NCBI RefSeq assembly: GCF_000014565.1
Contig: NC_008268.1
Location: 7,320,501 to 7,384,500 of the forward strand
Origin: Rhodococcus jostii RHA1
GTDB lineage: Bacteria > Actinomycetota > Actinomycetes > Mycobacteriales > Mycobacteriaceae
Direction of reading: 5' to 3'
DNA length: 64,000 nt
Shown here: positions 1-64,000 of the stretch, in pieces
Layout: each line of letters begins with the position of its first letter
Position numbering within the stretch: the stretch's first letter is position 1
Made by a program: the position numbers and the translations under genes
The notes under the pieces: model-generated
What the model was told of the DNA's origin: nothing
Database searches by the model: none
Seen by the model: the letters and a program-made list of their open reading frames with translations, nothing else

Positions 1-291
1 GGCCCGTACGCCGACGACGCGGAGCAACTGTGGATTCTCCTCGCCCGCAACCTCCCGGACCCGGAACGCGCGAACGCGGCGGCGCTGCTCGGATACAGCG
101 CCTATCTTCGTGGTGACGGTCCGTTCGCCGGCATCGCGCTGGCCGCCGCACTGGACTCGGAGCCGGGGCACGTACTGGCCACCCTGCTCGACGGTGCACT
201 GCACTCGGGACTCCGGCCGACCGAGGTGCGGGGCTTGGCCGACGTCGGTTACGAGCGAGCCGAGGCGATCGGTGTCGTGCTGCCCCGCTAG
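1..291 (+). CDS. DUF4192 family protein, C-terminal end (partial)
   Basis: Frame 1 is open from the window edge to a TAG at 289-291, giving 96 residues with no start in view. The segment AALLGYSAYLRGDGPFAG followed by ALDSEPGHVLATLLDGAL is the pattern I associate with the C-terminal half of the actinobacterial DUF4192 family, whose function is unknown to me. It converges on galE with a 19-base gap. Family assignment is from memory of the motif; the reading frame itself is clear. Confidence 0.7.
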   Translation, partial: GPYADDAEQLWILLARNLPDPERANAAALLGYSAYLRGDGPFAGIALAAALDSEPGHVLATLLDGALHSGLRPTEVRGLADVGYERAEAIGVVLPR

Positions 292-310
292 AGCCCGGAC
301 CGGGCCGGCG

Positions 311-1303
311 TCACCGGCGTGCCGCGTGCGACCGGTCTCCCAGCTCCTGCAGGTAGGCCCAGGCGTCGGCGACGATCTCGTCGAGGTCGGTGTGCTCCGG
401 CCGCCATCCGAGTTCCGCGATCGCCCGATCACTCGACGCCACCAGCACGGCGGGATCGCCTGCCCGGCGCGGTGCGTCCTCGACCGCGATGGGGAGCCCG
501 GTGACCCGCGCGCACGCCGAGATGACTTCGCGCACACTGAAACCCGCACCGCTGCCGAGATTGTAGATGCGGTGCCTGCCCTCGATCGACGACTCCAGTG
601 CCAGCACGTGCGCCTCGGCGAGGTCGAGCACATGGATGTAGTCGCGGATCGCCGTGCCGTCCGGAGTCGGCCAGTCGGTTCCGAAGATCGAGATCTTCTC
701 CCGCTGACCGAGCGCCACCTGGAGCACGAGAGGAATCAAATGCGTTTCGACGACCCGGTTCTCGCCGGCCGACTTGTACGCTCCCGCCACGTTGAAGTAC
801 CGCAGGCTGGTCGCCGCGAGCGAATGAGCCACCGAATACGACGTGATGGCATGGTCGATCGCGAGTTTCGTCGCCCCGTACGGATTGGTCGGACGGGTCG
901 GATCGGCCTCCGTGATCGGCGAGTGCTCGGGCTCGCCGTACGTCGCGGCGGTCGACGAGAATACGAGTTTCCGCGTCCCCGAATGCCGCATGGCCTCCAG
1001 GAGCTCGAGCGTGGTGACGACGTTGCCGCGCCAGTACTTCTCCGGGTACTGGACGGACTCGCCGACGAGCGACTGCGCCGCGAAGTGCAGGACGCCGTCG
1101 AAGCGGGGGGTGCCGCTCGTGCCGAGCACGTCCGACACCACCTCCGCGACGTCGCCCTCGACGAACTCGGCACCGAGCGGCACCGCGTCGGCGTTACCCG
1201 TGGACAGGTCGTCGATGATGACGACCTCGTGTCCACGTTCGAGCAGGACCGTGCTGCAGACGCTGCCGACATAGCCGGCGCCGCCGGTGACCAGAAGTTT
1301 CAT
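311..1303 (-). CDS. galE: UDP-glucose 4-epimerase
   Basis: A 330-residue extended short-chain dehydrogenase, the usual GalE length. It interconverts UDP-glucose and UDP-galactose with bound NAD, supplying UDP-galactose for cell-wall galactan. The NAD-binding GGAGYVGS lies at residues 7-14. The catalytic set is visible as T118 in FSSTAATYG and Y142/K146 in PYGATK. The ATG lies three bases past the ideR stop, so it is almost certainly co-transcribed with and translationally linked to ideR. I recall the same dtxR-galE order in Corynebacterium glutamicum. No sign of truncation. Confidence 0.95.
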
Positions 1304-1306
1304 CGA

Positions 1307-2005
1307 CTATCCCTGAACCTGCTTCACCTGGACGGCATGTGCCATCTCCTCGGACAGATCGAACCCGCTGTGGCCGGGCACCGTGATGGTGACCGAACCG
1401 GGCTTGGTCTCGACGGTCACGCGCGCGTCCGGGACGACACCCGCCTCGCGCAGCTGCCCGATGACGTCCGGATCCGACTGCACGTGCTCCGCGAGACGCC
1501 GGACGACGACAGCGGTCGGCTTGCCGGGCGGCACGTCCGTGAGCCGGATGAGCGTCTCGGGCGCATCGACCGGGCGGTCCAGCCCGAGCAGCGCGAGCCC
1601 CGGAATCGGGTTGCCGTACGGCGAAGTAGTGGGGTTGTTGAGCACCTCCACCAGGCGCCGCTCGACCTCCTCGCTCATGACGTGCTCCCACCGGCACGCC
1701 TCCGCATGGACCTCTTCCCACTTGAGGCCGATGACGTCGACCAGCAGTCGTTCGGCGAGGCGGTGCTTCCGCATCACCGACACCGCGAGTTCGCGGCCCT
1801 TCTCCGTCAGTTCCAGGTGGCGGTCACCGGCGACCAGGAGGAGACCGTCACGCTCCATCCGGGCGACGGTCTGGCTGACGGTCGGACCGCTCTGCTCGAG
1901 TCGTTCGGCAATACGTGCTCGAAGTGGGACGACGCCCTCTTCTTCCAAGTCATAGATCGTCCGGAGGTACATCTCCGTGGTGTCGACCAGATCCTTCACA
2001 CTCAC
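1307..2005 (-). CDS. ideR: Iron-dependent repressor IdeR (DtxR family)
   Basis: A 232-residue cytoplasmic repressor nearly collinear with mycobacterial IdeR. With Fe(II) it binds 19-bp iron boxes and represses siderophore and uptake genes. The N-terminal winged helix includes SGPTVSQTVARMERDG. Metal ligands match M. tuberculosis IdeR with a two-residue offset: M12, C104, E107 and H108 for the primary site, H81, E85 and H100 for the ancillary site. A C-terminal SH3-like domain follows residue 145. The GTG start gives MSVKDLVDTTEMYL. galE follows three bases downstream; acuC diverges upstream. A likely target box lies in this window at 39069-39087. Confidence 0.96.
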   Translation of the reverse strand: MSVKDLVDTTEMYLRTIYDLEEEGVVPLRARIAERLEQSGPTVSQTVARMERDGLLLVAGDRHLELTEKGRELAVSVMRKHRLAERLLVDVIGLKWEEVHAEACRWEHVMSEEVERRLVEVLNNPTTSPYGNPIPGLALLGLDRPVDAPETLIRLTDVPPGKPTAVVVRRLAEHVQSDPDVIGQLREAGVVPDARVTVETKPGSVTITVPGHSGFDLSEEMAHAVQVKQVQG

Positions 2006-2133
2006 ACCCCTTCGTCTCGGTTGATTCTACCGGTGATTGCCCGCCACCGGCGCCGTCCGTCCCCGCAGCGCGTCGGTGCCGGTCGTGCCGGGGTCTGCTC
2101 GCACCCTCCGCGGGGGACCAGTAGCGTGAGTTC

Positions 2134-3405
2134 ATGACCGCGTCGTTCAGTTCCGGGGAGGATTCGGCTGCACTGGTATCGCACCGTGCAGTCGTGTGGA
2201 GTCCGGACTATCTCAGTTATCGGTGGAGTGCGGACCACCCGATGAATCCCACCCGGCTCGAGCTGACCATGTCGCTCGCCCGCAGCCTCGGGATTCTGGA
2301 GGGCGTCGAACTGTTGCGGCCCGCCGCCGCCTCGGACGCAGATCTGTTGCGGATCCACACTCCCGCGTACGTCGAAGCAGTCAAACAGGCCGGGCACTCG
2401 GCGACGTCGGGTGTGCTCGGTGCGGACGCCCCGCACGGGCTCGGCACCGAGGACAATCCCGTCTTCCCCCAGATGCACGAGGCGAGCGCGATCCTCGCGG
2501 GCGGTTCCCTCGCCGCGGCGCAGGAGATCGCAGCGGGACGCACACGCCGTGCCGTGAGCATCGGCGGCGGCATGCATCACGCGATGCCCGACTGGGCCTC
2601 CGGCTTCTGTGTGTACAACGATGTCGCCATTGCGATCTCCTGGCTGCTGGACCACGGGTTCGACCGGATCGCCTACATCGACGTCGACGCGCACCACGGT
2701 GACGGGGTGCAGCACGCGTTCGCGCACGACCCCCGCGTCCTCACGATCTCGCTCCACCAGCATCCGGCGACGCTCTGGCCCAACACGGGGTGGTCGAGCG
2801 AGGTCGGCGAGGGATCGGGGGAGGGCACCGCCGTCAACCTCCCCGTGCTGCCCGGCACCGTCGATGCGTTGTGGCTGCGCGGTTTCCACGCCGTCGTCCC
2901 GGGCGCCCTCGCGTCGTTCCGGCCCCAGATCGTGATCAGCCAGTGCGGTGTCGACAGCCACCGCGAGGATCCGCTGGCCGACCTCGCGCTGACGGTCGAC
3001 GGCCAGCGGGCCGCGTTCCTCGCGATGCGCGATCTCGCCGACCGCTACGCCGAAGGACGTTGGCTCGCCGTCGGCGGCGGCGGGTACGGCCTCGTCCGGG
3101 TGGTCCCGCGCGCGTGGACCCACCTCATCGCCGCGGCGCTCGACCGCGAGATCGACACGGGCCGTGCCGTACCCGAGGCCTGGCAGGAACGGGCGCACGC
3201 GCTCGCACCCAGCGTGGACCTGCCGGACACGATGGGCGACGGCGGCGAGGTCGACTACCGGCCCTGGGACGGTCCCGGTGGCACACCCGAAACCGGGATC
3301 CCCTCGGTCGACCGCGCCCTGACGCGGATCGACTCGGCCGTCATCGCTACTCGCCGCGCCTGCTTCCCCCTACTCGGACTCGACCCGGAGGATCCCCGTG
3401 ACTGA
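2134..3405 (+). CDS. acuC: AcuC-type protein deacetylase (histone deacetylase family)
   Basis: A 423-residue class I HDAC-like, Zn-dependent lysine deacetylase. AcuC proteins remove acetyl groups from enzymes such as acetyl-CoA synthetase. The catalytic His pair is in GGGMHHAMPDW, the zinc ligands in IDVDAHHGDG and in CGVDSHREDPL, and the transition-state Tyr in VGGGGYG. The C-terminal 90 residues are an AcuC-specific tail ending in a Pro/Gly-rich stretch. Its stop overlaps the start of the next gene, a GNAT/acyl-CoA-synthetase fusion, by eight bases. An acetylation and a deacetylation enzyme are thus encoded as one unit. The ATG start has only a weak Shine-Dalgarno sequence. Confidence 0.92.
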   Translation: MTASFSSGEDSAALVSHRAVVWSPDYLSYRWSADHPMNPTRLELTMSLARSLGILEGVELLRPAAASDADLLRIHTPAYVEAVKQAGHSATSGVLGADAPHGLGTEDNPVFPQMHEASAILAGGSLAAAQEIAAGRTRRAVSIGGGMHHAMPDWASGFCVYNDVAIAISWLLDHGFDRIAYIDVDAHHGDGVQHAFAHDPRVLTISLHQHPATLWPNTGWSSEVGEGSGEGTAVNLPVLPGTVDALWLRGFHAVVPGALASFRPQIVISQCGVDSHREDPLADLALTVDGQRAAFLAMRDLADRYAEGRWLAVGGGGYGLVRVVPRAWTHLIAAALDREIDTGRAVPEAWQERAHALAPSVDLPDTMGDGGEVDYRPWDGPGGTPETGIPSVDRALTRIDSAVIATRRACFPLLGLDPEDPRD

Positions 3406-6160
3406 GCCGACCGACGGCAGCGAGACCACCGGTGGCACCGAGGCGTCGGACAGCGCCGAGACGTCGGGTAGCACCGGGGCGGCGGTCACGACCGTGGCGA
3501 AGGGGGAACCCGACGCCGCGCACAACTACCCGCGGCACTGGGTCGCCGACGTGCTCGCGGCGGACGGCGGGGCGGTGGCGTTGCGGCCGATCGTCCCCGA
3601 GGACGCGGACAAACTCGTCGCGTTCCACTCGAAGCTGTCCGAACGCACCCGCTATCTGCGGTATTTCGGCCCCTACCCGACCATGTCGAAACGGGACATC
3701 GTTCACTTCACCACGGTCGATCACCACGACCGGGTGGCGTTCGTGGTGCTGCTCGGGGACGAGATCATCGCCGTCGGCCGGTACGAGCGACTCATCGGCG
3801 AGGGGGACGGCAAGTCCGCGGAGGTGGCGTTCGTCGTCGCCGACGCGCATCAGGGCCGCGGACTCGGGCCGATTCTGCTCGAGCATCTCGCCGCGGCGGC
3901 CGCGGAGAACGGCCTGACGATGTTCGTCGCCGAGGTCCTCGCGGAGAACCGGAACATGGTGACGGTCTTCCGTGAGGCGGGCTATCAGGTGAGCCGCAGC
4001 TTCGAGGGTGGAGTGCTCAAGCTCGAGTTCGCGATCGACCCCACCGAAGCGATGGTGTCCGTGCGCAATTCCCGCGAGCGGGCCGCCGAGGCGCGCAGCA
4101 TGCGGAACGTGCTCAGTCCGCGGTCGGTCGCGGTGATCGGTGCGTCCACCGACCGCGCGAAGGTCGGCAACGCGGTGCTGACCAACCTGCTGCGGGCGGG
4201 ATTCACCGGCCCGGTGTATCCGGTCAACGCCGAGCACCGTTCGGTCCACGGTGTGCGGGCGTACCCGTCGGTCCGCGACATCCCCGACGAGGTGGATCTC
4301 GCCGTCGTCGCGGTACCCGCTGAATCGATCAACGCCGTCCTCGACGACTGCCTGGTCAAGGGGGTCAAGGCCCTCGTCGTCGTGTCTTCCGGATTCAGTG
4401 AAACCGGAATGGACGGACGGCAGTCCGAACGTCGCCTCGTCCACGCCGCCCGCGCGCACGGGATGCGGCTGATCGGGCCCAACGCGCTCGGCGTGGCCAA
4501 CAACGACAGCGAGGTCTCGTTGAACGCCACCCTCGCGCCGGTGCTGCCGAGCCCCGGCAACGTCGGATTCTTCTGCCAGTCCGGCGCACTCGGCATCGCC
4601 ATCCTCGACGAGGCCGCACGGAGCCGAATCGGATTGTCCGCCTTCGTCTCCGCGGGCAACCGCGCCGACGTCTCCGGCAACGACCTCCTGCAGTACTGGG
4701 ATTCGGATCCGGCCACCGAGGTGGTGCTGCTGTATCTGGAGAGCTTCGGCAATCCCCGCAAGTTCTCGCGCATCGCGCGCCGGGTGGCCCGGAACAAGCC
4801 GATCGTCGCGGTCAAGAGCGGCAGGCACGCCGTCCCGCCCGCACTGGCGGCCAGCGGTGGCGAGATGGACGATTCGATCGTCCGCGCCCTCTTCGAACAG
4901 GCCGGTGTGGTGCAGGTCGGGTCGATCTCCCAGCTGTTCGACTGTGCGCTGCTGTTCGGGTATCAGCCGCTGCCTGCGGGCCCCCGCCTCGCCGTGGTCG
5001 GAAACTCCACCGCGCTCGGTGTGCTCGCCGCGGATGCGGCGCGCAGTGAGGGTCTGCAGGTCGGCGACCCCGTCGACCTCGGTCCGCAGGCCGGTCCCGA
5101 GGAGTTCGCGGCGGCCGTGCGGACGGCGCTCACATCCTTCGACGTCGATTCGGTGATCGCCGTGTTCGTCCCGCCGGTCGCCATTCCGGTCGAACCCTAT
5201 GCCCAGGCGCTGCGGGAGGCGGTGCGGGAAGCCGACAAACCCGTCCTCACGACGTTCCTCGCGGCGGAGGGTGTGCCCGACGTCCTGGCGGTCCGGGGTG
5301 AGGACGGGCACCCGACACGCGGTTCGGTTCCCTCCTACCCCGGTCCGGAACGCGCGGCGCTGGCCCTGGCTCGCGCGTGGCGGTACTCGGCGTGGAAGAG
5401 CAAACCGTCGTCGAAAGTGGTACGCCCTAACGGGATCGATCCGGAGCGTGCGAAAGCGATGGTCGACGGCTGGCTCGGGGCGTCGTCCGGACGCTGGCTG
5501 TCGGACTTCGAGGCATCGCAACTCCTCGCGTGCTACGGCGTGAACGTCGTGGAATTCCGTTCCGCCACCACCGAAGACGAGGCTGTGCAGGCCGCCGAGG
5601 AATTGGGGTACCCGGTCGCGGTGAAGGCGACGGGGGAACAGTGGCGGCACCGGCCGGATCTCGGTGGCGTCCGCCTCGATCTGGTCGGGCCCGATTCGGT
5701 GCGCTGGGCCTACCGGGACCTCGCCGCCGCGTCCGGTGAACCACTACTTCACGTGCAGCGGATGGCCACCAAGGGAATTGGCTGTGTGGTGGGCGTGCAG
5801 GACGACCCGTCGTTCGGTTCGCTCATCTCGTTCGGACTCGCCGGCGTGATCTCCGACCTCCTCGGCGACCGCGCCTACCGGGTGCTGCCCCTCACCGAGG
5901 ACGCCGCAACGGAACTGATCGACGCACCGAAAGCAGCGCCGCTGCTGTCCGGCTATCGGAGCGCGGTACCGGTGAACAAATCGGCTCTCGTCGACCTCGT
6001 GCAGCGGATCTCCGCCCTCGCCGACGACCTCCCGGAGGTGCGGGAACTGGCCTGCGAACCCGTGCTCGCGTCGGCGGAGGGCGCGCAGATCACCGATTCG
6101 CGCGTGCGGATAGGCCCGGAGCCCAGCGTCGCCGACCTCGGCCCCCGCCGCCTGCGCTGA
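3398..6160 (+). CDS. GNAT-NDP-forming acyl-CoA synthetase-like fusion, probable protein lysine acetyltransferase
   Basis: A 920-residue fusion. After a Ser/Thr/Gly-rich leader, residues about 58-225 are a GNAT domain with the acetyl-CoA loop HQGRGLGPILL. From about 236 come a CoA-binding Rossmann domain (SVAVIGAS), succinyl-CoA-synthetase-like domains and an ATP-grasp domain (from about 700). The parts are those of Salmonella Pat, in reverse order. The segment that carries the phospho-His loop SHTGAL in active ADP-forming acetyl-CoA synthetases reads AASGGEMDDS here, shorter and without His. The large part is therefore probably a ligand-sensing regulator rather than an active synthetase. The GTG start overlaps the acuC stop. 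Likely target: acetyl-CoA synthetase or other metabolic enzymes (inference). Confidence 0.85.
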   Translation: MTEPTDGSETTGGTEASDSAETSGSTGAAVTTVAKGEPDAAHNYPRHWVADVLAADGGAVALRPIVPEDADKLVAFHSKLSERTRYLRYFGPYPTMSKRDIVHFTTVDHHDRVAFVVLLGDEIIAVGRYERLIGEGDGKSAEVAFVVADAHQGRGLGPILLEHLAAAAAENGLTMFVAEVLAENRNMVTVFREAGYQVSRSFEGGVLKLEFAIDPTEAMVSVRNSRERAAEARSMRNVLSPRSVAVIGASTDRAKVGNAVLTNLLRAGFTGPVYPVNAEHRSVHGVRAYPSVRDIPDEVDLAVVAVPAESINAVLDDCLVKGVKALVVVSSGFSETGMDGRQSERRLVHAARAHGMRLIGPNALGVANNDSEVSLNATLAPVLPSPGNVGFFCQSGALGIAILDEAARSRIGLSAFVSAGNRADVSGNDLLQYWDSDPATEVVLLYLESFGNPRKFSRIARRVARNKPIVAVKSGRHAVPPALAASGGEMDDSIVRALFEQAGVVQVGSISQLFDCALLFGYQPLPAGPRLAVVGNSTALGVLAADAARSEGLQVGDPVDLGPQAGPEEFAAAVRTALTSFDVDSVIAVFVPPVAIPVEPYAQALREAVREADKPVLTTFLAAEGVPDVLAVRGEDGHPTRGSVPSYPGPERAALALARAWRYSAWKSKPSSKVVRPNGIDPERAKAMVDGWLGASSGRWLSDFEASQLLACYGVNVVEFRSATTEDEAVQAAEELGYPVAVKATGEQWRHRPDLGGVRLDLVGPDSVRWAYRDLAAASGEPLLHVQRMATKGIGCVVGVQDDPSFGSLISFGLAGVISDLLGDRAYRVLPLTEDAATELIDAPKAAPLLSGYRSAVPVNKSALVDLVQRISALADDLPEVRELACEPVLASAEGAQITDSRVRIGPEPSVADLGPRRLR

Positions 6161-6190
6161 CCGGTCACCCGGCCCCGCAGACAGCGCAAC

Positions 6191-6222
6191 GCCGGTGCCG
6201 GTCGCGTACGACCGGCACCGGC
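6191..6222. terminator. Hairpin between the acetyltransferase and sigB genes
   Basis: A perfect 14-bp inverted repeat with a four-base loop lies between two convergent genes. There is no T-tract on either side, as is common in high-GC actinobacteria. It could end transcription from both directions. Confidence 0.6.
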
Positions 6223-6246
6223 GCTGATACCGGTGGGAGACTCTCG

Positions 6247-7218
<972 letters not shown>

Positions 7219-7252
7219 GACTTGCCTCCTCATCGGTGGTGTCTCATATGCA

Positions 7253-7282
7253 TCAACGCACCGAAGGCCTGGGAAAGTTCCC
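7253..7282 (-). promoter_or_regulatory. Candidate ECF (SigE/SigH-type) promoter of sigB
   Basis: On the minus strand GGGAAC (7277-7282) is followed after 18 bases by CGTTGA (7253-7258). This fits the GGAAC...GTT pattern of SigE/SigH promoters, and mycobacterial sigB is known to be driven by such factors. The inferred transcript start near 7245 leaves a leader of about 27 bases that includes the strong Shine-Dalgarno sequence. Confidence 0.6.
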
Positions 7283-7384
7283 GGCCGGTAATTTGCGAAG
7301 AGCCCGTGACCTGCGGGTTCCTCGATTCGGTCCTGAGAAGTTGCTGAGAACACGTATAAGGGGGACGGATCGGGAACCCGGCGG

Positions 7385-8863
7385 CTACGCGGGAAGCACG
7401 AGTCCGTGCCGGACGAGGGCGTGCACGAGCGGCACGGCCGACTGCGCGAGGTCCTCGGCGTCGACGCCGTGTGCCGCTGCGAGAAGCTCGATCAGTTCGC
7501 CCAGCACGAGGCCGTCGGCGCGCATGCCCGCAACGAGCGAAGCGACGAGATCGTCGATCTCGTGCTGCCAGGCCGGACCGTTCCCGCGGTGCAACCGGGC
7601 GACCACCTGGGTCCATCCCTCGTCGCCGGGCAGGAACACCCGCTCCAGGGCGGTGCTCTCCTCCACGCGGAAACACGCGGTGAGCACGTCGTGCTCGCGG
7701 AGCCACGCCACCCGCTCGAAGTACGCGAGCGCTTCCGCGCCCAAGGGGTCGCTGAAGCCGTGCGTGAGATCCTCCGCCATCAGATCGGTGGGAGCGTCGG
7801 TCCGGCGAAGGTAGACGAACCCGAAGCCGACCCCCTCGACGTTCGCGCTCGCGAGGTGATCCAGCCAGTCCTCGGCGACCGTCGCGGTGGAGGGGTCCCG
7901 GGTGTCGAGTCCGCCGTCCCGCATCCAGGTGCCGACGTACAGGGCCGGGTCCGCGACATCCCGCTGCACCACCCACGCGTCCACCCCGTGGGCGGGAAGC
8001 CAGGAGGCCACCCGGGCCCGCCAGTCCTCGCCCTCGACGTGGATCCACGACGCCAGCAGCGCCGCCGTGCCGCCGGGCGCGAGGTAGTCCGCCACGCGGG
8101 AGATCATCAGCTCACTCGCGCCGTCGAGGTCGAGTCCGGAGTCGCGGTAGGTGTGACCCACTCGGGCGCGACTGACGACGAACGGCGGATTGGCCACCAC
8201 CTGATCGAACGTGCGGCCCTCGACCGGCTCGAACCACGACCCGGCGAGCAGTTCCACCCGTTCCTCGTTGAGCGCCGCCGTGACGGCCGCCAGATCGACG
8301 GCACGGACATTCAGGTCCGTGGCCGTGACCGAGTCGGCGTAGGACGCGCCGTGCAGGGCCTGGATGCCGCAGCCGGTCCCGACGTCGAGCAGCGTCCCGA
8401 CCGGCGCGGTCGGGGTGGCCTGCAGCAGCGACAGCGACGCGTGCCCGACGCCGATGACGTGGTCGACGGGGGTCTCGCGGGGGCGGAGTGAGCCGTCGAG
8501 GTCGGAGAGCACCCAGCGATTGCCCCCGCCGATGTCCATCGGACGGAGGTCGAGGGCCGCCCGGACGACGTCGCCGTCGGATTCGAGCAGGCCTGCCGCC
8601 ACGGCGTCCTCGACCGGGAGCGGGGACAGCGCCGCGGCCACCTCGCCGACGGGACAGTCGTCGGTGAGGAGGAACAGGCGGATCAGGGTGCCGAGTTGGC
8701 CGCAGCCGGCGCTGGCCCGGCGCACCGGGACCGGTTCGTTGCGGCTCAACGCCGCATGGACCTCGGGGCCCAGCGCGTCGAGGAGGGTGTCCGTGTCGTA
8801 CCGGTTGCGGCGGAGCGCCTCACGCAGAGAGGGGCAGATCGACAGCAGTTCGTCACGGTTCAC
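7385..8863 (-). CDS. Class I SAM-dependent methyltransferase with NPPF motif
   Basis: A 492-residue cytoplasmic protein from a GTG start. The N-terminal 130 residues form a helical accessory domain. The centre is a Rossmann methyltransferase with the SAM loop [13 protein letters not shown], the acidic TATDLN, and VVANPPFVV, the NPPF motif of HemK/RsmC-like enzymes that methylate planar nitrogens. A long C-terminal region from about residue 330 has no motif I can name. The substrate could be an RNA base or a protein glutamine; neither is settled. It lies upstream of sigB on the same strand but with about 100 bases and a separate sigB promoter between them. Confidence 0.75.
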
Positions 8864-8893
8864 CCGTGCATTGTTGCAGCACGCCCGACTGCG

Positions 8894-9253
8894 TCAGCCC
8901 TCGATCGTGTGGTGCGGCGGTGCGGGCAGGGCGGTGGACGGAGACTCGCGGTGGTCGTACCGGCTGGGCTCGTCCTTGCTGCGAGGCGGACGGTCGTTGG
9001 CGATGAGGACCGCGATCCACGGCAGCGGGATCGACACGCCGATGATCGCCATCGAAATCCACGGGTTCTCCCAGATCCCGTACGCCACCGCCGCGAAGAT
9101 CAGGGCGGGGAACCGGAAGGACATGATGAGCAGGTACTTGCGGACACGGGCACGATGCTGATCCTCGATGGATCGCGCTGCCTCGGTGATGAGAACCGGA
9201 TTGCTCGGGGAGCCGGCGTCGTGGGACCCGCCGAACCCTGCACTTCGTGCCAT
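8894..9253 (-). CDS. DUF3099 small membrane protein
   Basis: A 119-residue protein. A polar head of about 38 residues precedes two closely spaced hydrophobic helices (YLLIMSFRFPALIFAAVAYG and ISMAIIGVSIPLPWIAVLI), then a charged Pro/Ser tail. It matches the DUF3099 family and the position of M. tuberculosis Rv2709 next to sigB. It lies 30 bases upstream of the methyltransferase gene on the same strand, so the two may be co-transcribed. Function unknown. Confidence 0.85.
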   Translation of the reverse strand: MARSAGFGGSHDAGSPSNPVLITEAARSIEDQHRARVRKYLLIMSFRFPALIFAAVAYGIWENPWISMAIIGVSIPLPWIAVLIANDRPPRSKDEPSRYDHRESPSTALPAPPHHTIEG

Positions 9254-9330
9254 GCCTCCACTGTTCCACTGTCGGGCGGCAAATGCACACAGGGGGTGGG
9301 ATAGTCGGCCGGTTGCGGCATTATTGAGGG

Positions 9331-9567
9331 GTGAGCACTCAAACCAAGGAACGGCCCGACGTCACCACCGACGAGTCGACCGATGACGACACTCCCAAAT
9401 TCTTCCACTACGTCAAGAAGAACAAGATCGCGGAGAGCGCCGTCATGGGCACTCACGTCGTCGCGTTGTGCGGCGAAGTGTTTCCGGTGACGAAATCGGC
9501 GAAGCCGGGATCGCCGGTCTGCCCCGACTGCAAGAAGATCTACGAAGGATTGCGCAAAGGCGACTGA
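9331..9567 (+). CDS. DUF3039 small zinc-ribbon-like protein
   Basis: A 78-residue cytoplasmic protein from a GTG start behind a GAGG. The acidic, Thr/Asp-rich first 20 residues are followed by a compact domain with Cys pairs in VVALCGEVF and VCPDCKKIY, suggesting one metal site. It corresponds to M. tuberculosis Rv2708c in sequence type and place. Its 3' end overlaps the convergent yihY gene by 28 bases. Function unknown. Confidence 0.88.
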   Translation: MSTQTKERPDVTTDESTDDDTPKFFHYVKKNKIAESAVMGTHVVALCGEVFPVTKSAKPGSPVCPDCKKIYEGLRKGD

Positions 9568-10712
9568 GGCTTCGCCGGCGCTCGTCGCACACCCGGTGGC
9601 TCGGGGGATTCTCGTACCGGGCCGTCGGGCTCGTCGTCGTTCCCGGACTCCGGCTCGGCCGCATCCGGGCGGGCCCGGTCGCCGACGACCTTGATCGGAC
9701 CGGTGGCGATGCGACGCGTGAGGCTGGTCACCGGACCCGCGGACGGCGAACTCTCGGCCTGCGCGGCGATCCAATCCCGCATCTGGTCGATGCGGGTGGC
9801 ACGGGCGGGCCAGAATTCCTGGACGGTGGCGTTGAACTCGGCGCCGAGCACCACCGCGAACCCCAGGAAGAACGTGAACAGCAGGAACGCGATCGGCGTG
9901 GCCAGCGCCCCGTACGTGTACCCGGTTCCGGCCACCCAGGAGAGGTAGCGGCGCAGGCAGGTGCTCGCGCCGAGGAAGAACACCCCCGCGACGAGCGCGC
10001 CGCCGAGCAGCCGGTGCCAGGGCAGCGACCGGGGGAGCGCCACCTTGTACAGCGTGGTCAGGCCCACGATGAGCAGCAGTCCCACGCCGGGGTAGTAGAA
10101 CGTGTCGACGATCTCCGTCCCGATCGTGCGCCACGCCTCCGGGAGCACCCTGCCGACGAGCGTCGGCCCCAGCGCGACCAGCGGCAGGGTGAACACCGCG
10201 AGGATCAGGAACATCACGTAGAGCAGCAACGCGAACACGCGCTGCCACACCGGGTGCCGCGCCTCCTGCTGGCCATGGGCCTCGACGATCGAGTCCACGA
10301 ACGTGGAAATGGCGGACGAGCCGGCCCACAGGGACAGCAGGAAGCTCAGTGACACGATCTCGGGACGTCCACGTTCGAGTACGTCGCCGACCGTCGGGCG
10401 GATGATCTGTTCGACGACGCTGTCGCTGAACACCGTCCCGCTGAAGTTGATGATCTTCGACTGGATGATGTCGACGGTGTCGGGTCCGAACCATCCGCCG
10501 ACGTAGCCGAGCATTCCGAGGAGCCCCAGCAGGAGCGGAGGCAGCGACAGTGTCTGCCAGAACGCTGCCGTGGCCGCCTTTCCGAAGATCGAATCGTCCC
10601 AGGCCTTGCTCGCTGTGCGACCGATCACGCTCAGTGCGCGACGTAGCGGATGCCACCCGGGCCGGGGTGGGTCACCGCCACTCTGCGGCGTTGTCGGGGG
10701 TGTTTCGGTCAT
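9540..10712 (-). CDS. YihY/BrkB family inner-membrane protein
   Basis: A 390-residue integral membrane protein of the YihY family (Rv2707 position). About six membrane segments are visible between residues 35 and 300, including LPPLLLGLLGMLGYVGGWF and VFALLLYVMFLILAVFTLPL. A hydrophilic, Asp/Glu/Pro-rich cytoplasmic tail of about 80 residues follows. The old label ribonuclease BN for this family is not supported by any nuclease motif. It is divergent from the helicase gene. Confidence 0.88.
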   Translation of the reverse strand: MTETPPTTPQSGGDPPRPGWHPLRRALSVIGRTASKAWDDSIFGKAATAAFWQTLSLPPLLLGLLGMLGYVGGWFGPDTVDIIQSKIINFSGTVFSDSVVEQIIRPTVGDVLERGRPEIVSLSFLLSLWAGSSAISTFVDSIVEAHGQQEARHPVWQRVFALLLYVMFLILAVFTLPLVALGPTLVGRVLPEAWRTIGTEIVDTFYYPGVGLLLIVGLTTLYKVALPRSLPWHRLLGGALVAGVFFLGASTCLRRYLSWVAGTGYTYGALATPIAFLLFTFFLGFAVVLGAEFNATVQEFWPARATRIDQMRDWIAAQAESSPSAGPVTSLTRRIATGPIKVVGDRARPDAAEPESGNDDEPDGPVRESPEPPGVRRAPAKPQSPLRNPS

Positions 10713-10928
10713 GATGTTTCCAGCATCCCTGACGACACGCCCGGTTGCCCACCGCTGCTGTCCTCGTGTCGCGACAAATCTGTCACTATCGGAACTCGCG
10801 AATGCGGTTCGCGTCGGATCCGGGCGCTAGGCTCCTTGACGGACAGCGCCTTCGGGTCTGGACCCGGACATGTCGATCGAATACCGAGGAGTGCGAGCAA
10901 ACAGTGCCATGCCAGCGGAGGGCAGCCC

Positions 10929-12728
10929 GTGAGTGCTGAGACAGTGGGCTCCCAGTCGGCGCCGAGAATGGAAACCGAGGCAGCGCAGATCGTGGGCACC
11001 GAGGCCTACCTCGCACAAACCGAACCTGCCAGACCCGCAGGATCACTGCGCGCCTGGCAGCGTCGTGCGCTGACGAAGTATCTGTCCACCGGACCGCAGG
11101 ACTTCCTCGCGGTCGCGACACCGGGCGCCGGTAAGACCACGTTCGCGCTGCGGGTCGCGTCGGAGTTGCTGCGCGACCGCACCGTCGATCAGGTGACCGT
11201 GGTCGCACCGACCGAGCACCTCAAGCACCAGTGGGCTGAGTCCGCCGCGCGCAACGGCATCGCGCTGGACTCGTACTTCTCGAACTCGACCGGGCAGACG
11301 TCCAGCGACTACCAGGGTGTCGTGGTGACGTACGCGCAAGTCGCCTCGCACCCGTTCAAGCACCGGGTCCGGACCGAGAGCCGGCGCACGCTGGTCATCC
11401 TCGACGAGATCCACCACGGTGGCGACGCGAAGAGCTGGGGTGACGCCATCCGGGAGGCGTTCGGTGACGCCACCCGCCGGCTCGCGCTGACCGGTACGCC
11501 GTTCCGCAGCGACGACAGCGCGATCCCGTTCGTGACGTACGAACCCGATCGCGAGGGTCTGATGCGCTCGAAGGCGGATCACTCCTACGGGTACTCGGAC
11601 GCCCTCGCGGACGGCGTCGTCCGGCCCGTCGTGTTCCTCGCGTACTCCGGCGAGGCACGGTGGCGGAACAACGCGGGCGAGGAGTTCTCCGCGCGACTCG
11701 GCGAGCCCCTCAGCGCCGAACAGACGGCCCGGGCGTGGCGAACGGCCCTGGACCCGTCGGGCGACTGGATTCCCGCGGTCTTGCACGCCGCAGACACCCG
11801 GCTCGGCCAGCTGCGCACGGGCGGCATGCCCGACGCCGGCGGTCTGGTCATCGCCACCGACCAGACCGTGGCCCGTGCGTACGCGCAGACCCTGAAGGCG
11901 GTCACCGGGGAAGACCCGGTCGTGGTGCTCTCCGACGACCCGACGGCGTCCAAGCGGATCGCCGAGTTCGGGGCGAGCACCCAGAAGTGGATGGTCGCCG
12001 TCCGCATGGTGTCGGAAGGCGTCGACGTTCCCCGCCTGGCCGTCGGTGTGTACGCCACCAGCGCGTCCACCCCGCTCTATTTCGCGCAGGCGATCGGGCG
12101 TTTCGTGCGGTCCCGCCGCAAGGGCGAGACCGCGAGCGTGTTCCTCCCGTCGGTTCCGGTGCTGCTCGACCTGGCCAGCCAGCTCGAGGCGCAGCGCGAC
12201 CACGTGCTCGGCAAGCCGCATCGGGAGAAGGACGGCTTCGATGACGATCTTCTCGCCGACGCGAACAAGCAGAAGGACGAGCTCGGCGAGGAGGAGAAGG
12301 CGTTCACCTCGCTCGGCGCGGACGCCGAGCTCGATCAGGTGATCTACGACGGTTCGTCCTTCGGGACGGCCACGTTCTCGGGCTCCGACGAGGAGGCCGA
12401 CTACCTGGGTCTGCCCGGGCTGCTCGACGCCGATCAGATGCGCGCGCTGCTGCGTCAGCGTCAGTCGGAGCAGCTGGACAAGGCGGAACCGGCGCAAGCG
12501 CCCGTGCACACGCCCGTGCCGCAGGTCGCGGACCGGGTGGCTGCCGCCGGACAGCTCGCGCAGCTGCGCCGGGAACTGAACAGTCTCGTCGCGATGCATC
12601 ACCACAGGACGGGCAAGCCGCACGGCACCATCCACGGCGAATTGCGTCGTGTCTGCGGGGGACCGCCCACGGCGATCGCCACCGTCGAGCAGCTCACCGA
12701 GCGGATCTCCACCCTGCGGCAGTGGTGA
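10929..12728 (+). CDS. DEAD/DEAH-box superfamily 2 helicase
   Basis: A 599-residue ATP-dependent helicase-like protein. Walker A is ATPGAGKTT, the DEAH-equivalent is LDEIHHGG, motif III/SAT region LTGTPFRSDD, and motif VI QAIGRFVRSRRKG. The two RecA-like lobes cover residues 45-400; the remainder is a charged C-terminal region with little similarity to named domains. An open frame reaches 93 codons further upstream. I chose the GTG at 10929 because of a GGAGGG seven bases ahead and because the upstream translation is unlike the protein and runs into the yihY promoter region. It resembles the phage/RadD-type restriction-like helicases in outline; the substrate is unknown. Confidence 0.85.
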   Translation: MSAETVGSQSAPRMETEAAQIVGTEAYLAQTEPARPAGSLRAWQRRALTKYLSTGPQDFLAVATPGAGKTTFALRVASELLRDRTVDQVTVVAPTEHLKHQWAESAARNGIALDSYFSNSTGQTSSDYQGVVVTYAQVASHPFKHRVRTESRRTLVILDEIHHGGDAKSWGDAIREAFGDATRRLALTGTPFRSDDSAIPFVTYEPDREGLMRSKADHSYGYSDALADGVVRPVVFLAYSGEARWRNNAGEEFSARLGEPLSAEQTARAWRTALDPSGDWIPAVLHAADTRLGQLRTGGMPDAGGLVIATDQTVARAYAQTLKAVTGEDPVVVLSDDPTASKRIAEFGASTQKWMVAVRMVSEGVDVPRLAVGVYATSASTPLYFAQAIGRFVRSRRKGETASVFLPSVPVLLDLASQLEAQRDHVLGKPHREKDGFDDDLLADANKQKDELGEEEKAFTSLGADAELDQVIYDGSSFGTATFSGSDEEADYLGLPGLLDADQMRALLRQRQSEQLDKAEPAQAPVHTPVPQVADRVAAAGQLAQLRRELNSLVAMHHHRTGKPHGTIHGELRRVCGGPPTAIATVEQLTERISTLRQW

Positions 12729-12754
12729 CCGGCGTCATCCGGTGACTCGAACAC

Positions 12755-12793
12755 AAAGAGACCGGCGAGTGCATCGCACTCGCCGGTCTCTTT
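12755..12793. terminator. Strong bidirectional terminator after the helicase gene
   Basis: A perfect 18-bp inverted repeat with a three-base loop, flanked by A-rich sequence on the left and a short T-rich run on the right. It serves the convergent helicase and DUF7455 genes. Confidence 0.8.
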
Positions 12794-12835
12794 GTTGAAG
12801 AGGTGAGCCTGGGACGGGTCACCCGGGCTGACGTA

Positions 12836-13030
12836 TCAGATTGCAGCTTCGGCTTCGGACACGATCGTGGCGTTCATCTCGCGAAGACGGTCTGCGTGCT
12901 CGTTGGCGTGGTGACCGCAGAAGAGCAACTCTCCTCCGGTCGGAAGAACCGCGCGAACGCGGGCTCCCGCACCGCACCGGTCGCACCGGTCGGCTGCGGT
13001 CAACGGGGGGCTGGTCAGTGTTCCGGGCAT
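12836..13030 (-). CDS. DUF7455 small Cys/His protein
   Basis: A 64-residue protein. CDRCGAGARVRAV and ELLFCGHHANEH give a CxxC plus CxHH arrangement typical of a small zinc-binding fold. It fits the actinobacterial DUF7455 family found near sigA. It has its own promoter region to the right (13031-13290, where I see no other gene) and ends at the strong hairpin. Function unknown. Confidence 0.85.
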   Translation of the reverse strand: MPGTLTSPPLTAADRCDRCGAGARVRAVLPTGGELLFCGHHANEHADRLREMNATIVSEAEAAI

Positions 13031-13290
13031 GACTCCTCCGTACTGGCTTCGACTGATGCCGAGTGCCTGGGGCCTTGGTCCGCCGCGTCGGGGGTGGCGC
13101 GGTGGATCTACTCTGTCAGACGTTTGGGGTTTACGCGTTGTTCCCGTCGGCGTTTCTCAGTGTTGCATCACACACGAAACCCGCCCGAAACGCGCCGTCA
13201 GGGACGTGACGAGCGCAGATGTGAACAGACCGCGCGGTCCGAGTTCGCTGACAGCTGATTCGTTTTCGGGCGTGACGCTAGTCTCACCTT

Positions 13291-13644
13291 GTGAAATCCG
13301 AAGACCAGCTGGTCCACATCTGCAGCCGCGAGGAATGGCGCACCGCCGAACGTGAAGGCAGCCGAGTGCCCGCGACGTTCAGGGCGGACGGTTTCGTGCA
13401 CCTCTCGACGCCGGCCCAGGTGCACCTGCCCGCCAACAGGTTGTTCGCCGGCCGTACGGACCTCGTCCTGCTGAGACTCGACCCCACTGCGCTCGGTGCG
13501 CCGGTGAAGTGGGAGCCGGGTGTGCCGGCCGATCCGGCGTCGATGCTGTTCCCACACCTGTACGGGCCGCTGCCCGTCGCGGCGGTCACCGGGGTCGAGG
13601 AGTATCGCCCCGACGCCGACGGAACGTTCCCGGCCCGGCGCTGA
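13291..13644 (+). CDS. DUF952 domain protein
   Basis: A 117-residue cytoplasmic protein from a GTG start. The core HICSREEWRTAEREG, then DGFVHLSTPAQV and FPHLYGPLPVAAV, is the DUF952 pattern (glutathione S-transferase-like annotation in some databases, without biochemical support that I know of). It is 47 bases ahead of the antiporter regulator and may share its transcript. Function unknown. Confidence 0.88.
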   Translation: MKSEDQLVHICSREEWRTAEREGSRVPATFRADGFVHLSTPAQVHLPANRLFAGRTDLVLLRLDPTALGAPVKWEPGVPADPASMLFPHLYGPLPVAAVTGVEEYRPDADGTFPARR

Positions 13645-13691
13645 TGCGAGCCTTCCGCGGTTGGTCACACCGATCGGTCTACCGTGGAGGC

Positions 13692-14174
13692 ATGAACGTT
13701 GAAGTGACGCCACTACCGGGTATCGGGGTGCGTAAGGACTTCGAACTCGCCGCCGGCCGCCGCATCGGTGTCATCACCCATCGCGACGGTCGCACCGATC
13801 TGATCGTCTCGAAGGCCGACGATCCCGATGCGTGCGCTGCGTCGGTGCCGCTCACCACCGAGGAGGCGGCAGTCCTCAGCAACCTGCTGGGGGCACCGCA
13901 ACTGGTGGCGCAGCTGGAGGAGGAGCACCGGGACCTGCCCGGAATCCGCACCAAGCAGCTGTACATCAAGGAAGACTCCCGGTTCGACGGCCGCCCGCTC
14001 GGCGACACGGCGATGCGCACCCGCACCGGGGTCTCGATCGTCGCGGTCATGCGGGCCGGGCAGGTGTACCCGTCACCGAAGCCTGACTTCCTGCTCACCT
14101 CGGGCGACCTCCTGGTCGCCGTCGGAACCACAGACGGACTGGACGCGTCAGCCAAGCTCCTGGCCAACGGCTGA
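13692..14174 (+). CDS. KhtT-like regulatory subunit of a cation/proton antiporter
   Basis: A 160-residue cytoplasmic protein. The C-terminal half is a TrkA-C (RCK_C) ligand-binding domain: GVSIVAVMRAGQVYPSP and DLLVAVGTTDGL. In the KhtT family this domain gates the partner antiporter in response to a nucleotide ligand such as c-di-AMP; that is family knowledge, not shown here. I chose the ATG at 13692, which has GGAGG just ahead, over an upstream in-frame extension that runs through the DUF952 gene in another frame. The antiporter gene starts seven bases after the stop. Confidence 0.85.
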   Translation: MNVEVTPLPGIGVRKDFELAAGRRIGVITHRDGRTDLIVSKADDPDACAASVPLTTEEAAVLSNLLGAPQLVAQLEEEHRDLPGIRTKQLYIKEDSRFDGRPLGDTAMRTRTGVSIVAVMRAGQVYPSPKPDFLLTSGDLLVAVGTTDGLDASAKLLANG

Positions 14175-14181
14175 CAGACCC

Positions 14182-15354
14182 GTGAACACCACCACGCTCG
14201 CGCTCATCGAACTGGGCGCGGTGTTCTTCGCGCTCGGATTGCTGGGCCGCCTGGCAGCTCAGTTCGGCATGTCGCCGATCCCGTTCTATCTCCTCGGCGG
14301 ACTCTGCTTCGGCAGCGGCGGATTCGTCAACCTGGGCGACATCAGCGAGTTCAGTCACTTGGCGAGCGAGATCGGGGTGGTCCTCCTCCTGCTGTTGCTG
14401 GGGCTGGAATACACCGCGTCGGAACTCGTCACCGGGCTGCGACGGTCGTGGATGGCCGGGGTCGTGGACGCAGTTCTCAATGCCGCGCCCGGAGCGGTCG
14501 TCGCCCTGATGCTGGGGTGGGGGACCACCGGCGCGGTCGTGATGGCCGGCGTCACCTACATCTCGTCGTCGGGCATCATCGCGAAGGTGCTGAGCGACCT
14601 GGGCCGGCTCGGTAACCGTGAAACGCCGGTCGTGCTCTCGATTCTCGTGTTCGAGGACCTCGCGATGGCCGTGTATCTGCCCATTCTGACGGCCCTGCTC
14701 GCCGGCGTCAGTTTCGCCGGTGGACTGGAGGCGGTGGGCATCTCCCTCGTCGTGATCTCGGTCGTCCTCGTGATCGCACTGCGGTACGGCCGCTACGTGT
14801 CCGCCCTGCTGGACAGCCCGGACAGCGAAACCCTGCTCCTGAAACTCCTCGGCGCCGCGCTTCTCGTGGCGGGGATCAGTTCGGCGATGCAGGTGTCGGC
14901 GGCCGTCGGGGCGTTCCTGCTGGGGATCGCGATCTCCGGTACGACCGCCCACAACGCGAGCCGAGTCCTCGAACCGCTCCGCGATCTGTTCGCCGCGATG
15001 TTCTTCGTGGTGTTCGGGCTCAACACCGATCCCCGGGCGATTCCGCCGGTCCTCGGCTGGGCCGCCCTCCTCGCCGTCGTCACCGCGCTGACGAAGATGA
15101 TCACCGGTGCGTGGGCGGCGAAACAACAAGGCGTCGCGCGCCTGGGCCGAGCCCGGGCCGGGGTCGCGCTGATCGCACGCGGCGAGTTCTCGATCGTCAT
15201 CGCGGGCCTGGCGTTGTCGGCGGGAGCCGTGGAGAGCGAACTCGTGGCACTCGCCACCGCGTACGTCCTCCTGATGGCCGTCATCGGCCCGGTGGCGGCA
15301 CGGGTGGTCGAACCGGTGGCGGGTGCCTGGATTCGGGTGCGCACCAGCGCGTAG
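14182..15354 (+). CDS. KhtU/KefB-like K+(Na+)/H+ antiporter membrane subunit
   Basis: A 390-residue CPA2-family antiporter with about 12 hydrophobic segments and no C-terminal TrkA domain; that function is supplied by the preceding gene. Typical family segments are FYLLGGLCFGSGG, LLLLGLEYTASEL and the paired ISSSGIIAKVL and ILVFEDLAMAVYL helices carrying the conserved acidic residue. The GTG at 14182 was chosen because it starts at the first membrane helix; the longer open frame reads through the regulator. Exports K+ or Na+ in exchange for protons (family inference). Confidence 0.88.
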   Translation: MNTTTLALIELGAVFFALGLLGRLAAQFGMSPIPFYLLGGLCFGSGGFVNLGDISEFSHLASEIGVVLLLLLLGLEYTASELVTGLRRSWMAGVVDAVLNAAPGAVVALMLGWGTTGAVVMAGVTYISSSGIIAKVLSDLGRLGNRETPVVLSILVFEDLAMAVYLPILTALLAGVSFAGGLEAVGISLVVISVVLVIALRYGRYVSALLDSPDSETLLLKLLGAALLVAGISSAMQVSAAVGAFLLGIAISGTTAHNASRVLEPLRDLFAAMFFVVFGLNTDPRAIPPVLGWAALLAVVTALTKMITGAWAAKQQGVARLGRARAGVALIARGEFSIVIAGLALSAGAVESELVALATAYVLLMAVIGPVAARVVEPVAGAWIRVRTSA

Positions 15355-15369
15355 CGAGACCCAGACGAC

Positions 15370-15404
15370 GATGCCCCCGGACTCGCTCGGAGTCCGGGGG
15401 CATC
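15370..15404. terminator. Hairpin between the antiporter gene and sigA
   Basis: A perfect 15-bp inverted repeat with a five-base loop between two convergent genes; no T-tract. Likely bidirectional. Confidence 0.65.
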
Positions 15405-15416
15405 GAGGTGTGTACG

Positions 15417-16790
<1,374 letters not shown>

Positions 16791-16911
16791 GTACGCCCTT
16801 TCGTGACGGTGTCGTGCGGCGTCACGCCAGAGTGGTCATCCGGCGGAGAGGTCTACTGGTTTCGCCGGCGCGCAGCCGGGCTCTTCCATTGTAACGACCC
16901 ATCCGAATTAG

Positions 16912-17664
16912 TTACGGAGCGATGCCCGTTTCCACTGCGAGCGCAGCACCGACGATGCCCGCCGTATTCAGCAGCGCAGCAGGTACGACGGGTGTCCTGT
17001 TGGTCAGATGCGGGATCCACTTCTCGTTCTTCCGGCTGATTCCGCCGCCGGCGATGAACAGGTCCGGACACATGAGGTTCTCGAACCGGGTGAGGACACG
17101 GCTCACTTCGCCGGCCCATTCCTTGTACGACAGGTCCTTCTTCTCCTTGACCGAGGACGCCGCCCGGTGCTCGGCTTCCTTGCCGTCCACCTCCATGTGC
17201 CCGAACTCGGTGTTGGGAAGCAGGACGCCGTCGTGGAGGATCGCCGAGCCGATACCGGTGCCGAACGTGAGGAGGATGACGACCCCTTTCGCGTCCTTGC
17301 CTGCGCCGAGCGCGTCCTCGGCGATCCCCGCCGCATCCGCGTCGTTGAGGACGGTGACGAGCCGGCCGCCGAGCGCGTCGGAGAACAGCTTGCGGGCGTC
17401 CGTCCCGATCCACTTCTTGTCGATGTTGGCGGCGGATCGTGCCACACCGCCGGTGACGACGCTCGGCAGGGTGATACCGACCGGTCCGTCCCATTCTGCT
17501 CGGCGGATGATCTCGGCGACGGTCTCTGCGACCGCCTCCGGAGTGGACGGCTGGGGAGTGAGGAGTTTGATGCGGTCCCCGACCAGCTGGCCCGTCTCGA
17601 GATCTACGACGCCACCCTTGACGCCACTGCCTCCGACGTCGACACCGAACCCCGTTTTGGTCAT
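16912..17664 (-). CDS. ppgK: Polyphosphate glucokinase
   Basis: A 250-residue ROK-family kinase that phosphorylates glucose with polyphosphate or ATP in the cytoplasm. The N-terminal phosphate loop is [12 protein letters not shown], the catalytic Asp is in VLNDADAAG, and the second glycine loop [11 protein letters not shown] follows. The segment rich in Lys ([11 protein letters not shown]) is typical of PpgK and contributes to polyphosphate binding. Same place and strand as Rv2702, upstream of sigA and divergent from suhB. Confidence 0.95.
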
Positions 17665-17820
17665 GGCGTGTGCTCCTTCGTGTCGACGACGACGTGTTCT
17701 CCAGCGCTCTTCTGCTGCTCGTCACACTAGTGTGTCGACGTGTGTTCGGTGGGTGATGACACCAGTTGTGCGAAACGTCAGCGGTGGTGTGAGGCAGCGA
17801 AAGTGTGTTCCGATGGGTGG

Positions 17821-18723
17821 GTGCACGTACCCCAGAGTTCAGAGTCCGCGCCAGGCCACGTCGGCACCGACCCCAGGCGACTACTCGAGGTCGCCGTGGC
17901 GGTGGCCGAGGAAGCCGCCGCCCACGTCCGGGCGCGACGGCCCGAGGTCTTCGGAATCGTCGGGAAGCTAGCGGGATCCGGCGATTCCGTCGCATCGAAG
18001 AGCACCCCGACCGACCCGGTCACGGTGGTCGACACCGAGAGCGAGCAGGTCATCCGCGACCGGCTCGCGGAGCTTCGCCCCGACGACGCGATCCTCGGCG
18101 AAGAAGGTGGGGGAGAGGAGGATTCCGTCGCCGAGGTGAGGTGGATCGTGGATCCGATCGACGGCACCGTGAACTTTCTGTACGGCGTCCCCGCGTACGC
18201 GGTCTCCGTGGCGGCCCAGATCGACGGGGTGTCCGTCGCCGGGGCCGTGGTCGACGTGGCGGCCCGATCGACCTACGCGGCGGCACGCGGCGGCGGGGCC
18301 ACCCTCACCGACGCGGACGGGCGGGTGAGCGACCTCCGGTGCAACCCGGTCACCGACGTGTCGATGGCGTTGCTCGCCACCGGCTTCGGGTACGGCGCGG
18401 CGCGGCGCAAGGCGCAGGGCGCCCTCATCGCGGACATCCTGCCGAGGGTGCGGGACATCCGCCGGATCGGCTCGGCGGCCCTCGACCTGTGCATGGTCGC
18501 GGCCGGCCGTGTCGACGCGCATTTCGAACACGGGCTGAGCCCGTGGGACTGGGCCGCGGGATCGCTGATCGCGACCGAGGCGGGGGCCCGCGTGCGAATC
18601 CCTTCCCCGCAGACGTCGAGTGCGGACGGCGATGTGGTGGTGGCCGCGGCCCCCGGCATCGCCGACGCGCTGGACGCGCTGTTCGCCGAGATCGGGGTGG
18701 ACGCCCCGATCCCGGAAGGGTGA
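17821..18723 (+). CDS. suhB: Inositol-1-monophosphatase family protein SuhB
   Basis: A 300-residue Mg-dependent phosphatase that makes free myo-inositol for phosphatidylinositol and mycothiol. The metal site is LGEEGGGEE plus [12 protein letters not shown], and the C-terminal [14 protein letters not shown] holds the last Asp. The frame is open 27 codons further upstream, but I prefer the GTG at 17821, which matches the start region of M. tuberculosis SuhB. Evidence for this choice is moderate, since only a weak GGGTGG precedes it. Seven bases separate its stop from the convergent cei stop. Confidence 0.92.
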
Positions 18724-18730
18724 CCGCCGG

Positions 18731-19420
18731 TCAGCAGCGGGCGGTGCGCGCCGCCTTCAGCAGGTCGATGTCGAGGGGGGCGGGCTGGCTTCCGGGCGGC
18801 GGATCCTTCAGGGACCGCAGGACCTCTTCGGCGTCCGTGTTCGGCGAGATCTTGCGGAAGTAGGTGCCGAGGGCGAGGTCGACCGTGTCGTCGGTGCGGG
18901 TGTCCTGGATGAGTTCGGCGCACGGGGCCACCAGCCAGAGCGCGCTGGCGGCGGCGGTGCCGTTGGGACCGAACCGCAGCTGCCCCTGGCACTGCATGTT
19001 CTGGTCGACGTAGACCGGGTCGTTGCCCGCCTGGACGTCGGGTGCGCTCGCGAATCCGTAGTCGCTGAGCTGTGCGGCGACCTGCGCAGCCTGGCCGTGC
19101 TCGCCGTTGGCGTTGAACACGCGCACCTTCGTGGCGGACAGCGCGGCAGGCTCCACGTCCCGCAGGGTCGAACCGTCGACCTTCTCGCCCAGCGCCTGCT
19201 GCGGCGGGGCGGCGGGGTCGAGGGGTTGCGCGGCCGGCTGCGGAGGGTTGCAGTCGACGGTGGTGGCCAGATCCTCGTCGTCGCCGAGGACGCCGGCCCA
19301 CACGACGGCGCCGAGCAGGGCGAGGACCGCGAACACCACGAGGATCGGCATCGCCCGCCGCCGCCGGAACGGACGACCCTTGTCGTCGAGCGGGCTGCCT
19401 TCGGTGATCAGTGAAACCAC
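18731..19420 (-). CDS. cei: Cell envelope integrity protein Cei (LytR C-terminal domain)
   Basis: A 229-residue membrane-anchored protein, Rv2700 counterpart. A basic cytoplasmic tail (GRPFRRRRAMP) precedes one membrane helix (ILVVFAVLALLGAVVWAGVL). A Pro/Gln-rich linker and an extracytoplasmic LytR_C-like domain follow, the latter with VRVFNANGEHGQAAQVAAQL. In mycobacteria Cei supports envelope integrity. Cys at 57, 144, 167 and 229 by eye could form disulfides in the exported part. Convergent with suhB. Confidence 0.9.
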   Translation of the reverse strand: MVSLITEGSPLDDKGRPFRRRRAMPILVVFAVLALLGAVVWAGVLGDDEDLATTVDCNPPQPAAQPLDPAAPPQQALGEKVDGSTLRDVEPAALSATKVRVFNANGEHGQAAQVAAQLSDYGFASAPDVQAGNDPVYVDQNMQCQGQLRFGPNGTAAASALWLVAPCAELIQDTRTDDTVDLALGTYFRKISPNTDAEEVLRSLKDPPPGSQPAPLDIDLLKAARTARC

Positions 19421-19901
19421 AGTGTGCCTCGACCTCTCCTACGAAACTGCGCTTCGTACGTTGCACCCGTACAACGCACCGATACAGGGCCCGGCCACAC
19501 GTCGTGGCGCAGGTTCGGCACCTACCTTAGATCCCAGGCACGTCATAACCCCGAACCCGTCCCCGTTGTGGAATGTCACAGCTTGCTGTGGTGTTGGTGA
19601 CGATTAGCAGACAATTTGCGCGATCGGTCGCTTCGGTTACGACTTTTGTACTTCCTTCGGCTACTGTCTGGCGGCCCCAGTCGTTCAAAGCGTGCAGAAC
19701 GAGGGTCGGCAGAAGATGACAAAAGAGGCGTAGATCATGTTTCCGGAGCCTGGTTCCGGGCACGAACCCATCCGCTGCAGCGTTGTGCAGCCGCAGGGTG
19801 TGATCTGCGCCGAGGCGGTTTTCGTGTGGACGGTCGACCGGCAATCGGTTCGACGTACCGCACGGGCCGGGATACACCGAAGAGGATGAGGGGAAGGCGA
19901 C
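19421..19901. other. 481-bp intergenic region between cei and the DUF4193 gene
   Basis: The longest gene-free stretch in the window, lying between two divergent genes. It is less GC-rich than its surroundings around 19590-19760. A short perfect palindrome with a TT loop (CACAGCTTGCTGTG) lies at 19577-19590. A possible plus-strand promoter is TTGCGC (19616-19621) with TACGAC (19638-19643), 16 bases apart. If used, the DUF4193 mRNA would have a leader of about 250 bases. I see no convincing small gene or known riboswitch. Confidence 0.4.
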
Positions 19902-20204
19902 ATGGCAACTGACTACGACGCACCGCGGCGAACAGAGTCCGACGAGGTTTCGGAGGATTCGCTGGAGGAACTGAAGGCGCGACGCAACGAGGCTCAGTCG
20001 GCTGTCGTCGACGTCGACGAGTCCGACACCGCGGAATCGTTCGAACTGCCCGGCGCGGATCTGTCCGGTGAAGAGCTCTCGGTGCGGGTCGTGCCGAAGC
20101 AGGCCGACGAGTTCACGTGTTCGAGCTGTTTCCTGGTGCACCACCGCAGCCGGCTCGCCAGCGACGCGGGCGGAGTGCTGGTGTGCAGGGACTGCGCGGC
20201 CTGA
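19902..20204 (+). CDS. DUF4193 family protein
   Basis: A 100-residue cytoplasmic protein, Rv2699c counterpart. A very acidic N-terminal half (many Asp/Glu, one RRN patch) leads to a small C-terminal zinc-ribbon-like unit, FTCSSCFLVHHRSRLA and LVCRDCAA, with two CxxC pairs. The ATG has AAGG seven bases ahead. The family is highly conserved in Actinobacteria next to dut and sigA but has no established role. A long leader may precede it. Confidence 0.9.
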   Translation: MATDYDAPRRTESDEVSEDSLEELKARRNEAQSAVVDVDESDTAESFELPGADLSGEELSVRVVPKQADEFTCSSCFLVHHRSRLASDAGGVLVCRDCAA

Positions 20205-20224
20205 GCGGCGGCGAGTACGAGAGG

Positions 20225-20249
20225 CGGACGGTGGGAGGCCCACCGTCCG
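20225..20249. terminator. Hairpin between DUF4193 and DUF3093 genes
   Basis: A perfect 11-bp inverted repeat with a three-base loop between two convergent stops. Its right arm ends one base before the DUF3093 stop codon. Likely ends the DUF4193 transcript. Confidence 0.6.
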
Positions 20250-20250
20250 A

Positions 20251-20772
20251 TCAGTCTCCGTCCGCCTGCGGGCGGGCACGGTTGACGGCGGCCAGCAACT
20301 CGGCCGGCCGTCGTGTGCTGATCAACCAGTAGGGGGTCGGGTCCTCGGGGTCGTCGAGCACGATCAGTGCCATCGGCTTGACCCATACGCGGTGTTGCAC
20401 GAAGGCGGCGGGGTCGAGCTGACGACCGAGTGCCGCACTCTTCGCCGAACCGGGAACCTCGGCGACCCGCGAGATGACGTCCAACGGCAGATGCGCCTGT
20501 CCGACCCGTAGGTGGACACCGTTCGGTTCCTCGACGACCTCGACGCGGAGACGGCTGAGCCAGACGAGTCCCCACACCGGCAGGGGCAGTAGAAGGACGT
20601 ACGGCAGCCATGCGCGCAGGCCCGGCGCACCCATGTGCACCTCCGCGGCGAGCAGACCGGCGACGAACAAGCCCACTGCCCACCACCAGACGGGCACCCA
20701 CAGGCGCTCGGAGTACAGCACGGGCGAGGTGTTATCGGTGGGCGCGACTTCGGGCCGGGACGTTTGTGACAC
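20251..20772 (-). CDS. DUF3093 membrane protein
   Basis: A 173-residue protein, Rv2698 counterpart. Two closely spaced membrane helices ([20 protein letters not shown] and [19 protein letters not shown]) precede a cytoplasmic PH-like domain of about 100 residues ending [15 protein letters not shown]. The Asp/Pro-rich [10 protein letters not shown] turn is typical of the family. Divergent from dut with about 40 bases between starts, so the two may share a control region. Function unknown. Confidence 0.87.
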
Positions 20773-20813
20773 CCGACCAGGATAGTCGGTGTCTGAGAGT
20801 AGGCTCGGTGCAC

Positions 20814-21329
20814 GTGAGCGACCTATCTCCCGGCCTTTCTCCCGCCGCGACCCCCGCCCTTCCGCCCGTCGCCCTCCAGCGGCTGGACCCCGACATTCCG
20901 GTACCGCAGCGTGCGCACGACGGCGACGCCGGTGTCGACCTGTGCAGCACCGTCGACGTGACCATCGAGCCGGGGCGCCGTGTCCTCGTCGGAACCGGCA
21001 TCGCGATCGCGCTGCCCCTGGGCACGGTCGGGCTGATCCACCCCCGATCCGGGCTGGCCGCGAAGTCGGGTCTGTCGGTGGTCAACACCCCCGGAACCAT
21101 CGATGCCGGGTACCGCGGCGAGATCAAGGTGTGCCTGATCAATCACGACCTCGAGACCCCGATCGAGATCCGCCGGGGCGACCGGATCGCCCAACTGCTC
21201 GTGCAGCGGGTCGAACTGGTGTCGTTCGTCGAGGTCCCGTCGCTCGACGGCACCACCCGCGGTAGTGACGGACACGGGTCGAGCGGAGGCCACGCGAGCC
21301 TCGTCGGCAATGCCAGTGAAGGAGCCTGA
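20814..21329 (+). CDS. dut: Deoxyuridine 5'-triphosphate nucleotidohydrolase (dUTPase)
   Basis: A 171-residue trimeric dUTPase that hydrolyses dUTP to dUMP, keeping uracil out of DNA and feeding thymidylate synthesis. All five motifs are visible: [11 protein letters not shown] (1), [11 protein letters not shown] (2), [13 protein letters not shown] (3), [10 protein letters not shown] (4) and the C-terminal [11 protein letters not shown] (5), whose arm closes the neighbour's active site. I chose the GTG at 20814; the open frame further upstream is within the DUF3093 gene. The DUF3710 gene starts two bases after its stop. Confidence 0.96.
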
Positions 21330-21331
21330 TC

Positions 21332-22162
21332 ATGTTCGGACGTCGTAAGAAGAAGGAAGCCGAGGACGACCGGCCCGGTTTCTTCGAGGACGCCGAGGCC
21401 GGCGACGCCGACGCGGATTACGAGGACGACTACGACGCCGTGACCGAGGTGGACGGCGGTCCGTACGACGCCGACGACCTCGAATCGGGCGCCGACCTCA
21501 CCGTCGGTGAGGTGGGAACCCGCCTCGACCTCGGTTCGGTCCTGGTCCCGATGCCGCAGGGCGCCCAGTTGCAGGTCGAGATGGCGCCCGACGGTTCGCC
21601 GCAGGCCGTGCATCTCGTCACCCAGCAGGGGCGCATCACCGTGGCGGCGTATGCCGCCCCGAAGTCGCCGGGCCAGTGGCGGGAAGTCGCGGGCGACCTC
21701 GCCGAATCGCTGCGCAACGACAACGCCACGGTGAGCGTCGAGAGCGGACCGTGGGGACGCGAGGTCTTCGCCGTCACCCCGAACGCCGACCTGCGCTTCA
21801 TCGGTGTCGACGGCTACCGGTGGATGGTGCGCTGCGTGGTCGCGGGACCGAGCGGTGGCAACACGGCCGATTCGGAGCTCGTCGCGACCGCCAGGGCGAT
21901 CCTGCGCGACACCGTCGTGAAGCGGGGAAACGAACCCCACCCCGTTCGGACGCCGCTGCCGGTGGTCCTGCCCGCGGCGCTCGCCCAGCAGCTGGCTGCG
22001 GCTCACCAGCAGCAGCTGGCGCAGCAGCAGGGTGCCGCTCCGCAGCAGCCGGCTCCGGCGGGTCCGCAGGGCGAGCAGCAGGCGCCCCCCGCGGAGGCCC
22101 CGGCGCAGCCGCAGCAACGTCGCGGCGAATCGGGTTCGGCGATGCAGCAACTCGGTCGCTGA
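21332..22162 (+). CDS. DUF3710 family protein
   Basis: A 276-residue cytoplasmic protein, Rv2696c counterpart. It begins with a basic MFGRRKKKEAE and an acidic stretch. The conserved DUF3710 core, about residues 50-205, includes LGSVLVPMPQGAQLQVEM and VDGYRWMVRCVVAGPSG. A Gln/Ala/Pro-rich low-complexity tail occupies the last 65 residues. It is translationally adjacent to dut and conserved beside it across the order, but its role is unknown. Confidence 0.9.
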   Translation: MFGRRKKKEAEDDRPGFFEDAEAGDADADYEDDYDAVTEVDGGPYDADDLESGADLTVGEVGTRLDLGSVLVPMPQGAQLQVEMAPDGSPQAVHLVTQQGRITVAAYAAPKSPGQWREVAGDLAESLRNDNATVSVESGPWGREVFAVTPNADLRFIGVDGYRWMVRCVVAGPSGGNTADSELVATARAILRDTVVKRGNEPHPVRTPLPVVLPAALAQQLAAAHQQQLAQQQGAAPQQPAPAGPQGEQQAPPAEAPAQPQQRRGESGSAMQQLGR

Positions 22163-22185
22163 CTCCGGTCCCGGAGATTCGACAC

Positions 22186-22932
22186 TCAGGTCGTGTGCAG
22201 GACCGAATCGAGCGCGTCGAGGCTGGCGTAGCCGAGAATTGCAGGATCGGCGCCGATCTCGTCCAGCGTTACCGTGACGAGGCCCGCGTGCGGTAGTCGT
22301 TCGGACCACTCGCGCGCGACCTCGAGGGGATGCACGGCGTCGTCGGTGGCGGCAGCGATCCCCACCGGCACCGTGATGCGCTCGAGGTCGCCCGCACCGG
22401 GGGCGTGGTACTCGGACGCCTCGTCCAGCGCGGCGGGAAGGTGCGGCCACTGCGATCGCCACGATTTCGCCAGTTCCCGGCCCAGCCACGGCGGACTGGA
22501 CGCGATCATCTCGGCGGTGACCTGTTCCAGGCCGTCCGCCCGCAGCCGGGCCGCGGTGAACCGGGCGCTGGCGGCGGCGGGAGCGTCCGCGGCGGTCCCG
22601 GTCCACGCGGGCAGCGCCGCGAGGACCCCGGCGATGCGATCCGGGTGTGATCCTGCCCACTGCAGCGCCACGGCGGCCCCGATGGACACCCCTCCGACGA
22701 GGATGCGTCCGTGCTGCGCGGCCGCGGCGTCGAGCGCGTCGACGTAGCTTCCGACGACTCGCCGGGGATCGGGTTCGACTGCGGCCGTGCGCACTCCACG
22801 GCAGGTCAGAGGCTCGGTGAAGGCACGGGTCACGAAGTCCGCGTCGGATCCCGTACCCGGGAGCACAACGGCCACACGAACAGGTGGCGGCGCTGTTCTC
22901 CGCGGCGGAGGCGGCCGATCATCAGAGGGCAT
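22186..22932 (-). CDS. Alpha/beta hydrolase (Rv2695-like)
   Basis: A 248-residue cytoplasmic hydrolase. The nucleophile elbow is GGVSIGAAVAL (GxSxG), the acid is likely in AATDDAVHPLEVAREW and the His in the same HPLEVAREW/ERLPHAGLV region. The N-terminal oxyanion strand reads VAVVLPGTGSD. It sits alone on the minus strand between the dut-DUF3710 pair and the OB-fold gene. Substrate unknown. Confidence 0.82.
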   Translation of the reverse strand: MPSDDRPPPPRRTAPPPVRVAVVLPGTGSDADFVTRAFTEPLTCRGVRTAAVEPDPRRVVGSYVDALDAAAAQHGRILVGGVSIGAAVALQWAGSHPDRIAGVLAALPAWTGTAADAPAAASARFTAARLRADGLEQVTAEMIASSPPWLGRELAKSWRSQWPHLPAALDEASEYHAPGAGDLERITVPVGIAAATDDAVHPLEVAREWSERLPHAGLVTVTLDEIGADPAILGYASLDALDSVLHTT

Positions 22933-23068
22933 GTGATGATCCTGCCTCGTCCGTCACAGCGCTTCTCCGGTGGTGTGGTTGCCGGGAACCAATGGGTCTA
23001 CAGTGGCGAATACACAGCCCTACGAGCGGCGCGAAGATCTCGCGTCGCACATGCTCCAGGAGCGCGCA

Positions 23069-23446
23069 ATGGCACCCGCCACGGCAGGATATTTTCGTCG
23101 GCTGACTCGCAGGCTCACCGAGGACCTCGAGCAGCTGGACGCCGAGGAAATGGCCGAGACGTCTCAGGCGTCCGGCGCACAACGTGCCTGCGACTGCAGC
23201 CGCGGCGAAGAGGTCACCATGCTGGGGCGGCTCCGGAGTGTCGAAGCCTGTCCGAAGTCCGGGAACGCCAGCATCGAAGCCGAATTCTTCGACGGCACGG
23301 AACAGATCAAGCTGGTGTGGATCGGCCGGCGGAGAATTCCGGGCATCGAGCCGGGCAAGACCCTGCTGGTTCGTGGACGTGTCGGCGAACGCGACGGCCA
23401 GAAGGTGATCTTCAACCCGTATTACGAGTTGCGCGGCGAATCGTAG
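23069..23446 (+). CDS. OB-fold nucleic-acid-binding domain protein (Rv2694c-like)
   Basis: A 125-residue protein. A helical N-terminus with YFRRLTRRLTEDLEQLDAEEM precedes an OB-fold of about 75 residues: EEVTMLGRLRSVEACP, KLVWIGRRRIPGIEPGKTL and VRGRVGERDGQKVIFNPYYEL. Such small OB proteins resemble the tRNA-anti/RecG-wedge type, but no partner is evident. I chose the ATG at 23069 because AGGAG lies six bases ahead. A GTG at 23003 would add 22 residues and cannot be excluded. DUF3159 follows 28 bases later. Confidence 0.8.
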   Translation: MAPATAGYFRRLTRRLTEDLEQLDAEEMAETSQASGAQRACDCSRGEEVTMLGRLRSVEACPKSGNASIEAEFFDGTEQIKLVWIGRRRIPGIEPGKTLLVRGRVGERDGQKVIFNPYYELRGES

Positions 23447-23474
23447 GGGCCCTCTCGTGTGGCACTCTCGTTGA

Positions 23475-24155
23475 GTGACCGAAACGAAGCAGCAATCCAT
23501 ACTCGAACAGCTCGGTGGGCTCAGCGGGCTGGTCTATTCGACCCTGCCCATCCTGGTTTTCGTTCCGGTCAACGGTGTGTGGGGCCTGGGCCCGGCGATC
23601 TGGGCGGCCATCGGCGTCGCCGTCGCCATTCTCGTCTGGCGCCTCGTCCGCCGCAGCCCCATCCAGCCCGCGGTGTCCGGGTTCGTCGGCGTCGGCATCT
23701 CCGCGTTCATCGCCTACCGCACGGGCGATGCCAAGGGATACTTCCTCTTCGGGATCTACACGAGCCTCGCCTACGGTGCGGTGTTCCTGATCTCGATTCT
23801 GGTGCGCTGGCCGATCGTCGGCCTGATCTGGGGATTCCTCAACGGCCACGGCAACCTCTGGCGGCGCCATCGCGGCGCGGTACGCGCCTACGACGTGGCC
23901 ACCGCAGCCTGGGCGCTGGTGTTCGCGGCCCGGTACCTCGTGCAGTCGCAACTCTACGATTCGGACCAGACGGGCTGGCTCGCGTTCGCGCGCATCGCAA
24001 TGGGCTGGCCGTTGGCGGGATTGGCTCTCCTGGTGACGATCTGGGCTGTGCGCCGGGCAGATCGGATCGTCGAACCGGCACCGTCGGACGACGCCGGCGA
24101 ACCGACGGACGACACGGAAGCGGGCGGCCCCCGCGACGAGCCCGGCCACACCTGA
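23475..24155 (+). CDS. DUF3159 membrane protein
   Basis: A 226-residue integral membrane protein, Rv2693c counterpart, from a GTG start. About six membrane segments are visible, for example GLVYSTLPILVFVPVNGVWG, AAIGVAVAILVWRLV and WPLAGLALLVTIWAV. The internal GYFLFGIYTSLAYGAVFL is typical of the family. A hydrophilic Asp/Glu-rich tail of about 35 residues ends the protein. It is probably in one operon with the OB-fold gene. Function unknown. Confidence 0.88.
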   Translation: MTETKQQSILEQLGGLSGLVYSTLPILVFVPVNGVWGLGPAIWAAIGVAVAILVWRLVRRSPIQPAVSGFVGVGISAFIAYRTGDAKGYFLFGIYTSLAYGAVFLISILVRWPIVGLIWGFLNGHGNLWRRHRGAVRAYDVATAAWALVFAARYLVQSQLYDSDQTGWLAFARIAMGWPLAGLALLVTIWAVRRADRIVEPAPSDDAGEPTDDTEAGGPRDEPGHT

Positions 24156-24223
24156 GCACGGCCCCACGTCGAGGACCGCGTGGGCCCTGACCGGTTGTGC
24201 CGGAGCCGAAGTCGCCGACCCGA

Positions 24224-24523
24224 TCAGGCCACGAGATCCTGGTACTCGGGATGCTTCGACACGAATTTCACGACGTACGGGCACACCGGGCGCACCCGCA
24301 GTCCACGGCGGCGGAGATCGTCCAGGGCCGCACCCACGAGCGTCCGGGCAAGTCCGAGTCCCTCGTGTTGCGGATAGATCTCGGTGTGAACGAAAACGTG
24401 TACGTCCCCGTCGACTTCGTACTGCTCGATTCCCGCGAGTTCACCGTCGGCGTGGATCTCGTACCGGCTCTGCTGCGGGCTGTCGGTGACGACGATGCTC
24501 TCGGGTGTTGCGGTGGTACCCAA
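24224..24523 (-). CDS. Small YjdJ-type GNAT acetyltransferase
   Basis: A 99-residue single-domain member of the small GNAT (acetyltransf_CG, PF14542-type) family. The core is SRYEIHADGELAGIEQYEV, the acetyl-CoA loop is HEGLGLARTLVGAAL, and RVRPVCPYVVKFV ends with the conserved CPY. No ATG fits. The TTG at 24523 has GGGAGG six bases ahead and gives a protein of the usual family length, which decides the start. It lies 34 bases downstream of ceoC on the same strand. Acceptor unknown. Confidence 0.85.
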   Translation of the reverse strand: MGTTATPESIVVTDSPQQSRYEIHADGELAGIEQYEVDGDVHVFVHTEIYPQHEGLGLARTLVGAALDDLRRRGLRVRPVCPYVVKFVSKHPEYQDLVA

Positions 24524-24557
24524 CGGATCCTCCCGGGTGTCGATCGGTCCCGCCGGG

Positions 24558-25217
24558 TCAGGAGAGCCCGACGGCCGCTCGCAGGTCGTCCTCGACGTCC
24601 ACGGACGCGACGAACAGCAGTTCGTCGCCGCCCTCGAGCGGATCGTCCTGCTGCGGCACGATGACCCGTCCGCCGCGGAGGATGGTGACCAGCGCGGCAT
24701 CGCGGGGCAATTGCAGCTTGCGGACGGCCTTCCCGGCGAGCGGGGTGTTGTCGGGCAGCGTGACCTCGACGAGGTTGGCCTGCCCCTGGCGGAATGTCAT
24801 CAGCCGCACGAGATCGCCGACCGACACCGCCTCCTCCACCAGCGAGGCGAGCATCCGGGGAGTGGAGACGGCGACGTCGACTCCCCAGGACTCGTCGAAC
24901 AACCACTCGTTGCGGGGATCGTTGACGCGGGCGACCACGCGGCTGACCCCGAACTCGGTCTTCGCGAGGAGGCTGAGGACCAGGTTGGCCTTGTCGTCAC
25001 CGGTGGCCGCGATCACCACCTCGTAGGTTTCGAGGGATGCGGCCTCGAGGCTGCTCAGTTCGCACGCGTCGGCGTGGACCCAGGTCGCCTCGGGCACCGA
25101 CTCCCGTTCGACGTGCTCGAGCTTGCGTTCGATCAGCATGACGTCGTGTTCGCTGCGGACCAGTTCGCGCGCGATCGAGCGTCCGACTGCGCCGGCTCCT
25201 GCGATTGCGACTCTCAT
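24558..25217 (-). CDS. ceoC: TrkA-family potassium uptake regulatory protein CeoC
   Basis: A 219-residue cytoplasmic RCK protein. TrkA-N (residues 1-125) has the dinucleotide fold VAIAGAGAVGRSIA with acidic VMLIER; TrkA-C (140-219) ends VPQQDDPLEGGDELLFVAS. Such subunits bind NAD(H)/ATP and gate K+ transporters. It follows ceoB by 48 bases on the minus strand and precedes the small GNAT gene. Order matches Rv2691-Rv2692. No TrkH/TrkG pore gene is in the window; the divergent KimA-like permease is the nearest transporter. Confidence 0.92.
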   Translation of the reverse strand: MRVAIAGAGAVGRSIARELVRSEHDVMLIERKLEHVERESVPEATWVHADACELSSLEAASLETYEVVIAATGDDKANLVLSLLAKTEFGVSRVVARVNDPRNEWLFDESWGVDVAVSTPRMLASLVEEAVSVGDLVRLMTFRQGQANLVEVTLPDNTPLAGKAVRKLQLPRDAALVTILRGGRVIVPQQDDPLEGGDELLFVASVDVEDDLRAAVGLS

Positions 25218-25265
25218 CGATTGCTTCCGTTCGGGTGGTCGATCGTGAACATTCTCACTGCCGTC

Positions 25266-25931
25266 TCAGTTGTCCGAAGGCGGGGGATTGCCCGCGAGCG
25301 CGACCGCCTCGGCAACCGTTCCCGACACGGCCGCGATGTACACCTGGTCGTCGGCCTGGAGGACGGTCTTGCGATCGGGAAGGACGCCGGTGCCGAAGCG
25401 GATGATGAACGCGACACGCGAATTCGTCGCGGCCTCCAGTTCGGCGACCGGCCTGCCGATCCAATCCTCGTGCAGGGACAACTCGGTGACCGCGACGGTT
25501 CCGGACGGATCGCGCCACTTGGCGGTCTGGCTGTCGCGCGTGAGGGTGTGCAGGAAGCGGTCCGTCGACCACGGAACGGTGGCGACGGTGGGGATCCCGA
25601 GCCGCTCGTAGACGGCGGCGCGCTTGGCGTCGTAGATCCGGGCGACGACGCGTTCCACGCCGAACGTCTCCCGGGCCACGCGCGCGGAAATGATGTTGGA
25701 GTTGTCTCCGGACGACACCGCGGCGAATGCCTCTGCGCGCTCGATACCGGACTTGACCAGCACGTCACGGTCGAATCCCATCCCCACGACGGTGTGGCCG
25801 GGGAAGTCGGGTTCGAGACGTAGGAATGCGGCAGGGTCGCGATCGATGACCGCGACCTCGTGGCCGATCCGGGTCAGCGAGCCAGCGAGGGATGAGCCGA
25901 CCCGGCCGCATCCCATGATGACCACATACAC
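25266..25931 (-). CDS. ceoB: TrkA-family potassium uptake regulatory protein CeoB
   Basis: A 221-residue RCK protein, first gene of the ceoB-ceoC unit. The N-terminal nucleotide fold is YVVIMGCGRVGSSLA with VAVIDRDPAAF; SSGDNSNIISARVARETFG is the usual RCK helix; TrkA-C covers roughly residues 135-215. It is paralogous to CeoC. Its start is 162 bases from the divergent start of the KimA-like permease, so both may respond to one control region. Confidence 0.92.
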   Translation of the reverse strand: MYVVIMGCGRVGSSLAGSLTRIGHEVAVIDRDPAAFLRLEPDFPGHTVVGMGFDRDVLVKSGIERAEAFAAVSSGDNSNIISARVARETFGVERVVARIYDAKRAAVYERLGIPTVATVPWSTDRFLHTLTRDSQTAKWRDPSGTVAVTELSLHEDWIGRPVAELEAATNSRVAFIIRFGTGVLPDRKTVLQADDQVYIAAVSGTVAEAVALAGNPPPSDN

Positions 25932-26081
25932 CTTGTACTCCGTTCATGGGCTCTTACGTCACGTCTCGAGTACGTGCGCACCGAATCGAACCGTACAGTG
26001 CCCAGGCAGAAGAGCAACCGAGACAGAGATCGCAATCCGGACACATTGGTGGGTGAGGGTCCAGGTTTTCTGCGGACGGCT

Positions 26082-26087
26082 TACGCT
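26082..26087 (+). promoter_or_regulatory. Candidate -10 element of the KimA-like permease gene (leaderless)
   Basis: TACGCT lies six bases ahead of the GTG start at 26094. At that spacing the transcript would begin at or next to the start codon, as in leaderless mRNAs common in this order. No good -35 hexamer is visible. Confidence 0.35.
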
Positions 26088-26093
26088 TTGGCA

Positions 26094-28088
26094 GTGTCAA
26101 AGCTCTCGACCGCCACAAAGCGGCTACTGCTAGGCAGACCCTTCCGGAGCGACAAGCTCGGGCACACGCTGCTTCCCAAGAGGATCGCCCTCCCGGTCTT
26201 CGCCTCCGATGCCATGTCGTCGGTGGCGTATGCCCCGGAAGAAATCTTCCTCGTGCTGTCGGTTGCGGGCATCTCCGCCTACGCCTACACCCCCTGGATC
26301 GGGCTTGCCGTCGCCGCGGTGATGGCGGTGGTGGTCGCCAGCTACCGGCAGAACGTGCACGCCTACCCGTCGGGCGGCGGCGACTACGAAGTCGCGACCG
26401 TCAACCTCGGTCCCAACGCGGGTCTGACCGTGGGCAGCGCCCTGCTGGTGGACTACGTGCTCACGGTCGCTGTCTCCATCTCGTCGGCCGCGTCCAACAT
26501 CGGTTCGGCGGTACCGTTCGTGGCCCAGCACAAGGTGCTGTTCGCGGTCGCGGCCATCGTGCTGCTGACCGCCATCAACCTGCGTGGCATCCGTGAATCC
26601 GGTGCCGCGTTCGCGATCCCGACGTACGCGTTCATCGCCGGCATGGCACTGATGCTGCTGTGGGGGTTCTTCCAGATCTTCGTCCTCGGCGACGACCTGC
26701 GCGCCGAATCGTCCGGATTCGAACTCGAAGCCGAGGACTCCCACCTGTACGGGATCGCGTTCGCGTTCCTGATCGCGCGGGCCTTCTCCTCCGGCTGTGC
26801 GGCACTGACCGGTGTCGAGGCGATCAGCAATGGTGTTCCCGCATTCCAGAAGCCCAAGTCCCGCAACGCGGCCACCACGCTGCTGCTGCTGGGATCGATT
26901 GCCATCGTGCTGCTGATGGGCATCATCATCCTGGCCCAGAAGATCGGGATCGTGTACGCGCACAGCCCGGCCGAGCAGCTGATCGGCGCCCCCACCGGGT
27001 ATCACCAGAAGACTCTGATCGCGCAGATCGCGGAGACGGTGTTCGGCGGTTTCCCTATCGGCTTCTATTTCATCGCCATCGTGACGGCCCTGATCCTCGT
27101 GCTGGCCGCCAACACCGCCTTCAACGGATTCCCCGTGCTCGGCTCGATCCTCGCGCAGGATCGCTACCTGCCCCGTCAGCTGCACACCCGCGGCGACCGA
27201 CTGGCGTTCAGCAACGGCATCCTGTTCCTGTCCGGGGCCGCGATCGCGTTCGTCGTCCTGTTCGGCGCCGAGGTGACCAAGCTGATCCAGCTGTACATCG
27301 TCGGCGTGTTCGTCTCGTTCGTGCTGAGCCAGACGGGCATGATCCGGCACTGGACCCGGCACCTGAAGACCGAGAACGACCTGGCTCAGCGCCGGCGGAT
27401 GCATCGCTCCCGGGTGATCAACTCCATCGGCCTGGCCATGACCGGCGCCGTCCTGATCATCGTGCTCATCACGAAGTTCGCGGCAGGCGCCTGGATCGCG
27501 ATCGTGGCGATGGTCGCGATCTTCGTGGTGATGAAGATGATCCGGAAGCACTACGACAGCGTCGCCCGGGAACTCGAGGAACAGGAATGGGACGGGGTGC
27601 TGCCCAGCCGGACTCACTCCATCGTCCTCGTCTCCAAGCTGCACATGCCGACCATGCGTGCGCTCGCGTATGCCCGGGCCACACGGCCGGACACCCTCGA
27701 GGCGATCACGGTCAACGTCGACGAACCCGACACCCGGGCACTGGTGCGCCGGTGGGAGAAGAGCGACATCGCGGTGCCGCTCAAGGTGATCGAGTCGCCG
27801 TACCGCGAGATCACCAAGCCCGTGCTCGACTACGTGCGGCGCGTCCGGAAGGACTCGCCGCGGGACGTCGTCACCGTGTTCATCCCCGAGTACGTGGTGG
27901 GGCACTGGTGGGAGCAGATCCTGCACAACCAGAGTGCGCTGCGGCTCAAGAGCCGCCTGCTGTTCCAGCCGGGTGTGATGGTCACCAGCGTTCCGTGGCA
28001 ACTGAACTCGTCCGAGAAGGCGAAGACACTGACCATCGAATACACGGCCGGGGCCTCACGCCGCGGCTACGAACCCGACGACAAGTGA
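26094..28088 (+). CDS. KimA-like APC-superfamily permease (probable K+ importer)
   Basis: A 664-residue permease, Rv2690c counterpart, usually labelled amino acid permease. Twelve membrane helices fill residues 30-475; a cytoplasmic domain of about 160 residues follows. From memory it matches Bacillus KimA (YdaO), a K+/H+ symporter, along most of the membrane part. Shared stretches are FASDAMSSVAYAPEE, SYRQNVHAYPSGGGDY, LLVDYVLTVAVSIS and AFSSGCAALTGVEAISNG. The Asp and Tyr residues in the first and third are, as I recall, among the K+ ligands. I chose the GTG at 26094 (SKLSTATKRLLLG); the upstream extension is hydrophilic and unlike homologues. Divergent from ceoBC; the methyltransferase gene follows after 13 bases. 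Confidence 0.8.
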   Translation: MSKLSTATKRLLLGRPFRSDKLGHTLLPKRIALPVFASDAMSSVAYAPEEIFLVLSVAGISAYAYTPWIGLAVAAVMAVVVASYRQNVHAYPSGGGDYEVATVNLGPNAGLTVGSALLVDYVLTVAVSISSAASNIGSAVPFVAQHKVLFAVAAIVLLTAINLRGIRESGAAFAIPTYAFIAGMALMLLWGFFQIFVLGDDLRAESSGFELEAEDSHLYGIAFAFLIARAFSSGCAALTGVEAISNGVPAFQKPKSRNAATTLLLLGSIAIVLLMGIIILAQKIGIVYAHSPAEQLIGAPTGYHQKTLIAQIAETVFGGFPIGFYFIAIVTALILVLAANTAFNGFPVLGSILAQDRYLPRQLHTRGDRLAFSNGILFLSGAAIAFVVLFGAEVTKLIQLYIVGVFVSFVLSQTGMIRHWTRHLKTENDLAQRRRMHRSRVINSIGLAMTGAVLIIVLITKFAAGAWIAIVAMVAIFVVMKMIRKHYDSVARELEEQEWDGVLPSRTHSIVLVSKLHMPTMRALAYARATRPDTLEAITVNVDEPDTRALVRRWEKSDIAVPLKVIESPYREITKPVLDYVRRVRKDSPRDVVTVFIPEYVVGHWWEQILHNQSALRLKSRLLFQPGVMVTSVPWQLNSSEKAKTLTIEYTAGASRRGYEPDDK

Positions 28089-28101
28089 CGGGCGACAAGC
28101 G

Positions 28102-29370
28102 TTGAGTGAGAACTGGTCGGACCGCCGCCTCGAACTGCGGCTGGGAAATCCCGGGCACGGCGGTTTCGTCGTCGCCCGGCACGAAGGCCGCGTCGTCTTC
28201 GTCCGGCACGGGCTGCCCGGCGAGCGGGTGATCGCCCTCGTCACCGAGGACCGCGGCGGGTCCTACTGCCGGGCCGACGCGATCGAGATCCTCGACGCGT
28301 CCCCGGAGCGGGTCACCCCGGTGTGCCCGGTGTCGGGTCCGGGCGGCGCGGGGTGTTGCGACTTCTCGCACGCGAGCCTGCACGTGCAGCGGGACATGAA
28401 GGCGCAGGTCGTGTCCGAGCAGTTGGCGCGGCTCGCGCGATTGCAGCGGGACGTGGACGTCGAGGAACTGCCCGGCACCGGAGACGGCACCGGCTGGCGC
28501 ACGCGGGTGCGGCTCGCCGTCGACCCGGACGGCCGCCCCGGCTATCACCGGCACCGCAGTTCCGGGATCGTCACCGACCTCGCCTGCCCGCAGATCGAGT
28601 CGGCCGCCTACGACGGTGTGAGCGAGCACGATTGGAAGCCCGGCAGCGAGGTGCAGATCGTCCTCGACAGCGCGGGGGAGCGGCACGTGGTCGAGATCGC
28701 TCCGCCGAAGGTGTCGCGGACCGGCCGCACGAGTCCCGGGCGCCGCGGTGCCATGGCTCGCCGTGCCGCCAGCGGTGCGCCACGCGCCGAGCGGGTGGTC
28801 GTCGGATCGGGTCGCCCGGTGGAGCGGGTGTGCGACCGGGAATGGGCGCTGGCCGCCACCGGGTTCTGGCAGGCGCATCGCGGGGCCGCGGAAACGTATT
28901 CGGCAGTCGTCGCCGAATGGGCCGGGATGTCCGCGGGCGAGACCGCATGGGACCTGTACGGGGGAGTGGGTGTGTTCGCCGCAGCCCTCGCCGGTGATGC
29001 CGGGCCGTCGGGGCACGTGGACTCCGTCGAGTCCTCGCGCCAGGCCGTGTCGGACGGGAAGGCTGCGCTCTCCGACCTCCCGCAGGTGCGTTTCCACGCC
29101 GAGCGGGTCGAGCGCGCGATCGCCGGACTCGCCTCCCCGCCACGGGTCGTGGTGCTCGATCCGCCGCGTGCGGGTGCGGGGCGTGACGTGATCGACGCGG
29201 TCGCCGCGGCGGGCGCCGAACGGGTCGTGCACGTGGGGTGCGACCCGGCGTCGTTCGCCCGCGACATCGGGCTGTACCTCGCGCAGGGATATCATGTCGA
29301 CGAGCTGCGCGCGTTCGATGCGTTCCCTCTCACCCACCACGTGGAGTGCATTGCGCTGCTGACGCGCTGA
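28102..29370 (+). CDS. TRAM-domain class I RNA (uracil-5) methyltransferase
   Basis: A 422-residue TrmA/RumA-type enzyme, Rv2689c counterpart, methylating uridine C5 in tRNA or rRNA. The N-terminal TRAM domain (1-65) includes GHGGFVVARHEGRVVFVRHG. The SAM-binding part has WDLYGGVGVFAAAL, then VVLDPPRAGAG, and the catalytic Cys is in HVGCDPASFARD. A CxxxC-type [4Fe-4S] motif as in RumA is not complete. Four Cys in VCPVSGPGGAGCCDF are suggestive. Start is TTG at 28102, 13 bases after the permease stop. Confidence 0.88.
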   Translation: MSENWSDRRLELRLGNPGHGGFVVARHEGRVVFVRHGLPGERVIALVTEDRGGSYCRADAIEILDASPERVTPVCPVSGPGGAGCCDFSHASLHVQRDMKAQVVSEQLARLARLQRDVDVEELPGTGDGTGWRTRVRLAVDPDGRPGYHRHRSSGIVTDLACPQIESAAYDGVSEHDWKPGSEVQIVLDSAGERHVVEIAPPKVSRTGRTSPGRRGAMARRAASGAPRAERVVVGSGRPVERVCDREWALAATGFWQAHRGAAETYSAVVAEWAGMSAGETAWDLYGGVGVFAAALAGDAGPSGHVDSVESSRQAVSDGKAALSDLPQVRFHAERVERAIAGLASPPRVVVLDPPRAGAGRDVIDAVAAAGAERVVHVGCDPASFARDIGLYLAQGYHVDELRAFDAFPLTHHVECIALLTR

Positions 29371-29382
29371 CACCGGCGCATC

Positions 29383-29413
29383 GTTGTTTACCAAACGCAA
29401 CAAAACGTTATAG
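29383..29413 (+). promoter_or_regulatory. Promoter of the marR gene with overlapping inverted repeat
   Basis: TTGTTT (29384-29389) and TTATAG (29408-29413) are separated by 18 bases, a good SigA-type promoter. A partial inverted repeat, GTTG at 29383 and CAAC ending at 29401 around GTTT-ACC-AAAC, covers the -35 box. This could be the autoregulatory MarR operator. Confidence 0.5.
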
Positions 29414-29451
29414 TCGGCCCGCAAGTAGTGGGTGTGTGGGACGGGGACTGG

Positions 29452-29910
29452 ATGTCGGTACAGGCAGATACAGCGCAAGCGCTCGTCGATGCGGTGTTCG
29501 CACTCGGACGATCGCTGCGGGCGGTCGTCTCCGCGAGCGGCGAGACCCCGATCCCGCCCGCGTTGACGAGCGTGCTCTTCGTGCTCGCCGCCCGGGGGGA
29601 GTGCCGTCAGAACGAACTGGCCGCCGACCTGTGCGTCAGTCAGTCCTCGCTGAGCAGGCAGATTTCCGAACTGGTCGACGCGGGATACGTGTCGCGCGCC
29701 GCCGACCCCCACGACAAGCGTGCCTCCCGCATTCGGGTGTCGCCGAACGGGATGGACATTCTGCGCGAGACCACCGAGCGCCGGGCAGAACGGCTGCGCG
29801 GCATGCTCGAAGGCTGGTCCCAGGAACAGGCGCTCGCGGCGGTGACGTCGCTGACTCAGCTCAACGACACGTTCGCCGCGTCGGTCCAGCAGCGGGGCCC
29901 CCGGGTCTAG
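29452..29910 (+). CDS. MarR-family transcriptional regulator
   Basis: A 152-residue winged-helix regulator. The recognition helix region is DLCVSQSSLSRQISELVDAG and the wing YVSRAADPHDKRASRIRVS, the canonical MarR DxRxxR-type wing. I chose the ATG at 29452 with GGGGA ahead; a GTG at 29428 would add eight residues. It converges on the SIMPL-exporter operon and shares a CTAG with the SIMPL gene, so the two stop codons overlap. It may regulate that operon, but there is no direct evidence of it. Confidence 0.87.
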   Translation: MSVQADTAQALVDAVFALGRSLRAVVSASGETPIPPALTSVLFVLAARGECRQNELAADLCVSQSSLSRQISELVDAGYVSRAADPHDKRASRIRVSPNGMDILRETTERRAERLRGMLEGWSQEQALAAVTSLTQLNDTFAASVQQRGPRV

Positions 29911-30560
29911 ACGAGACGCCACCGCACCCGGACGTCGACCCGCGTCGGCTTCTCGCCGCGTTCGACGGCGATCGGGGAGTCGGCCGCCGCGAACGCCTTC
30001 GCAACCGGCGGCGACACGTCACCGATGTCGACTTCCGAGATGTCGAGCACCTCGCCCAGCGCACGACGCGACAGCGAGGCATACTGCTCCGCCTTGGCGA
30101 GGGCATCGGCCCAGGCACGGTCCCGAGCGGTCGCCGTCAGCGCAGCAGGGTCGGAGAAGTCGAATTCGAGTCCGCCGAGCCGGATGTCGTCGCCACCCGC
30201 GCCGACGCAGGCGGCCACCACCTGCGCCGATGACGACGCGGACGCCCCGGCCTCGCGGACGGTGATCTGCAGCGTCGTCGCGGCGGTGTAGCCGGTCACC
30301 TCGCTGCCCCGGCCCTCGGTCCACGTGGTCTCGGAGTGCACGGAGAGACCGGTGGTCGCGAGGTCGGGCCCCGAGACGCCGTACCCGCGGAGGGTGTCCG
30401 TGACCGCCGTAGTGGACCGGGCGACGGCCTCGAACGCATCGGCCACCGCGGGACGGGTCGCGGTCACGGTGACGGTGGCGCGCACGAGATCCGGAACCGC
30501 CGACACGATTCCGGATCCCCGTACCGTCACCGATCTCTCGGCGCGATCGGTCGTCGCCAC
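29907..30560 (-). CDS. SIMPL (DUF541) domain protein
   Basis: A 217-residue protein with the SIMPL fold: RSVTVRGSGIVSAVPDLVRA at the N-terminus, then GYTAATTLQITVREA and ARDRAWADALAKAEQYASL. No signal peptide or membrane segment is visible, unlike many periplasmic SIMPL proteins, so it is probably cytoplasmic. The GTG start is two bases after the permease stop, making it the third gene of an ATPase-permease-SIMPL operon. Role unknown. Confidence 0.85.
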   Translation of the reverse strand: MATTDRAERSVTVRGSGIVSAVPDLVRATVTVTATRPAVADAFEAVARSTTAVTDTLRGYGVSGPDLATTGLSVHSETTWTEGRGSEVTGYTAATTLQITVREAGASASSSAQVVAACVGAGGDDIRLGGLEFDFSDPAALTATARDRAWADALAKAEQYASLSRRALGEVLDISEVDIGDVSPPVAKAFAAADSPIAVERGEKPTRVDVRVRWRLV

Positions 30561-30562
30561 CG

Positions 30563-31402
30563 TCAGGATTTACGGTTGTACAGGCGCATCGTCAGCGGTC
30601 CGAAGATCACCACGAACCCGGCGCACCACCCGAACACGATGGCGAGATCCACCATCTCCACCGTCCCGGCCATCAGCCCGCGAATGGACGTCACCAGCTT
30701 GCTGATCGGGTTGACGCCGACGAACGCCTGCAGCCAGCCCGGCATCGTTGCGGGGTCGACGAAGATGTTGCTCGCGAATGTCAGCGGGAACAGGATGAAC
30801 ATCGACACCCCCATGACCGCCTGCTCGGTGCGCATGAGCATCGCGAACATCGTCCAGATCCAGGACAGGCTGAACGAGAACAGCAGCAGCAGGCCGATCG
30901 ACGCCACCACACCGACGAGGCCGCCGTCCGGGCGGAACCCCAGGACGAGCCCCAGGAGCAGGACGATGATCGAGGCGATCGTGTAGCGGACGACGTCACC
31001 GAGCAACGCGCCCACGAGGGGAGACGGACGCCAGATCGGGAGCGACCGGAACCGGTCGAACACACCCTTCTCGATGTCCTTGTTGAGCGTCAGGCCGGTG
31101 TACATGGTGATCATGACGACCGTCTGCACCAGGATGCCCGGCAGCAGGAACTGGACGTAGGCGCTGGTCGAACCGGCCAGCGCACCCCCGAAGAGGTACG
31201 TGAACATCAACGTGAACATGATCGGGAACATCGTCACGTCGAACAGTTGCTCGGGGACGTGCTTGATCTTGAGCAGAGCCCGCCAGCCGAACGAGAGCGA
31301 GGTGGACCACGCGGTGGGTCTCGCGGGCCTCGGGCCGGGCATCTTCAGGACGTCGGCGACCGCAGTGGCGGTGTCGGTGGTCCGGTCGGTGGTGGAGGTC
31401 AT
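30563..31402 (-). CDS. ABC-2 type exporter permease (DrrB-like)
   Basis: A 279-residue ABC-2 permease with six membrane helices. The [19 protein letters not shown] segment after helix 2 is the hallmark of the DrrB/NodJ type. LYNRKS ends the protein. The ATG at 31402 overlaps the ATPase stop by four bases (ATGA). The longer open frame upstream lies inside the ATPase gene. With the ATPase it forms an exporter of hydrophobic compounds, comparable in place to Rv2686c-2688c but with one permease instead of two. Confidence 0.9.
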
Positions 31403-32361
31403 GACGCATGCTCCTCGGTGGGTCGGCCGGTGAGGGAGAGGAAGACTTCGTCGAGGCTCGGTTGCCCCAATGCGAATGTGCTGACGGCGATTCCGGCGTC
31501 GTCGAGTGCGGGCAGCGCCCGCGCGACCCGGGCCGGGTCGTCGATACGGGCGGTGAGGGCGGCCGGGTCCGCTTCTTCGACGATCGGCACCTCGAGCACG
31601 TCGCGCAGCAGCGCCGCCGCGGCGGAACGGGTGGCGATGTCGGTGACCCGCACGTGCAGGGCCCCGGATCCGACGGAGGCCTTCAGTTCGCCGGTGGTGC
31701 CCTCGGCGATGACCTTGCCGTGGTCGATGACGGCCACCCGATCGGCGAGTTGATCGGCCTCGTCGAGGTACTGCGTGGTCAGCAGCACCGTCGTTCCGCC
31801 GGCCACCAGCGCGCGGACGATCTCCCACACCTGATTGCGGCTGCGCGGATCGAGACCGGTCGTGGGCTCGTCCAGGAAGATCATCTCCGGAGTGACGATG
31901 ATGCTGGCCGCGATGTCGAGCCTGCGCCGCATACCGCCGGAGTAGTTCTTCACCTGCCGATTGCCCGCTTCGTCGAGCCCGAACGCGGTCAGCAACTGTT
32001 CGGACCGGGTGCGGGCCGCCGCGCGGGAGTACCCGTACAGCCGGCCGAGCAGCAGCAGGTTCTCGCTGCCCGTCAGATCCTCGTCGAGCGAGGCGAACTG
32101 TCCGGTGAGGGAGACCTTGCTGCGCACGGCGTCCGGCTCGCTCGCGACGTCGTGCCCCAGCACGGTGGCCGTTCCACCGTCGAGGGGCAGGAGTGTGGCC
32201 AGCATCCGGATCGCGGTGGTCTTGCCCGCGCCGTTCGGTCCGAGGACGCCGTACACGCCGCCGAGGGGGACGGCCAGATCCAGGCCGTCGACCGCGTGGG
32301 TGGATCCGAACGTCTTGACGAGTCCCGTCGTCTCGATGGCCAGCTTTGTCGCTGTGAGCAT
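31399..32361 (-). CDS. ABC exporter ATP-binding protein (DrrA-like)
   Basis: A 320-residue ATPase. Walker [10 protein letters not shown], signature [10 protein letters not shown], Walker [13 protein letters not shown], and [15 protein letters not shown], where Gln stands in for the H-loop His, as usual in the DrrA group. A C-terminal DrrA-type regulatory domain (about 225-320) ends with [11 protein letters not shown]. The ATG at 32361 was chosen as it begins directly before the ABC fold. It heads the three-gene exporter operon. Substrate unknown. Confidence 0.92.
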
Positions 32362-32459
32362 TGCACCCTGCTTTCGATTCGAGCGTCGTCGATTCCGAGC
32401 CCCCAGCCTGTCCGATTTTTCCGGTTCGGGCAATCGGATTTCCTGTGGGCGATCCTCGA

Positions 32460-34268
32460 TCAGGGCCGAAGCAGCGACCGCAGCATCACGTCGAGTTGCT
32501 CATAGGCGCCGGCAGCCAGTCGTTCGAGGAGAGCGAGTTTGAGTCCGGGCTCCGTGACGGCCATGTCGGCATACCGATCCGCGGGGAGAACGGCGACGGT
32601 GACCTCGGAGTCGGCGCACACGTCATTGAGAAAGCGTAGGTCCAGCAGCATCGTCATCTCGCCGAAGGTCATGCCCGTCGACAGGGTCATGATCCGGTAC
32701 ACGGCGCCCCCGGAATCGGTGACTCGCATGCTGACCCGGCCCGACAGGATCAGGAACAGCCCGCACGCCCGGTCGCCTCGTTGGATGATCTGCTCGTCGC
32801 GGGCAAACGTGCGGATATCGAGTTCGCGGGTGAGTAGCCGCAACTGCTCCGGTCGCAGCCCGGCCAGCACCGGATGGTGCGCGACGTCGATGGTTGCCGG
32901 CTGACGAAGGGCGGCGCAGTGCCGATCGAGGAGGGTGTCCTCGGACCACTGCAAGGCGGCTTCGAGGTCGGCGAACACCCGGCCGCTCGCACCGGTGAGA
33001 TCCGAATGCGTGTAGCCGAGCAGGGCCGCCGGATCGACGAGGGCGACCGCGCAGCCGCGACGGGTGAGTTCGTCGCGCAGACTCTCGAGCATGCGGCGCG
33101 CGATGCCGCCGACGTCGTCCACCCGCCGCACGTCGATCACCACGACCTCGAGCTCGTTCTCGACCCCGCCGATCTCGCGCACCGCGGACTCCGCGCCGGC
33201 GAAGAGCAGATCCCCGTGCAGCTCGTAGATCCGGCTGCGCTTGCCGACGTCGTCGAGGGCGGCCCGTTCGGCGGGAGTGCGCCGCATCCGCGACGGACTG
33301 TCGACGACGGAGTACGTGGCACGGATCGCCGACCGGGCGGCGCGGGTGACGTGCAGGAAATGCAGCTCCAGGTCGTTCGACAGGGCCCGGCACGCCTCCA
33401 CCCCGCGCACGCTGTTCCCGTGCGCGTCGAGGCGCGGCGAGTAGACGGCGATGCCGATCTGGCCGGGCAGGACCGCGACGATGCCGCCGCCGACGCCGCT
33501 CTTGGCAGGCAACCCCACCTCGTACACCCACTTGCCCGCGGCGTCGTACATGCCGCACGTCGACATCACGCTCAGAACGCGCTCGACGAGGGCCGGTTCG
33601 AGAACGGTGTCCCGGGTGACGGGGTTGACGCCGTTGTTCGCCATCGTCGCGGCCATCAGGCTCAGGTCCCGGCACGTCACGTCGATGGAGCACTGGCGGA
33701 AGTAGAGGTCGACCGTCTCGTCGGGGTCGCCGGTGATGATGCCGAACGAACGCAGCATGTGGCCGATCGCCCGGTTGCGGTGCCCGGTCCGTGACTCGGA
33801 CTCGTACACCGACCGGTTGAACGTCAGGTCCCGTCCCGCGTACCGGGAGTACTCGGCCCGGATCCGTTCGAACCTTGTGTCCACGTCCGGCCCGGCCACC
33901 AGCGACGCGGCGGTGATCGCCCCGGCGTTGATCATCGGATTGCGTGGTCGCTCCGTCCGCGGGTCGAGGCTGATCTCGTTGAATGGTTCCCCGGACGGTT
34001 CGACGTCGATCTTCTCGGCGACCGCGTCGGACCCGCGATCGGCGAGCGCCAGGGCGTACGTGAACGGTTTCGAGATGGACTGGATCGTGAAGGGCAGGCG
34101 GGTGTCGCCCACCTCGTACACGTAGCCGTCCACGGTGGCGATGCAGATTCCGAACGAGTCGGGGGCGACCGCGGCGAGTTCGGGAATGTAGTCGGCGAGC
34201 TCGCCGCTGCGGTTCTCCCGGGTCGCGGCGAAGACTTTCCCGATCAGCGCGTCCACGACGGTGCTCAT
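32460..34268 (-). CDS. glsA: Glutaminase A fused to STAS and cyclic-nucleotide-binding domains
   Basis: A 602-residue three-domain protein. Residues 1-310 are a beta-lactamase-fold glutaminase (glutamine to glutamate and ammonia) with catalytic S64-x-x-K67 in [16 protein letters not shown] and SGVGGGI. Residues about 335-440 form a STAS domain ([14 protein letters not shown]). Residues about 470-590 form a CRP-like cNMP-binding domain ([20 protein letters not shown]). The phosphate-binding cassette is incomplete: [16 protein letters not shown] lacks the usual Arg. It may sense something other than cAMP. Divergent from dxs by 250 bases, in which I see nothing definite. Confidence 0.9.
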
Positions 34269-34518
34269 GAGTCGACCCTAGAGGCTGTTCACGACAGCTG
34301 TCGGGTGTTCCGAGGGGCCCGTCCGGCGGCACAATTGTGTGAAGCCGGTCACGGTCGTGGCCGGGATGCCCGAGGACGAGCCCGCGATACCGGGCCGCAC
34401 CGGCCCCTACCGTGTGTCCCGCACTCCGGCGGCTCCGTAGACTGGTTCCACTGTGACGTGACACGAAGCCACGGCAGAGGCACGCAAGGCCGCGTGCATC
34501 ACGGAGGGAGCGATCTCG

Positions 34519-36468
34519 TTGGGTGTTCTTGCCCGTATCCAGACGCCTGACGATCTTCGTCAGCTGAATTCGGCGGAGATGAAGCAGCTCGCCGCGGAGA
34601 TTCGCGAGTTCCTCGTGCAGAAGGTCGCGGCGACCGGTGGTCATCTCGGCCCCAACCTGGGCGTCGTCGAGCTGACCCTCGCGTTGCACCGCATCTTCGA
34701 TTCGCCCGCCGACCCGATCATCTTCGACACGGGCCATCAGGCGTACGTCCACAAGATCCTCACCGGCCGCAAGGACGATTTCGACTCGCTCCGCAAGCAG
34801 GGCGGCCTGTCCGGGTACCCGTGCCGGGCGGAGAGCGATCACGACTGGGTCGAGTCCTCGCACGCGTCGGCGTCGCTGTCGTACGCGGACGGCCTCGCGA
34901 AGGCCTTCGAACTGACCGGTCAGGACCGCCACGTCGTCGCCGTCGTGGGTGACGGTGCGCTGACCGGCGGCATGTGCTGGGAGGCCCTGAACAACATCGC
35001 GGCAGGCAAGGACCGCTCGGTGGTCATCGTCGTCAACGACAACGGCCGCTCGTACGCACCGACCATCGGTGGTCTCGCCGATCACCTCGCCGCCCTCCGT
35101 CTCCAGCCGGGATACGAACGCATCCTCGACAGTGGCCGCCGGATGGTGAAGAAACTTCCCTGGGTGGGCCGCACCGCCTACTCGGTCCTCCACGGCATGA
35201 AGGCGGGCCTCAAGGACGCCGTGGCCCCGCAGGTGATGTTCACGGACCTGGGCATCAAGTACCTCGGACCGGTCGACGGACACGACGAGGCCGCGCTCGA
35301 ATCCGCGCTGCGCCGCGCGAAGGCGTTCGGTGGCCCGGTCATCGTCCACGCCGTCACCCGCAAGGGCATGGGTTACGCGCCCGCCGAGAACCACGTCGCC
35401 GATCAGATGCACTCGACCGGCGTGATCGACCCGATCACCGGTAGGGGGACCGGGTCGGCGTCCGCCGACTGGACGTCGGTGTTCTCGGCCGAGCTGATCG
35501 ATCAGGCGAGTCACCGGCAGGACATCGTGGCGATCACCGCGGCGATGGCGGGCCCGACCGGTCTCGCCGCGTTCGGCGAGAAATACCCCGACCGGATGTT
35601 CGACGTCGGGATCGCCGAGCAGCACGCCGTCACGTCGGCGGCCGGCCTCGCCCTGGGCGGCCTGCACCCGGTGGTCGCGGTCTACTCGACGTTCCTCAAC
35701 CGCGCGTTCGATCAGCTGCTGATGGACGTGGCGCTGCTGAAGCTTCCCGTCACCCTCGTTCTCGACCGCGCGGGTATCACCGGCAACGACGGTGCCAGCC
35801 ACAACGGCATGTGGGACATGTCGCTGCTGGGCATCGTCCCCGGAATGAAGGTCGCCGCTCCCCGCGATACCGCCACCCTGCGGGAGGAACTGGACGAGGC
35901 ACTGGCCGTCGACGACGGCCCGACCGCGCTCCGGTTCCCGAAGGGCACCGTCGGTGACGACGTACCCGCGGTGAGCCGCCTCGACGGCGTCGTCGACATC
36001 CTTCGCGCCCCCTCCGGGCGGAACGACGTGCTCATCGTGTCGGTCGGCGCGTTCGCCGGTCTCGCGCTCGCCGCGGCGGAACGCCTGGAACAGCAGGGCA
36101 TCTCGGCGACCGTCGTCGACCCGCGGTGGGTCCTGCCGGTCCCGGAGTCGCTGGTGAAGCTCGCCGAGGACTACACGATGGTCGTCACCGTCGAGGACAG
36201 CGGTCTGCACGGCGGAGTCGGTTCCACCGTGTCCGCCGCGTTGCGGGCGGCGGGGGTCGACGTCCCCTGTCGTGATCTCGGTGTTCCGCAACAGTTCCTC
36301 GACCACGCGTCGCGCGCGCAGATCCACGCCGAGCTGGGCCTCACCGCGCAGGACGTCGCCCGGCAGATCACCGGATGGTTCGCCGGCCTCGGGAACCTGC
36401 GCCCCGAGCAGCAGAACGGCGTCGTCGCCGACCTCGATGCGCAGCGCGCGGAGAAGCAGCAGGGCTGA
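34519..36468 (+). CDS. dxs: 1-deoxy-D-xylulose-5-phosphate synthase
   Basis: A 649-residue thiamine-diphosphate enzyme making DXP from pyruvate and glyceraldehyde 3-phosphate, the first step of the MEP isoprenoid route. [16 protein letters not shown] and the TPP motif [16 protein letters not shown] mark the N-terminal domain. [16 protein letters not shown] and [15 protein letters not shown] mark the pyrimidine domain. Active-site His residues include [11 protein letters not shown]. The TTG start with GGAGGGAG about ten bases upstream matches M. tuberculosis Dxs1. It ends at a strong hairpin. Confidence 0.97.
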
Positions 36469-36482
36469 GTCGTTGCACAGAA

Positions 36483-36515
36483 ATCCGGCCGAATCACAGT
36501 GTGATTCGGCCGGAT
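36483..36515. terminator. Terminator between dxs and the sugar porter gene
   Basis: A perfect 16-bp inverted repeat around a single central base (effectively 13-14 bp with a small loop). It sits between convergent genes and can serve both. Confidence 0.75.
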
Positions 36516-36530
36516 CCGTATGTGCCTGGG

Positions 36531-37928
36531 TCAGGTGTGCATCTCCTCGAGCTCCATCCCCTTCGTCTCCCGGACCTTCGACCGGACGAAGAAGAAGGAG
36601 AGCAACGCGAAGAACGCGAACAGTCCGTACAGGAACCACAGCCCCACCGAGCGGGTGAGCGGCGGGAATGCCAGCGTGACGGTGAAGTTCGCGATCCAGT
36701 TCGCCGCCGTGCTGATGCCGAGTGCGTAGGCGCGCATGTTGTTGGGGAACATCTCGCCCAGCATCACCCACATGACCGGGCCCCAGGTGGAGGCGAAGAA
36801 GATCACGAACAGGTTGGCGCCGATCAGGGCGACCGCCCCCCACGGGCTGGGGAGCACGACGTCGTCGCCGCTGCCACTCGCCTGGGAGAAGGCGATTGCG
36901 GCCATGAGCAGGCTCGCGAACATGCCGAGCGAGCCGACCATGAGCAGGATGCGCCTGCCGATCCGGTCGACGAACAGGATGGCGACGAACGTCATGCCCA
37001 CGTTGATGATCGCGGTGATCACCGACGTGGTGAACGACTCGTTCTCGGTGAAGCCCACCGACTTCCAGAGCGTGGTGGAGTAGTAGAAGATCGCGTTGAT
37101 GCCCACGAACTGCTGGAAGATGGCCATGAATATGCCGACCCAGACGATGGGCTGCAGCCCGAACTTCGGGCCGCGAATATCGTCGAACGACGCCGTCGAT
37201 TCGTGGCGGAGGGTCAGCCGGATCTCGGAGACGCGCTCGTGCGGGTCGAGTTCGCCGGTGATGTTCGCGAGGATGTCGGCCGCCTCCTGATCGAGGTGCT
37301 TGCCCACGAGGTACCGCGGAGACTCGGGAATGAGCAGGGCGAGAATGCCGTACACGACCGCGGGGACCACACCGACGATGAACATCCAGCGCCAGGCTTC
37401 GAGGTTCAGCCACAACTCGTTGGAGGCGCCGCCGGCGGCGTTCTGCAGCACCGCGTCCGACAGCAGCGCGGCGAAGATGCCGAGAGTAATGGCCAACTGC
37501 TGCAGCGACGCCAATGCGCCGCGGTAGCGGGCCGGCGCGATCTCCGAGATGTACGTGGGCGCAATGACCGACGCGATACCGATGCCGAGGCCGCCGAGGA
37601 CGCGCCACAGCATCAGGTCGGGGACGCTGAACGCGAGACCCGCTCCGAGTGAGGACACGACGAACAGCACCGAACCGAGCAGCATCACTTTCTTGCGGCC
37701 CCAGCGGTCCGCGAGACGACCCGCAAACCATGCGCCCACAGCACATCCGAGCAGGGCGATCGCCACGGCGAAGCCCGTGAAGAACGACCCGAGCTCGAAG
37801 TGGCCCTGAATGGAGTCGACGGCACCGTTGATGACCGAGCTGTCGAAACCGAAGAGAAATCCACCTACCGCGGCGGCGACGGTGACGCCGATGACCTTCG
37901 CGGTGTGTCTTTCGGACATCTGCGTCAT
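36531..37928 (-). CDS. Sugar porter family MFS transporter
   Basis: A 465-residue sugar/H+ symporter-type permease with 12 membrane helices. Family signatures are GRLADRWGRKK in loop 2-3, PESPRYL at the end of helix 6, the central loop, QQFVGINAIFYYS in helix 7 and VDRIGRR in loop 8-9. The closest characterised relatives I can think of are XylE and actinobacterial GlcP-type glucose permeases. The ATG at 37928 has AGCAGG ahead; the open frame allows 13 more residues. The substrate is probably a hexose or pentose. Confidence 0.88.
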   Translation of the reverse strand: MTQMSERHTAKVIGVTVAAAVGGFLFGFDSSVINGAVDSIQGHFELGSFFTGFAVAIALLGCAVGAWFAGRLADRWGRKKVMLLGSVLFVVSSLGAGLAFSVPDLMLWRVLGGLGIGIASVIAPTYISEIAPARYRGALASLQQLAITLGIFAALLSDAVLQNAAGGASNELWLNLEAWRWMFIVGVVPAVVYGILALLIPESPRYLVGKHLDQEAADILANITGELDPHERVSEIRLTLRHESTASFDDIRGPKFGLQPIVWVGIFMAIFQQFVGINAIFYYSTTLWKSVGFTENESFTTSVITAIINVGMTFVAILFVDRIGRRILLMVGSLGMFASLLMAAIAFSQASGSGDDVVLPSPWGAVALIGANLFVIFFASTWGPVMWVMLGEMFPNNMRAYALGISTAANWIANFTVTLAFPPLTRSVGLWFLYGLFAFFALLSFFFVRSKVRETKGMELEEMHT

Positions 37929-38024
37929 CGCATACCTGCTTTCGGCGAGCGTTCCTGATGCGGGCACAGCGGAAAATTGTGTCTCGAATCACGCTACGCC
38001 CGACACCGCCTGTCAGGCGGGAGT

Positions 38025-39041
38025 TCAGGCACCCGCTTTCGTGGCGGCCTCGCTCAGTTGAGGTGTCAGCTTGTCCAGCACCCACGGAGTCGCGAGAACG
38101 CTGGTCTGGCTGAGCCCCGAGATGATCTTCGTGTCCGACAGCGTGACCGCGGTTCCACGCCCGATGGCACCGAGGTTCGCGTAGGCCGGGTTCGCGGCGA
38201 CGGTGGTGTTCTCCGGGACGAACGCGACCACGACGTCGGCGTCGACATCGGAGATGTTCTCCACGGAGATGTCGGCGAAGAACTTGTCCGGATCATTGGC
38301 AGCGGCCAGCTTCTGCACGCCGGGAGACACGGTGAACCCGAGCTGGGTCAGCACCTGGACGCGGGGATCGGAGGGCATGTAGACGTTGACCGTCGCGGCA
38401 TCGGTGTCGAAGTTGATCACCGAGATCGTCTTGCCGGCGAACTCGGGGTGCGCGGCGGCGGTCCGAGCGAGGGTGTCGTCGAGACCGGCCACCAGCTGTT
38501 CCGCCTCGGCGCTCTTGCCGAGTGCCTGTCCGACCAGCGTGGTCTGGTCCTGCCACGTGGTCTGCCACGCCTTGTCCGGGTAGGCCACCGTGGGGGCGAT
38601 TCCCGACAGCTTCTCGTACGTCGCCTGGTCGAATCCCTCGTAGGGGGCGAGCACGACGTCCGGCGCCAGCGAGGCGACGCCCTCGATGGGGGTGGACGTG
38701 GCCGTGTCGAGCAACGTGGTCTCGGACGGATCGAATCGGTCCTGCAGCCAGGGCATCACACCGTTCGCCTCGGCGCCGTACGTGTACTTCGGCATGCCGA
38801 CCGGTGCCTCGCCGAGCGCGTAGACGACGTCCTGGGCATTCCATCCGAGCGTGACGATACGTTCGGGTGCCGCGTCGAGGGTGGTCGATCCGAACGTGTT
38901 CTCGAGGGTGACCGGAAACCCCTCACCGGACGCTTCCGTGGTTCCTCCGCTGTCGCCGGACGAGCACGCGGCGAGGAAGAGGGACGAACTGGTCACGGCG
39001 AGTGCGACGGCGATCTGACGTCTGGCGGTGGGTGCGAACAC
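38025..39041 (-). CDS. Ferric-siderophore ABC transporter substrate-binding lipoprotein
   Basis: A 338-residue FepB/FecB-class binding protein. The signal peptide ends in the lipobox LAACSS, so the mature protein is lipid-anchored outside the membrane. The periplasmic-binding fold is recognised by PERIVTLGWNAQDVVYALGE and a single long helix between lobes. The GTG start lies 27 bases downstream of a near-consensus IdeR box, strong evidence for iron-repressed expression. No permease or ATPase gene is adjacent; it must use one encoded elsewhere. Confidence 0.9.
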   Translation of the reverse strand: MFAPTARRQIAVALAVTSSSLFLAACSSGDSGGTTEASGEGFPVTLENTFGSTTLDAAPERIVTLGWNAQDVVYALGEAPVGMPKYTYGAEANGVMPWLQDRFDPSETTLLDTATSTPIEGVASLAPDVVLAPYEGFDQATYEKLSGIAPTVAYPDKAWQTTWQDQTTLVGQALGKSAEAEQLVAGLDDTLARTAAAHPEFAGKTISVINFDTDAATVNVYMPSDPRVQVLTQLGFTVSPGVQKLAAANDPDKFFADISVENISDVDADVVVAFVPENTTVAANPAYANLGAIGRGTAVTLSDTKIISGLSQTSVLATPWVLDKLTPQLSEAATKAGA

Positions 39042-39068
39042 GGCAACGACTCCTTCGGGACGAAAATA

Positions 39069-39087
39069 GAAGGTAAGCCTAACCTAG
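39069..39087 (-). promoter_or_regulatory. IdeR/DtxR iron box
   Basis: On the minus strand the site reads CTAGGTTAGGCTTACCTTC, matching the 19-bp IdeR consensus TTAGGTTAGGCTAACCTAA at 15 positions. It lies just upstream of the siderophore-binding protein gene. The repressor gene itself is at 1307-2005 in this window. Confidence 0.85.
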
Positions 39088-39293
39088 ACTCGAGTGCTCG
39101 CCGGGTGGACGTCGCCACTTCGAATCACCCTGATTGAAACTTCCGGGCCCGGCCCGGCCTGGCGCATTCCCGGGTCGTTGCCGGGTTTTGGCTGGTGAGG
39201 CGGTTCGGGCCCGGCGCGGACCCGGCCGATTCGCGGGGGCGCCCCGAGCGGCGGTTCGCGGCGACTCCGGGCCCCGCCGACTGCCGTTAGCGT

Positions 39294-39321
39294 TTGTCTT
39301 CGTCCAGCTCACACGCACTAT
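39294..39321 (+). promoter_or_regulatory. Candidate promoter of the GntR operon
   Basis: TTGTCT (39294-39299) and CACTAT (39316-39321) are 16 bases apart. The -10 ends 14 bases before the GntR start. The preceding 39088-39293 stretch is unusually rich in GGCC and has no gene. Confidence 0.3.
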
Positions 39322-39335
39322 CGACGAAGGAAACC

Positions 39336-40115
39336 ATGGTGGTGAATCCGACTCCCCTCCAGACGGCGTCGCGCAGTTCCCGCGCAGACCATGCGCGCAG
39401 ATTCGCCGACCTGCTCCGTCAGCAGATCCACGCTGACTCCTTCGCCGAGCGCGGATTGCCGTCGGAATCGGAGCTGGCCGCCGAGTTCGGCGTGTCGCGC
39501 AATGCGGTACGCGACGGACTGGCACTGCTCAAGCAAGAGGGGCTCATCGACCGGGCCCCGCGGGTGGGAACCCACGTGGCGCAGCGCAAGTACGACCACG
39601 GTCTCGACGCCCTGCTCGGGCTGAAGGAGACGCTGAAGGGGCACGGAGAGGTCCGCAACGACGTCCGCGCCGCCCGGGAGATCAGCCCGCCGCCCGCCGT
39701 CGCCCGCCGCCTGCAGCTGGAGCCGGGCGACCCCGCTGTCTACATCGAACGGGTGCGGTACCTGGGCGACCTGCCGCTCAGCCTGGACCTCACCTACCTC
39801 GTCCCCGACATCGGAGCCGAAATCCTCGGTCACGACCTCGAAACCAACGACGTGTTCGCACTGATCGAGGAAGTCTGCGGTCAGCCCCTCGGCTCCGCCG
39901 ATCTGGCGATCGAATCCGTGAACGCCGACGCCCATTCCGCCGCGAACCTCCAGACGCCCGAGGGTGCGGCGCTCCTGTTGCTCGAACGCCTCACCCGGCT
40001 CGTCGACGGACGTCCCGTCGACCTCGAATACATCCGCATGCGCGGTGACCGAATCACCATGCGCAGCAGCCTCGTCCGCCGACCCGACATCACGAACTGG
40101 GAGCTCACCTCATGA
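39336..40115 (+). CDS. GntR-family (HutC/UTRA) regulator
   Basis: A 259-residue regulator, first gene of the operon. The GntR helix-turn-helix is LPSESELAAEFGVSRNAVRD with the wing GLIDRAPRVGTHVA; residues about 95-255 are a UTRA effector domain (PAVYIERVRYLGDLPLSLDL, LEYIRMRGDRI). The ATG at 39336 has GAAGGAAACC ahead. Its stop overlaps the ferredoxin start by four bases, so it is co-translated with the genes it probably controls. UTRA domains bind small acidic or sugar-like ligands; the ligand here is likely the transported compound or a product (inference). Confidence 0.9.
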   Translation: MVVNPTPLQTASRSSRADHARRFADLLRQQIHADSFAERGLPSESELAAEFGVSRNAVRDGLALLKQEGLIDRAPRVGTHVAQRKYDHGLDALLGLKETLKGHGEVRNDVRAAREISPPPAVARRLQLEPGDPAVYIERVRYLGDLPLSLDLTYLVPDIGAEILGHDLETNDVFALIEEVCGQPLGSADLAIESVNADAHSAANLQTPEGAALLLLERLTRLVDGRPVDLEYIRMRGDRITMRSSLVRRPDITNWELTS

Positions 40116-40339
40116 CCTTGGTCAATCAACGAGCAGACGTACCCGTCACCATCGACGAGTCGCTGTGCATCGAGGGCTGCACCCTGTGCGTCGAGATCTG
40201 CCCACTCGATTCGCTGGCCATCAACCCGGAGAACGGCAAGGCCTTCATGCACGTCGACGAATGCTGGTACTGCGGTCCCTGCGCGGCTCGCTGCCCGACC
40301 GGCGCGGTCACCGTGAACATGCCGTACCTCCTCCGCTGA
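40112..40339 (+). CDS. AprB-like ferredoxin with two [4Fe-4S] motifs
   Basis: A 75-residue cytoplasmic ferredoxin. Cys 19, 23, 26 and 30 (CIEGCTLCVEICP) and Cys 51, 54, 57 and 61 (CWYCGPCAARCP) supply two clusters. The second motif with the following TGAVTVNMPYLLR resembles the end of adenylylsulfate reductase beta subunit AprB, which has CWECYSCVKMCP. It lacks the long C-terminal tail of AprB. The start overlaps the GntR stop (ATGA). Most likely it passes electrons to or from the AprA-like flavoprotein of the same operon. Confidence 0.88.
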   Translation: MTLVNQRADVPVTIDESLCIEGCTLCVEICPLDSLAINPENGKAFMHVDECWYCGPCAARCPTGAVTVNMPYLLR

Positions 40340-40355
40340 GCGAAAGACCACCCAG

Positions 40356-41786
40356 ATGAAGCGACGCTCTTCCACCTTCGCGATCGCCGCCGCGGCACTG
40401 ACACTCGTGGCGACGAGTTGCTCCCTCGAACCGTCGGCCGACAACGGGGACGCGGTCACGCTCGTGATCGGGTACCAGTCCAAGACGATCAACACCGTCA
40501 CCGCCGGAACGCTGCTGCGCGCGCAGGGATACCTCGAACAGCGCCTGCAGGACGTGACGGAGCAGACCGGGACGAAGTACTCCGTCGAGTGGCAGGACTA
40601 CGACACCGGTGCGCCGATCACCGCCCAGATGGTGGCCGAGAAGATCGACATCGGATCGATGGGCGACTACCCGATGCTGATCAACGGCTCCCGCACCCAG
40701 GCGAATCCGCGCTCGAAGACGGAGATCGTCTCGGTCACCGGCTACAACCCGAACGGCGCACTGAACATGGTGGTGGTGCCGCCGAATTCACCGGCCACCG
40801 CCCTCGGCGACCTGGCCGGCAAGAAAGTGTCCGCGAGCGTCGGCTCCGCAGGTCACGGCACCCTCGTGCAGGCCCTCGACCGCGCCGGAATCGACCCGGG
40901 CACCGGCGTCGAGGTGCTCAACCAGCAGCCGCAGGTCGGATCCTCCGCCCTGGAATCCGGTCAGGTGGCGGCGCTGTCGCAGTTCGTCGCCTGGCCCGGG
41001 CTTCTCGTCTTCCAGGACAAGGCCAAGCTGCTGTTCGACGGCGCCGAACTCCGAACCCCGACCCTGCACGGTGTGGTGGCCCGCGAGGCCTACGCGGACG
41101 AACACCCCGAGGTTCTCGACGCGTTCCTCCGGGCGCAGCTCGACGCCACGCGGTTCGTCCAGACGCAACCGCTCGAGGCGTCGCGGATCGTGGCCGACGC
41201 GAGCGGCCTGCCCCAGGAGGTCGTGTACCTGTACAACGGCCCGGGCGGCACGTCGTTCGACACCACGCTCAAGCCCGGCCTGATCGGTGCGCTGAAGAAC
41301 GATGTGCCGTACCTGAAGTCGATCGGCGACTTCGCCGACCTCGACGTCGACGGTTTCGTGAACGACGCTCCGCTCCGGTCCGCGTTCGAGGCCGACGGGC
41401 AGGACTACGACGCCACGCTCGCGTCCACCGCCAACCCGACGTCGGTCACCGGCACCGATCCCGTGTGCGCCACCGCCCCGGGCGATCCGTCGCTGGCCGG
41501 GGAGGTCTGGTTCGACGGCGCCACCGAGACGCAGCCGGCCGCGAACCCGACGTGCCTGCTCCGGGCGGTGAAACAGGCCCGGGCCGAGGGCCGCACCGTC
41601 CGCGCCGCGTACGTGCCCGACGCCGAACTGGGCACCCGATGGTTCGCCGACAAATCGGTGTGGGTGCGCGACGGCGACAACTTCCTGCCCTTCACCACCG
41701 GCGCCGCCGCAGACCGGTACCTGCGCGCACACCCCACGGGCGGCGTGATCACGTACGACCGCGCGGTCGAGGAGGTGCGCCAGTGA
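40356..41786 (+). CDS. SsuA/TauA/NrtA-type substrate-binding lipoprotein with NosL-like C-terminal domain
   Basis: A 476-residue exported lipoprotein; the lipobox is VATSCS at about residue 22. Residues 35-330 are a binding domain of the sulfonate/nitrate/taurine class (GYQSKTINTVTAGTLL, IDIGSMGDYPMLI, ASVGSAGHGTLVQAL). The family normally ends there at about 320 residues. Here about 110 more follow, including DAELGTRWFADKSVWVRDG and FLPFTTGAAADRYLRAH. These resemble the NosL family of copper-binding accessory proteins, though the N-terminal MxCxM copper motif of NosL is absent. Two Cys frame the linker (VCATAP and PTCLL). The permease gene overlaps its stop by four bases. Confidence 0.85.
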   Translation: MKRRSSTFAIAAAALTLVATSCSLEPSADNGDAVTLVIGYQSKTINTVTAGTLLRAQGYLEQRLQDVTEQTGTKYSVEWQDYDTGAPITAQMVAEKIDIGSMGDYPMLINGSRTQANPRSKTEIVSVTGYNPNGALNMVVVPPNSPATALGDLAGKKVSASVGSAGHGTLVQALDRAGIDPGTGVEVLNQQPQVGSSALESGQVAALSQFVAWPGLLVFQDKAKLLFDGAELRTPTLHGVVAREAYADEHPEVLDAFLRAQLDATRFVQTQPLEASRIVADASGLPQEVVYLYNGPGGTSFDTTLKPGLIGALKNDVPYLKSIGDFADLDVDGFVNDAPLRSAFEADGQDYDATLASTANPTSVTGTDPVCATAPGDPSLAGEVWFDGATETQPAANPTCLLRAVKQARAEGRTVRAAYVPDAELGTRWFADKSVWVRDGDNFLPFTTGAAADRYLRAHPTGGVITYDRAVEEVRQ

Positions 41787-42643
41787 CCACACTGCACCAG
41801 CCGACGGTCCTGGTCGATACCGAAGTCGCTGCCGAAGAACACGATCCGGCATCGACGCGCCGACGAACCTCGCCGTGGCGCTCACGCCTCGTGCGGATCA
41901 CGTCCGTGATCGCGGCGATCGTCGCATGGCAGGTGTTGACCGCCAACGACGTGCGGGTGTGGCTGCGGTTCGACACGCTTCCCACCGTCACCGACGTCGT
42001 GTCCGCGTTCGGTACCCAGTTGCAGAGCGACCTGTTCTACCTCGACCTCGGGCAGTCGCTGATCCGCATCCTCAGCGGATTCGGACTCGCGACGGTGGTG
42101 GGTGTGGCCACCGGAATCGCCCTCGGCAGATCGGAACTGTTCGCCGACGTCCTCGGTCCGCTGACGGAACTCGCACGTCCGATCCCCGCCATCGCGGTGG
42201 TGCCCGTCGCGATCCTGCTGTTCCCCAGCGACGAGGCCGGCATCGTGTTCATCACGTTCGTCGCCGCGTTCTTCCCGATCATGGTGAGCACCCGGCACGC
42301 CGTCCGGGCCCTCCCGACACTGTGGGAGGACTCCGTGCGCACCCTCGGCGGCGGACGCTGGGACGTGCTGTCCCGAGTCGTGCTGCCCGGAATCCTGCCG
42401 GGCGTCTTCGGTGGATTGTCCGTCGGGATCGGGGTGGCGTGGATCTGTGTGATCTCCGCCGAGATGATCTCCGGCAGGCTCGGAGTCGGCTACCGCACCT
42501 GGCAGGCGTACACGATCGTCGACTATCCCGGCGTCTTCGTCGGCATGATCACCATCGGCATCCTCGGATTCGCGACGTCCGGCGCAGTCGAACTGCTCGG
42601 CAGGCGCGTCACCCGCTGGCTGCCACGAGGGGAGCGCGCATGA
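41783..42643 (+). CDS. SsuC/TauC-type ABC importer permease
   Basis: A 286-residue inner-membrane permease with about six helices after a hydrophilic N-terminus of 35 residues. The EAA loop that docks on the ATPase reads LGGGRWDVLSRVVLPGILP. WICVISAEMISGRLGVGY is typical of the nitrate/sulfonate/taurine subgroup. The GTG start overlaps the binding-protein stop by four bases, and its own stop overlaps the ATPase start by four, so expression is tightly coupled. Confidence 0.92.
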   Translation: MTTLHQPTVLVDTEVAAEEHDPASTRRRTSPWRSRLVRITSVIAAIVAWQVLTANDVRVWLRFDTLPTVTDVVSAFGTQLQSDLFYLDLGQSLIRILSGFGLATVVGVATGIALGRSELFADVLGPLTELARPIPAIAVVPVAILLFPSDEAGIVFITFVAAFFPIMVSTRHAVRALPTLWEDSVRTLGGGRWDVLSRVVLPGILPGVFGGLSVGIGVAWICVISAEMISGRLGVGYRTWQAYTIVDYPGVFVGMITIGILGFATSGAVELLGRRVTRWLPRGERA

Positions 42644-43419
42644 CCGCCACAGCCGCAGCGTCCGTGGCCGCCGGCATGTCGCTGGTCCTCGACGACGTCA
42701 CCCTGTCCTACACGGGAAACCCCGTCATCCGTTCGCTGTCGCTGACCGTGGTTCCCGGCGAGATCCTCGTGCTCACCGGACCTTCGGGGTGCGGCAAGTC
42801 CACCGTGCTGCGCGCTCTGGCCGGCCTGCTGCCGCCCGATTCGGGCCGCGTCGTCGCCGACGGCGCGGCAGTGGAATCGACGTCCCGGGACCGGGCCGTC
42901 GTCTTCCAGGACAACGCGCTCCTCCCGTGGCGCACGGTGCGCTCGAACATCGAACTGGCCCTCGCACTCCGCGGCGAACCCCGCAAGGGGCGGCGTGCGA
43001 CCGCCGACCGCTGGATCGCGGAGGTGGGGCTGACCGGGTTCTGCGACTTCCTGCCCAAGAACCTGTCCGGCGGCATGCGCCAGCGAGTGCAGTTGGCGCG
43101 CGGCCTCGCCGGGGCGCCGCGGGCCGTGATGATGGACGAGCCGTTCGGCGCCCTCGACACCCAGACCCGCGGCGTCATGCAGCGACTGCTCGTCGACACG
43201 TGGAGCACTCACCCGACGACCGTGGTGTTCGTGACCCACGACGTGGACGAGGCGGTGCTGCTCGGCGACCGCATCGCGGTGCTCGGCCGGGCCGGTGAGC
43301 CGCTGCGGGCGCTCGTCGACATCCCGCACCCCCGGGACCGCGACCACCTCGACCTCCCCGACACCCGTGCCGCGCGCGCCGACGTGCTCGCCGCACTGAA
43401 CCACACTTCGGAGACCTGA
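42640..43419 (+). CDS. SsuB/TauB-type ABC importer ATPase
   Basis: A 259-residue ATPase energising the importer. Walker A GPSGCGKST, Q-loop VFQDNALLPWRTV, signature LSGGMRQRV, Walker B VMMDEPFGALD and the switch His in FVTHDVDEA are all intact. The LLPWRTV segment is characteristic of the nitrate/sulfonate/taurine subgroup. Start ATG at 42640; the stop overlaps the flavoprotein ATG by one base (TGATG). Confidence 0.94.
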   Translation: MTATAAASVAAGMSLVLDDVTLSYTGNPVIRSLSLTVVPGEILVLTGPSGCGKSTVLRALAGLLPPDSGRVVADGAAVESTSRDRAVVFQDNALLPWRTVRSNIELALALRGEPRKGRRATADRWIAEVGLTGFCDFLPKNLSGGMRQRVQLARGLAGAPRAVMMDEPFGALDTQTRGVMQRLLVDTWSTHPTTVVFVTHDVDEAVLLGDRIAVLGRAGEPLRALVDIPHPRDRDHLDLPDTRAARADVLAALNHTSET

Positions 43420-46103
43420 TGGACATCCCCGACCTCGCCGACACCGTCCGTCTCGATTGCGACGTGCTCGTGATCGGTGGCGGCACCGCCGGCACGATGG
43501 CGGCACTGACCGCCGCCGAGAACGGCGCGAACGTGCTCCTGCTCGAGAAGGCGCACGTGCGCCATTCCGGCGCGCTCGCAATGGGAATGGACGGCGTCAA
43601 CAACGCCGTCATCCCCGGCAAGGCCGAACCCGAGGACTACGTCGCCGAGATCACCAGAGCCAACGACGGAATCGTCAACCAGCGCACCGTGTACCAGACG
43701 GCGACCCGCGGTTTCGCGATGGTGCAGCGCCTCGAGAAGTACGGCGTGAAGTTCGAGAAGGACGAGTACGGCGAATACGCGGTCCGCCGGGTGCACCGCT
43801 CCGGCTCGTACGTGCTGCCGATGCCCGAGGGCAAGGACGTGAAGAAGGCCCTCTACCGGGTGCTGCGGCAGCGGAAGATGCGGGAGAAGATCCGCATCGA
43901 GAACCGCCTGATGCCCGTCCGGGTCCTGACGGAGAACGGCCGGGCCGTCGGGGCCGCGGCGCTGAACACCCGCACCGGTGAGTTCGTCGCGGTCGGGGCA
44001 AAAGCGGTGATCCTCGCGACCGGTCCGTGTGGCCGGCTCGGGCTCCCGGCGTCGGGGTACCTCTACGGCACGTACGAGAACCCGACCAACGCCGGTGACG
44101 GCTACTCGATGGCCTATCACGCGGGAGCCGAACTGAGCGGCATCGAATGCTTCCAGATCAACCCGCTGATCAAGGACTACAACGGTCCGGCGTGCGCGTA
44201 CGTCGCGAACCCGTTCGGCGGCTACCAGGTGAACGCGGAGGGGGAGCGGTTCGTCGACTCCGACTACTGGTCGGGGCAGATGATGAGCGAGGTCAAGAGT
44301 GAGATCGAATCGGCCCGCGGTCCCATCTATCTCAAGGTCAGCCACCTCCCGGAGGAAACCCTCGACACGCTCGAATCGATCCTGCACACCACCGAACGCC
44401 CCACCCGCGGCACGTTCCACGCGAACCGCGGCCACGACTACCGCAGCCACGACATCGAGATGCACATCTCCGAGATCGGCTTGTGCAGCGGACATTCCGC
44501 GTCCGGGGTGTGGGTGGACGAGCACGGCGCGACCACCGTCCCCGGCCTGTACGCGGCAGGCGACCTCGCGTGCGTCCCCCACAACTACATGATCGGCGCG
44601 TTCGTGTACGGCGACCTCGCCGGAGCGCACGCCACCGGCACCCTGCCCGGCGTCGAGGCCCCCACCGCGCTGCCCGCGGAGCAGCTGGCCGCCGCGCACG
44701 AGCTGATCTACCGGCCGCTACGCAACCCGGACGGGCCGCCGCAGCCGCAGGTCGAGTACAAGCTGCGCCGCTTCGTCAACGACTATGTCGCGCCGCCGAA
44801 GACGGCGACGAAGCTGTCGATCGCCGTCGAGACGTTCGACCGGATGGCGGGGGAGATCGCCGGGATGGGTGCGACCACCCCGCACGAGCTGATGCGCTGC
44901 GCGGAGGTCACCTTCATCCGGGACTGCGCGGAAATGGCGTCCCGCAGCTCCCTCACCAGGACCGAAAGTCGCTGGGGGCTCTACCACGAACGTGCGGATC
45001 TCCCGGAGCAGCGGGACGACGAATGGGGGTACCACCTGAATCTGCGGCGCGGCGAGAACGGCGACATGGAGTTCCTCAAGCGCCCCGTCGAGCCGTACTT
45101 CGTGCCGGTGCCCGGGCTCGATTCCCTTCCGCCGGTGGACCGGACGGTCGTACCCGTCGCGCAGCCGCCGCTGGTCGGGGGGCGCGCCCCGGTCGAGGAG
45201 CGCTCGCGCATCGCGGCGCCGGTCCGGCAGGAGCCGTCGTCACCGGCCATCGTCGCGGTCCTCGGACTCGACGCGCCGAGTGTCGCCGAACTCGCGCCAT
45301 ATCTGGCCGACGCCGACCCGCAGGTCCGCGTCACGGCCCTCTCGGTGCTGACGGAAGGAACCCCCGACGGATTCGGGGCGGCCCTCGTCGATGCCCTCGG
45401 CGACGGTGCGGTGACGGTGCGCCGCGCCGCCGCCGACGGCCTGCGCGAACTCGTCGAGGTGCTGCCGTCCGCCGACGGGCTGGCCGACCACCTGGGGTCG
45501 GGTGACGCCGTGGTCCGGGCCGCCGTGGTCGACGTCCTGCGCGCGCTGCACGCCGGTTCGGCGGAGCAGTTCCTGACGGCGCTGTCCGACGGTGATCACC
45601 ACGTCCGGATCGAAGCGGTGCGGGCGCTGGTGTCGCTGGACCGGTGGGAGTCGGTGGCGGCGGGCGCGCACGACGAGAACCGGGAAGTGCGGATCACCGT
45701 CGCGCACGGCCTGGCCACCATCGGGCTCGGCGGTGTCGACACCGTGCGCTCGCTGGCCCGCGACCGCGATCCGCTGGTGCGCGCCGCCGCGCTCACGGCG
45801 TTCGCGAGTCTGGGCTGCGACGGCGACGACGTGACCCTCGCGACGGCGGCGCTGCGGGAGTCTGCCTGGCAGATCCGGCAGGGCGCCGCGCGGGCACTCG
45901 CCGGAGCGGACCCCGAAGTCGCGGTGCCCGCGCTGGTGGACGCCCTGACGGATGCGCACCTCGACGTGCGCAAGGCCGCCGTCCTCGCGCTCGGCCGGTG
46001 GTCCGGCGACCGCGCCGCCGTCGGCGCGCTGACCACGGCCCTCGAGGACACGGACGCCGACGTGCGGGCGTACGCCCGACAGGCGCTCGTCGCCGCCCCC
46101 TGA
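43419..46103 (+). CDS. AprA-like FAD-dependent oxidoreductase fused to HEAT repeats
   Basis: An 894-residue cytoplasmic protein. Residues 1-600 are a fumarate-reductase/AprA-class flavoprotein. Its FAD fold is LVIGGGTAGTMAAL, with HSGALAMGMDGVNN, AVILATGPCGRLGLP and the C-terminal FAD-site segment VPGLYAAGDLACVPHNYMIG. The HSGALAMGMD and KDYNGPACAY segments resemble adenylylsulfate reductase AprA. A Leu stands where I recall AprA having a conserved Arg next to the latter. From about 610 to the end are nine HEAT-like repeats of about 31 residues with the recurring LxDxDxxVRxxAxxAL pattern. Last gene of the six-gene operon; a hairpin follows. Substrate unknown. It lacks a Tat signal. Confidence 0.88.
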   Translation: MDIPDLADTVRLDCDVLVIGGGTAGTMAALTAAENGANVLLLEKAHVRHSGALAMGMDGVNNAVIPGKAEPEDYVAEITRANDGIVNQRTVYQTATRGFAMVQRLEKYGVKFEKDEYGEYAVRRVHRSGSYVLPMPEGKDVKKALYRVLRQRKMREKIRIENRLMPVRVLTENGRAVGAAALNTRTGEFVAVGAKAVILATGPCGRLGLPASGYLYGTYENPTNAGDGYSMAYHAGAELSGIECFQINPLIKDYNGPACAYVANPFGGYQVNAEGERFVDSDYWSGQMMSEVKSEIESARGPIYLKVSHLPEETLDTLESILHTTERPTRGTFHANRGHDYRSHDIEMHISEIGLCSGHSASGVWVDEHGATTVPGLYAAGDLACVPHNYMIGAFVYGDLAGAHATGTLPGVEAPTALPAEQLAAAHELIYRPLRNPDGPPQPQVEYKLRRFVNDYVAPPKTATKLSIAVETFDRMAGEIAGMGATTPHELMRCAEVTFIRDCAEMASRSSLTRTESRWGLYHERADLPEQRDDEWGYHLNLRRGENGDMEFLKRPVEPYFVPVPGLDSLPPVDRTVVPVAQPPLVGGRAPVEERSRIAAPVRQEPSSPAIVAVLGLDAPSVAELAPYLADADPQVRVTALSVLTEGTPDGFGAALVDALGDGAVTVRRAAADGLRELVEVLPSADGLADHLGSGDAVVRAAVVDVLRALHAGSAEQFLTALSDGDHHVRIEAVRALVSLDRWESVAAGAHDENREVRITVAHGLATIGLGGVDTVRSLARDRDPLVRAAALTAFASLGCDGDDVTLATAALRESAWQIRQGAARALAGADPEVAVPALVDALTDAHLDVRKAAVLALGRWSGDRAAVGALTTALEDTDADVRAYARQALVAAP

Positions 46104-46107
46104 ACAG

Positions 46108-46147
46108 GTGAGTGGCGACGTGTGCCGGGGCACACGTCGCCACTCAC
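46108..46147. terminator. Strong terminator after the flavoprotein operon
   Basis: A perfect 18-bp inverted repeat with a four-base loop lies between the convergent flavoprotein and fadB stops. It is the longest stem of its type in the window along with that at 12755. Confidence 0.8.
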
Positions 46148-46153
46148 GTGGGG

Positions 46154-48262
46154 TCAGACGCTCGCGACGCCCGGTGCCAGGAACCGCTTGCCGTTGACGG
46201 CCTCGGACGTGCCGGTGCGGTCCAGGTACGGCGTGATGCCACCGTTCCAGAAGCCGAACCCGCCGCCCAGGATCAGGCAGAGGTCGATGTCCTCGGCCGC
46301 GGCGACGACACCCTCGTCGAGCATGATCTGGATCTCCTCGGCGAACGCGCGACGCGTGCGCTCCAGAACCTCTTCGGACGTGGACGCCTTGTCGCCCTGC
46401 TTCCACAGTTCGGCGACCTCGGGGTCGACGACCTGCTTGCCGTCGGCACCGTAACTCCACACCGCCGACTTCTTGGCCTCGACCAGCGCCTCGAGTCCGG
46501 GGGAGTTGTGGAAGCGTTCGGGGTACGCCTCGGCGAGGGTCTCGCCGGTGTGCAGTGCGACCGCAGGCCCGACGAGGGCCAGCAGGGTGAACGGGGTCAT
46601 CGGCATGCCGAGTTCGGCGATGGCGTTGTCGGCCACCTCGAACGGGGTGCCCTCGTCGACCGCGTTCATGACCTCACCGAGGGTGCGGATCAGCAGCCGG
46701 TTGAAGACGAACCCGGGCAGGTCGGCGGAACCGACCGCCGACTTCTTGAGCGCCTTGGCAGTGGCGAACGCCGTTGCCAGCGTGGCGTCGTCGGTCTTCT
46801 CGCCCTTGATGACCTCGAGCAGGGGCAGCACGGCGACCGGGTTGAAGAAGTGGAAGCCGACCACCCGCTCGGGGTGCTTCAGGTCCGCGGCCATCTTGGT
46901 GATCGACAGCGAGGACGTGTTGGTCGCCAGGATCGTCTCCGGGGCGATGTGCTCCTCGAGTTCGGCGAAGATCTTCTTCTTCAGATCGAGGTTCTCGAAC
47001 ACGGCCTCGATCACGAAGTCGGTCTTCGCGAACGCGGCCTTGTCCAGCGAGCCGGACACGAGACCCTTGAGACGGTTCGCCGCGTCCGGGGACAACCGGC
47101 CCTTGCCCTGCAGCTTGTCGATCTCGCCGTGGACGTAGCCGACGCCCTTGTCGATGCGCTCCTGGTCGATGTCGGTGAGGATGACCGGCACCTTGAGCTG
47201 GCGGACGAACAGCATCGCGAGCTGGCTGGCCATCAGACCGGCACCGACGATGCCGACGCCGGTGACCTTGCGCGCGAGGGACTTGTCCGGTGCGCCTGCG
47301 GGACGCTTGGCGCGCTTGTTCACCAGGTCGAACGCGTACAGGCCTGCGCGGAGCTCGTCGGCGAGCAGCAGGTCGGCGAGCGCCTCGTCCTCGGCGGCGA
47401 AGCCTTTGTCGAGCGACGCGGGATCGGTGAGATCGGTGGTCCGGGCCAGCTCGAGGAGTTCGACGGCCTTGACCGGTCCGGGGGCGTTGTTCTTGGTCTT
47501 GCCCTCGACGATCGCCTTCGCGCGGGCGATCGCGTCGTCCCAGCCCTTGCCCCGGTCGATCTCGGGTCGCGCCGGGGTGATCTCGCCGGCCAGGACCTGC
47601 GCGGCCCAGGCGAACGACTGCTCGAGGAAGTCGGCCGAACCGAACACCGCGTCGACGACGCCGAGTTCGAGGGCCTTCTTCGGGTTGAGCGTCTTGTTCT
47701 GGTTCAGCGCGTTCTCGAGGACGACGGTGACGGCGTTCGAGGGGCCGATGAGGTTGGGCAGCAACTGCGTTCCGCCCCAGCCCGGAACCAGTCCGAGGAA
47801 CGTCTCGGGCAGACCCAGTGCGCCCGCGCTCTCGGATGCGGTGCGGTAGTGGCTGTGCAACGCGACCTCGAGCCCGCCGCCGAGTGCGACGCCGTTGACG
47901 AACGCGAACGTCGGCACGGACGATTCGCGCAGCCGGCGGAACACCTTGTGCCCGAGCCGGCCGAGTTCGAGCGCCTGGTCACGGTTCGTGATGCTCGGAA
48001 CACCCTTGAGGTCCGCGCCCGCGGCGAAGATGAAGGGCTTGCCGGTGATCGCGATGGCGACGGGATGGGCGGCGAACGCCTCGTCCAGTGCGGCGTCGAG
48101 GGCCTTCAGGCCGCCCGGGCCGAACGACGACGGCTTGGTGTGGTCGAAACCGTTGTCGAGGGTGATCAGCGCGACCGGGCCCTCGATGCCGGGTACGGCG
48201 ACGATCTTGGTGTACGCGTTGGTCACGACCTCGTCGGCGAATGCCGTTGCAATGTCGGTCAT
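46154..48262 (-). CDS. fadB: Fatty acid oxidation multifunctional protein FadB (enoyl-CoA hydratase/3-hydroxyacyl-CoA dehydrogenase)
   Basis: A 702-residue bifunctional beta-oxidation enzyme. Residues 1-300 are the crotonase part, with the oxyanion-hole segments FIFAAGADLKG and GVALGGGLEVAL. From about 335 comes the dehydrogenase, with NAD fold VGIVGAGLMASQLA, GFHFFNPVAVLPLLEVI and the C-terminal domain with PGFVFNRLL. The start codon follows directly on the fadA stop with no gap. With FadA it forms the alpha2beta2 trifunctional complex. Confidence 0.95.
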   Translation of the reverse strand: MTDIATAFADEVVTNAYTKIVAVPGIEGPVALITLDNGFDHTKPSSFGPGGLKALDAALDEAFAAHPVAIAITGKPFIFAAGADLKGVPSITNRDQALELGRLGHKVFRRLRESSVPTFAFVNGVALGGGLEVALHSHYRTASESAGALGLPETFLGLVPGWGGTQLLPNLIGPSNAVTVVLENALNQNKTLNPKKALELGVVDAVFGSADFLEQSFAWAAQVLAGEITPARPEIDRGKGWDDAIARAKAIVEGKTKNNAPGPVKAVELLELARTTDLTDPASLDKGFAAEDEALADLLLADELRAGLYAFDLVNKRAKRPAGAPDKSLARKVTGVGIVGAGLMASQLAMLFVRQLKVPVILTDIDQERIDKGVGYVHGEIDKLQGKGRLSPDAANRLKGLVSGSLDKAAFAKTDFVIEAVFENLDLKKKIFAELEEHIAPETILATNTSSLSITKMAADLKHPERVVGFHFFNPVAVLPLLEVIKGEKTDDATLATAFATAKALKKSAVGSADLPGFVFNRLLIRTLGEVMNAVDEGTPFEVADNAIAELGMPMTPFTLLALVGPAVALHTGETLAEAYPERFHNSPGLEALVEAKKSAVWSYGADGKQVVDPEVAELWKQGDKASTSEEVLERTRRAFAEEIQIMLDEGVVAAAEDIDLCLILGGGFGFWNGGITPYLDRTGTSEAVNGKRFLAPGVASV

Positions 48263-49471
48263 CTACTTGGCTCCATCGAAGTTCGGGTTCTCCCAGATCA
48301 CGGTTCCGCCCATGCCCAGACCGATGCACATCGTGGTCAGGCCGTAGCGGACGTCGGGGCGCTGGGCGAACTGGCGGGACAGCTGGGTCATCAGGCGGAC
48401 ACCGGAGGACGCGAGGGGGTGGCCGCACGCGATGGCACCGCCCCACTGGTTGACTCGCGGATCGTCGTCGGCGATGCCGTAGTGCTCGAGGAACGCGAGA
48501 ACCTGAACGGCGAAGGCCTCGTTGATCTCGAACAGGCCGATGTCCTCGATCTTCAGACCGGTACGGCCCAGCAGTTTCTCGGTGGCCGGCACCGGGCCGA
48601 TGCCCATGACGGCGGGGTCGACGCCCTGGAACGCGAATCCGACCATGCGCATGCCGATCGGCAGTCCGAGTTCGAGCGCGGTGTCCTCACCGGCGAGGAG
48701 GGCCGCGGTCGCGCCGTCGTTCAGACCGGCCGCGTTACCCGCGGTGATGCGGCCCGCGGGACGGAACGGCGTCTTCAGCTTGGCGAGGTCCTCGAGCGTG
48801 GTGCCCGGTCGCGGCGGCTCGTCCTCGGTGGCCAGGCCCCAGCCCGCGGCGGAGCGGGTGGCGACGGGCACGAGGGTGTCGGCGATGAAGCCGGCCTTGC
48901 GGGCGGCCTCGTACTTGTTCTGGCTCGCGACGGCGTACGCGTCGGTGCGGTCCTTGGTGATGGTCGGGAACCGGTCGTGCAGGTTCTCGGCCGTGTTGCC
49001 CATGACGAGGGCGCTGGGGTCGACGAGGCGGTCGGCGAGGAACCGGGGGTTCGGGTCTGCGCCCTCGCCCATCGGGTGGCGGCCCATGTGCTCGACGCCG
49101 CCCGCGATCACTACGTCGTACTGGCCGAAGCCGATGCCCGACGCGGTGGTGGTGACGGACGTCATGGCGCCGGCGCACATGCGGTCGATCGCGAAACCGG
49201 GGACGGTCTCGGGGAGCCCGGCCAGGATCGCGGAGGTGCGGCCGATGGTGAGACCCTGATCGCCCGTCTGCGTGGTCGCGGCGATGGCGACCTCGTCGAT
49301 GCGCGCGGGGTCGAGCTGCGGGTTGCGGCGAAGCAGCTCGCGGATGGTCTTGACGACGAGGTCGTCCGCACGGGTCTCCGCGTAGATGCCCTTGGGGCCG
49401 GCCTTGCCGAACGGAGTGCGGATGCCGTCGACGAACACGACGTTGCGTTGAGTTGTGGTGGATGGAGCCAC
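48263..49471 (-). CDS. fadA: Acetyl-CoA acyltransferase (thiolase) FadA
   Basis: A 402-residue thiolase that cleaves 3-ketoacyl-CoA in the last step of beta-oxidation. The nucleophilic Cys is in DRMCAGAMTS, the catalytic His in NEAFAVQ and CGHPLASSG, and the second Cys in MCIGLGMGGT. The start chosen is the GTG at 49471 with AGGAGG seven bases ahead; an in-frame ATG at 49510 would add 13 non-conserved residues. First gene of fadA-fadB. Confidence 0.95.
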   Translation of the reverse strand: MAPSTTTQRNVVFVDGIRTPFGKAGPKGIYAETRADDLVVKTIRELLRRNPQLDPARIDEVAIAATTQTGDQGLTIGRTSAILAGLPETVPGFAIDRMCAGAMTSVTTTASGIGFGQYDVVIAGGVEHMGRHPMGEGADPNPRFLADRLVDPSALVMGNTAENLHDRFPTITKDRTDAYAVASQNKYEAARKAGFIADTLVPVATRSAAGWGLATEDEPPRPGTTLEDLAKLKTPFRPAGRITAGNAAGLNDGATAALLAGEDTALELGLPIGMRMVGFAFQGVDPAVMGIGPVPATEKLLGRTGLKIEDIGLFEINEAFAVQVLAFLEHYGIADDDPRVNQWGGAIACGHPLASSGVRLMTQLSRQFAQRPDVRYGLTTMCIGLGMGGTVIWENPNFDGAK

Positions 49472-49616
49472 GCGAATTCCTCCTGATGGAGCAGTTTGGT
49501 TCCGGATCACGGCCAGGCGTCCGGCCTCCAGACCAGCGTACCCCTACCGTTACTCACGGGTAACTTAATGGGTACCTCATCGGGAATTCACGCGCTCACC
49601 CCGCGCGTGCAGTCGA

Positions 49617-50906
49617 TCAGTCGTCGCCGGAACCCTTCTGCTCGGCGGCGGAGAGCAGCGCGCTCGCCAGTACGGGCACCGTCAGCATCCGCTGCCATGG
49701 GCGGGCACCGCCCGCGTCGAGCACCCGGTCGATCGCCGACTCGACGTCGCCGCCCTCGGGGGCCGACCAGTCCCAGCACAACCTGCGGACGAGTTCCGGG
49801 GTCACCAGGTTCTCCACCGGCACCGACACCTCCGTACCGAGAGCGGCCAGCGCGGCGCGGGCCGCCGTCAGCCGCTCGGCGGCGTCGGGGTCGTGCCGCG
49901 CCCACCGACTCGCCGGCGGCGGTCCCGTGAACGGCGGGGTCTTCGGAGGCAGTTCCGTGTCCGGCAGTGCCCGGGCATCCTCGAGCGCCTGTAGCCAGAT
50001 CCGGGAGTGCCGCCGCTGACGGGGACCGCCGAACACGGGCAGCGCCCGCAGTGCCTCGATGCTCCGCGGGTCCTTCGTCGCGGCGTCGATGATCGCCGCA
50101 TCCGGCAGGACCCGGCTGGGGGAGACGTCGCGTTTGCGGGCGAGGTCCTCGCGGGCCTGCCACAGCGAACGGGCGGCGGCGAGTTGCCGCTGCGTCTTCA
50201 GCGACGTGATGTGCGACGTCCGCCGCCAGCGGTCGGCCTTGGGCTTCGGGGGCCCCGCGAGCCGGATGTGCTCGAATTCCTGTGCAGCCCACTCGCTCTT
50301 GCCCTGCTCGTCGAGTTCCGCGGCCATCACGTTCCGCAACTCGACGAGAACCTCGACGTCGAGGGCCGCGTAGTTTAGCCAGGAATCGGGCAGCGGCCGC
50401 TTCGACCAGTCGGCGGCGCCGTGGCCCTTCCGCAGTTCGAGGCCCAGCGTCCGCTCGACGATCGCGGCGAGACCGACCCGTTCGAACCCGGCGAGGCGCC
50501 CCGCCAGTTCGGTGTCGAACAGTGTCGCCGGCGCCAGGCCGATCTCCGCGAGCCCCGGCAGATCCTGGTCCGCGGAGTGCAGGATCCACTCCAGCGGGTT
50601 GATCACCTCCGCCAGCGGGGCGAGATCGGCGGCGGTGGGGATCGGGTCGAGGAGCACCGTCCCCGCACCTTCCCGGCGCAACTGCACGAGATACGCCCGC
50701 GCCGAATAGCGGAAGCCGGACGCCCGCTCGGCGTCGACCGCCAGCGGGCCGGTGCCCTCGCTCAGCGCGGCCGCGGCCTTCGCGACACCCTCCGCCGTGG
50801 TCACGACGTCGGGCACGCCGTCCCGGGGTGCGAGCAGGGGAACGATCTGCCGGCCGGGCTCTTCGGCAGGGCCGGGTGACGAGGCGTCGTCGGTGACTTC
50901 GGACAT
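49617..50906 (-). CDS. rnd: RNase D-like 3'-5' exonuclease with HRDC domain
   Basis: A 429-residue protein, Rv2681 counterpart. The DEDD exonuclease domain covers residues 35-220. Exo I reads PLAVDAERASGFRY, Exo II includes ILHSADQDLPGL and Exo III LPDSWLNYAALDVEVLVEL. An HRDC helical domain follows at about 245-325. It probably trims the 3' end of tRNA or other stable RNA. In M. tuberculosis the next gene is the DUF3000 homologue; here two lipid genes intervene. Confidence 0.9.
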   Translation of the reverse strand: MSEVTDDASSPGPAEEPGRQIVPLLAPRDGVPDVVTTAEGVAKAAAALSEGTGPLAVDAERASGFRYSARAYLVQLRREGAGTVLLDPIPTAADLAPLAEVINPLEWILHSADQDLPGLAEIGLAPATLFDTELAGRLAGFERVGLAAIVERTLGLELRKGHGAADWSKRPLPDSWLNYAALDVEVLVELRNVMAAELDEQGKSEWAAQEFEHIRLAGPPKPKADRWRRTSHITSLKTQRQLAAARSLWQAREDLARKRDVSPSRVLPDAAIIDAATKDPRSIEALRALPVFGGPRQRRHSRIWLQALEDARALPDTELPPKTPPFTGPPPASRWARHDPDAAERLTAARAALAALGTEVSVPVENLVTPELVRRLCWDWSAPEGGDVESAIDRVLDAGGARPWQRMLTVPVLASALLSAAEQKGSGDD

Positions 50907-50955
50907 GACAGCTGACTCTACGTCGCTTCGGGATTCCCGCAGCGCACCGGCGGGT

Positions 50956-52350
50956 TCACGACCGGTTCCCCGCTGCCTCGACGAGCTCGTCCAATGCCGC
51001 GGGAAACGCGTCGACGAGGTCCCAGAGGTGGGGTGCGAGTTCCGGGCAGCTCATCAGGCCGACGTCGAGCTGACCGTTCAGCGACATCACCGTCACGTTG
51101 AGCCCGGCGCCATGGAAGATCGGGCCCAGCGGATACATCGCCTTGATCAGGGCACCCAGGAAATACAGCGGGACCGACGGCCCGGGCACGTTGGAGATCA
51201 CCAGGTTGTGGACCACCGGATGCCGTTCCGCCAGGCCGAGGGTCGAGTAGAGGCGCATGGCGGTGCCGAACACGGCCTGCCCGGCGAACTGGGACCAGTC
51301 CTGCAGCAGGCTCGCGCCGAGGGTTTCGTTGTGTTCCTTCGACGTCGAGTTGTGCTCGCCGATCGCGAGCAGGCGTTCGGCCGGATCCTCGATCTGGGTG
51401 CCGAGTTGGGTGAACATGCCGGACACCTGGTTGGTGCCCGGCCGGTCCGACTTTCCGTGGACCGAGACCGGGACGATGGCGACCAGCGACTTGTCGGGCA
51501 GCTCCCGGCGGTCCTGCAGGTATTTGCGCAGTGCGCCCGAGCACAGTGCGAGCACCACGTCGTTGACCTTGACGTCGAACGCGTCCTTGACCGTCTTGAC
51601 CTTCTCGAGGTCGAGCTGGGTGAACGCGAGATTGCGGTGACTGGTCAACGTGCCGTTCAGGGACGTGCGCGGCGCGGTGAACGGCGCGGGCATCGCCGCA
51701 CCGCGGCGGGCCCGGCCGATCCAGCGGGGCAGCAGTGTCAGGCTCTGCGGGACGATCCTCAGCAGTTTCGCGGGCCGGGACGCGACGGCGAGCAGCCCGC
51801 CGACGGCGATGTCGAGCGTGCTGGCCTGCCCCGCGCTCTCGGCGGAGTCGTCGGGGCCGGGGCGTGGTGCGTCCGGTTCGAGGCCGCACAGCTGGGCCAT
51901 CATGTTGGCGCCGGTGATGCCGTCGACCCCGGCGTGGTGCATCTTCGACATGACGGCGACGGAACCGTCCTCGAGGCCCTCGATCACCCACATCTCCCAC
52001 AGCGGCCGGGCGCGGTCGAGGGGAATGCCTGCGATGTCGCCACACAGTTCGGCCAGCTCGTCGCGGCCGCCGGGGGCGGGGAGCGCGACGCGGTGGCAGT
52101 GCCGGTCGATGTCGAAGTCGGTGTCCTCGACCCACACGGGGTGGTCGAGGTTGAACTTCGAGTCCTGCAGCTTGCGCCGGAACGAGGGAATCGCCTCGGT
52201 GCGCGCGCCGAGTTCCGCCTTGAGCTGGGCGAACGTGTAGCCGCCCGGAACCGTCGACACGTCGAGAACGATGACTCCGCAGACGTGGAGGAGTTGCGTC
52301 GACGTTTCGAGGTAGAGGAAGGATGCGTCGAGACCGCTGAGTCGCTGCAT
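50956..52350 (-). CDS. Wax ester synthase/acyl-CoA:diacylglycerol acyltransferase (WS/DGAT)
   Basis: A 464-residue acyltransferase that makes triacylglycerol or wax esters for storage. The active-site HHxxxDG is KMHHAGVDGITG at about residues 140-150, and the C-terminal NVPGPSVPLYFLGA is the second family signature. LSGLDASFLYLE at the N-terminus is typical. The ATG at 52350 lies ten bases beyond a KstR-like palindrome, so its transcription is probably repressed by a KstR-type regulator. The lipase gene diverges from the same 165-bp region. Confidence 0.93.
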   Translation of the reverse strand: MQRLSGLDASFLYLETSTQLLHVCGVIVLDVSTVPGGYTFAQLKAELGARTEAIPSFRRKLQDSKFNLDHPVWVEDTDFDIDRHCHRVALPAPGGRDELAELCGDIAGIPLDRARPLWEMWVIEGLEDGSVAVMSKMHHAGVDGITGANMMAQLCGLEPDAPRPGPDDSAESAGQASTLDIAVGGLLAVASRPAKLLRIVPQSLTLLPRWIGRARRGAAMPAPFTAPRTSLNGTLTSHRNLAFTQLDLEKVKTVKDAFDVKVNDVVLALCSGALRKYLQDRRELPDKSLVAIVPVSVHGKSDRPGTNQVSGMFTQLGTQIEDPAERLLAIGEHNSTSKEHNETLGASLLQDWSQFAGQAVFGTAMRLYSTLGLAERHPVVHNLVISNVPGPSVPLYFLGALIKAMYPLGPIFHGAGLNVTVMSLNGQLDVGLMSCPELAPHLWDLVDAFPAALDELVEAAGNRS

Positions 52351-52360
52351 GTCCTGATAC

Positions 52361-52374
52361 TAGAACACGTTCTA
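52361..52374 (-). promoter_or_regulatory. KstR-like operator at the WS/DGAT gene
   Basis: TAGAACACGTTCTA fits the KstR consensus TnnAACnnGTTnnA at every fixed position. It is ten bases ahead of the WS/DGAT ATG and overlaps a possible -10 TAGTAT on the minus strand. Confidence 0.7.
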
Positions 52375-52491
52375 GAATGTGGTCCATCGAATCGTGAATC
52401 AACGAGGTCGACGCCGTGGCCCGGCCCGCGAGACGCGGCTCCGTCTCGTTCTCGATCCGGCGTCCGCCGCCGGGGTGGGCAACCGATCGAT

Positions 52492-52505
52492 TAGAACATG
52501 TTCTA
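52492..52505 (+). promoter_or_regulatory. KstR-like operator at the lipase gene
   Basis: TAGAACATGTTCTA is a perfect palindrome of the same type, ten bases ahead of the lipase ATG. The two sites are thus placed symmetrically at the two divergent starts. Confidence 0.7.
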
Positions 52506-52515
52506 CGGTTGAGGT

Positions 52516-53766
52516 ATGACCCGAGGCTTCGTTCTCCGGCAGGCCGTCGGCGCCGCACTCGCCGCCAACGCCCTGCGTCCCCTGCCCGGTGCGCCCACGT
52601 CGGTGGTCGCGTTCTTCTCAGGGTGGCTCACCACCGAACTCGCACCGCACCTGCTCGCCGTGACCGCCGCCGACGCCGCCCAGCACGCCGCGCGTCACGG
52701 AACGCGAACCCGAAGCGACCGTGTCGGCCTCGCGCTGGCCGCCGCATCCGCCGCCGGGCTCGCCGCCGTGATCGCCACCGGTCGTGGCGCCGGAGCGGAA
52801 GCCGAATCCGCGCTCGTCGAGACGCTCGGCGAGAACTACACCGACCGCGACAGCGCCATCGAACACCCGGGGCGGCCCGTGTGGCGGCAACTCCTCAACC
52901 CGTTCTGGATGCGGAACAAAGCGGTCACCCGGGTCCGCAACCTCGCGTACGGGCCGGGCGGGCGCCGGGCCCGCCTCGACATCTACCACCGGCAGGATCT
53001 GCCGTCGAAGAGCCCGGTCCTCCTGCAGATCCACGGCGGCGGATGGGTGATCGGGAACAAGGATCAACAGGGTCTGCCGCTCATGCTCGAGATGGCCTCG
53101 CGGGGGTGGGTGTGCGCGGCCGTCAACTACCCGCTGTCGCCGAAGGCGAAGTGGCCCGAACACCTGATCGCAATCAAGCAGGCGCTGGCCTGGCTCCGGG
53201 AGCACGTCGAGGAGTACGGCGGCAACCCCGACTTCATCGCCGTCACAGGTGGTTCCGCGGGTGGCCACCTCGCCGCCATGGTGGGACTCACCGCGAACGA
53301 CAGTCACCTGCAGCCGGGGTTCGAGGACGTCGACACGTCCGTTCAGGCGTGTGTCCCGTACTACGGTGTCTACGACATCGCCGGCGACACCGGAATCAAG
53401 GCGGTCCTCCAGCGCGTGCACTCCGGACTGATGCCGATGGTGCTCGGCAAGCACGCCACGTTCCCCGACGACTACCGGGCCGCGTCCCCGCTCGCGCACC
53501 TGCGGGCGGACGCACCGCCGTTCTTCGTGATTCACGGCACGAGCGATTCGCTGATCCCCGTCGCCGAGGCGCGGATCTTCGTCGACGAGCTCCGGCAGGT
53601 GTCCGACAACCCCGTCGTCTACGCCGAATTGAAGGGCGCGCAGCACGCGTTCGACGTGTTCCCCTCGATCCGCAGCATCTCCGTCACGCAGGCGGTCGGG
53701 CGCTTCCTGGAATGGTCGCGCAGCGCCACCACCGACGTGCCCGCGGCGGGCACGGAATCGGCCTGA
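52516..53766 (+). CDS. HSL-family alpha/beta hydrolase (lipase/esterase)
   Basis: A 416-residue hormone-sensitive-lipase-like esterase. The oxyanion motif is QIHGGGWVIG and the nucleophile elbow TGGSAGGHLAAM (GxSxG). The Asp is in HGTSDSLIPV and the His in GAQHAFDVF. The first 110 residues are Ala-rich with hydrophobic stretches and may associate with membrane or lipid. The stop TGA directly abuts the stop of the convergent DUF3000 gene. Divergent from WS/DGAT with a shared KstR-like control region; substrate could be a storage lipid or steroid ester (inference). Confidence 0.9.
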   Translation: MTRGFVLRQAVGAALAANALRPLPGAPTSVVAFFSGWLTTELAPHLLAVTAADAAQHAARHGTRTRSDRVGLALAAASAAGLAAVIATGRGAGAEAESALVETLGENYTDRDSAIEHPGRPVWRQLLNPFWMRNKAVTRVRNLAYGPGGRRARLDIYHRQDLPSKSPVLLQIHGGGWVIGNKDQQGLPLMLEMASRGWVCAAVNYPLSPKAKWPEHLIAIKQALAWLREHVEEYGGNPDFIAVTGGSAGGHLAAMVGLTANDSHLQPGFEDVDTSVQACVPYYGVYDIAGDTGIKAVLQRVHSGLMPMVLGKHATFPDDYRAASPLAHLRADAPPFFVIHGTSDSLIPVAEARIFVDELRQVSDNPVVYAELKGAQHAFDVFPSIRSISVTQAVGRFLEWSRSATTDVPAAGTESA

Positions 53767-54360
53767 CTACTTGCCGCCCAGCGTCCGCAGCTGCGACACC
53801 CCGGCGGGCGGCAGGCCGGCCGCATACGCCAGGACCTCGCAGAACGCCTCGACGTGCGTGGCCAGTTCGACGGACGTCGCCGTCCACGACGCACGCAGTT
53901 CCAGCTGATGCGCATGCGGGGGGCCGGCGATGTCGCCGTAGCGCACCGACGTCGTCGCCGTCACCGTCCCGCCGAGCGCGTTGAGCGGTTCGTGGCGCGA
54001 CTCGAGAGCGTCGACGAGCCAGCTCCACGCCACTTCGGGAAGCAGGGGGTCGGACGCCACGGCGGCGTCGAGATCGGCCTGAATGTAGGCGACCAGCCGC
54101 ATCGTGCCGTTCCAGGCCTCGTCACCCTCGGGGTCGAACAGGAGGATCAACCTGCCGAACGCGTCACCCTCGCTCTGTTCGGCGACGACCCCGGTGTCCT
54201 CGTGCACGACCTCTGCGCCGACGGCGTAGCTGTACGGCGCGAGCCGTTGCGGGGGCCGGATGGGGCCCACCTCGATGTCCGCGCGAACCTGCGCGGAATT
54301 CATCGCTTCGACCGCGGCGCGGAACTCGGCCGGTTCGGCGGGCGATCCCGAAGTCGTCAC
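53767..54360 (-). CDS. DUF3000 family protein
   Basis: A 197-residue cytoplasmic protein, Rv2680 counterpart. Conserved stretches are [15 protein letters not shown] and [20 protein letters not shown], with [14 protein letters not shown] in the middle. I chose the GTG at 54360; the frame is open further but that part reads through the hemE promoter region. Its start is 131 bases from the divergent hemE. Function unknown. Confidence 0.88.
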
Positions 54361-54491
54361 AGCTCGGGACGTTAGACCCGGACCTACACATCTCGTCGGA
54401 GGCGCGCCGAGCAGGGCCGATCGGCGGCGGAGTCCCGGCATGGCAGCATGAGAGCTGCCGAAATTCGAGCAGGCAGAGAGCGCGAGGACCG

Positions 54492-55589
54492 ATGAGCGGG
54501 TTGGAAAGCACCAATGCAGGCATGAGCGAACGGGCGACGTACGCCGCGAGGCGGGTGCTCCCCGACGCACCCCTCCTGGCGGCCGCGGAAGGCCGTACCC
54601 CCGGCCGTCGCCCGGTGTGGTTCATGCGGCAGGCAGGCCGCTCGCTTCCCGAATACCGCGAGATCCGGTCGGGGATCGGCATGCTCGAGTCGTGCTTCGA
54701 TCCGGCACTCGTCTGCGAGATCACCATGCAGCCGGTGCGCAGGCACGGCGTCGACGCCGCGATCCTGTTCTCCGACATCGTGGTGCCGCTCAAGGCCGCC
54801 GGGATCGATCTCGACATCGTCGCCGGCACCGGTCCCGTCGTCGCGAACCCGGTCCGGTCGATCGCCGACGTCGCCGCCCTGCCGCGCCTCGTGCCGGAAG
54901 AGGTCGGCGCCGTCGCGCAGGCCGTGCAGCTGCTCACCGCGGAACTCGGGTCGACGCCGCTGATCGGCTTCGCCGGAGCCCCGTTCACCCTCGCCTCGTA
55001 CCTGGTGGAGGGCGGTCCGAGTCGCAATCACGAGCGCACGAAGGCGCTGATGCACTCCGACCCCCGCACGTGGCACGCGCTGCTCGGCACCCTCGCCGAC
55101 ACCACCATCACCTTCCTGCAGACCCAGCTGCGCGCCGGTGTCGACGCGATCCAGCTGTTCGACTCGTGGGCCGGCGCGCTGTCCCTCGCCGAGTACCGGG
55201 AATTCGTGCTGCCCCACTCCGAGCGGGTGTTCGCCGAGGTGGAGAGCGCGAAGGTGCCGCGTATCCACTTCGGTGTCGGAACCGGTGAACTGCTCGGCGC
55301 GATGGGCGAAGCGGGCGCCGACGTGGTGGGCGTCGACTGGCGCATCCCGCTGGATGTGGCGGCGCGCCGGGTCGGCCCGGGCAAGGCGCTCCAGGGCAAC
55401 CTCGACCCCGCGGTGCTGTTCGCGGGGCCGGCGGCCGTCGAGAAGCAGGTCCGCCGCATCACCGCGGAAGCCGACGCCGCCCTCGCCGCCGGCGCCACGG
55501 GACACATCTTCAACCTCGGGCACGGCGTGCTGCCCGACACCGACCCGGGTGCGCTGACCGCGCTGGTCGAGCTGGTGCACTCGCTGTGA
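54492..55589 (+). CDS. hemE: Uroporphyrinogen decarboxylase
   Basis: A 365-residue enzyme converting uroporphyrinogen III to coproporphyrinogen III in the cytoplasm. The N-terminal signature [15 protein letters not shown] holds the substrate-binding Arg residues, [10 protein letters not shown] the key Asp, and [13 protein letters not shown] the second signature. [13 protein letters not shown], then NLDPAVL and FNLGHGVLP complete the family. The ATG at 54492 has GAGG ahead; an ATG ten codons on is possible. hemY overlaps its stop by four bases. Confidence 0.96.
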
Positions 55590-56947
55590 CGGGGTCGTCG
55601 CCGAACGTTCTCGTCGTCGGCGGCGGCATCTCCGGGCTCGTCGCCGCGTACCGGCTGCGGCAACGGCTCGGCGCCGATGCCCGGATCATCCTCGCCGACG
55701 GCGCGGAACGGCTCGGCGGCAAGCTACGCACGGTGGACCTGGCGGGGGAACCCGTCGACGTCGGGGCGGAAGCCTTCATCGCGCGGCGGCCGGAACTCCC
55801 GGCCCTGCTCGGCGAACTCGGCCTCTCCGACCAGCTGGTGTATCCGGCGGGACTGCGGCCGCTCATCTGGTCCGAGGACGCGCTGCACCCGCTGCCGGCC
55901 GACACCCTCATGGGGATACCGGCGGAGGGAAACAGCCTGCGCGGTCTCGTCGACGACCGGACGCTCGCGCGCATGGCGGGGGAGCGGACGGTGCCTTTCG
56001 ACTGGACACCGGGCGCCGACGTCGCCGTCGGTGCACTGGTCGGCGACCGGTTCGGCGCGCAGGTGGTCCAGCGGTCGGTGGATCCGCTTCTCGGAGGGGT
56101 CTATTCGGGTCTCGCGGACACCATCGGCGTGCGCGCCGCCCTGCCCACTCTCGCGGCGGCGCTCGACCGCGGCGCCACGAGCCTGTCCGCGGCCGTGGCG
56201 GACGCCCTCCCCGCCCCCACCCCCGGGCCCGTGTTCGGGGCGCTGCGCGACGGCTACGGCGTCCTGCTGCGCGCCCTGACGGAGGCCGCGTCGGTGGAGA
56301 TCGTGCACGAGCGGATCCGGACACTCGGCCGGGACGGCGACGGCTGGTCGGCGGACCTCGTGGGCCGCGTCGACGGGGTCGTCCTCGCCGTGCCCGCCCC
56401 GCAACTCGCCGACCTGCTCGCCGGCATCGCCCCCCGCGCGTCGGCGGCCGCCGCGGACATCCCATTGGCCTCCTCGGCGGTCGTCGCGCTGGCGCTGCCG
56501 ATCCGGGTCGACCTCCCGCAGAACTCCGGGATCCTCGTCGCCACCGACGCCACGCTCGGCGCGAAAGCGTTCACCCTGTCGAGCCGCAAGTGGCCCCACC
56601 TCGCCGAGCGGGAGGTGACCCTCGTCCGGGCGTCGTTCGGCCGGTTCGGCGACGCCGCCGTCGTCGACGCACCCGACGACGAGCTGATCGCCGCCGCCCG
56701 GCGGGACCTCGCGACCGTCACCGGGGTGTCCGCGGAACCCGTCGCGGTACACGTCCAGCGCTGGCACGGCGGCCTGCCGCAGTACGGTCCCGGCCATCTC
56801 GACCGGGTGGCGGTGATCGAGCAGGAAGTCGCAGGTCTGGACGGTCTCGAGGTGTCCGGGGCACTCCTCCACGGGGTCGGTGTTCCCGCGTGTGTGGCCG
56901 CTGCGACGACGGCGGCTGCACGGCTCGCCGGGCGAGTGGCACGATAG
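55586..56947 (+). CDS. hemY: Coproporphyrinogen III oxidase CgoX (HemY type)
   Basis: A 453-residue FAD enzyme of the protoporphyrinogen/coproporphyrinogen oxidase family. The FAD fold is [17 protein letters not shown], with [20 protein letters not shown] following, and the C-terminal [17 protein letters not shown] closes the FAD site. In monoderm actinobacteria this enzyme oxidises coproporphyrinogen III to coproporphyrin III. The GTG start overlaps the hemE stop (GTGA). Ferrochelatase is not in the window. Confidence 0.95.
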
Positions 56948-56951
56948 ACCC

Positions 56952-57647
56952 ATGGCACGCCTCGACTTCGACGCATTGAACTCTGAAATCCGCTACCTCA
57001 TGTTCTCGGTGTTCCAGGTGGAACCCGGTGTACTCGGGGACGACCGGGAAGCTGTGATCAAGGAGGCGCGGATCTTCTTCGAAGGTCAGGCCGACAAGGG
57101 TGTCGTGGTGCGCGGGCTCTACGACGTGGCCGGCCTGCGAGCCGACGCCGACTTCATGATCTGGACGCACTCGCCCAGCATCGAAGCCCTCCAGGCCACC
57201 TACGCCGACTTCCGCCGCACCACCGCACTGGGCCGCGCGAGCAAGCCCGTGTGGAGCAACGTGGCGTGCCACCGGCCCGCCGAATTCAACAAGAGCCACA
57301 TTCCGGCGTTCCTGGCCGGTGAGGACCCGGGCAACTACATCTGCGTGTACCCGTTCGTCCGCTCCTACGAGTGGTACCTGCTGCCCGACGAGGAGCGGCG
57401 CAAGATGCTCGCCGACCACGGTATGGCGGCCCGCACGTACAAGGACGTCCGCGCCAACACCGTGCCCTCGTTCGCGCTCGGCGACTACGAGTGGATTCTC
57501 GCGTTCGAGGCGCCCGAGCTGTACCGCATCGTCGACCTCATGCGCGACCTGCGTGCCACCGAGGCCCGCCTGCACGTCCGCGAGGAGGTGCCCTTCTTCA
57601 CCGGCCCGCGGGTGGATGTGGAGAAGCTGATCACCGCTCTGCCGTGA
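56952..57647 (+). CDS. hemQ: Coproheme decarboxylase HemQ (ChdC)
   Basis: A 231-residue chlorite-dismutase-fold protein that decarboxylates coproheme to heme b, the last step of the coproporphyrin-dependent route. Catalytic Tyr lies in [13 protein letters not shown] and the proximal His in [13 protein letters not shown]. The distal pocket lacks the Arg of true chlorite dismutases in this region and has SFALGDYEW as in ChdC. The ATG at 56952 follows the hemY stop by four bases, completing the hemE-hemY-hemQ operon. Confidence 0.95.
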
Positions 57648-57662
57648 TCTGACACAGCACCG

Positions 57663-60011
57663 ATGAATGACGCCGACGGGGCGCGCACCGCGCCCCGCTA
57701 CCAGCACATGTCGCACTGGGGCATGTTCGAGGCCGAGGTCGCCGACGGCGACGTCGTCGCCGCCCACCCGTACACCGGTGACGCGAACCCGTCACCGGTG
57801 CTGGGCAACATCGCCGGATCGGTCCGCAGCAAGGCACGGATCACCGGCCCGGTGGTGCGCCGCGGGTGGCTCGAGAACGGCCCGGGACCCAGCAGTTCCC
57901 GAGGGTCCGACGAGTTCGTGTCGGTCGACTGGGAGGAGCTGACCCAGCGGCTGGCGAACGAACTGCGCAGAGTCGTCGACACGCACGGCAACAGCGCGAT
58001 CTACGGCGGTTCGTACGGCTGGGCCAGCGCGGGACGGTTCCATCACGCCCAGAGTCAGGTCCACCGGTTCCTGAACACGCTCGGCGGCTACACCCGATCG
58101 GTGCACAGCTACTCGCTCGGCGCGACGGGCGTCATCATGCCCCGGGTGGTGGGCACGCACTGGAAGATGTTCGCTCGCTCCACGTCCTGGAAGATCATCG
58201 CCGAGCACACCGATCTCATGGTGTGCTTCGGTGGCGTCCCCCTCAAGAACACCGGCGTCAATCACGGCGGGACCAGCGACCACCCCACCCGCGACGCACT
58301 CGACGCCCTCCGGCGCCGCGGCGGATCCGTCGTGTCGTTCAGTCCGCTGCGCGACGACGTGCACGGCGCCGCCGAACGGCACGCCCCGGTGCCCGGCACC
58401 GATGTCGCGATCATGCTCGCCCTGGCGTTCGTCCTCGCGACGGAAGACCTGCATGACACGGCATTCCTGGGCAGCCACTGCGTCGGCTACGACCGCTTCG
58501 AGGACTACCTCCTCGGGCGCTCCGACGGCGTACCGAAATCGCCCGCGTGGGCCGAGCAGATCTCGGGCATCGCCGCAGCGGACCTCGTCGCCCTCGCCCG
58601 GCGGATGGCGGCGGGCAGGACGATGGTGACCGTCACCTGGTCGCTGCAGAGGGTGCGGCACGGTGAGCAGGCCCCGTGGATGGGGGTCACCCTCGCCGCG
58701 ATGCTGGGCCAGATCGGCCTACCCGGCGGCGGTTTCGGCCACGGCTACGGTTCCATGAACGAACCCGGGCTCGCCCCCGTCCCGTACCCGCTGCCCACGC
58801 TTCCCCAGGGGTTGAACCCCGTGCGCGACTTCATCCCCGTGGCCGCGATCTCGGACATGCTCCTGAACCCGGGCGCACCGTTCGACTACGACGGTCAGCG
58901 GCTGACGTACCCGGACATCAAGATGCTGTACTGGGCGGGCGGCAACCCGTTCCACCACCATCAGGACATTCCCCGTCTGCGCCGGGCGCTGGCCCGTCCC
59001 GACACGATCGTCGTCCACGACCCCTACTGGACGCCGATGGCCCGGCACGCGGACATCGTCGTCCCATCTACCACTTCGCTCGAGCGGGCCGATCTCAGCT
59101 GCACCCGCAACGACCCGCTGCTCGTCGCCATGCACGCCGCCGTCGGGCCGTACGCCGACGCGCAGGACGACTACGACACGTTCGCCGCCGTCGCCCGGAA
59201 ACTGGGTGTCGGGGAGAAGTTCACCGAGGGCCGCTCGTCCGAGCAGTGGCTCGAGCACCTGTACGGGCAGTGGCGTGACTTCGTCCGCGCGGACGGCGGT
59301 CCCGCCCCGAGTTTCGACGACTTCTGGGCGCAGGGCCACGTGCGGATGCGGACCGAGGACGACCTGATCCTGTTCGGCGACTTCCGGGCCGATCCGGTGA
59401 ACTTCCCCCTCGCCACCCCGAGCGGGCGGATCGAGATCTTCTCCGCCGACATCGACGGATTCGGCTACGACGACTGTGCCGGACACCCACGCTGGTACGA
59501 GCCCGAGGAATGGCTGGGCGGCCGACGGGCACGGCAGTTCCCGCTGCACCTGATCGCCAACCAGCCGCGGACCCGCCTGCACAGCCAACTCGACCACGGC
59601 GGCACCAGCCAGAAATCGAAGATCCGGGGCCGCGAACCGCTCCGAATCCATCCGGACGACGCCGCCGCCCGCGGACTCACCGCCGGCGACGTCGTCCGCG
59701 TGTTCAACGACCGCGGCGCCTGCCTCGCCGGTGTGGTGGTGGACGAGGGCGTCCGGCGCGGTGTGGTCCAGTTGTCGACGGGGGCCTGGTACGACCCGCT
59801 CGACGCGACCGACCCGGATTCCCTCTGCGTGCACGGGAACCCCAACGTGCTGACCCCGGACGTGGGCACGTCGTCACTCGCCCACGGCTGCACGGGCCAG
59901 CACGTGCTCGTCGAGATCGAACGCTACGAGGGTGAGCTTCCGCCTATCCGGGCGTTCGATCCACCGACGATCATTCGCCGGTCGGTTCCAGGGTCAGCGA
60001 GATCGAATTGA
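57663..60011 (+). CDS. Molybdopterin oxidoreductase of the BisC/TorZ (biotin/S- or N-oxide reductase) type
   Basis: A 782-residue DMSO-reductase-family enzyme without an N-terminal Fe-S motif and without a Tat signal, so cytoplasmic like BisC. The Mo-ligand Ser is in YGGSYGWASAGRFHH, and guanylate-binding segments include MLYWAGGNPFHHHQD and the C-terminal NPNVLTPDVGTSSLAHG. Such enzymes reduce biotin sulfoxide, methionine sulfoxide or N-oxides. It starts 15 bases after hemQ on the same strand and its last 41 bases overlap the convergent msrB gene. It is absent from the mycobacterial version of this locus as I recall it. Confidence 0.88.
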   Translation: MNDADGARTAPRYQHMSHWGMFEAEVADGDVVAAHPYTGDANPSPVLGNIAGSVRSKARITGPVVRRGWLENGPGPSSSRGSDEFVSVDWEELTQRLANELRRVVDTHGNSAIYGGSYGWASAGRFHHAQSQVHRFLNTLGGYTRSVHSYSLGATGVIMPRVVGTHWKMFARSTSWKIIAEHTDLMVCFGGVPLKNTGVNHGGTSDHPTRDALDALRRRGGSVVSFSPLRDDVHGAAERHAPVPGTDVAIMLALAFVLATEDLHDTAFLGSHCVGYDRFEDYLLGRSDGVPKSPAWAEQISGIAAADLVALARRMAAGRTMVTVTWSLQRVRHGEQAPWMGVTLAAMLGQIGLPGGGFGHGYGSMNEPGLAPVPYPLPTLPQGLNPVRDFIPVAAISDMLLNPGAPFDYDGQRLTYPDIKMLYWAGGNPFHHHQDIPRLRRALARPDTIVVHDPYWTPMARHADIVVPSTTSLERADLSCTRNDPLLVAMHAAVGPYADAQDDYDTFAAVARKLGVGEKFTEGRSSEQWLEHLYGQWRDFVRADGGPAPSFDDFWAQGHVRMRTEDDLILFGDFRADPVNFPLATPSGRIEIFSADIDGFGYDDCAGHPRWYEPEEWLGGRRARQFPLHLIANQPRTRLHSQLDHGGTSQKSKIRGREPLRIHPDDAAARGLTAGDVVRVFNDRGACLAGVVVDEGVRRGVVQLSTGAWYDPLDATDPDSLCVHGNPNVLTPDVGTSSLAHGCTGQHVLVEIERYEGELPPIRAFDPPTIIRRSVPGSARSN

Positions 60012-60408
60012 TGCAGTACCGCTGATCGGTGGGGGTGGGGTAGCCCTCGCCCTCGAAGACGTGGCCCAGGTGGCTGTGGCAGGTCCCGCACACCACCTCG
60101 ACGCGGCGCATGCCCAGCGACGTGTCCTCGCGGAGGATGACGGCGTCCGAGTCGGCCGGATCGAAGAACGACGGCCACCCGCAGTGCGATTCGAACTTCT
60201 CGGTGCTGCGGAACAGCTCGGCGCCACAGGCCCGGCAGTGATAGACGCCTTCCGTCTTCGTGTCGGTGTACTCGCCGACGAAGGGTCGCTCGGTACCGGC
60301 CTGGCGCAGCACGGCGTACTCCTCGGGAGTCAGTTTCTCGCGCCACTCGCTGTCGGAGAGAGCAACCTTCGGGGCGGACTGCGTGGGATCCTGCTGCTGC
60401 GAACTCAT
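59971..60408 (-). CDS. msrB: Peptide-methionine (R)-S-oxide reductase MsrB
   Basis: A 145-residue repair enzyme reducing methionine-R-sulfoxide in proteins. Zinc CxxC pairs are HCRACGAELF and VCGTCHSHLG; CGWPSFFDP and the catalytic Cys in RYCINSISL are intact. There is no signal peptide, so it acts in the cytoplasm. It follows aftC by 58 bases on the minus strand (Rv2674 position) and its 3' end overlaps the BisC-like gene by 41 bases. Confidence 0.96.
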   Translation of the reverse strand: MSSQQQDPTQSAPKVALSDSEWREKLTPEEYAVLRQAGTERPFVGEYTDTKTEGVYHCRACGAELFRSTEKFESHCGWPSFFDPADSDAVILREDTSLGMRRVEVVCGTCHSHLGHVFEGEGYPTPTDQRYCINSISLTLEPTGE

Positions 60409-60466
60409 GGCTCCACGCTAATACGTTTCGCCGATTCCGGCCGTGACGCCCTGCGTGCGACGCGGC

Positions 60467-61804
60467 CTACGTCTTGGCGGTGGCCGACTCGACCTGCGGC
60501 TGCACGTCCGGTTCCGGTTCCCGCGCCGGGGTGCCGTGAGCCTTCCCGTCCGGTTCGAGGAGGAACGCCGGGTCGATGCCCCGGTCGAGTCGCCCCTCGC
60601 GCCGTGCCGTGACGTAGCGGACGGTCAGCACGCCGAAGACCACGAGGAGCATCAGGCTCCACCCCAGCGTGGTCTTCATGTACTCGGCGGTCCGGCCGGC
60701 CTCGATGAACCGGCTCGACAGCCAGCTGTCGTAACTCATGAACCCGTACACGGCCAGCCACGCCGGCCAGTTCCGCATCACCGAATTCTTCAGCACCACG
60801 GACATCAGGAGCGGGAAGAGCATCATCGAGTAGTACATCTGGCCGAGCGAGCCGAGCAGCCACGACGCCGTCAGCAGAACCCCCGACGTGGTGACGACGA
60901 AGAACAGCTCGTCGTGGCGGTAGTAGCGGTAGAGCAGCCACAGGGAACTGAGCACGATGGCGGTGAAGACGCCGCGCAGGGCCCAGATCAGGGCGGTGGG
61001 GAGGCCGTAGTACTTGCCGTTGCCGACGATCGCGCTGTTGAAGTAGTCGCGCGATTCCATCAGGTACGGCACCGTGTGGCGCACGAAGTCCATCGGATCC
61101 GCGGACAGCGGCCACGCCACGGCGGTGAGGATCAGGGGAATGCCGATCGCGGTGACGAACACCTTCCACTGTCCGCGCACCAGAGGCAGCAGCAGGAGTG
61201 GGGCGAGGATCGGTTTGACCGCGAACGTCAGCCCGATGGCGACACCGGACCACATGTCCTTGCGCTTCATCAGCAACACGAGGAACGCGATCTCGCCGAG
61301 CAGGACCAGACCGTTGATGTTGGTGAAGACGAGGGTGTTGGTGACGGTCTCGGAGGAGAACGTGGCGAGCAGCAGGATCGGGGCCGCGATGGAGTTCAAT
61401 CCCAGGCCGAACAGCCGCAGGAGCAGGTACAACGCGATCACGATGGCGATCGCGTTGGCGATGATGAACAACCACCGGGACTTCTCGGGGTCGATCACCG
61501 CGATCGGAGCCATCAGCAGGGTGCCGGACGGCGGATACAGGTAATGCGGATCGACCCAGTTGAAGTTGGCGGTGTAGACGGGGCGGCCGTTGAGGAAGGC
61601 CAGCGCAGCGTTGTAGACCGGTCGGAAGTCGTCGGTGATGTACCCGTTGACCGCCTTGACGACCACTCGATGCAGCACTGTCATGACGGCGATCGGCCAC
61701 AGCGCGAAGTTGATTACCTCGTTGGCAGTCCGCCCGGTGCGCGGTTCGAGTTGTCGAAGGAACACCACGGCACGGTACACCGAGAAGCTCTGACGTGCGG
61801 TCAC
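60467..61804 (-). CDS. aftC: Alpha-(1->3)-arabinofuranosyltransferase AftC
   Basis: A 445-residue GT87/GT-C membrane glycosyltransferase with about ten membrane helices, Rv2673 counterpart. The first extracytoplasmic loop carries the catalytic acidic pair in YITDDFRPVYNAAL and the conserved NWVDPHYLYPPSG. In mycobacteria AftC adds alpha-1,3 arabinose branches to arabinogalactan and lipoarabinomannan from decaprenyl-phosphate arabinose. A cytoplasmic Pro/Glu-rich tail ends the protein. It indicates an arabinan-containing envelope. Confidence 0.92.
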   Translation of the reverse strand: MTARQSFSVYRAVVFLRQLEPRTGRTANEVINFALWPIAVMTVLHRVVVKAVNGYITDDFRPVYNAALAFLNGRPVYTANFNWVDPHYLYPPSGTLLMAPIAVIDPEKSRWLFIIANAIAIVIALYLLLRLFGLGLNSIAAPILLLATFSSETVTNTLVFTNINGLVLLGEIAFLVLLMKRKDMWSGVAIGLTFAVKPILAPLLLLPLVRGQWKVFVTAIGIPLILTAVAWPLSADPMDFVRHTVPYLMESRDYFNSAIVGNGKYYGLPTALIWALRGVFTAIVLSSLWLLYRYYRHDELFFVVTTSGVLLTASWLLGSLGQMYYSMMLFPLLMSVVLKNSVMRNWPAWLAVYGFMSYDSWLSSRFIEAGRTAEYMKTTLGWSLMLLVVFGVLTVRYVTARREGRLDRGIDPAFLLEPDGKAHGTPAREPEPDVQPQVESATAKT

Positions 61805-61838
61805 GCACCCCCTGTGGGTGTCGGACCGAACACGTCGG

Positions 61839-63395
61839 CTAGGCGGGGCAGGCGCTGCCGTCCGGGGGCAGCACGCCGTCCGCGACGTAGGTGACGATCG
61901 ACTTCTGCGCGCAGTCCGAATGGGTGGCGGGGTGGCCGCTGCCGTGCCACGTCAGGGTCGCGGTCGCGGCGCCTGCGCTCGACACGGCACCGGTCACCGT
62001 CCCCACCCCGGCGTTCCCGACGACCGGGTCGGCGGTGCCGCTCAGCACCAGGACCGGGAGTGTCAGCTCGCCGGGCAGGGCGGGCGGCGCGGTCGCGGGC
62101 CAGGAGGTGCACGCGAGCAGTCCGACGGCGGCGTTCGGGCCGAACAGCGGGAACCGCTCACCCCACAGCTTCTGCAGTTCGCGAACGCGGTCGGGTGCGG
62201 GCCACTGCTGGCCGTCCGTGCAGCGGGTGATGAACTGGCCGTCGGTCTCGTAGGCCGCCTCGGCCTGCGCGATCGCCGCGAGGATCGGCGCCGTGTTTCC
62301 GGCGAGGGCGGCGGACACCGCATCGGACAGGGCTCGGACGCGGCCCTGTTGGTCGCCGCCCGCCGCGGCGAGCGACCCGGACACCGCGGTGAGGAGGGCG
62401 TTCGCGGAGACCCGCGGGATCTGGCCGTTCGCGGCGCGGGTGACGGCGTCGGTCGTCGCCGCGCGGGGATCGGCGCCGAGGGAGCAGTTCAGGGCGGTGC
62501 ACTGGCGGGCGAACGCGTCGAATGCCGCCTCCTGACCCGCGACCTGCTGTTCGGTGGCGGTCGCGGCATCCACCGTGGTGACGGCGGGGGAGTCGAGGAC
62601 GAGTCGGCCGATCCGATCGGGGTACTTGGCGGCGTAGCTGAGCGCGACGGCACTGCCGTTGCCGGTGGCGAGGATCCCGAGCGCATCGACGTCCCAGGTG
62701 CGGCGCAGCTCTTCGATGTCGTCGGCGGCGTGGGTGCTGTCGAACGCGAGTTCCTGCGGCTGCAGGTAGTCGGTGCACACGATGGTGGCGTCGCGGCCCA
62801 GCGCGGTGACCTTGTCGACCTGGTCACCCGTCCCCGGGTCGAACTGCCCGAGATTCGCCAGGCTGCTGCGGAGCTCCGGAGTGAGGCATTCGATCTCCTG
62901 TGAGGAGGCGATGCCGCGGCGGTCCACCGCGACCACCGGTCGCGTCGACAGCAGGGACGTCAGACCGCCGGTGCTCAGCGCGGCGAGCGTCGCGGTCGAC
63001 GACCGGTCCGATCCCGACGTGAGCACCAGGGGGGCCGCGTTCTCGGGGGTGTCGGCGAGGCGTGCCCGCATGGCCCCCATAGTGAAGGAGCCGGGCAGGG
63101 TGCCGCTCTCGTCGACCGCCGACTCGTACGAGCCGCACTCGAAGATCAGCCCGGTGGGCGGCGTCGTTCCCGGGCCAAGGGCGCCGAGGGTGCTCTGCGT
63201 GCAGTCGGTCCACGCCAGATCGTTCTTCGGGGTCTGCAACACGGGCGGGGGAGCGTCGGCGTTCTCGGTCTCGGTCGCGGTGGGTTCGCTGCCGCCGCCC
63301 TCGCGTTCGACCGCCACGTGCGGCCGGTTGGACGGTCCGGCTCCGCACGCGCTGCACACCACGAGAACCATTGCGAGCAACACCGATCTGCGCAT
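61839..63395 (-). CDS. Secreted alpha/beta hydrolase-like lipoprotein (Rv2672-like)
   Basis: A 518-residue exported protein. The signal peptide MRRSVLLAMVLVVCSACGAG ends in a plausible lipobox with Cys 17. The mature part is an alpha/beta hydrolase of the tripeptidyl-aminopeptidase/SlpD type, with RPVVAVDRRGIASSQ, ILATGNGSAVALSYAAKYPD and the C-terminal TAP-like VLVLSGTADPVV and WHGSGHPATHSDC. At the elbow where GxSxG is expected the sequence is TGNGS, so the usual nucleophile position holds Gly. The start at 63395 follows the ribD-type stop by 23 bases. Operon with aftC and ribD. Confidence 0.85.
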   Translation of the reverse strand: MRRSVLLAMVLVVCSACGAGPSNRPHVAVEREGGGSEPTATETENADAPPPVLQTPKNDLAWTDCTQSTLGALGPGTTPPTGLIFECGSYESAVDESGTLPGSFTMGAMRARLADTPENAAPLVLTSGSDRSSTATLAALSTGGLTSLLSTRPVVAVDRRGIASSQEIECLTPELRSSLANLGQFDPGTGDQVDKVTALGRDATIVCTDYLQPQELAFDSTHAADDIEELRRTWDVDALGILATGNGSAVALSYAAKYPDRIGRLVLDSPAVTTVDAATATEQQVAGQEAAFDAFARQCTALNCSLGADPRAATTDAVTRAANGQIPRVSANALLTAVSGSLAAAGGDQQGRVRALSDAVSAALAGNTAPILAAIAQAEAAYETDGQFITRCTDGQQWPAPDRVRELQKLWGERFPLFGPNAAVGLLACTSWPATAPPALPGELTLPVLVLSGTADPVVGNAGVGTVTGAVSSAGAATATLTWHGSGHPATHSDCAQKSIVTYVADGVLPPDGSACPA

Positions 63396-63418
63396 GGCGA
63401 CCACCCTGCCAGGTTCCC

Positions 63419-64000
63419 CTACGGGCGGGGCAGCCGCACCCATCTGGTGAGGACGGTGCCGTCGGTGTCGGTGAGGATGTGCGCGGGAGTCATCGCGATG
63501 ATCCGGGCACCCGGCGCGGTGGCGACGCGACCCGCGGTTCCGCCGACGAGTACGGGCGCCGTGGTCAGGCAGACCTCGTCGACGACGTCGTCCGCGGTCA
63601 GCCGGCCGAACAGGCTCGGGCCGCCCTCGCAGAGCACACGGCGCAATCCGAGATGCTCGAGGGCGGCGATCAGCCCGTCGCCGCTGATCTGCCCGTCGCC
63701 GGCGGTCACGATCCGCGCACCCGCGTCGGCGAGAGCACGGACCCGCCCCGGGTCCGCGTCCGTGCACGTGACGACGATCGGGGCCACCTCCGTGTCGGTG
63801 AACAGGCGTGACTGCGGGTCGAGGTGGGCGCGTGCCGACACGACGGCGATCGGCGGGACCTCCGGCATCCCCGACGCCACCCGACGTCGTCTACCTTCAG
63901 CGTGAATGCGCGCCCCGCCGTAGTTCTCCACCCGGACGGTTCCGGCCCCGACCAGCACGACGTCGGCCAACTCCCGCAGTGTTTCGAAGACCAGCCTGTC
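63419..64000 (-). CDS. RibD C-terminal-type reductase (pyrimidine/dihydrofolate reductase family), N-terminus missing
   Basis: The frame is open from TAG at 63419-63421 to the window edge, giving 193 residues of the C-terminal part. DRLVFETLRELADVVLVGAG and GTVRVENYGG at the edge, then LRRVLCEGGPSLFGRL and DEVCLTTAPVLVGG, are RibD reductase-domain motifs. The Rv2671 counterpart has this fold without a deaminase domain and can act on dihydrofolate-like substrates. Whether a deaminase domain precedes it cannot be seen here. It leads the operon into the lipoprotein and aftC genes. Confidence 0.88.
   Translation of the reverse strand, partial: DRLVFETLRELADVVLVGAGTVRVENYGGARIHAEGRRRRVASGMPEVPPIAVVSARAHLDPQSRLFTDTEVAPIVVTCTDADPGRVRALADAGARIVTAGDGQISGDGLIAALEHLGLRRVLCEGGPSLFGRLTADDVVDEVCLTTAPVLVGGTAGRVATAPGARIIAMTPAHILTDTDGTVLTRWVRLPRP

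Follow-up and report, generated by a model that had tools for sequence, protein, structure and literature searches.

A six-gene operon of Rhodococcus jostii RHA1 joins an SsuA/TauA-type importer to an AprA-clade flavoprotein and is a candidate for sulfur scavenging

What might an actinomycete do with an operon that joins a sulfonate-type ABC importer to a relative of the flavoprotein subunit of AprBA? The locus lies in a 64,000-nucleotide stretch of the Rhodococcus jostii RHA1 genome (the window, numbered from its first base), where ORF and domain analysis places six plus-strand ORFs at 39336–46103: gntR, fdx, a substrate-binding protein (SBP) gene, permease and ATPase genes, and a flavoprotein-HEAT gene (Table 1). 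A preliminary description of this DNA had proposed a six-gene operon closed by a hairpin, and every ORF, domain and junction was found as claimed, with overlaps of 4, 4, 4 and 1 bases and a single 16-base gap. The folding energy of the 3′ hairpin compares with a shuffle mean of −22.3 kcal/mol, and 0 of 200 shuffles were equally stable; the hairpin has no U-tract and is absent from the terminator-scan output. The HEAT repeats at the flavoprotein C-terminus are an addition to the preliminary description. The host genome comprises 9,702,737 bases in 4 contigs, and the ORF clusters found were largely shadow frames.

Table 1. Features of the operon and its flanks, in window positions
Feature	Position	Strand	Evidence or remarks
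Imperfect palindrome TTCGAATCACCCTGATTGAAA 5′ of gntR	39119..39139	.	Partly kept in other actinobacteria (alignment of 39 upstream regions)
Tripartite upstream element, degenerate in the window's genome	39160..39231	+	Upstream-region alignment
Box 1 of tripartite element	39160-39168	+	TGGCGCATT
Box 2 of tripartite element	39186-39197	+	TTTTGGCTGGTG
Box 3 of tripartite element	39222-39231	+	CCGGCCGATT
GntR/UTRA (HutC-type) regulator	39336..40115	+	PF00392, PF07702
Ferredoxin, 75 aa, two [4Fe-4S] motifs, AprB-like second motif CWxCxxCxxxCP	40112..40339	+	
Substrate-binding lipoprotein, SsuA/TauA fold, NMT1/SsuA-type, plus C-terminal domain	40356..41786	+	
ABC permease, SsuC/TauC/NrtB type	41783..42643	+	PF00528; NCBIfam models below cut-offs
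ABC ATPase, TauB/SsuB type	42640..43419	+	PF00005; NCBIfam models below cut-offs
AprA/PAPSR-clade FAD flavoprotein (~residues 1-570) with HEAT repeats (~600-890)	43419..46103	+	FAD_binding_2, Succ_DH_flav_C
Strong hairpin between operon and convergent gene ending at 46154	46108..46147	+	-44.8 kcal/mol, z -7.0

All six genes were matched in 75 of 80 other actinobacterial loci, a sample biased to close relatives because the best 80 of 583 loci in GTDB were taken. Contig ends interrupt four of the five incomplete loci (L034, L059, L061 and L066); in L065, a 4,280-base contig, the ferredoxin lies ~110 bases 5′ of the flavoprotein with no transporter in between. Across Actinomycetota, Pseudomonadota and Cyanobacteriota the ferredoxin was present at 100 of 104 flavoprotein loci, the remaining 4 being interrupted by contig ends, and the same genes occur in rearranged order in the latter two phyla. 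The genes therefore behave as a conserved unit, which answers the objection, anticipated in the preliminary description, that homologues might rarely be found together; a restriction to actinomycetes did not hold, and hosts include plant symbionts, soil actinomycetes, cyanobacteria and Acinetobacter. The plasmid loci are an uneven sample of phyla, and some multi-megabase A. baumannii records among them may be chromosomes. Near-duplicates are present (L088/L120, L092/L123, L111/L125), the SBP count of 98 takes in a 26% match in L112, the permease/ATPase matches in L118 and L128 may belong to other transporters, and the flavoprotein family is also common on Pseudomonas chromosomes, which lie outside this sample. 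Of 7,996 scored database proteins, 6,376 matched an Acinetobacter flavoprotein at E ≤ 1e-100, some of which may be AprA-type; most of the source-named proteins among the 120 listed are labelled fumarate reductases.

The flavoprotein, longer than 800 aa in 82/83 actinobacterial loci, resembles the AprA and PAPS-reductase subunits, as had been proposed for AprA: the closest solved structure is 8a8o_A, the alpha subunit of PAPS reductase (E 4e-76 with a profile), followed by AprA (1jnr). Several residues at functional positions have nevertheless changed. Arg265, which we take to be the catalytic residue of AprA, is replaced by Leu250 in 104/104 flavoproteins and retained in all three AprA-type controls (L107–L109). 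The position of His398, presumably a functional residue of AprA, is His359 in every flavoprotein, and that of Asn74 is likewise invariant (Asn61). Glu141, assumed here to be an APS contact, corresponds to residue 128, which is Ser in 83 of the 104, including the window, and Leu, Met or Val in the other 21 (9, 8 and 4). Gln145, named as an APS-contact residue in PMC10322725, is Val132 throughout. Three invariant cysteines have been gained relative to AprA and PAPS reductase. The window flavoprotein also scores below the cut-offs of AprA models (TIGR02061, 124.2 vs 641.75 bits; NF005331, 266.2 vs 557), although TIGR02061 similarly missed the AprA-type control L107 (506; NF005331, 808, above cut-off). 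Because the Arg is lost together with two APS contacts, three cysteines are added and scores fall below cut-offs, the flavoprotein is, as judged from its sequence, probably neither AprA nor PAPS reductase despite its nearest solved relatives, and an APS/PAPS-reductase identity was rejected. APS and sulfite, suggested earlier as substrates, are therefore weak guesses. The AlphaFold model is poor (pLDDT 50.8), and no result rests on it.

Compared with the Methanothermococcus enzyme (MtPAPSR, 8a8o), which reduces PAPS according to PMC10322725, the operon shares a same-clade FAD alpha subunit, a two-cluster ferredoxin beta subunit, a C-terminal R.E[ST]RW..Y motif and the His of GGH. It differs in its missing catalytic Arg, its substrate loop, the three extra invariant cysteines, the HEAT fusion, a dedicated importer and a ferredoxin of 75 rather than 104 aa. 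In the loop, His126-Arg127-Ser128 of the window align with Lys120-Arg121-Ser122, the PAPS loop of MtPAPSR; residue 126 is His in 104/104 flavoproteins, and residue 127 is Arg in 87 and His in 17. With AprBA the operon has in common the fold, the His398 and Asn74 equivalents and the ferredoxin motif CWxC, and it departs from AprBA in the replaced Arg265, Gln145 and Glu141 and the low AprA scores.

The ferredoxin bears out the AprB likeness seen earlier, since the second motif CWxCxxCxxxCP occurs in 101/101 ferredoxin matches and the second [4Fe-4S] motif of AprB also carries the Trp. It is nonetheless half as long (75 vs 150 aa for AprB 1jnr_B) and scores 31 bits against the AprB model TIGR02060 (cut-off 135.65). 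The SBP has the SsuA/TauA fold and is nearest to TauA/SsuA, in line with the SsuABC-type transporter of the preliminary description. Unlike SsuABC/TauABC, it scores below the SsuA family cut-off (TIGR01728, 126.6 vs 163.5 bits; TIGR01729, 72.5 vs 304.25), it carries an extra, possibly NosL-like C-terminal domain, and no SsuD/TauD is found in the operon. Hardly any fold match covers this domain; NosL PF05573 (gathering score 24) matched it at 25.8 bits in L090, 18.9 in L088 and 15.9 in L089, the window SBP not being listed.

We found no description of the six-gene set in open papers, in agreement with the earlier claim, and the operon appears undescribed. In passages of Paraburkholderia symbiosis transcriptome papers, sulfonate transporters are reported among which the operon is not identifiable (PMC5748707, PMC5979394, PMC8305402). 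The term 'fumarate reductase' is absent from parts of the Gordonia NB4-1Y transcriptome (PMC7661421) and Rhodococcus qingshengii IGTS8 proteome (PMC8557817) papers, on strains that may or may not carry the operon.

The gene context of the flavoprotein points to sulfur. In some Pseudomonadota and Cyanobacteriota it adjoins sulfite/sulfate exporters (sulfite exporters at four loci), sulfonate-type transporters, flavin monooxygenases and FdxA/ferredoxin-NADP reductase, and DUF971/Mrp companions occur at loci outside the window; the DUF971/Mrp, sulfite-exporter and FdxA/FNR companions do not figure in the preliminary description, nor does the following twin system. At two places on the importer tree, members of the importer family have a formylglycine sulfatase as partner instead of the flavoprotein, under a GntR homologous to that of the operon (L121, L124 and L163–L166). 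The sulfatase Cys-x-Pro-x-Arg motif reads CTPTR in 6/6 twin loci, and an FGE maturase gene is present in 5/6. These arylsulfatase islands share the SBP family, the homologous regulator and, in actinobacteria, a similar box pair with the operon, and differ in having a hydrolytic sulfatase, FGE and SulP rather than flavoprotein, ferredoxin and HEAT repeats, and in box spacing.

Our preferred, still tentative, reading is GntR-controlled sulfur scavenging, in which an imported sulfo-compound would be cleaved reductively to sulfite by the ferredoxin-fed flavoprotein. The importer would take up a small organic anion with a sulfo group, most likely of the sulfate ester or sulfamate type; the dicluster ferredoxin would pass low-potential electrons to the FAD; and the reduced flavin would attack the sulfo-group sulfur, by AprA-like chemistry with another leaving group, to yield sulfite. 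Sulfite could then be assimilated through the genome's own sulfite-reductase-family genes, with sulfite/sulfate exporters added in some lineages. We infer the substrate class, the reductive direction, the N5-sulfur mechanism, the sulfite product and the role of the HEAT repeats. A related proposal, possible but rather unlikely, is a novel sulfur-releasing enzyme that would do the work of a sulfatase without hydrolysis: a ferredoxin-driven flavoprotein that reductively cleaves sulfate esters or sulfamates to sulfite, with thousands of members misnamed 'fumarate reductase'. Direct reductive cleavage to sulfite would, if real, bypass ATP-dependent sulfate activation. Soil sulfur is mostly organic, and reduction of sulfated organics to sulfite would give both the sulfur cycle and sulfur scavenging a route that needs neither hydrolysis nor oxygen. 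Since the sulfatase is swapped in under a homologous regulator, the substrate question is directly testable.

Among the other readings, a C-sulfonate substrate is distinctly unlikely, with the flavoprotein and ferredoxin desulfonating reductively or after desaturation as an oxygen-independent counterpart of SsuD/TauD. It would fit the TauA/SsuA-like SBP, the sulfite exporters and several neighbours of the module (a sulfonate ABC set in Methylobacterium, an SsuA-type ABC and FMN monooxygenase in Cupriavidus, LLM oxidoreductases in Mesorhizobium and Sinorhizobium), but the importer family is also paired with a formylglycine sulfatase, from which C–S bond cleavage is not expected, and C–S cleavage by flavin N5 attack would face a poor leaving group. 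Acquisition of nitrogen or another non-sulfur nutrient through a nitrate/cyanate/pyrimidine-type NMT1 importer, with coincidental sulfur neighbours, is quite improbable. In its favour, the ligands of NMT1 folds include nitrate, bicarbonate and thiamine precursors, thiC/thiO/thiS/thiazole-synthase genes lie upstream of the module in Rhizobium, and an ammonium transporter and glnK lie downstream in Aquabacterium, yet this is hard to square with the sulfatase twin, its homologous regulator and similar actinobacterial boxes, or with the four exporter loci.

Highly doubtful, too, is a fumarate-reductase-like C–C reductase or dehydrogenase acting on an imported carboxylate or sulfo-carboxylate, with sulfur released elsewhere. 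Superfamily membership and family assignment by score suggest it, as the flavoprotein falls in NCBIfam NF010374 (1802 bits vs cut-off 1196) and NF006131, 'fumarate reductase/succinate dehydrogenase flavoprotein subunit'. That name is unsupported because the catalytic residues are missing: the positions of SdhA His242 and Arg286, which we take to be catalytic, are Asn248 in 104/104 flavoproteins and Asn, Gly or Ser264 in 83, 18 and 3, as read via alignment to L002, a same-genome paralogue taken as SDH-type from the alignment. The SDH model score is 136 bits against a cut-off of 567, and on the residue comparison fumarate-reductase identity was rejected. Least probable of all is that the operon supplies assimilatory sulfate reduction with one more PAPS or APS reductase. 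The PAPS-reducing closest solved relative (PMC10322725) and the aligned loop favour this, but the importer would then be pointless, the catalytic Arg kept in the controls and Gln145 are replaced throughout, loop residue 126 is always His and 127/128 vary, no ATP-sulfurylase is annotated adjoining the module in plasmid stretches (annotations only), and the genome already holds PAPS_reduct-family genes.

Conserved boxes upstream of gntR, absent from the preliminary description, may bear on its control. Alignment of 39 hand-picked upstream regions out of 75 extracted gave a tripartite actinobacterial consensus, GGTGGCGYAAT .. TTTnnGCWGGTC .. CGGCGCAAT. No Rfam match was obtained in 38900-46300 of the window at E ≤ 1, and the idea of an upstream riboswitch was set aside for this locus. 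The next-best GntR paralogue in the genome is 28% identical (search at E ≤ 1e-15). The exact box-pair pattern precedes the operon in 12 of 21 importer-bearing genomes searched, G000 not among them; a looser pattern gave 2 matches in G000, neither at the operon, against 2 for the control. Across 24 genomes, of which 21 have the importer and 3 lack it, there were 15 exact matches, 12 at the operon in 12 genomes and only 3 elsewhere, compared with 11 for the reversed control pattern. On this distribution, the box pair looks like a local operator rather than the mark of a wide GntR regulon, which we rejected. In the sulfatase twin, a similar pair precedes gntR in 7/7 loci (actinobacterial cases). 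Single boxes as marks of the twin FGE and SBP genes were discounted, with 25 matches in seven loci against 16 for the reversed control; a box pair lies 5′ of FGE in L121 only.

The six genes were recovered on one strand when the window ORFs were re-read, with the overlaps given in the preliminary description, and a hairpin (-44.8 kcal/mol, z -7.0) follows immediately on the operon's last stop, ahead of the end of the convergent gene. The window genome (9.70 Mb, 4 contigs) holds no close copy of the flavoprotein other than itself, the next three matches being 27-30% identical across most of the FAD part.

Genes of the operon, its flanks and features in related loci (L numbers, loci fetched from other genomes or plasmids)
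Sequence	Coordinates	Strand	Feature
Window	39336-46103	+	Operon
Window, gene 1		+	GntR+UTRA (domain search)
Window, gene 2		+	Dicluster ferredoxin (domain search)
Window, gene 3		+	NMT1/SsuA-type substrate-binding protein, SBP (domain search)
Window, genes 4, 5		+	Permease, then ATPase (domain search)
Window, gene 6		+	FAD_binding_2 + Succ_DH_flav_C + HEAT repeats (domain search)
Window, upstream flank	38025-39041	-	Siderophore-type binding protein (by eye); no link to operon seen
Window, downstream flank	46154-49510	-	Fatty-acid oxidation genes, read as multifunctional enoyl-CoA hydratase/dehydrogenase + thiolase (by eye); no link to operon seen
L013, Antrihabitans sp. YC2-6	2131-6914		Transporter island inserted between ferredoxin and SBP: second permease/SBP set, asparaginase-like and M20-peptidase-like genes (families by eye)
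L022, Nocardia salmonicida	7780-9216		TnpB-like transposon gene (by eye) splitting permease from ATPase
L111, cyanobacterial	11670-13670		Unusually long LysR-type regulator (~670 aa)
L113, cyanobacterial	11394-13430		Unusually long LysR-type regulator (~670 aa)
L112, Nostoc edaphicum	15701-18882		Genes between flavoprotein and ferredoxin: two HAD hydrolases, methyltransferase, acetyltransferase, VOC protein
L121, Gordonia plasmid	2579-4516		GyrB-like topoisomerase gene within sulfatase island
L164	6097-8013		GyrB-like topoisomerase gene within sulfatase island
L174	8579-10501		GyrB-like topoisomerase gene within sulfatase island

With the family profile, the solved chain closest to the flavoprotein is 8a8o_A, the alpha chain of PAPS reductase (E 4e-76), followed by AprA (1jnr, 1e-53) and, well behind, SdhA (1nek, 5e-38), which upholds the likeness to AprA first read from the sequence. 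PMC10322725 describes MtPAPSR as an AprBA-like alpha2beta2 enzyme that reduces PAPS, and names Gln145 of AfAPSR and Lys120/Arg121/Ser122 of MtPAPSR as specificity residues. Unlike AprA, the flavoproteins of all 104 loci surveyed carry Leu at the position of Arg265 and Val at that of Gln145, although His398 is retained (104/104). Cys244, Cys259 and Cys356 are likewise invariant (104/104), and the positions of the SdhA catalytic residues are occupied by Asn. Three AprA-type actinobacterial controls (L107-L109) keep the Arg and lack equivalents of the three cysteines; L107, the only one of them scored against NF005331, exceeds the cut-off of that model. Based on these tests of the Arg265/Gln145, cysteine and SdhA positions, the flavoprotein is a distinct family within the AprA clade. 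A counter-point is His126-Arg127-Ser128 of the window protein, which is similar to the PAPS loop. The motif CWxCxxCxxxCP, which AprB also carries, is present in 101/101 ferredoxin matches; solved matches to the ferredoxin include AprB and PAPSR-beta chains, both outscored by polyferredoxins. An orthologue from Rhodococcus wratislaviensis bears the annotation 'Putative reductase (alkanesulfonate metabolism)' in one source, which shows no evidence for it.

The gene set is conserved as a unit, contrary to the outcome (homologues rarely found together) that would have refuted the first reading. A GTDB scan yielded at least 583 encoding stretches, and all six genes were matched in 75 of the best 80 of these, which were fetched for gene content; in L034, L059, L061 and L066 the set is incomplete where contig ends cut the locus. 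The Mycobacterium MAG contig L065 (4,280 bases) has a ferredoxin gene followed after ~110 bases by the flavoprotein gene, with the transporter absent from the gap, an order that differs from the remaining actinobacterial loci. Among 104 flavoprotein loci surveyed by BLAST (83 actinobacterial, 21 other), the ferredoxin co-occurs in 100, the other four being cut by contig ends; permease and ATPase are each found in 101, the SBP in 98 (L112 at only 26%) and GntR in 87. Regulators outside the actinobacteria are Crp/Fnr (several loci), LysR-type (cyanobacteria) or GntR. The family cut-off was exceeded in 12 of 396 genomes sampled from the phylum, a patchy distribution that marks the module as accessory. 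Plasmid records contain orthologues from, among others, Paraburkholderia, Cupriavidus, Aquabacterium, Variovorax, Acinetobacter, Rhizobium, Sinorhizobium, Mesorhizobium, Bradyrhizobium, Methylobacterium, Methylocystis and Acidithiobacillus, and the cyanobacteria Pseudanabaena, Nostoc and Leptolyngbya. On Acidithiobacillus caldus plasmids the module is in pieces: in L093 repeated transposase-like ORFs come after a fragment of the flavoprotein gene, and L117 has an SBP stretch overlapping ISAtc1, plus a 1153-aa FAD oxidoreductase beside FdxA.

HEAT repeats are fused to the flavoprotein in actinobacteria (ORF >800 aa in 82/83 loci) and encoded by a separate gene in 19 of the 21 other loci by BLAST, with one annotated in the remaining two (L111, L125). 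The 870-aa flavoprotein ORF of L092, one of the 21, is read as a start extended upstream. In several lineages the cluster also encodes a DUF971 protein or an Mrp/ApbC iron-sulfur carrier, suggestive of Fe-S maturation. The actinobacterial exception is L167, in a genome from the same family (G594): its flavoprotein has 589 aa and lacks HEAT, and FdxA and an Mrp-like gene accompany it. In the tree the L167 SBP is the sister of the sulfatase-paired SBPs of actinobacteria, and the locus is a possible intermediate.

Importers of the same SBP family are also paired with a sulfatase. The Paraburkholderia plasmid locus L124 reads GntR-SBP-permease-ATPase-arylsulfatase-FGE-SulP, and the Gordonia plasmid locus L121 carries FGE, GntR and arylsulfatase plus the importer; their sulfatases are 70% identical. 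Six more regions around related SBPs contained the sulfatase in four cases (L163-L166) and the flavoprotein in two (L167, L168). CTPTR occurs in 6/6 of these sulfatases, none of which has a leader before the catalytic domain (L121 taken from its annotated start); SulP is present in 6/6 loci (partial in L121) and FGE in 5/6. L174 and L177 encode the same sulfatase, the importer being missing within the fetched stretch. The GntR proteins of these loci are 37-48% identical to the window GntR, versus 28% for its best window-genome paralogue. In an SBP tree of 42 rows, sulfatase-paired importers fall at two places, each amid flavoprotein-paired ones, as forced by the starred branches; the tree gives no order of the two partners. 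Among actinobacterial SBPs, the 5 sulfatase-paired ones differ from 20 flavoprotein-paired ones at six fixed positions, T49N and H167D among them; these two positions are unchanged in the Paraburkholderia SBP. The topoisomerase-bearing islands are from Gordonia, from another genome in the same family (G642) and from Mycobacterium adipatum; L121 and L174 additionally have paired DUF202 genes. In the 499-aa database protein P0293, this sulfatase is fused to a GntR domain (PF00392 + PF00884).

The link between sulfatase and flavoprotein that has the best support is import of a compound whose sulfo group can be cleaved: the former would hydrolyze it, yielding sulfate, and the latter would reduce it, yielding sulfite. 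Release of sulfate would explain SulP beside the sulfatase, and release of sulfite the TauE/SafE and YeiH exporters near the flavoprotein. For the AprA clade, PMC10322725 proposes that flavin N5 attacks the sulfo sulfur, and the altered pocket of the flavoprotein fits a different leaving group. Substrate identity, reaction direction and product of the flavoprotein are what we infer here. PAPS_reduct-family and sulfite-reductase-family genes are adjacent in the window genome (CysH and CysD not distinguished), so sulfite could be assimilated. In agreement with the preliminary description, which knew of no pathway made up in this way, text searches of open PMC papers turned up no account of the gene set.

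Sulfur-related neighbors, counted without a background control, include a TauE/SafE sulfite exporter adjoining the module in four loci: L119, and L111, L113 and L125, each of which also has a YeiH-type exporter. YeeE and methionine/cysteine synthesis genes lie within ~10 kb of the module in Nostoc, 3-mercaptopropionate dioxygenase and rhodanese near it in Paraburkholderia, and sulfonate-type transporters or flavin monooxygenases in L114, L116, L118 and L126; none was recognized around actinobacterial loci. FdxA (L114, L117, L127, L167) and ferredoxin-NADP reductase (L114, L127), likewise counted with no background control, fit electron supply to a reductase.

The actinobacterial loci have in common, upstream of gntR, a palindrome and the boxes GGTGGCGYAAT, GCWGGTC and CGGCGCAAT, the outer two spaced 53-54 bases in most loci. 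In 7/7 actinobacterial sulfatase loci (L121, L163-L166, L174, L177) GntR is preceded by a pair resembling this one, with a spacing of 65-66 bases, versus 0.8% of random 270-base windows from those loci; the pattern was built after inspection of these sequences, and several of the loci are closely related. No pair was found in the Paraburkholderia sulfatase locus, and the pattern has no match in the window genome, where the boxes are degenerate. Single boxes were barely more frequent than in the reversed control (25 vs 16). Of 15 exact matches to the pair in 24 genomes, 12 lie upstream of the flavoprotein operon.
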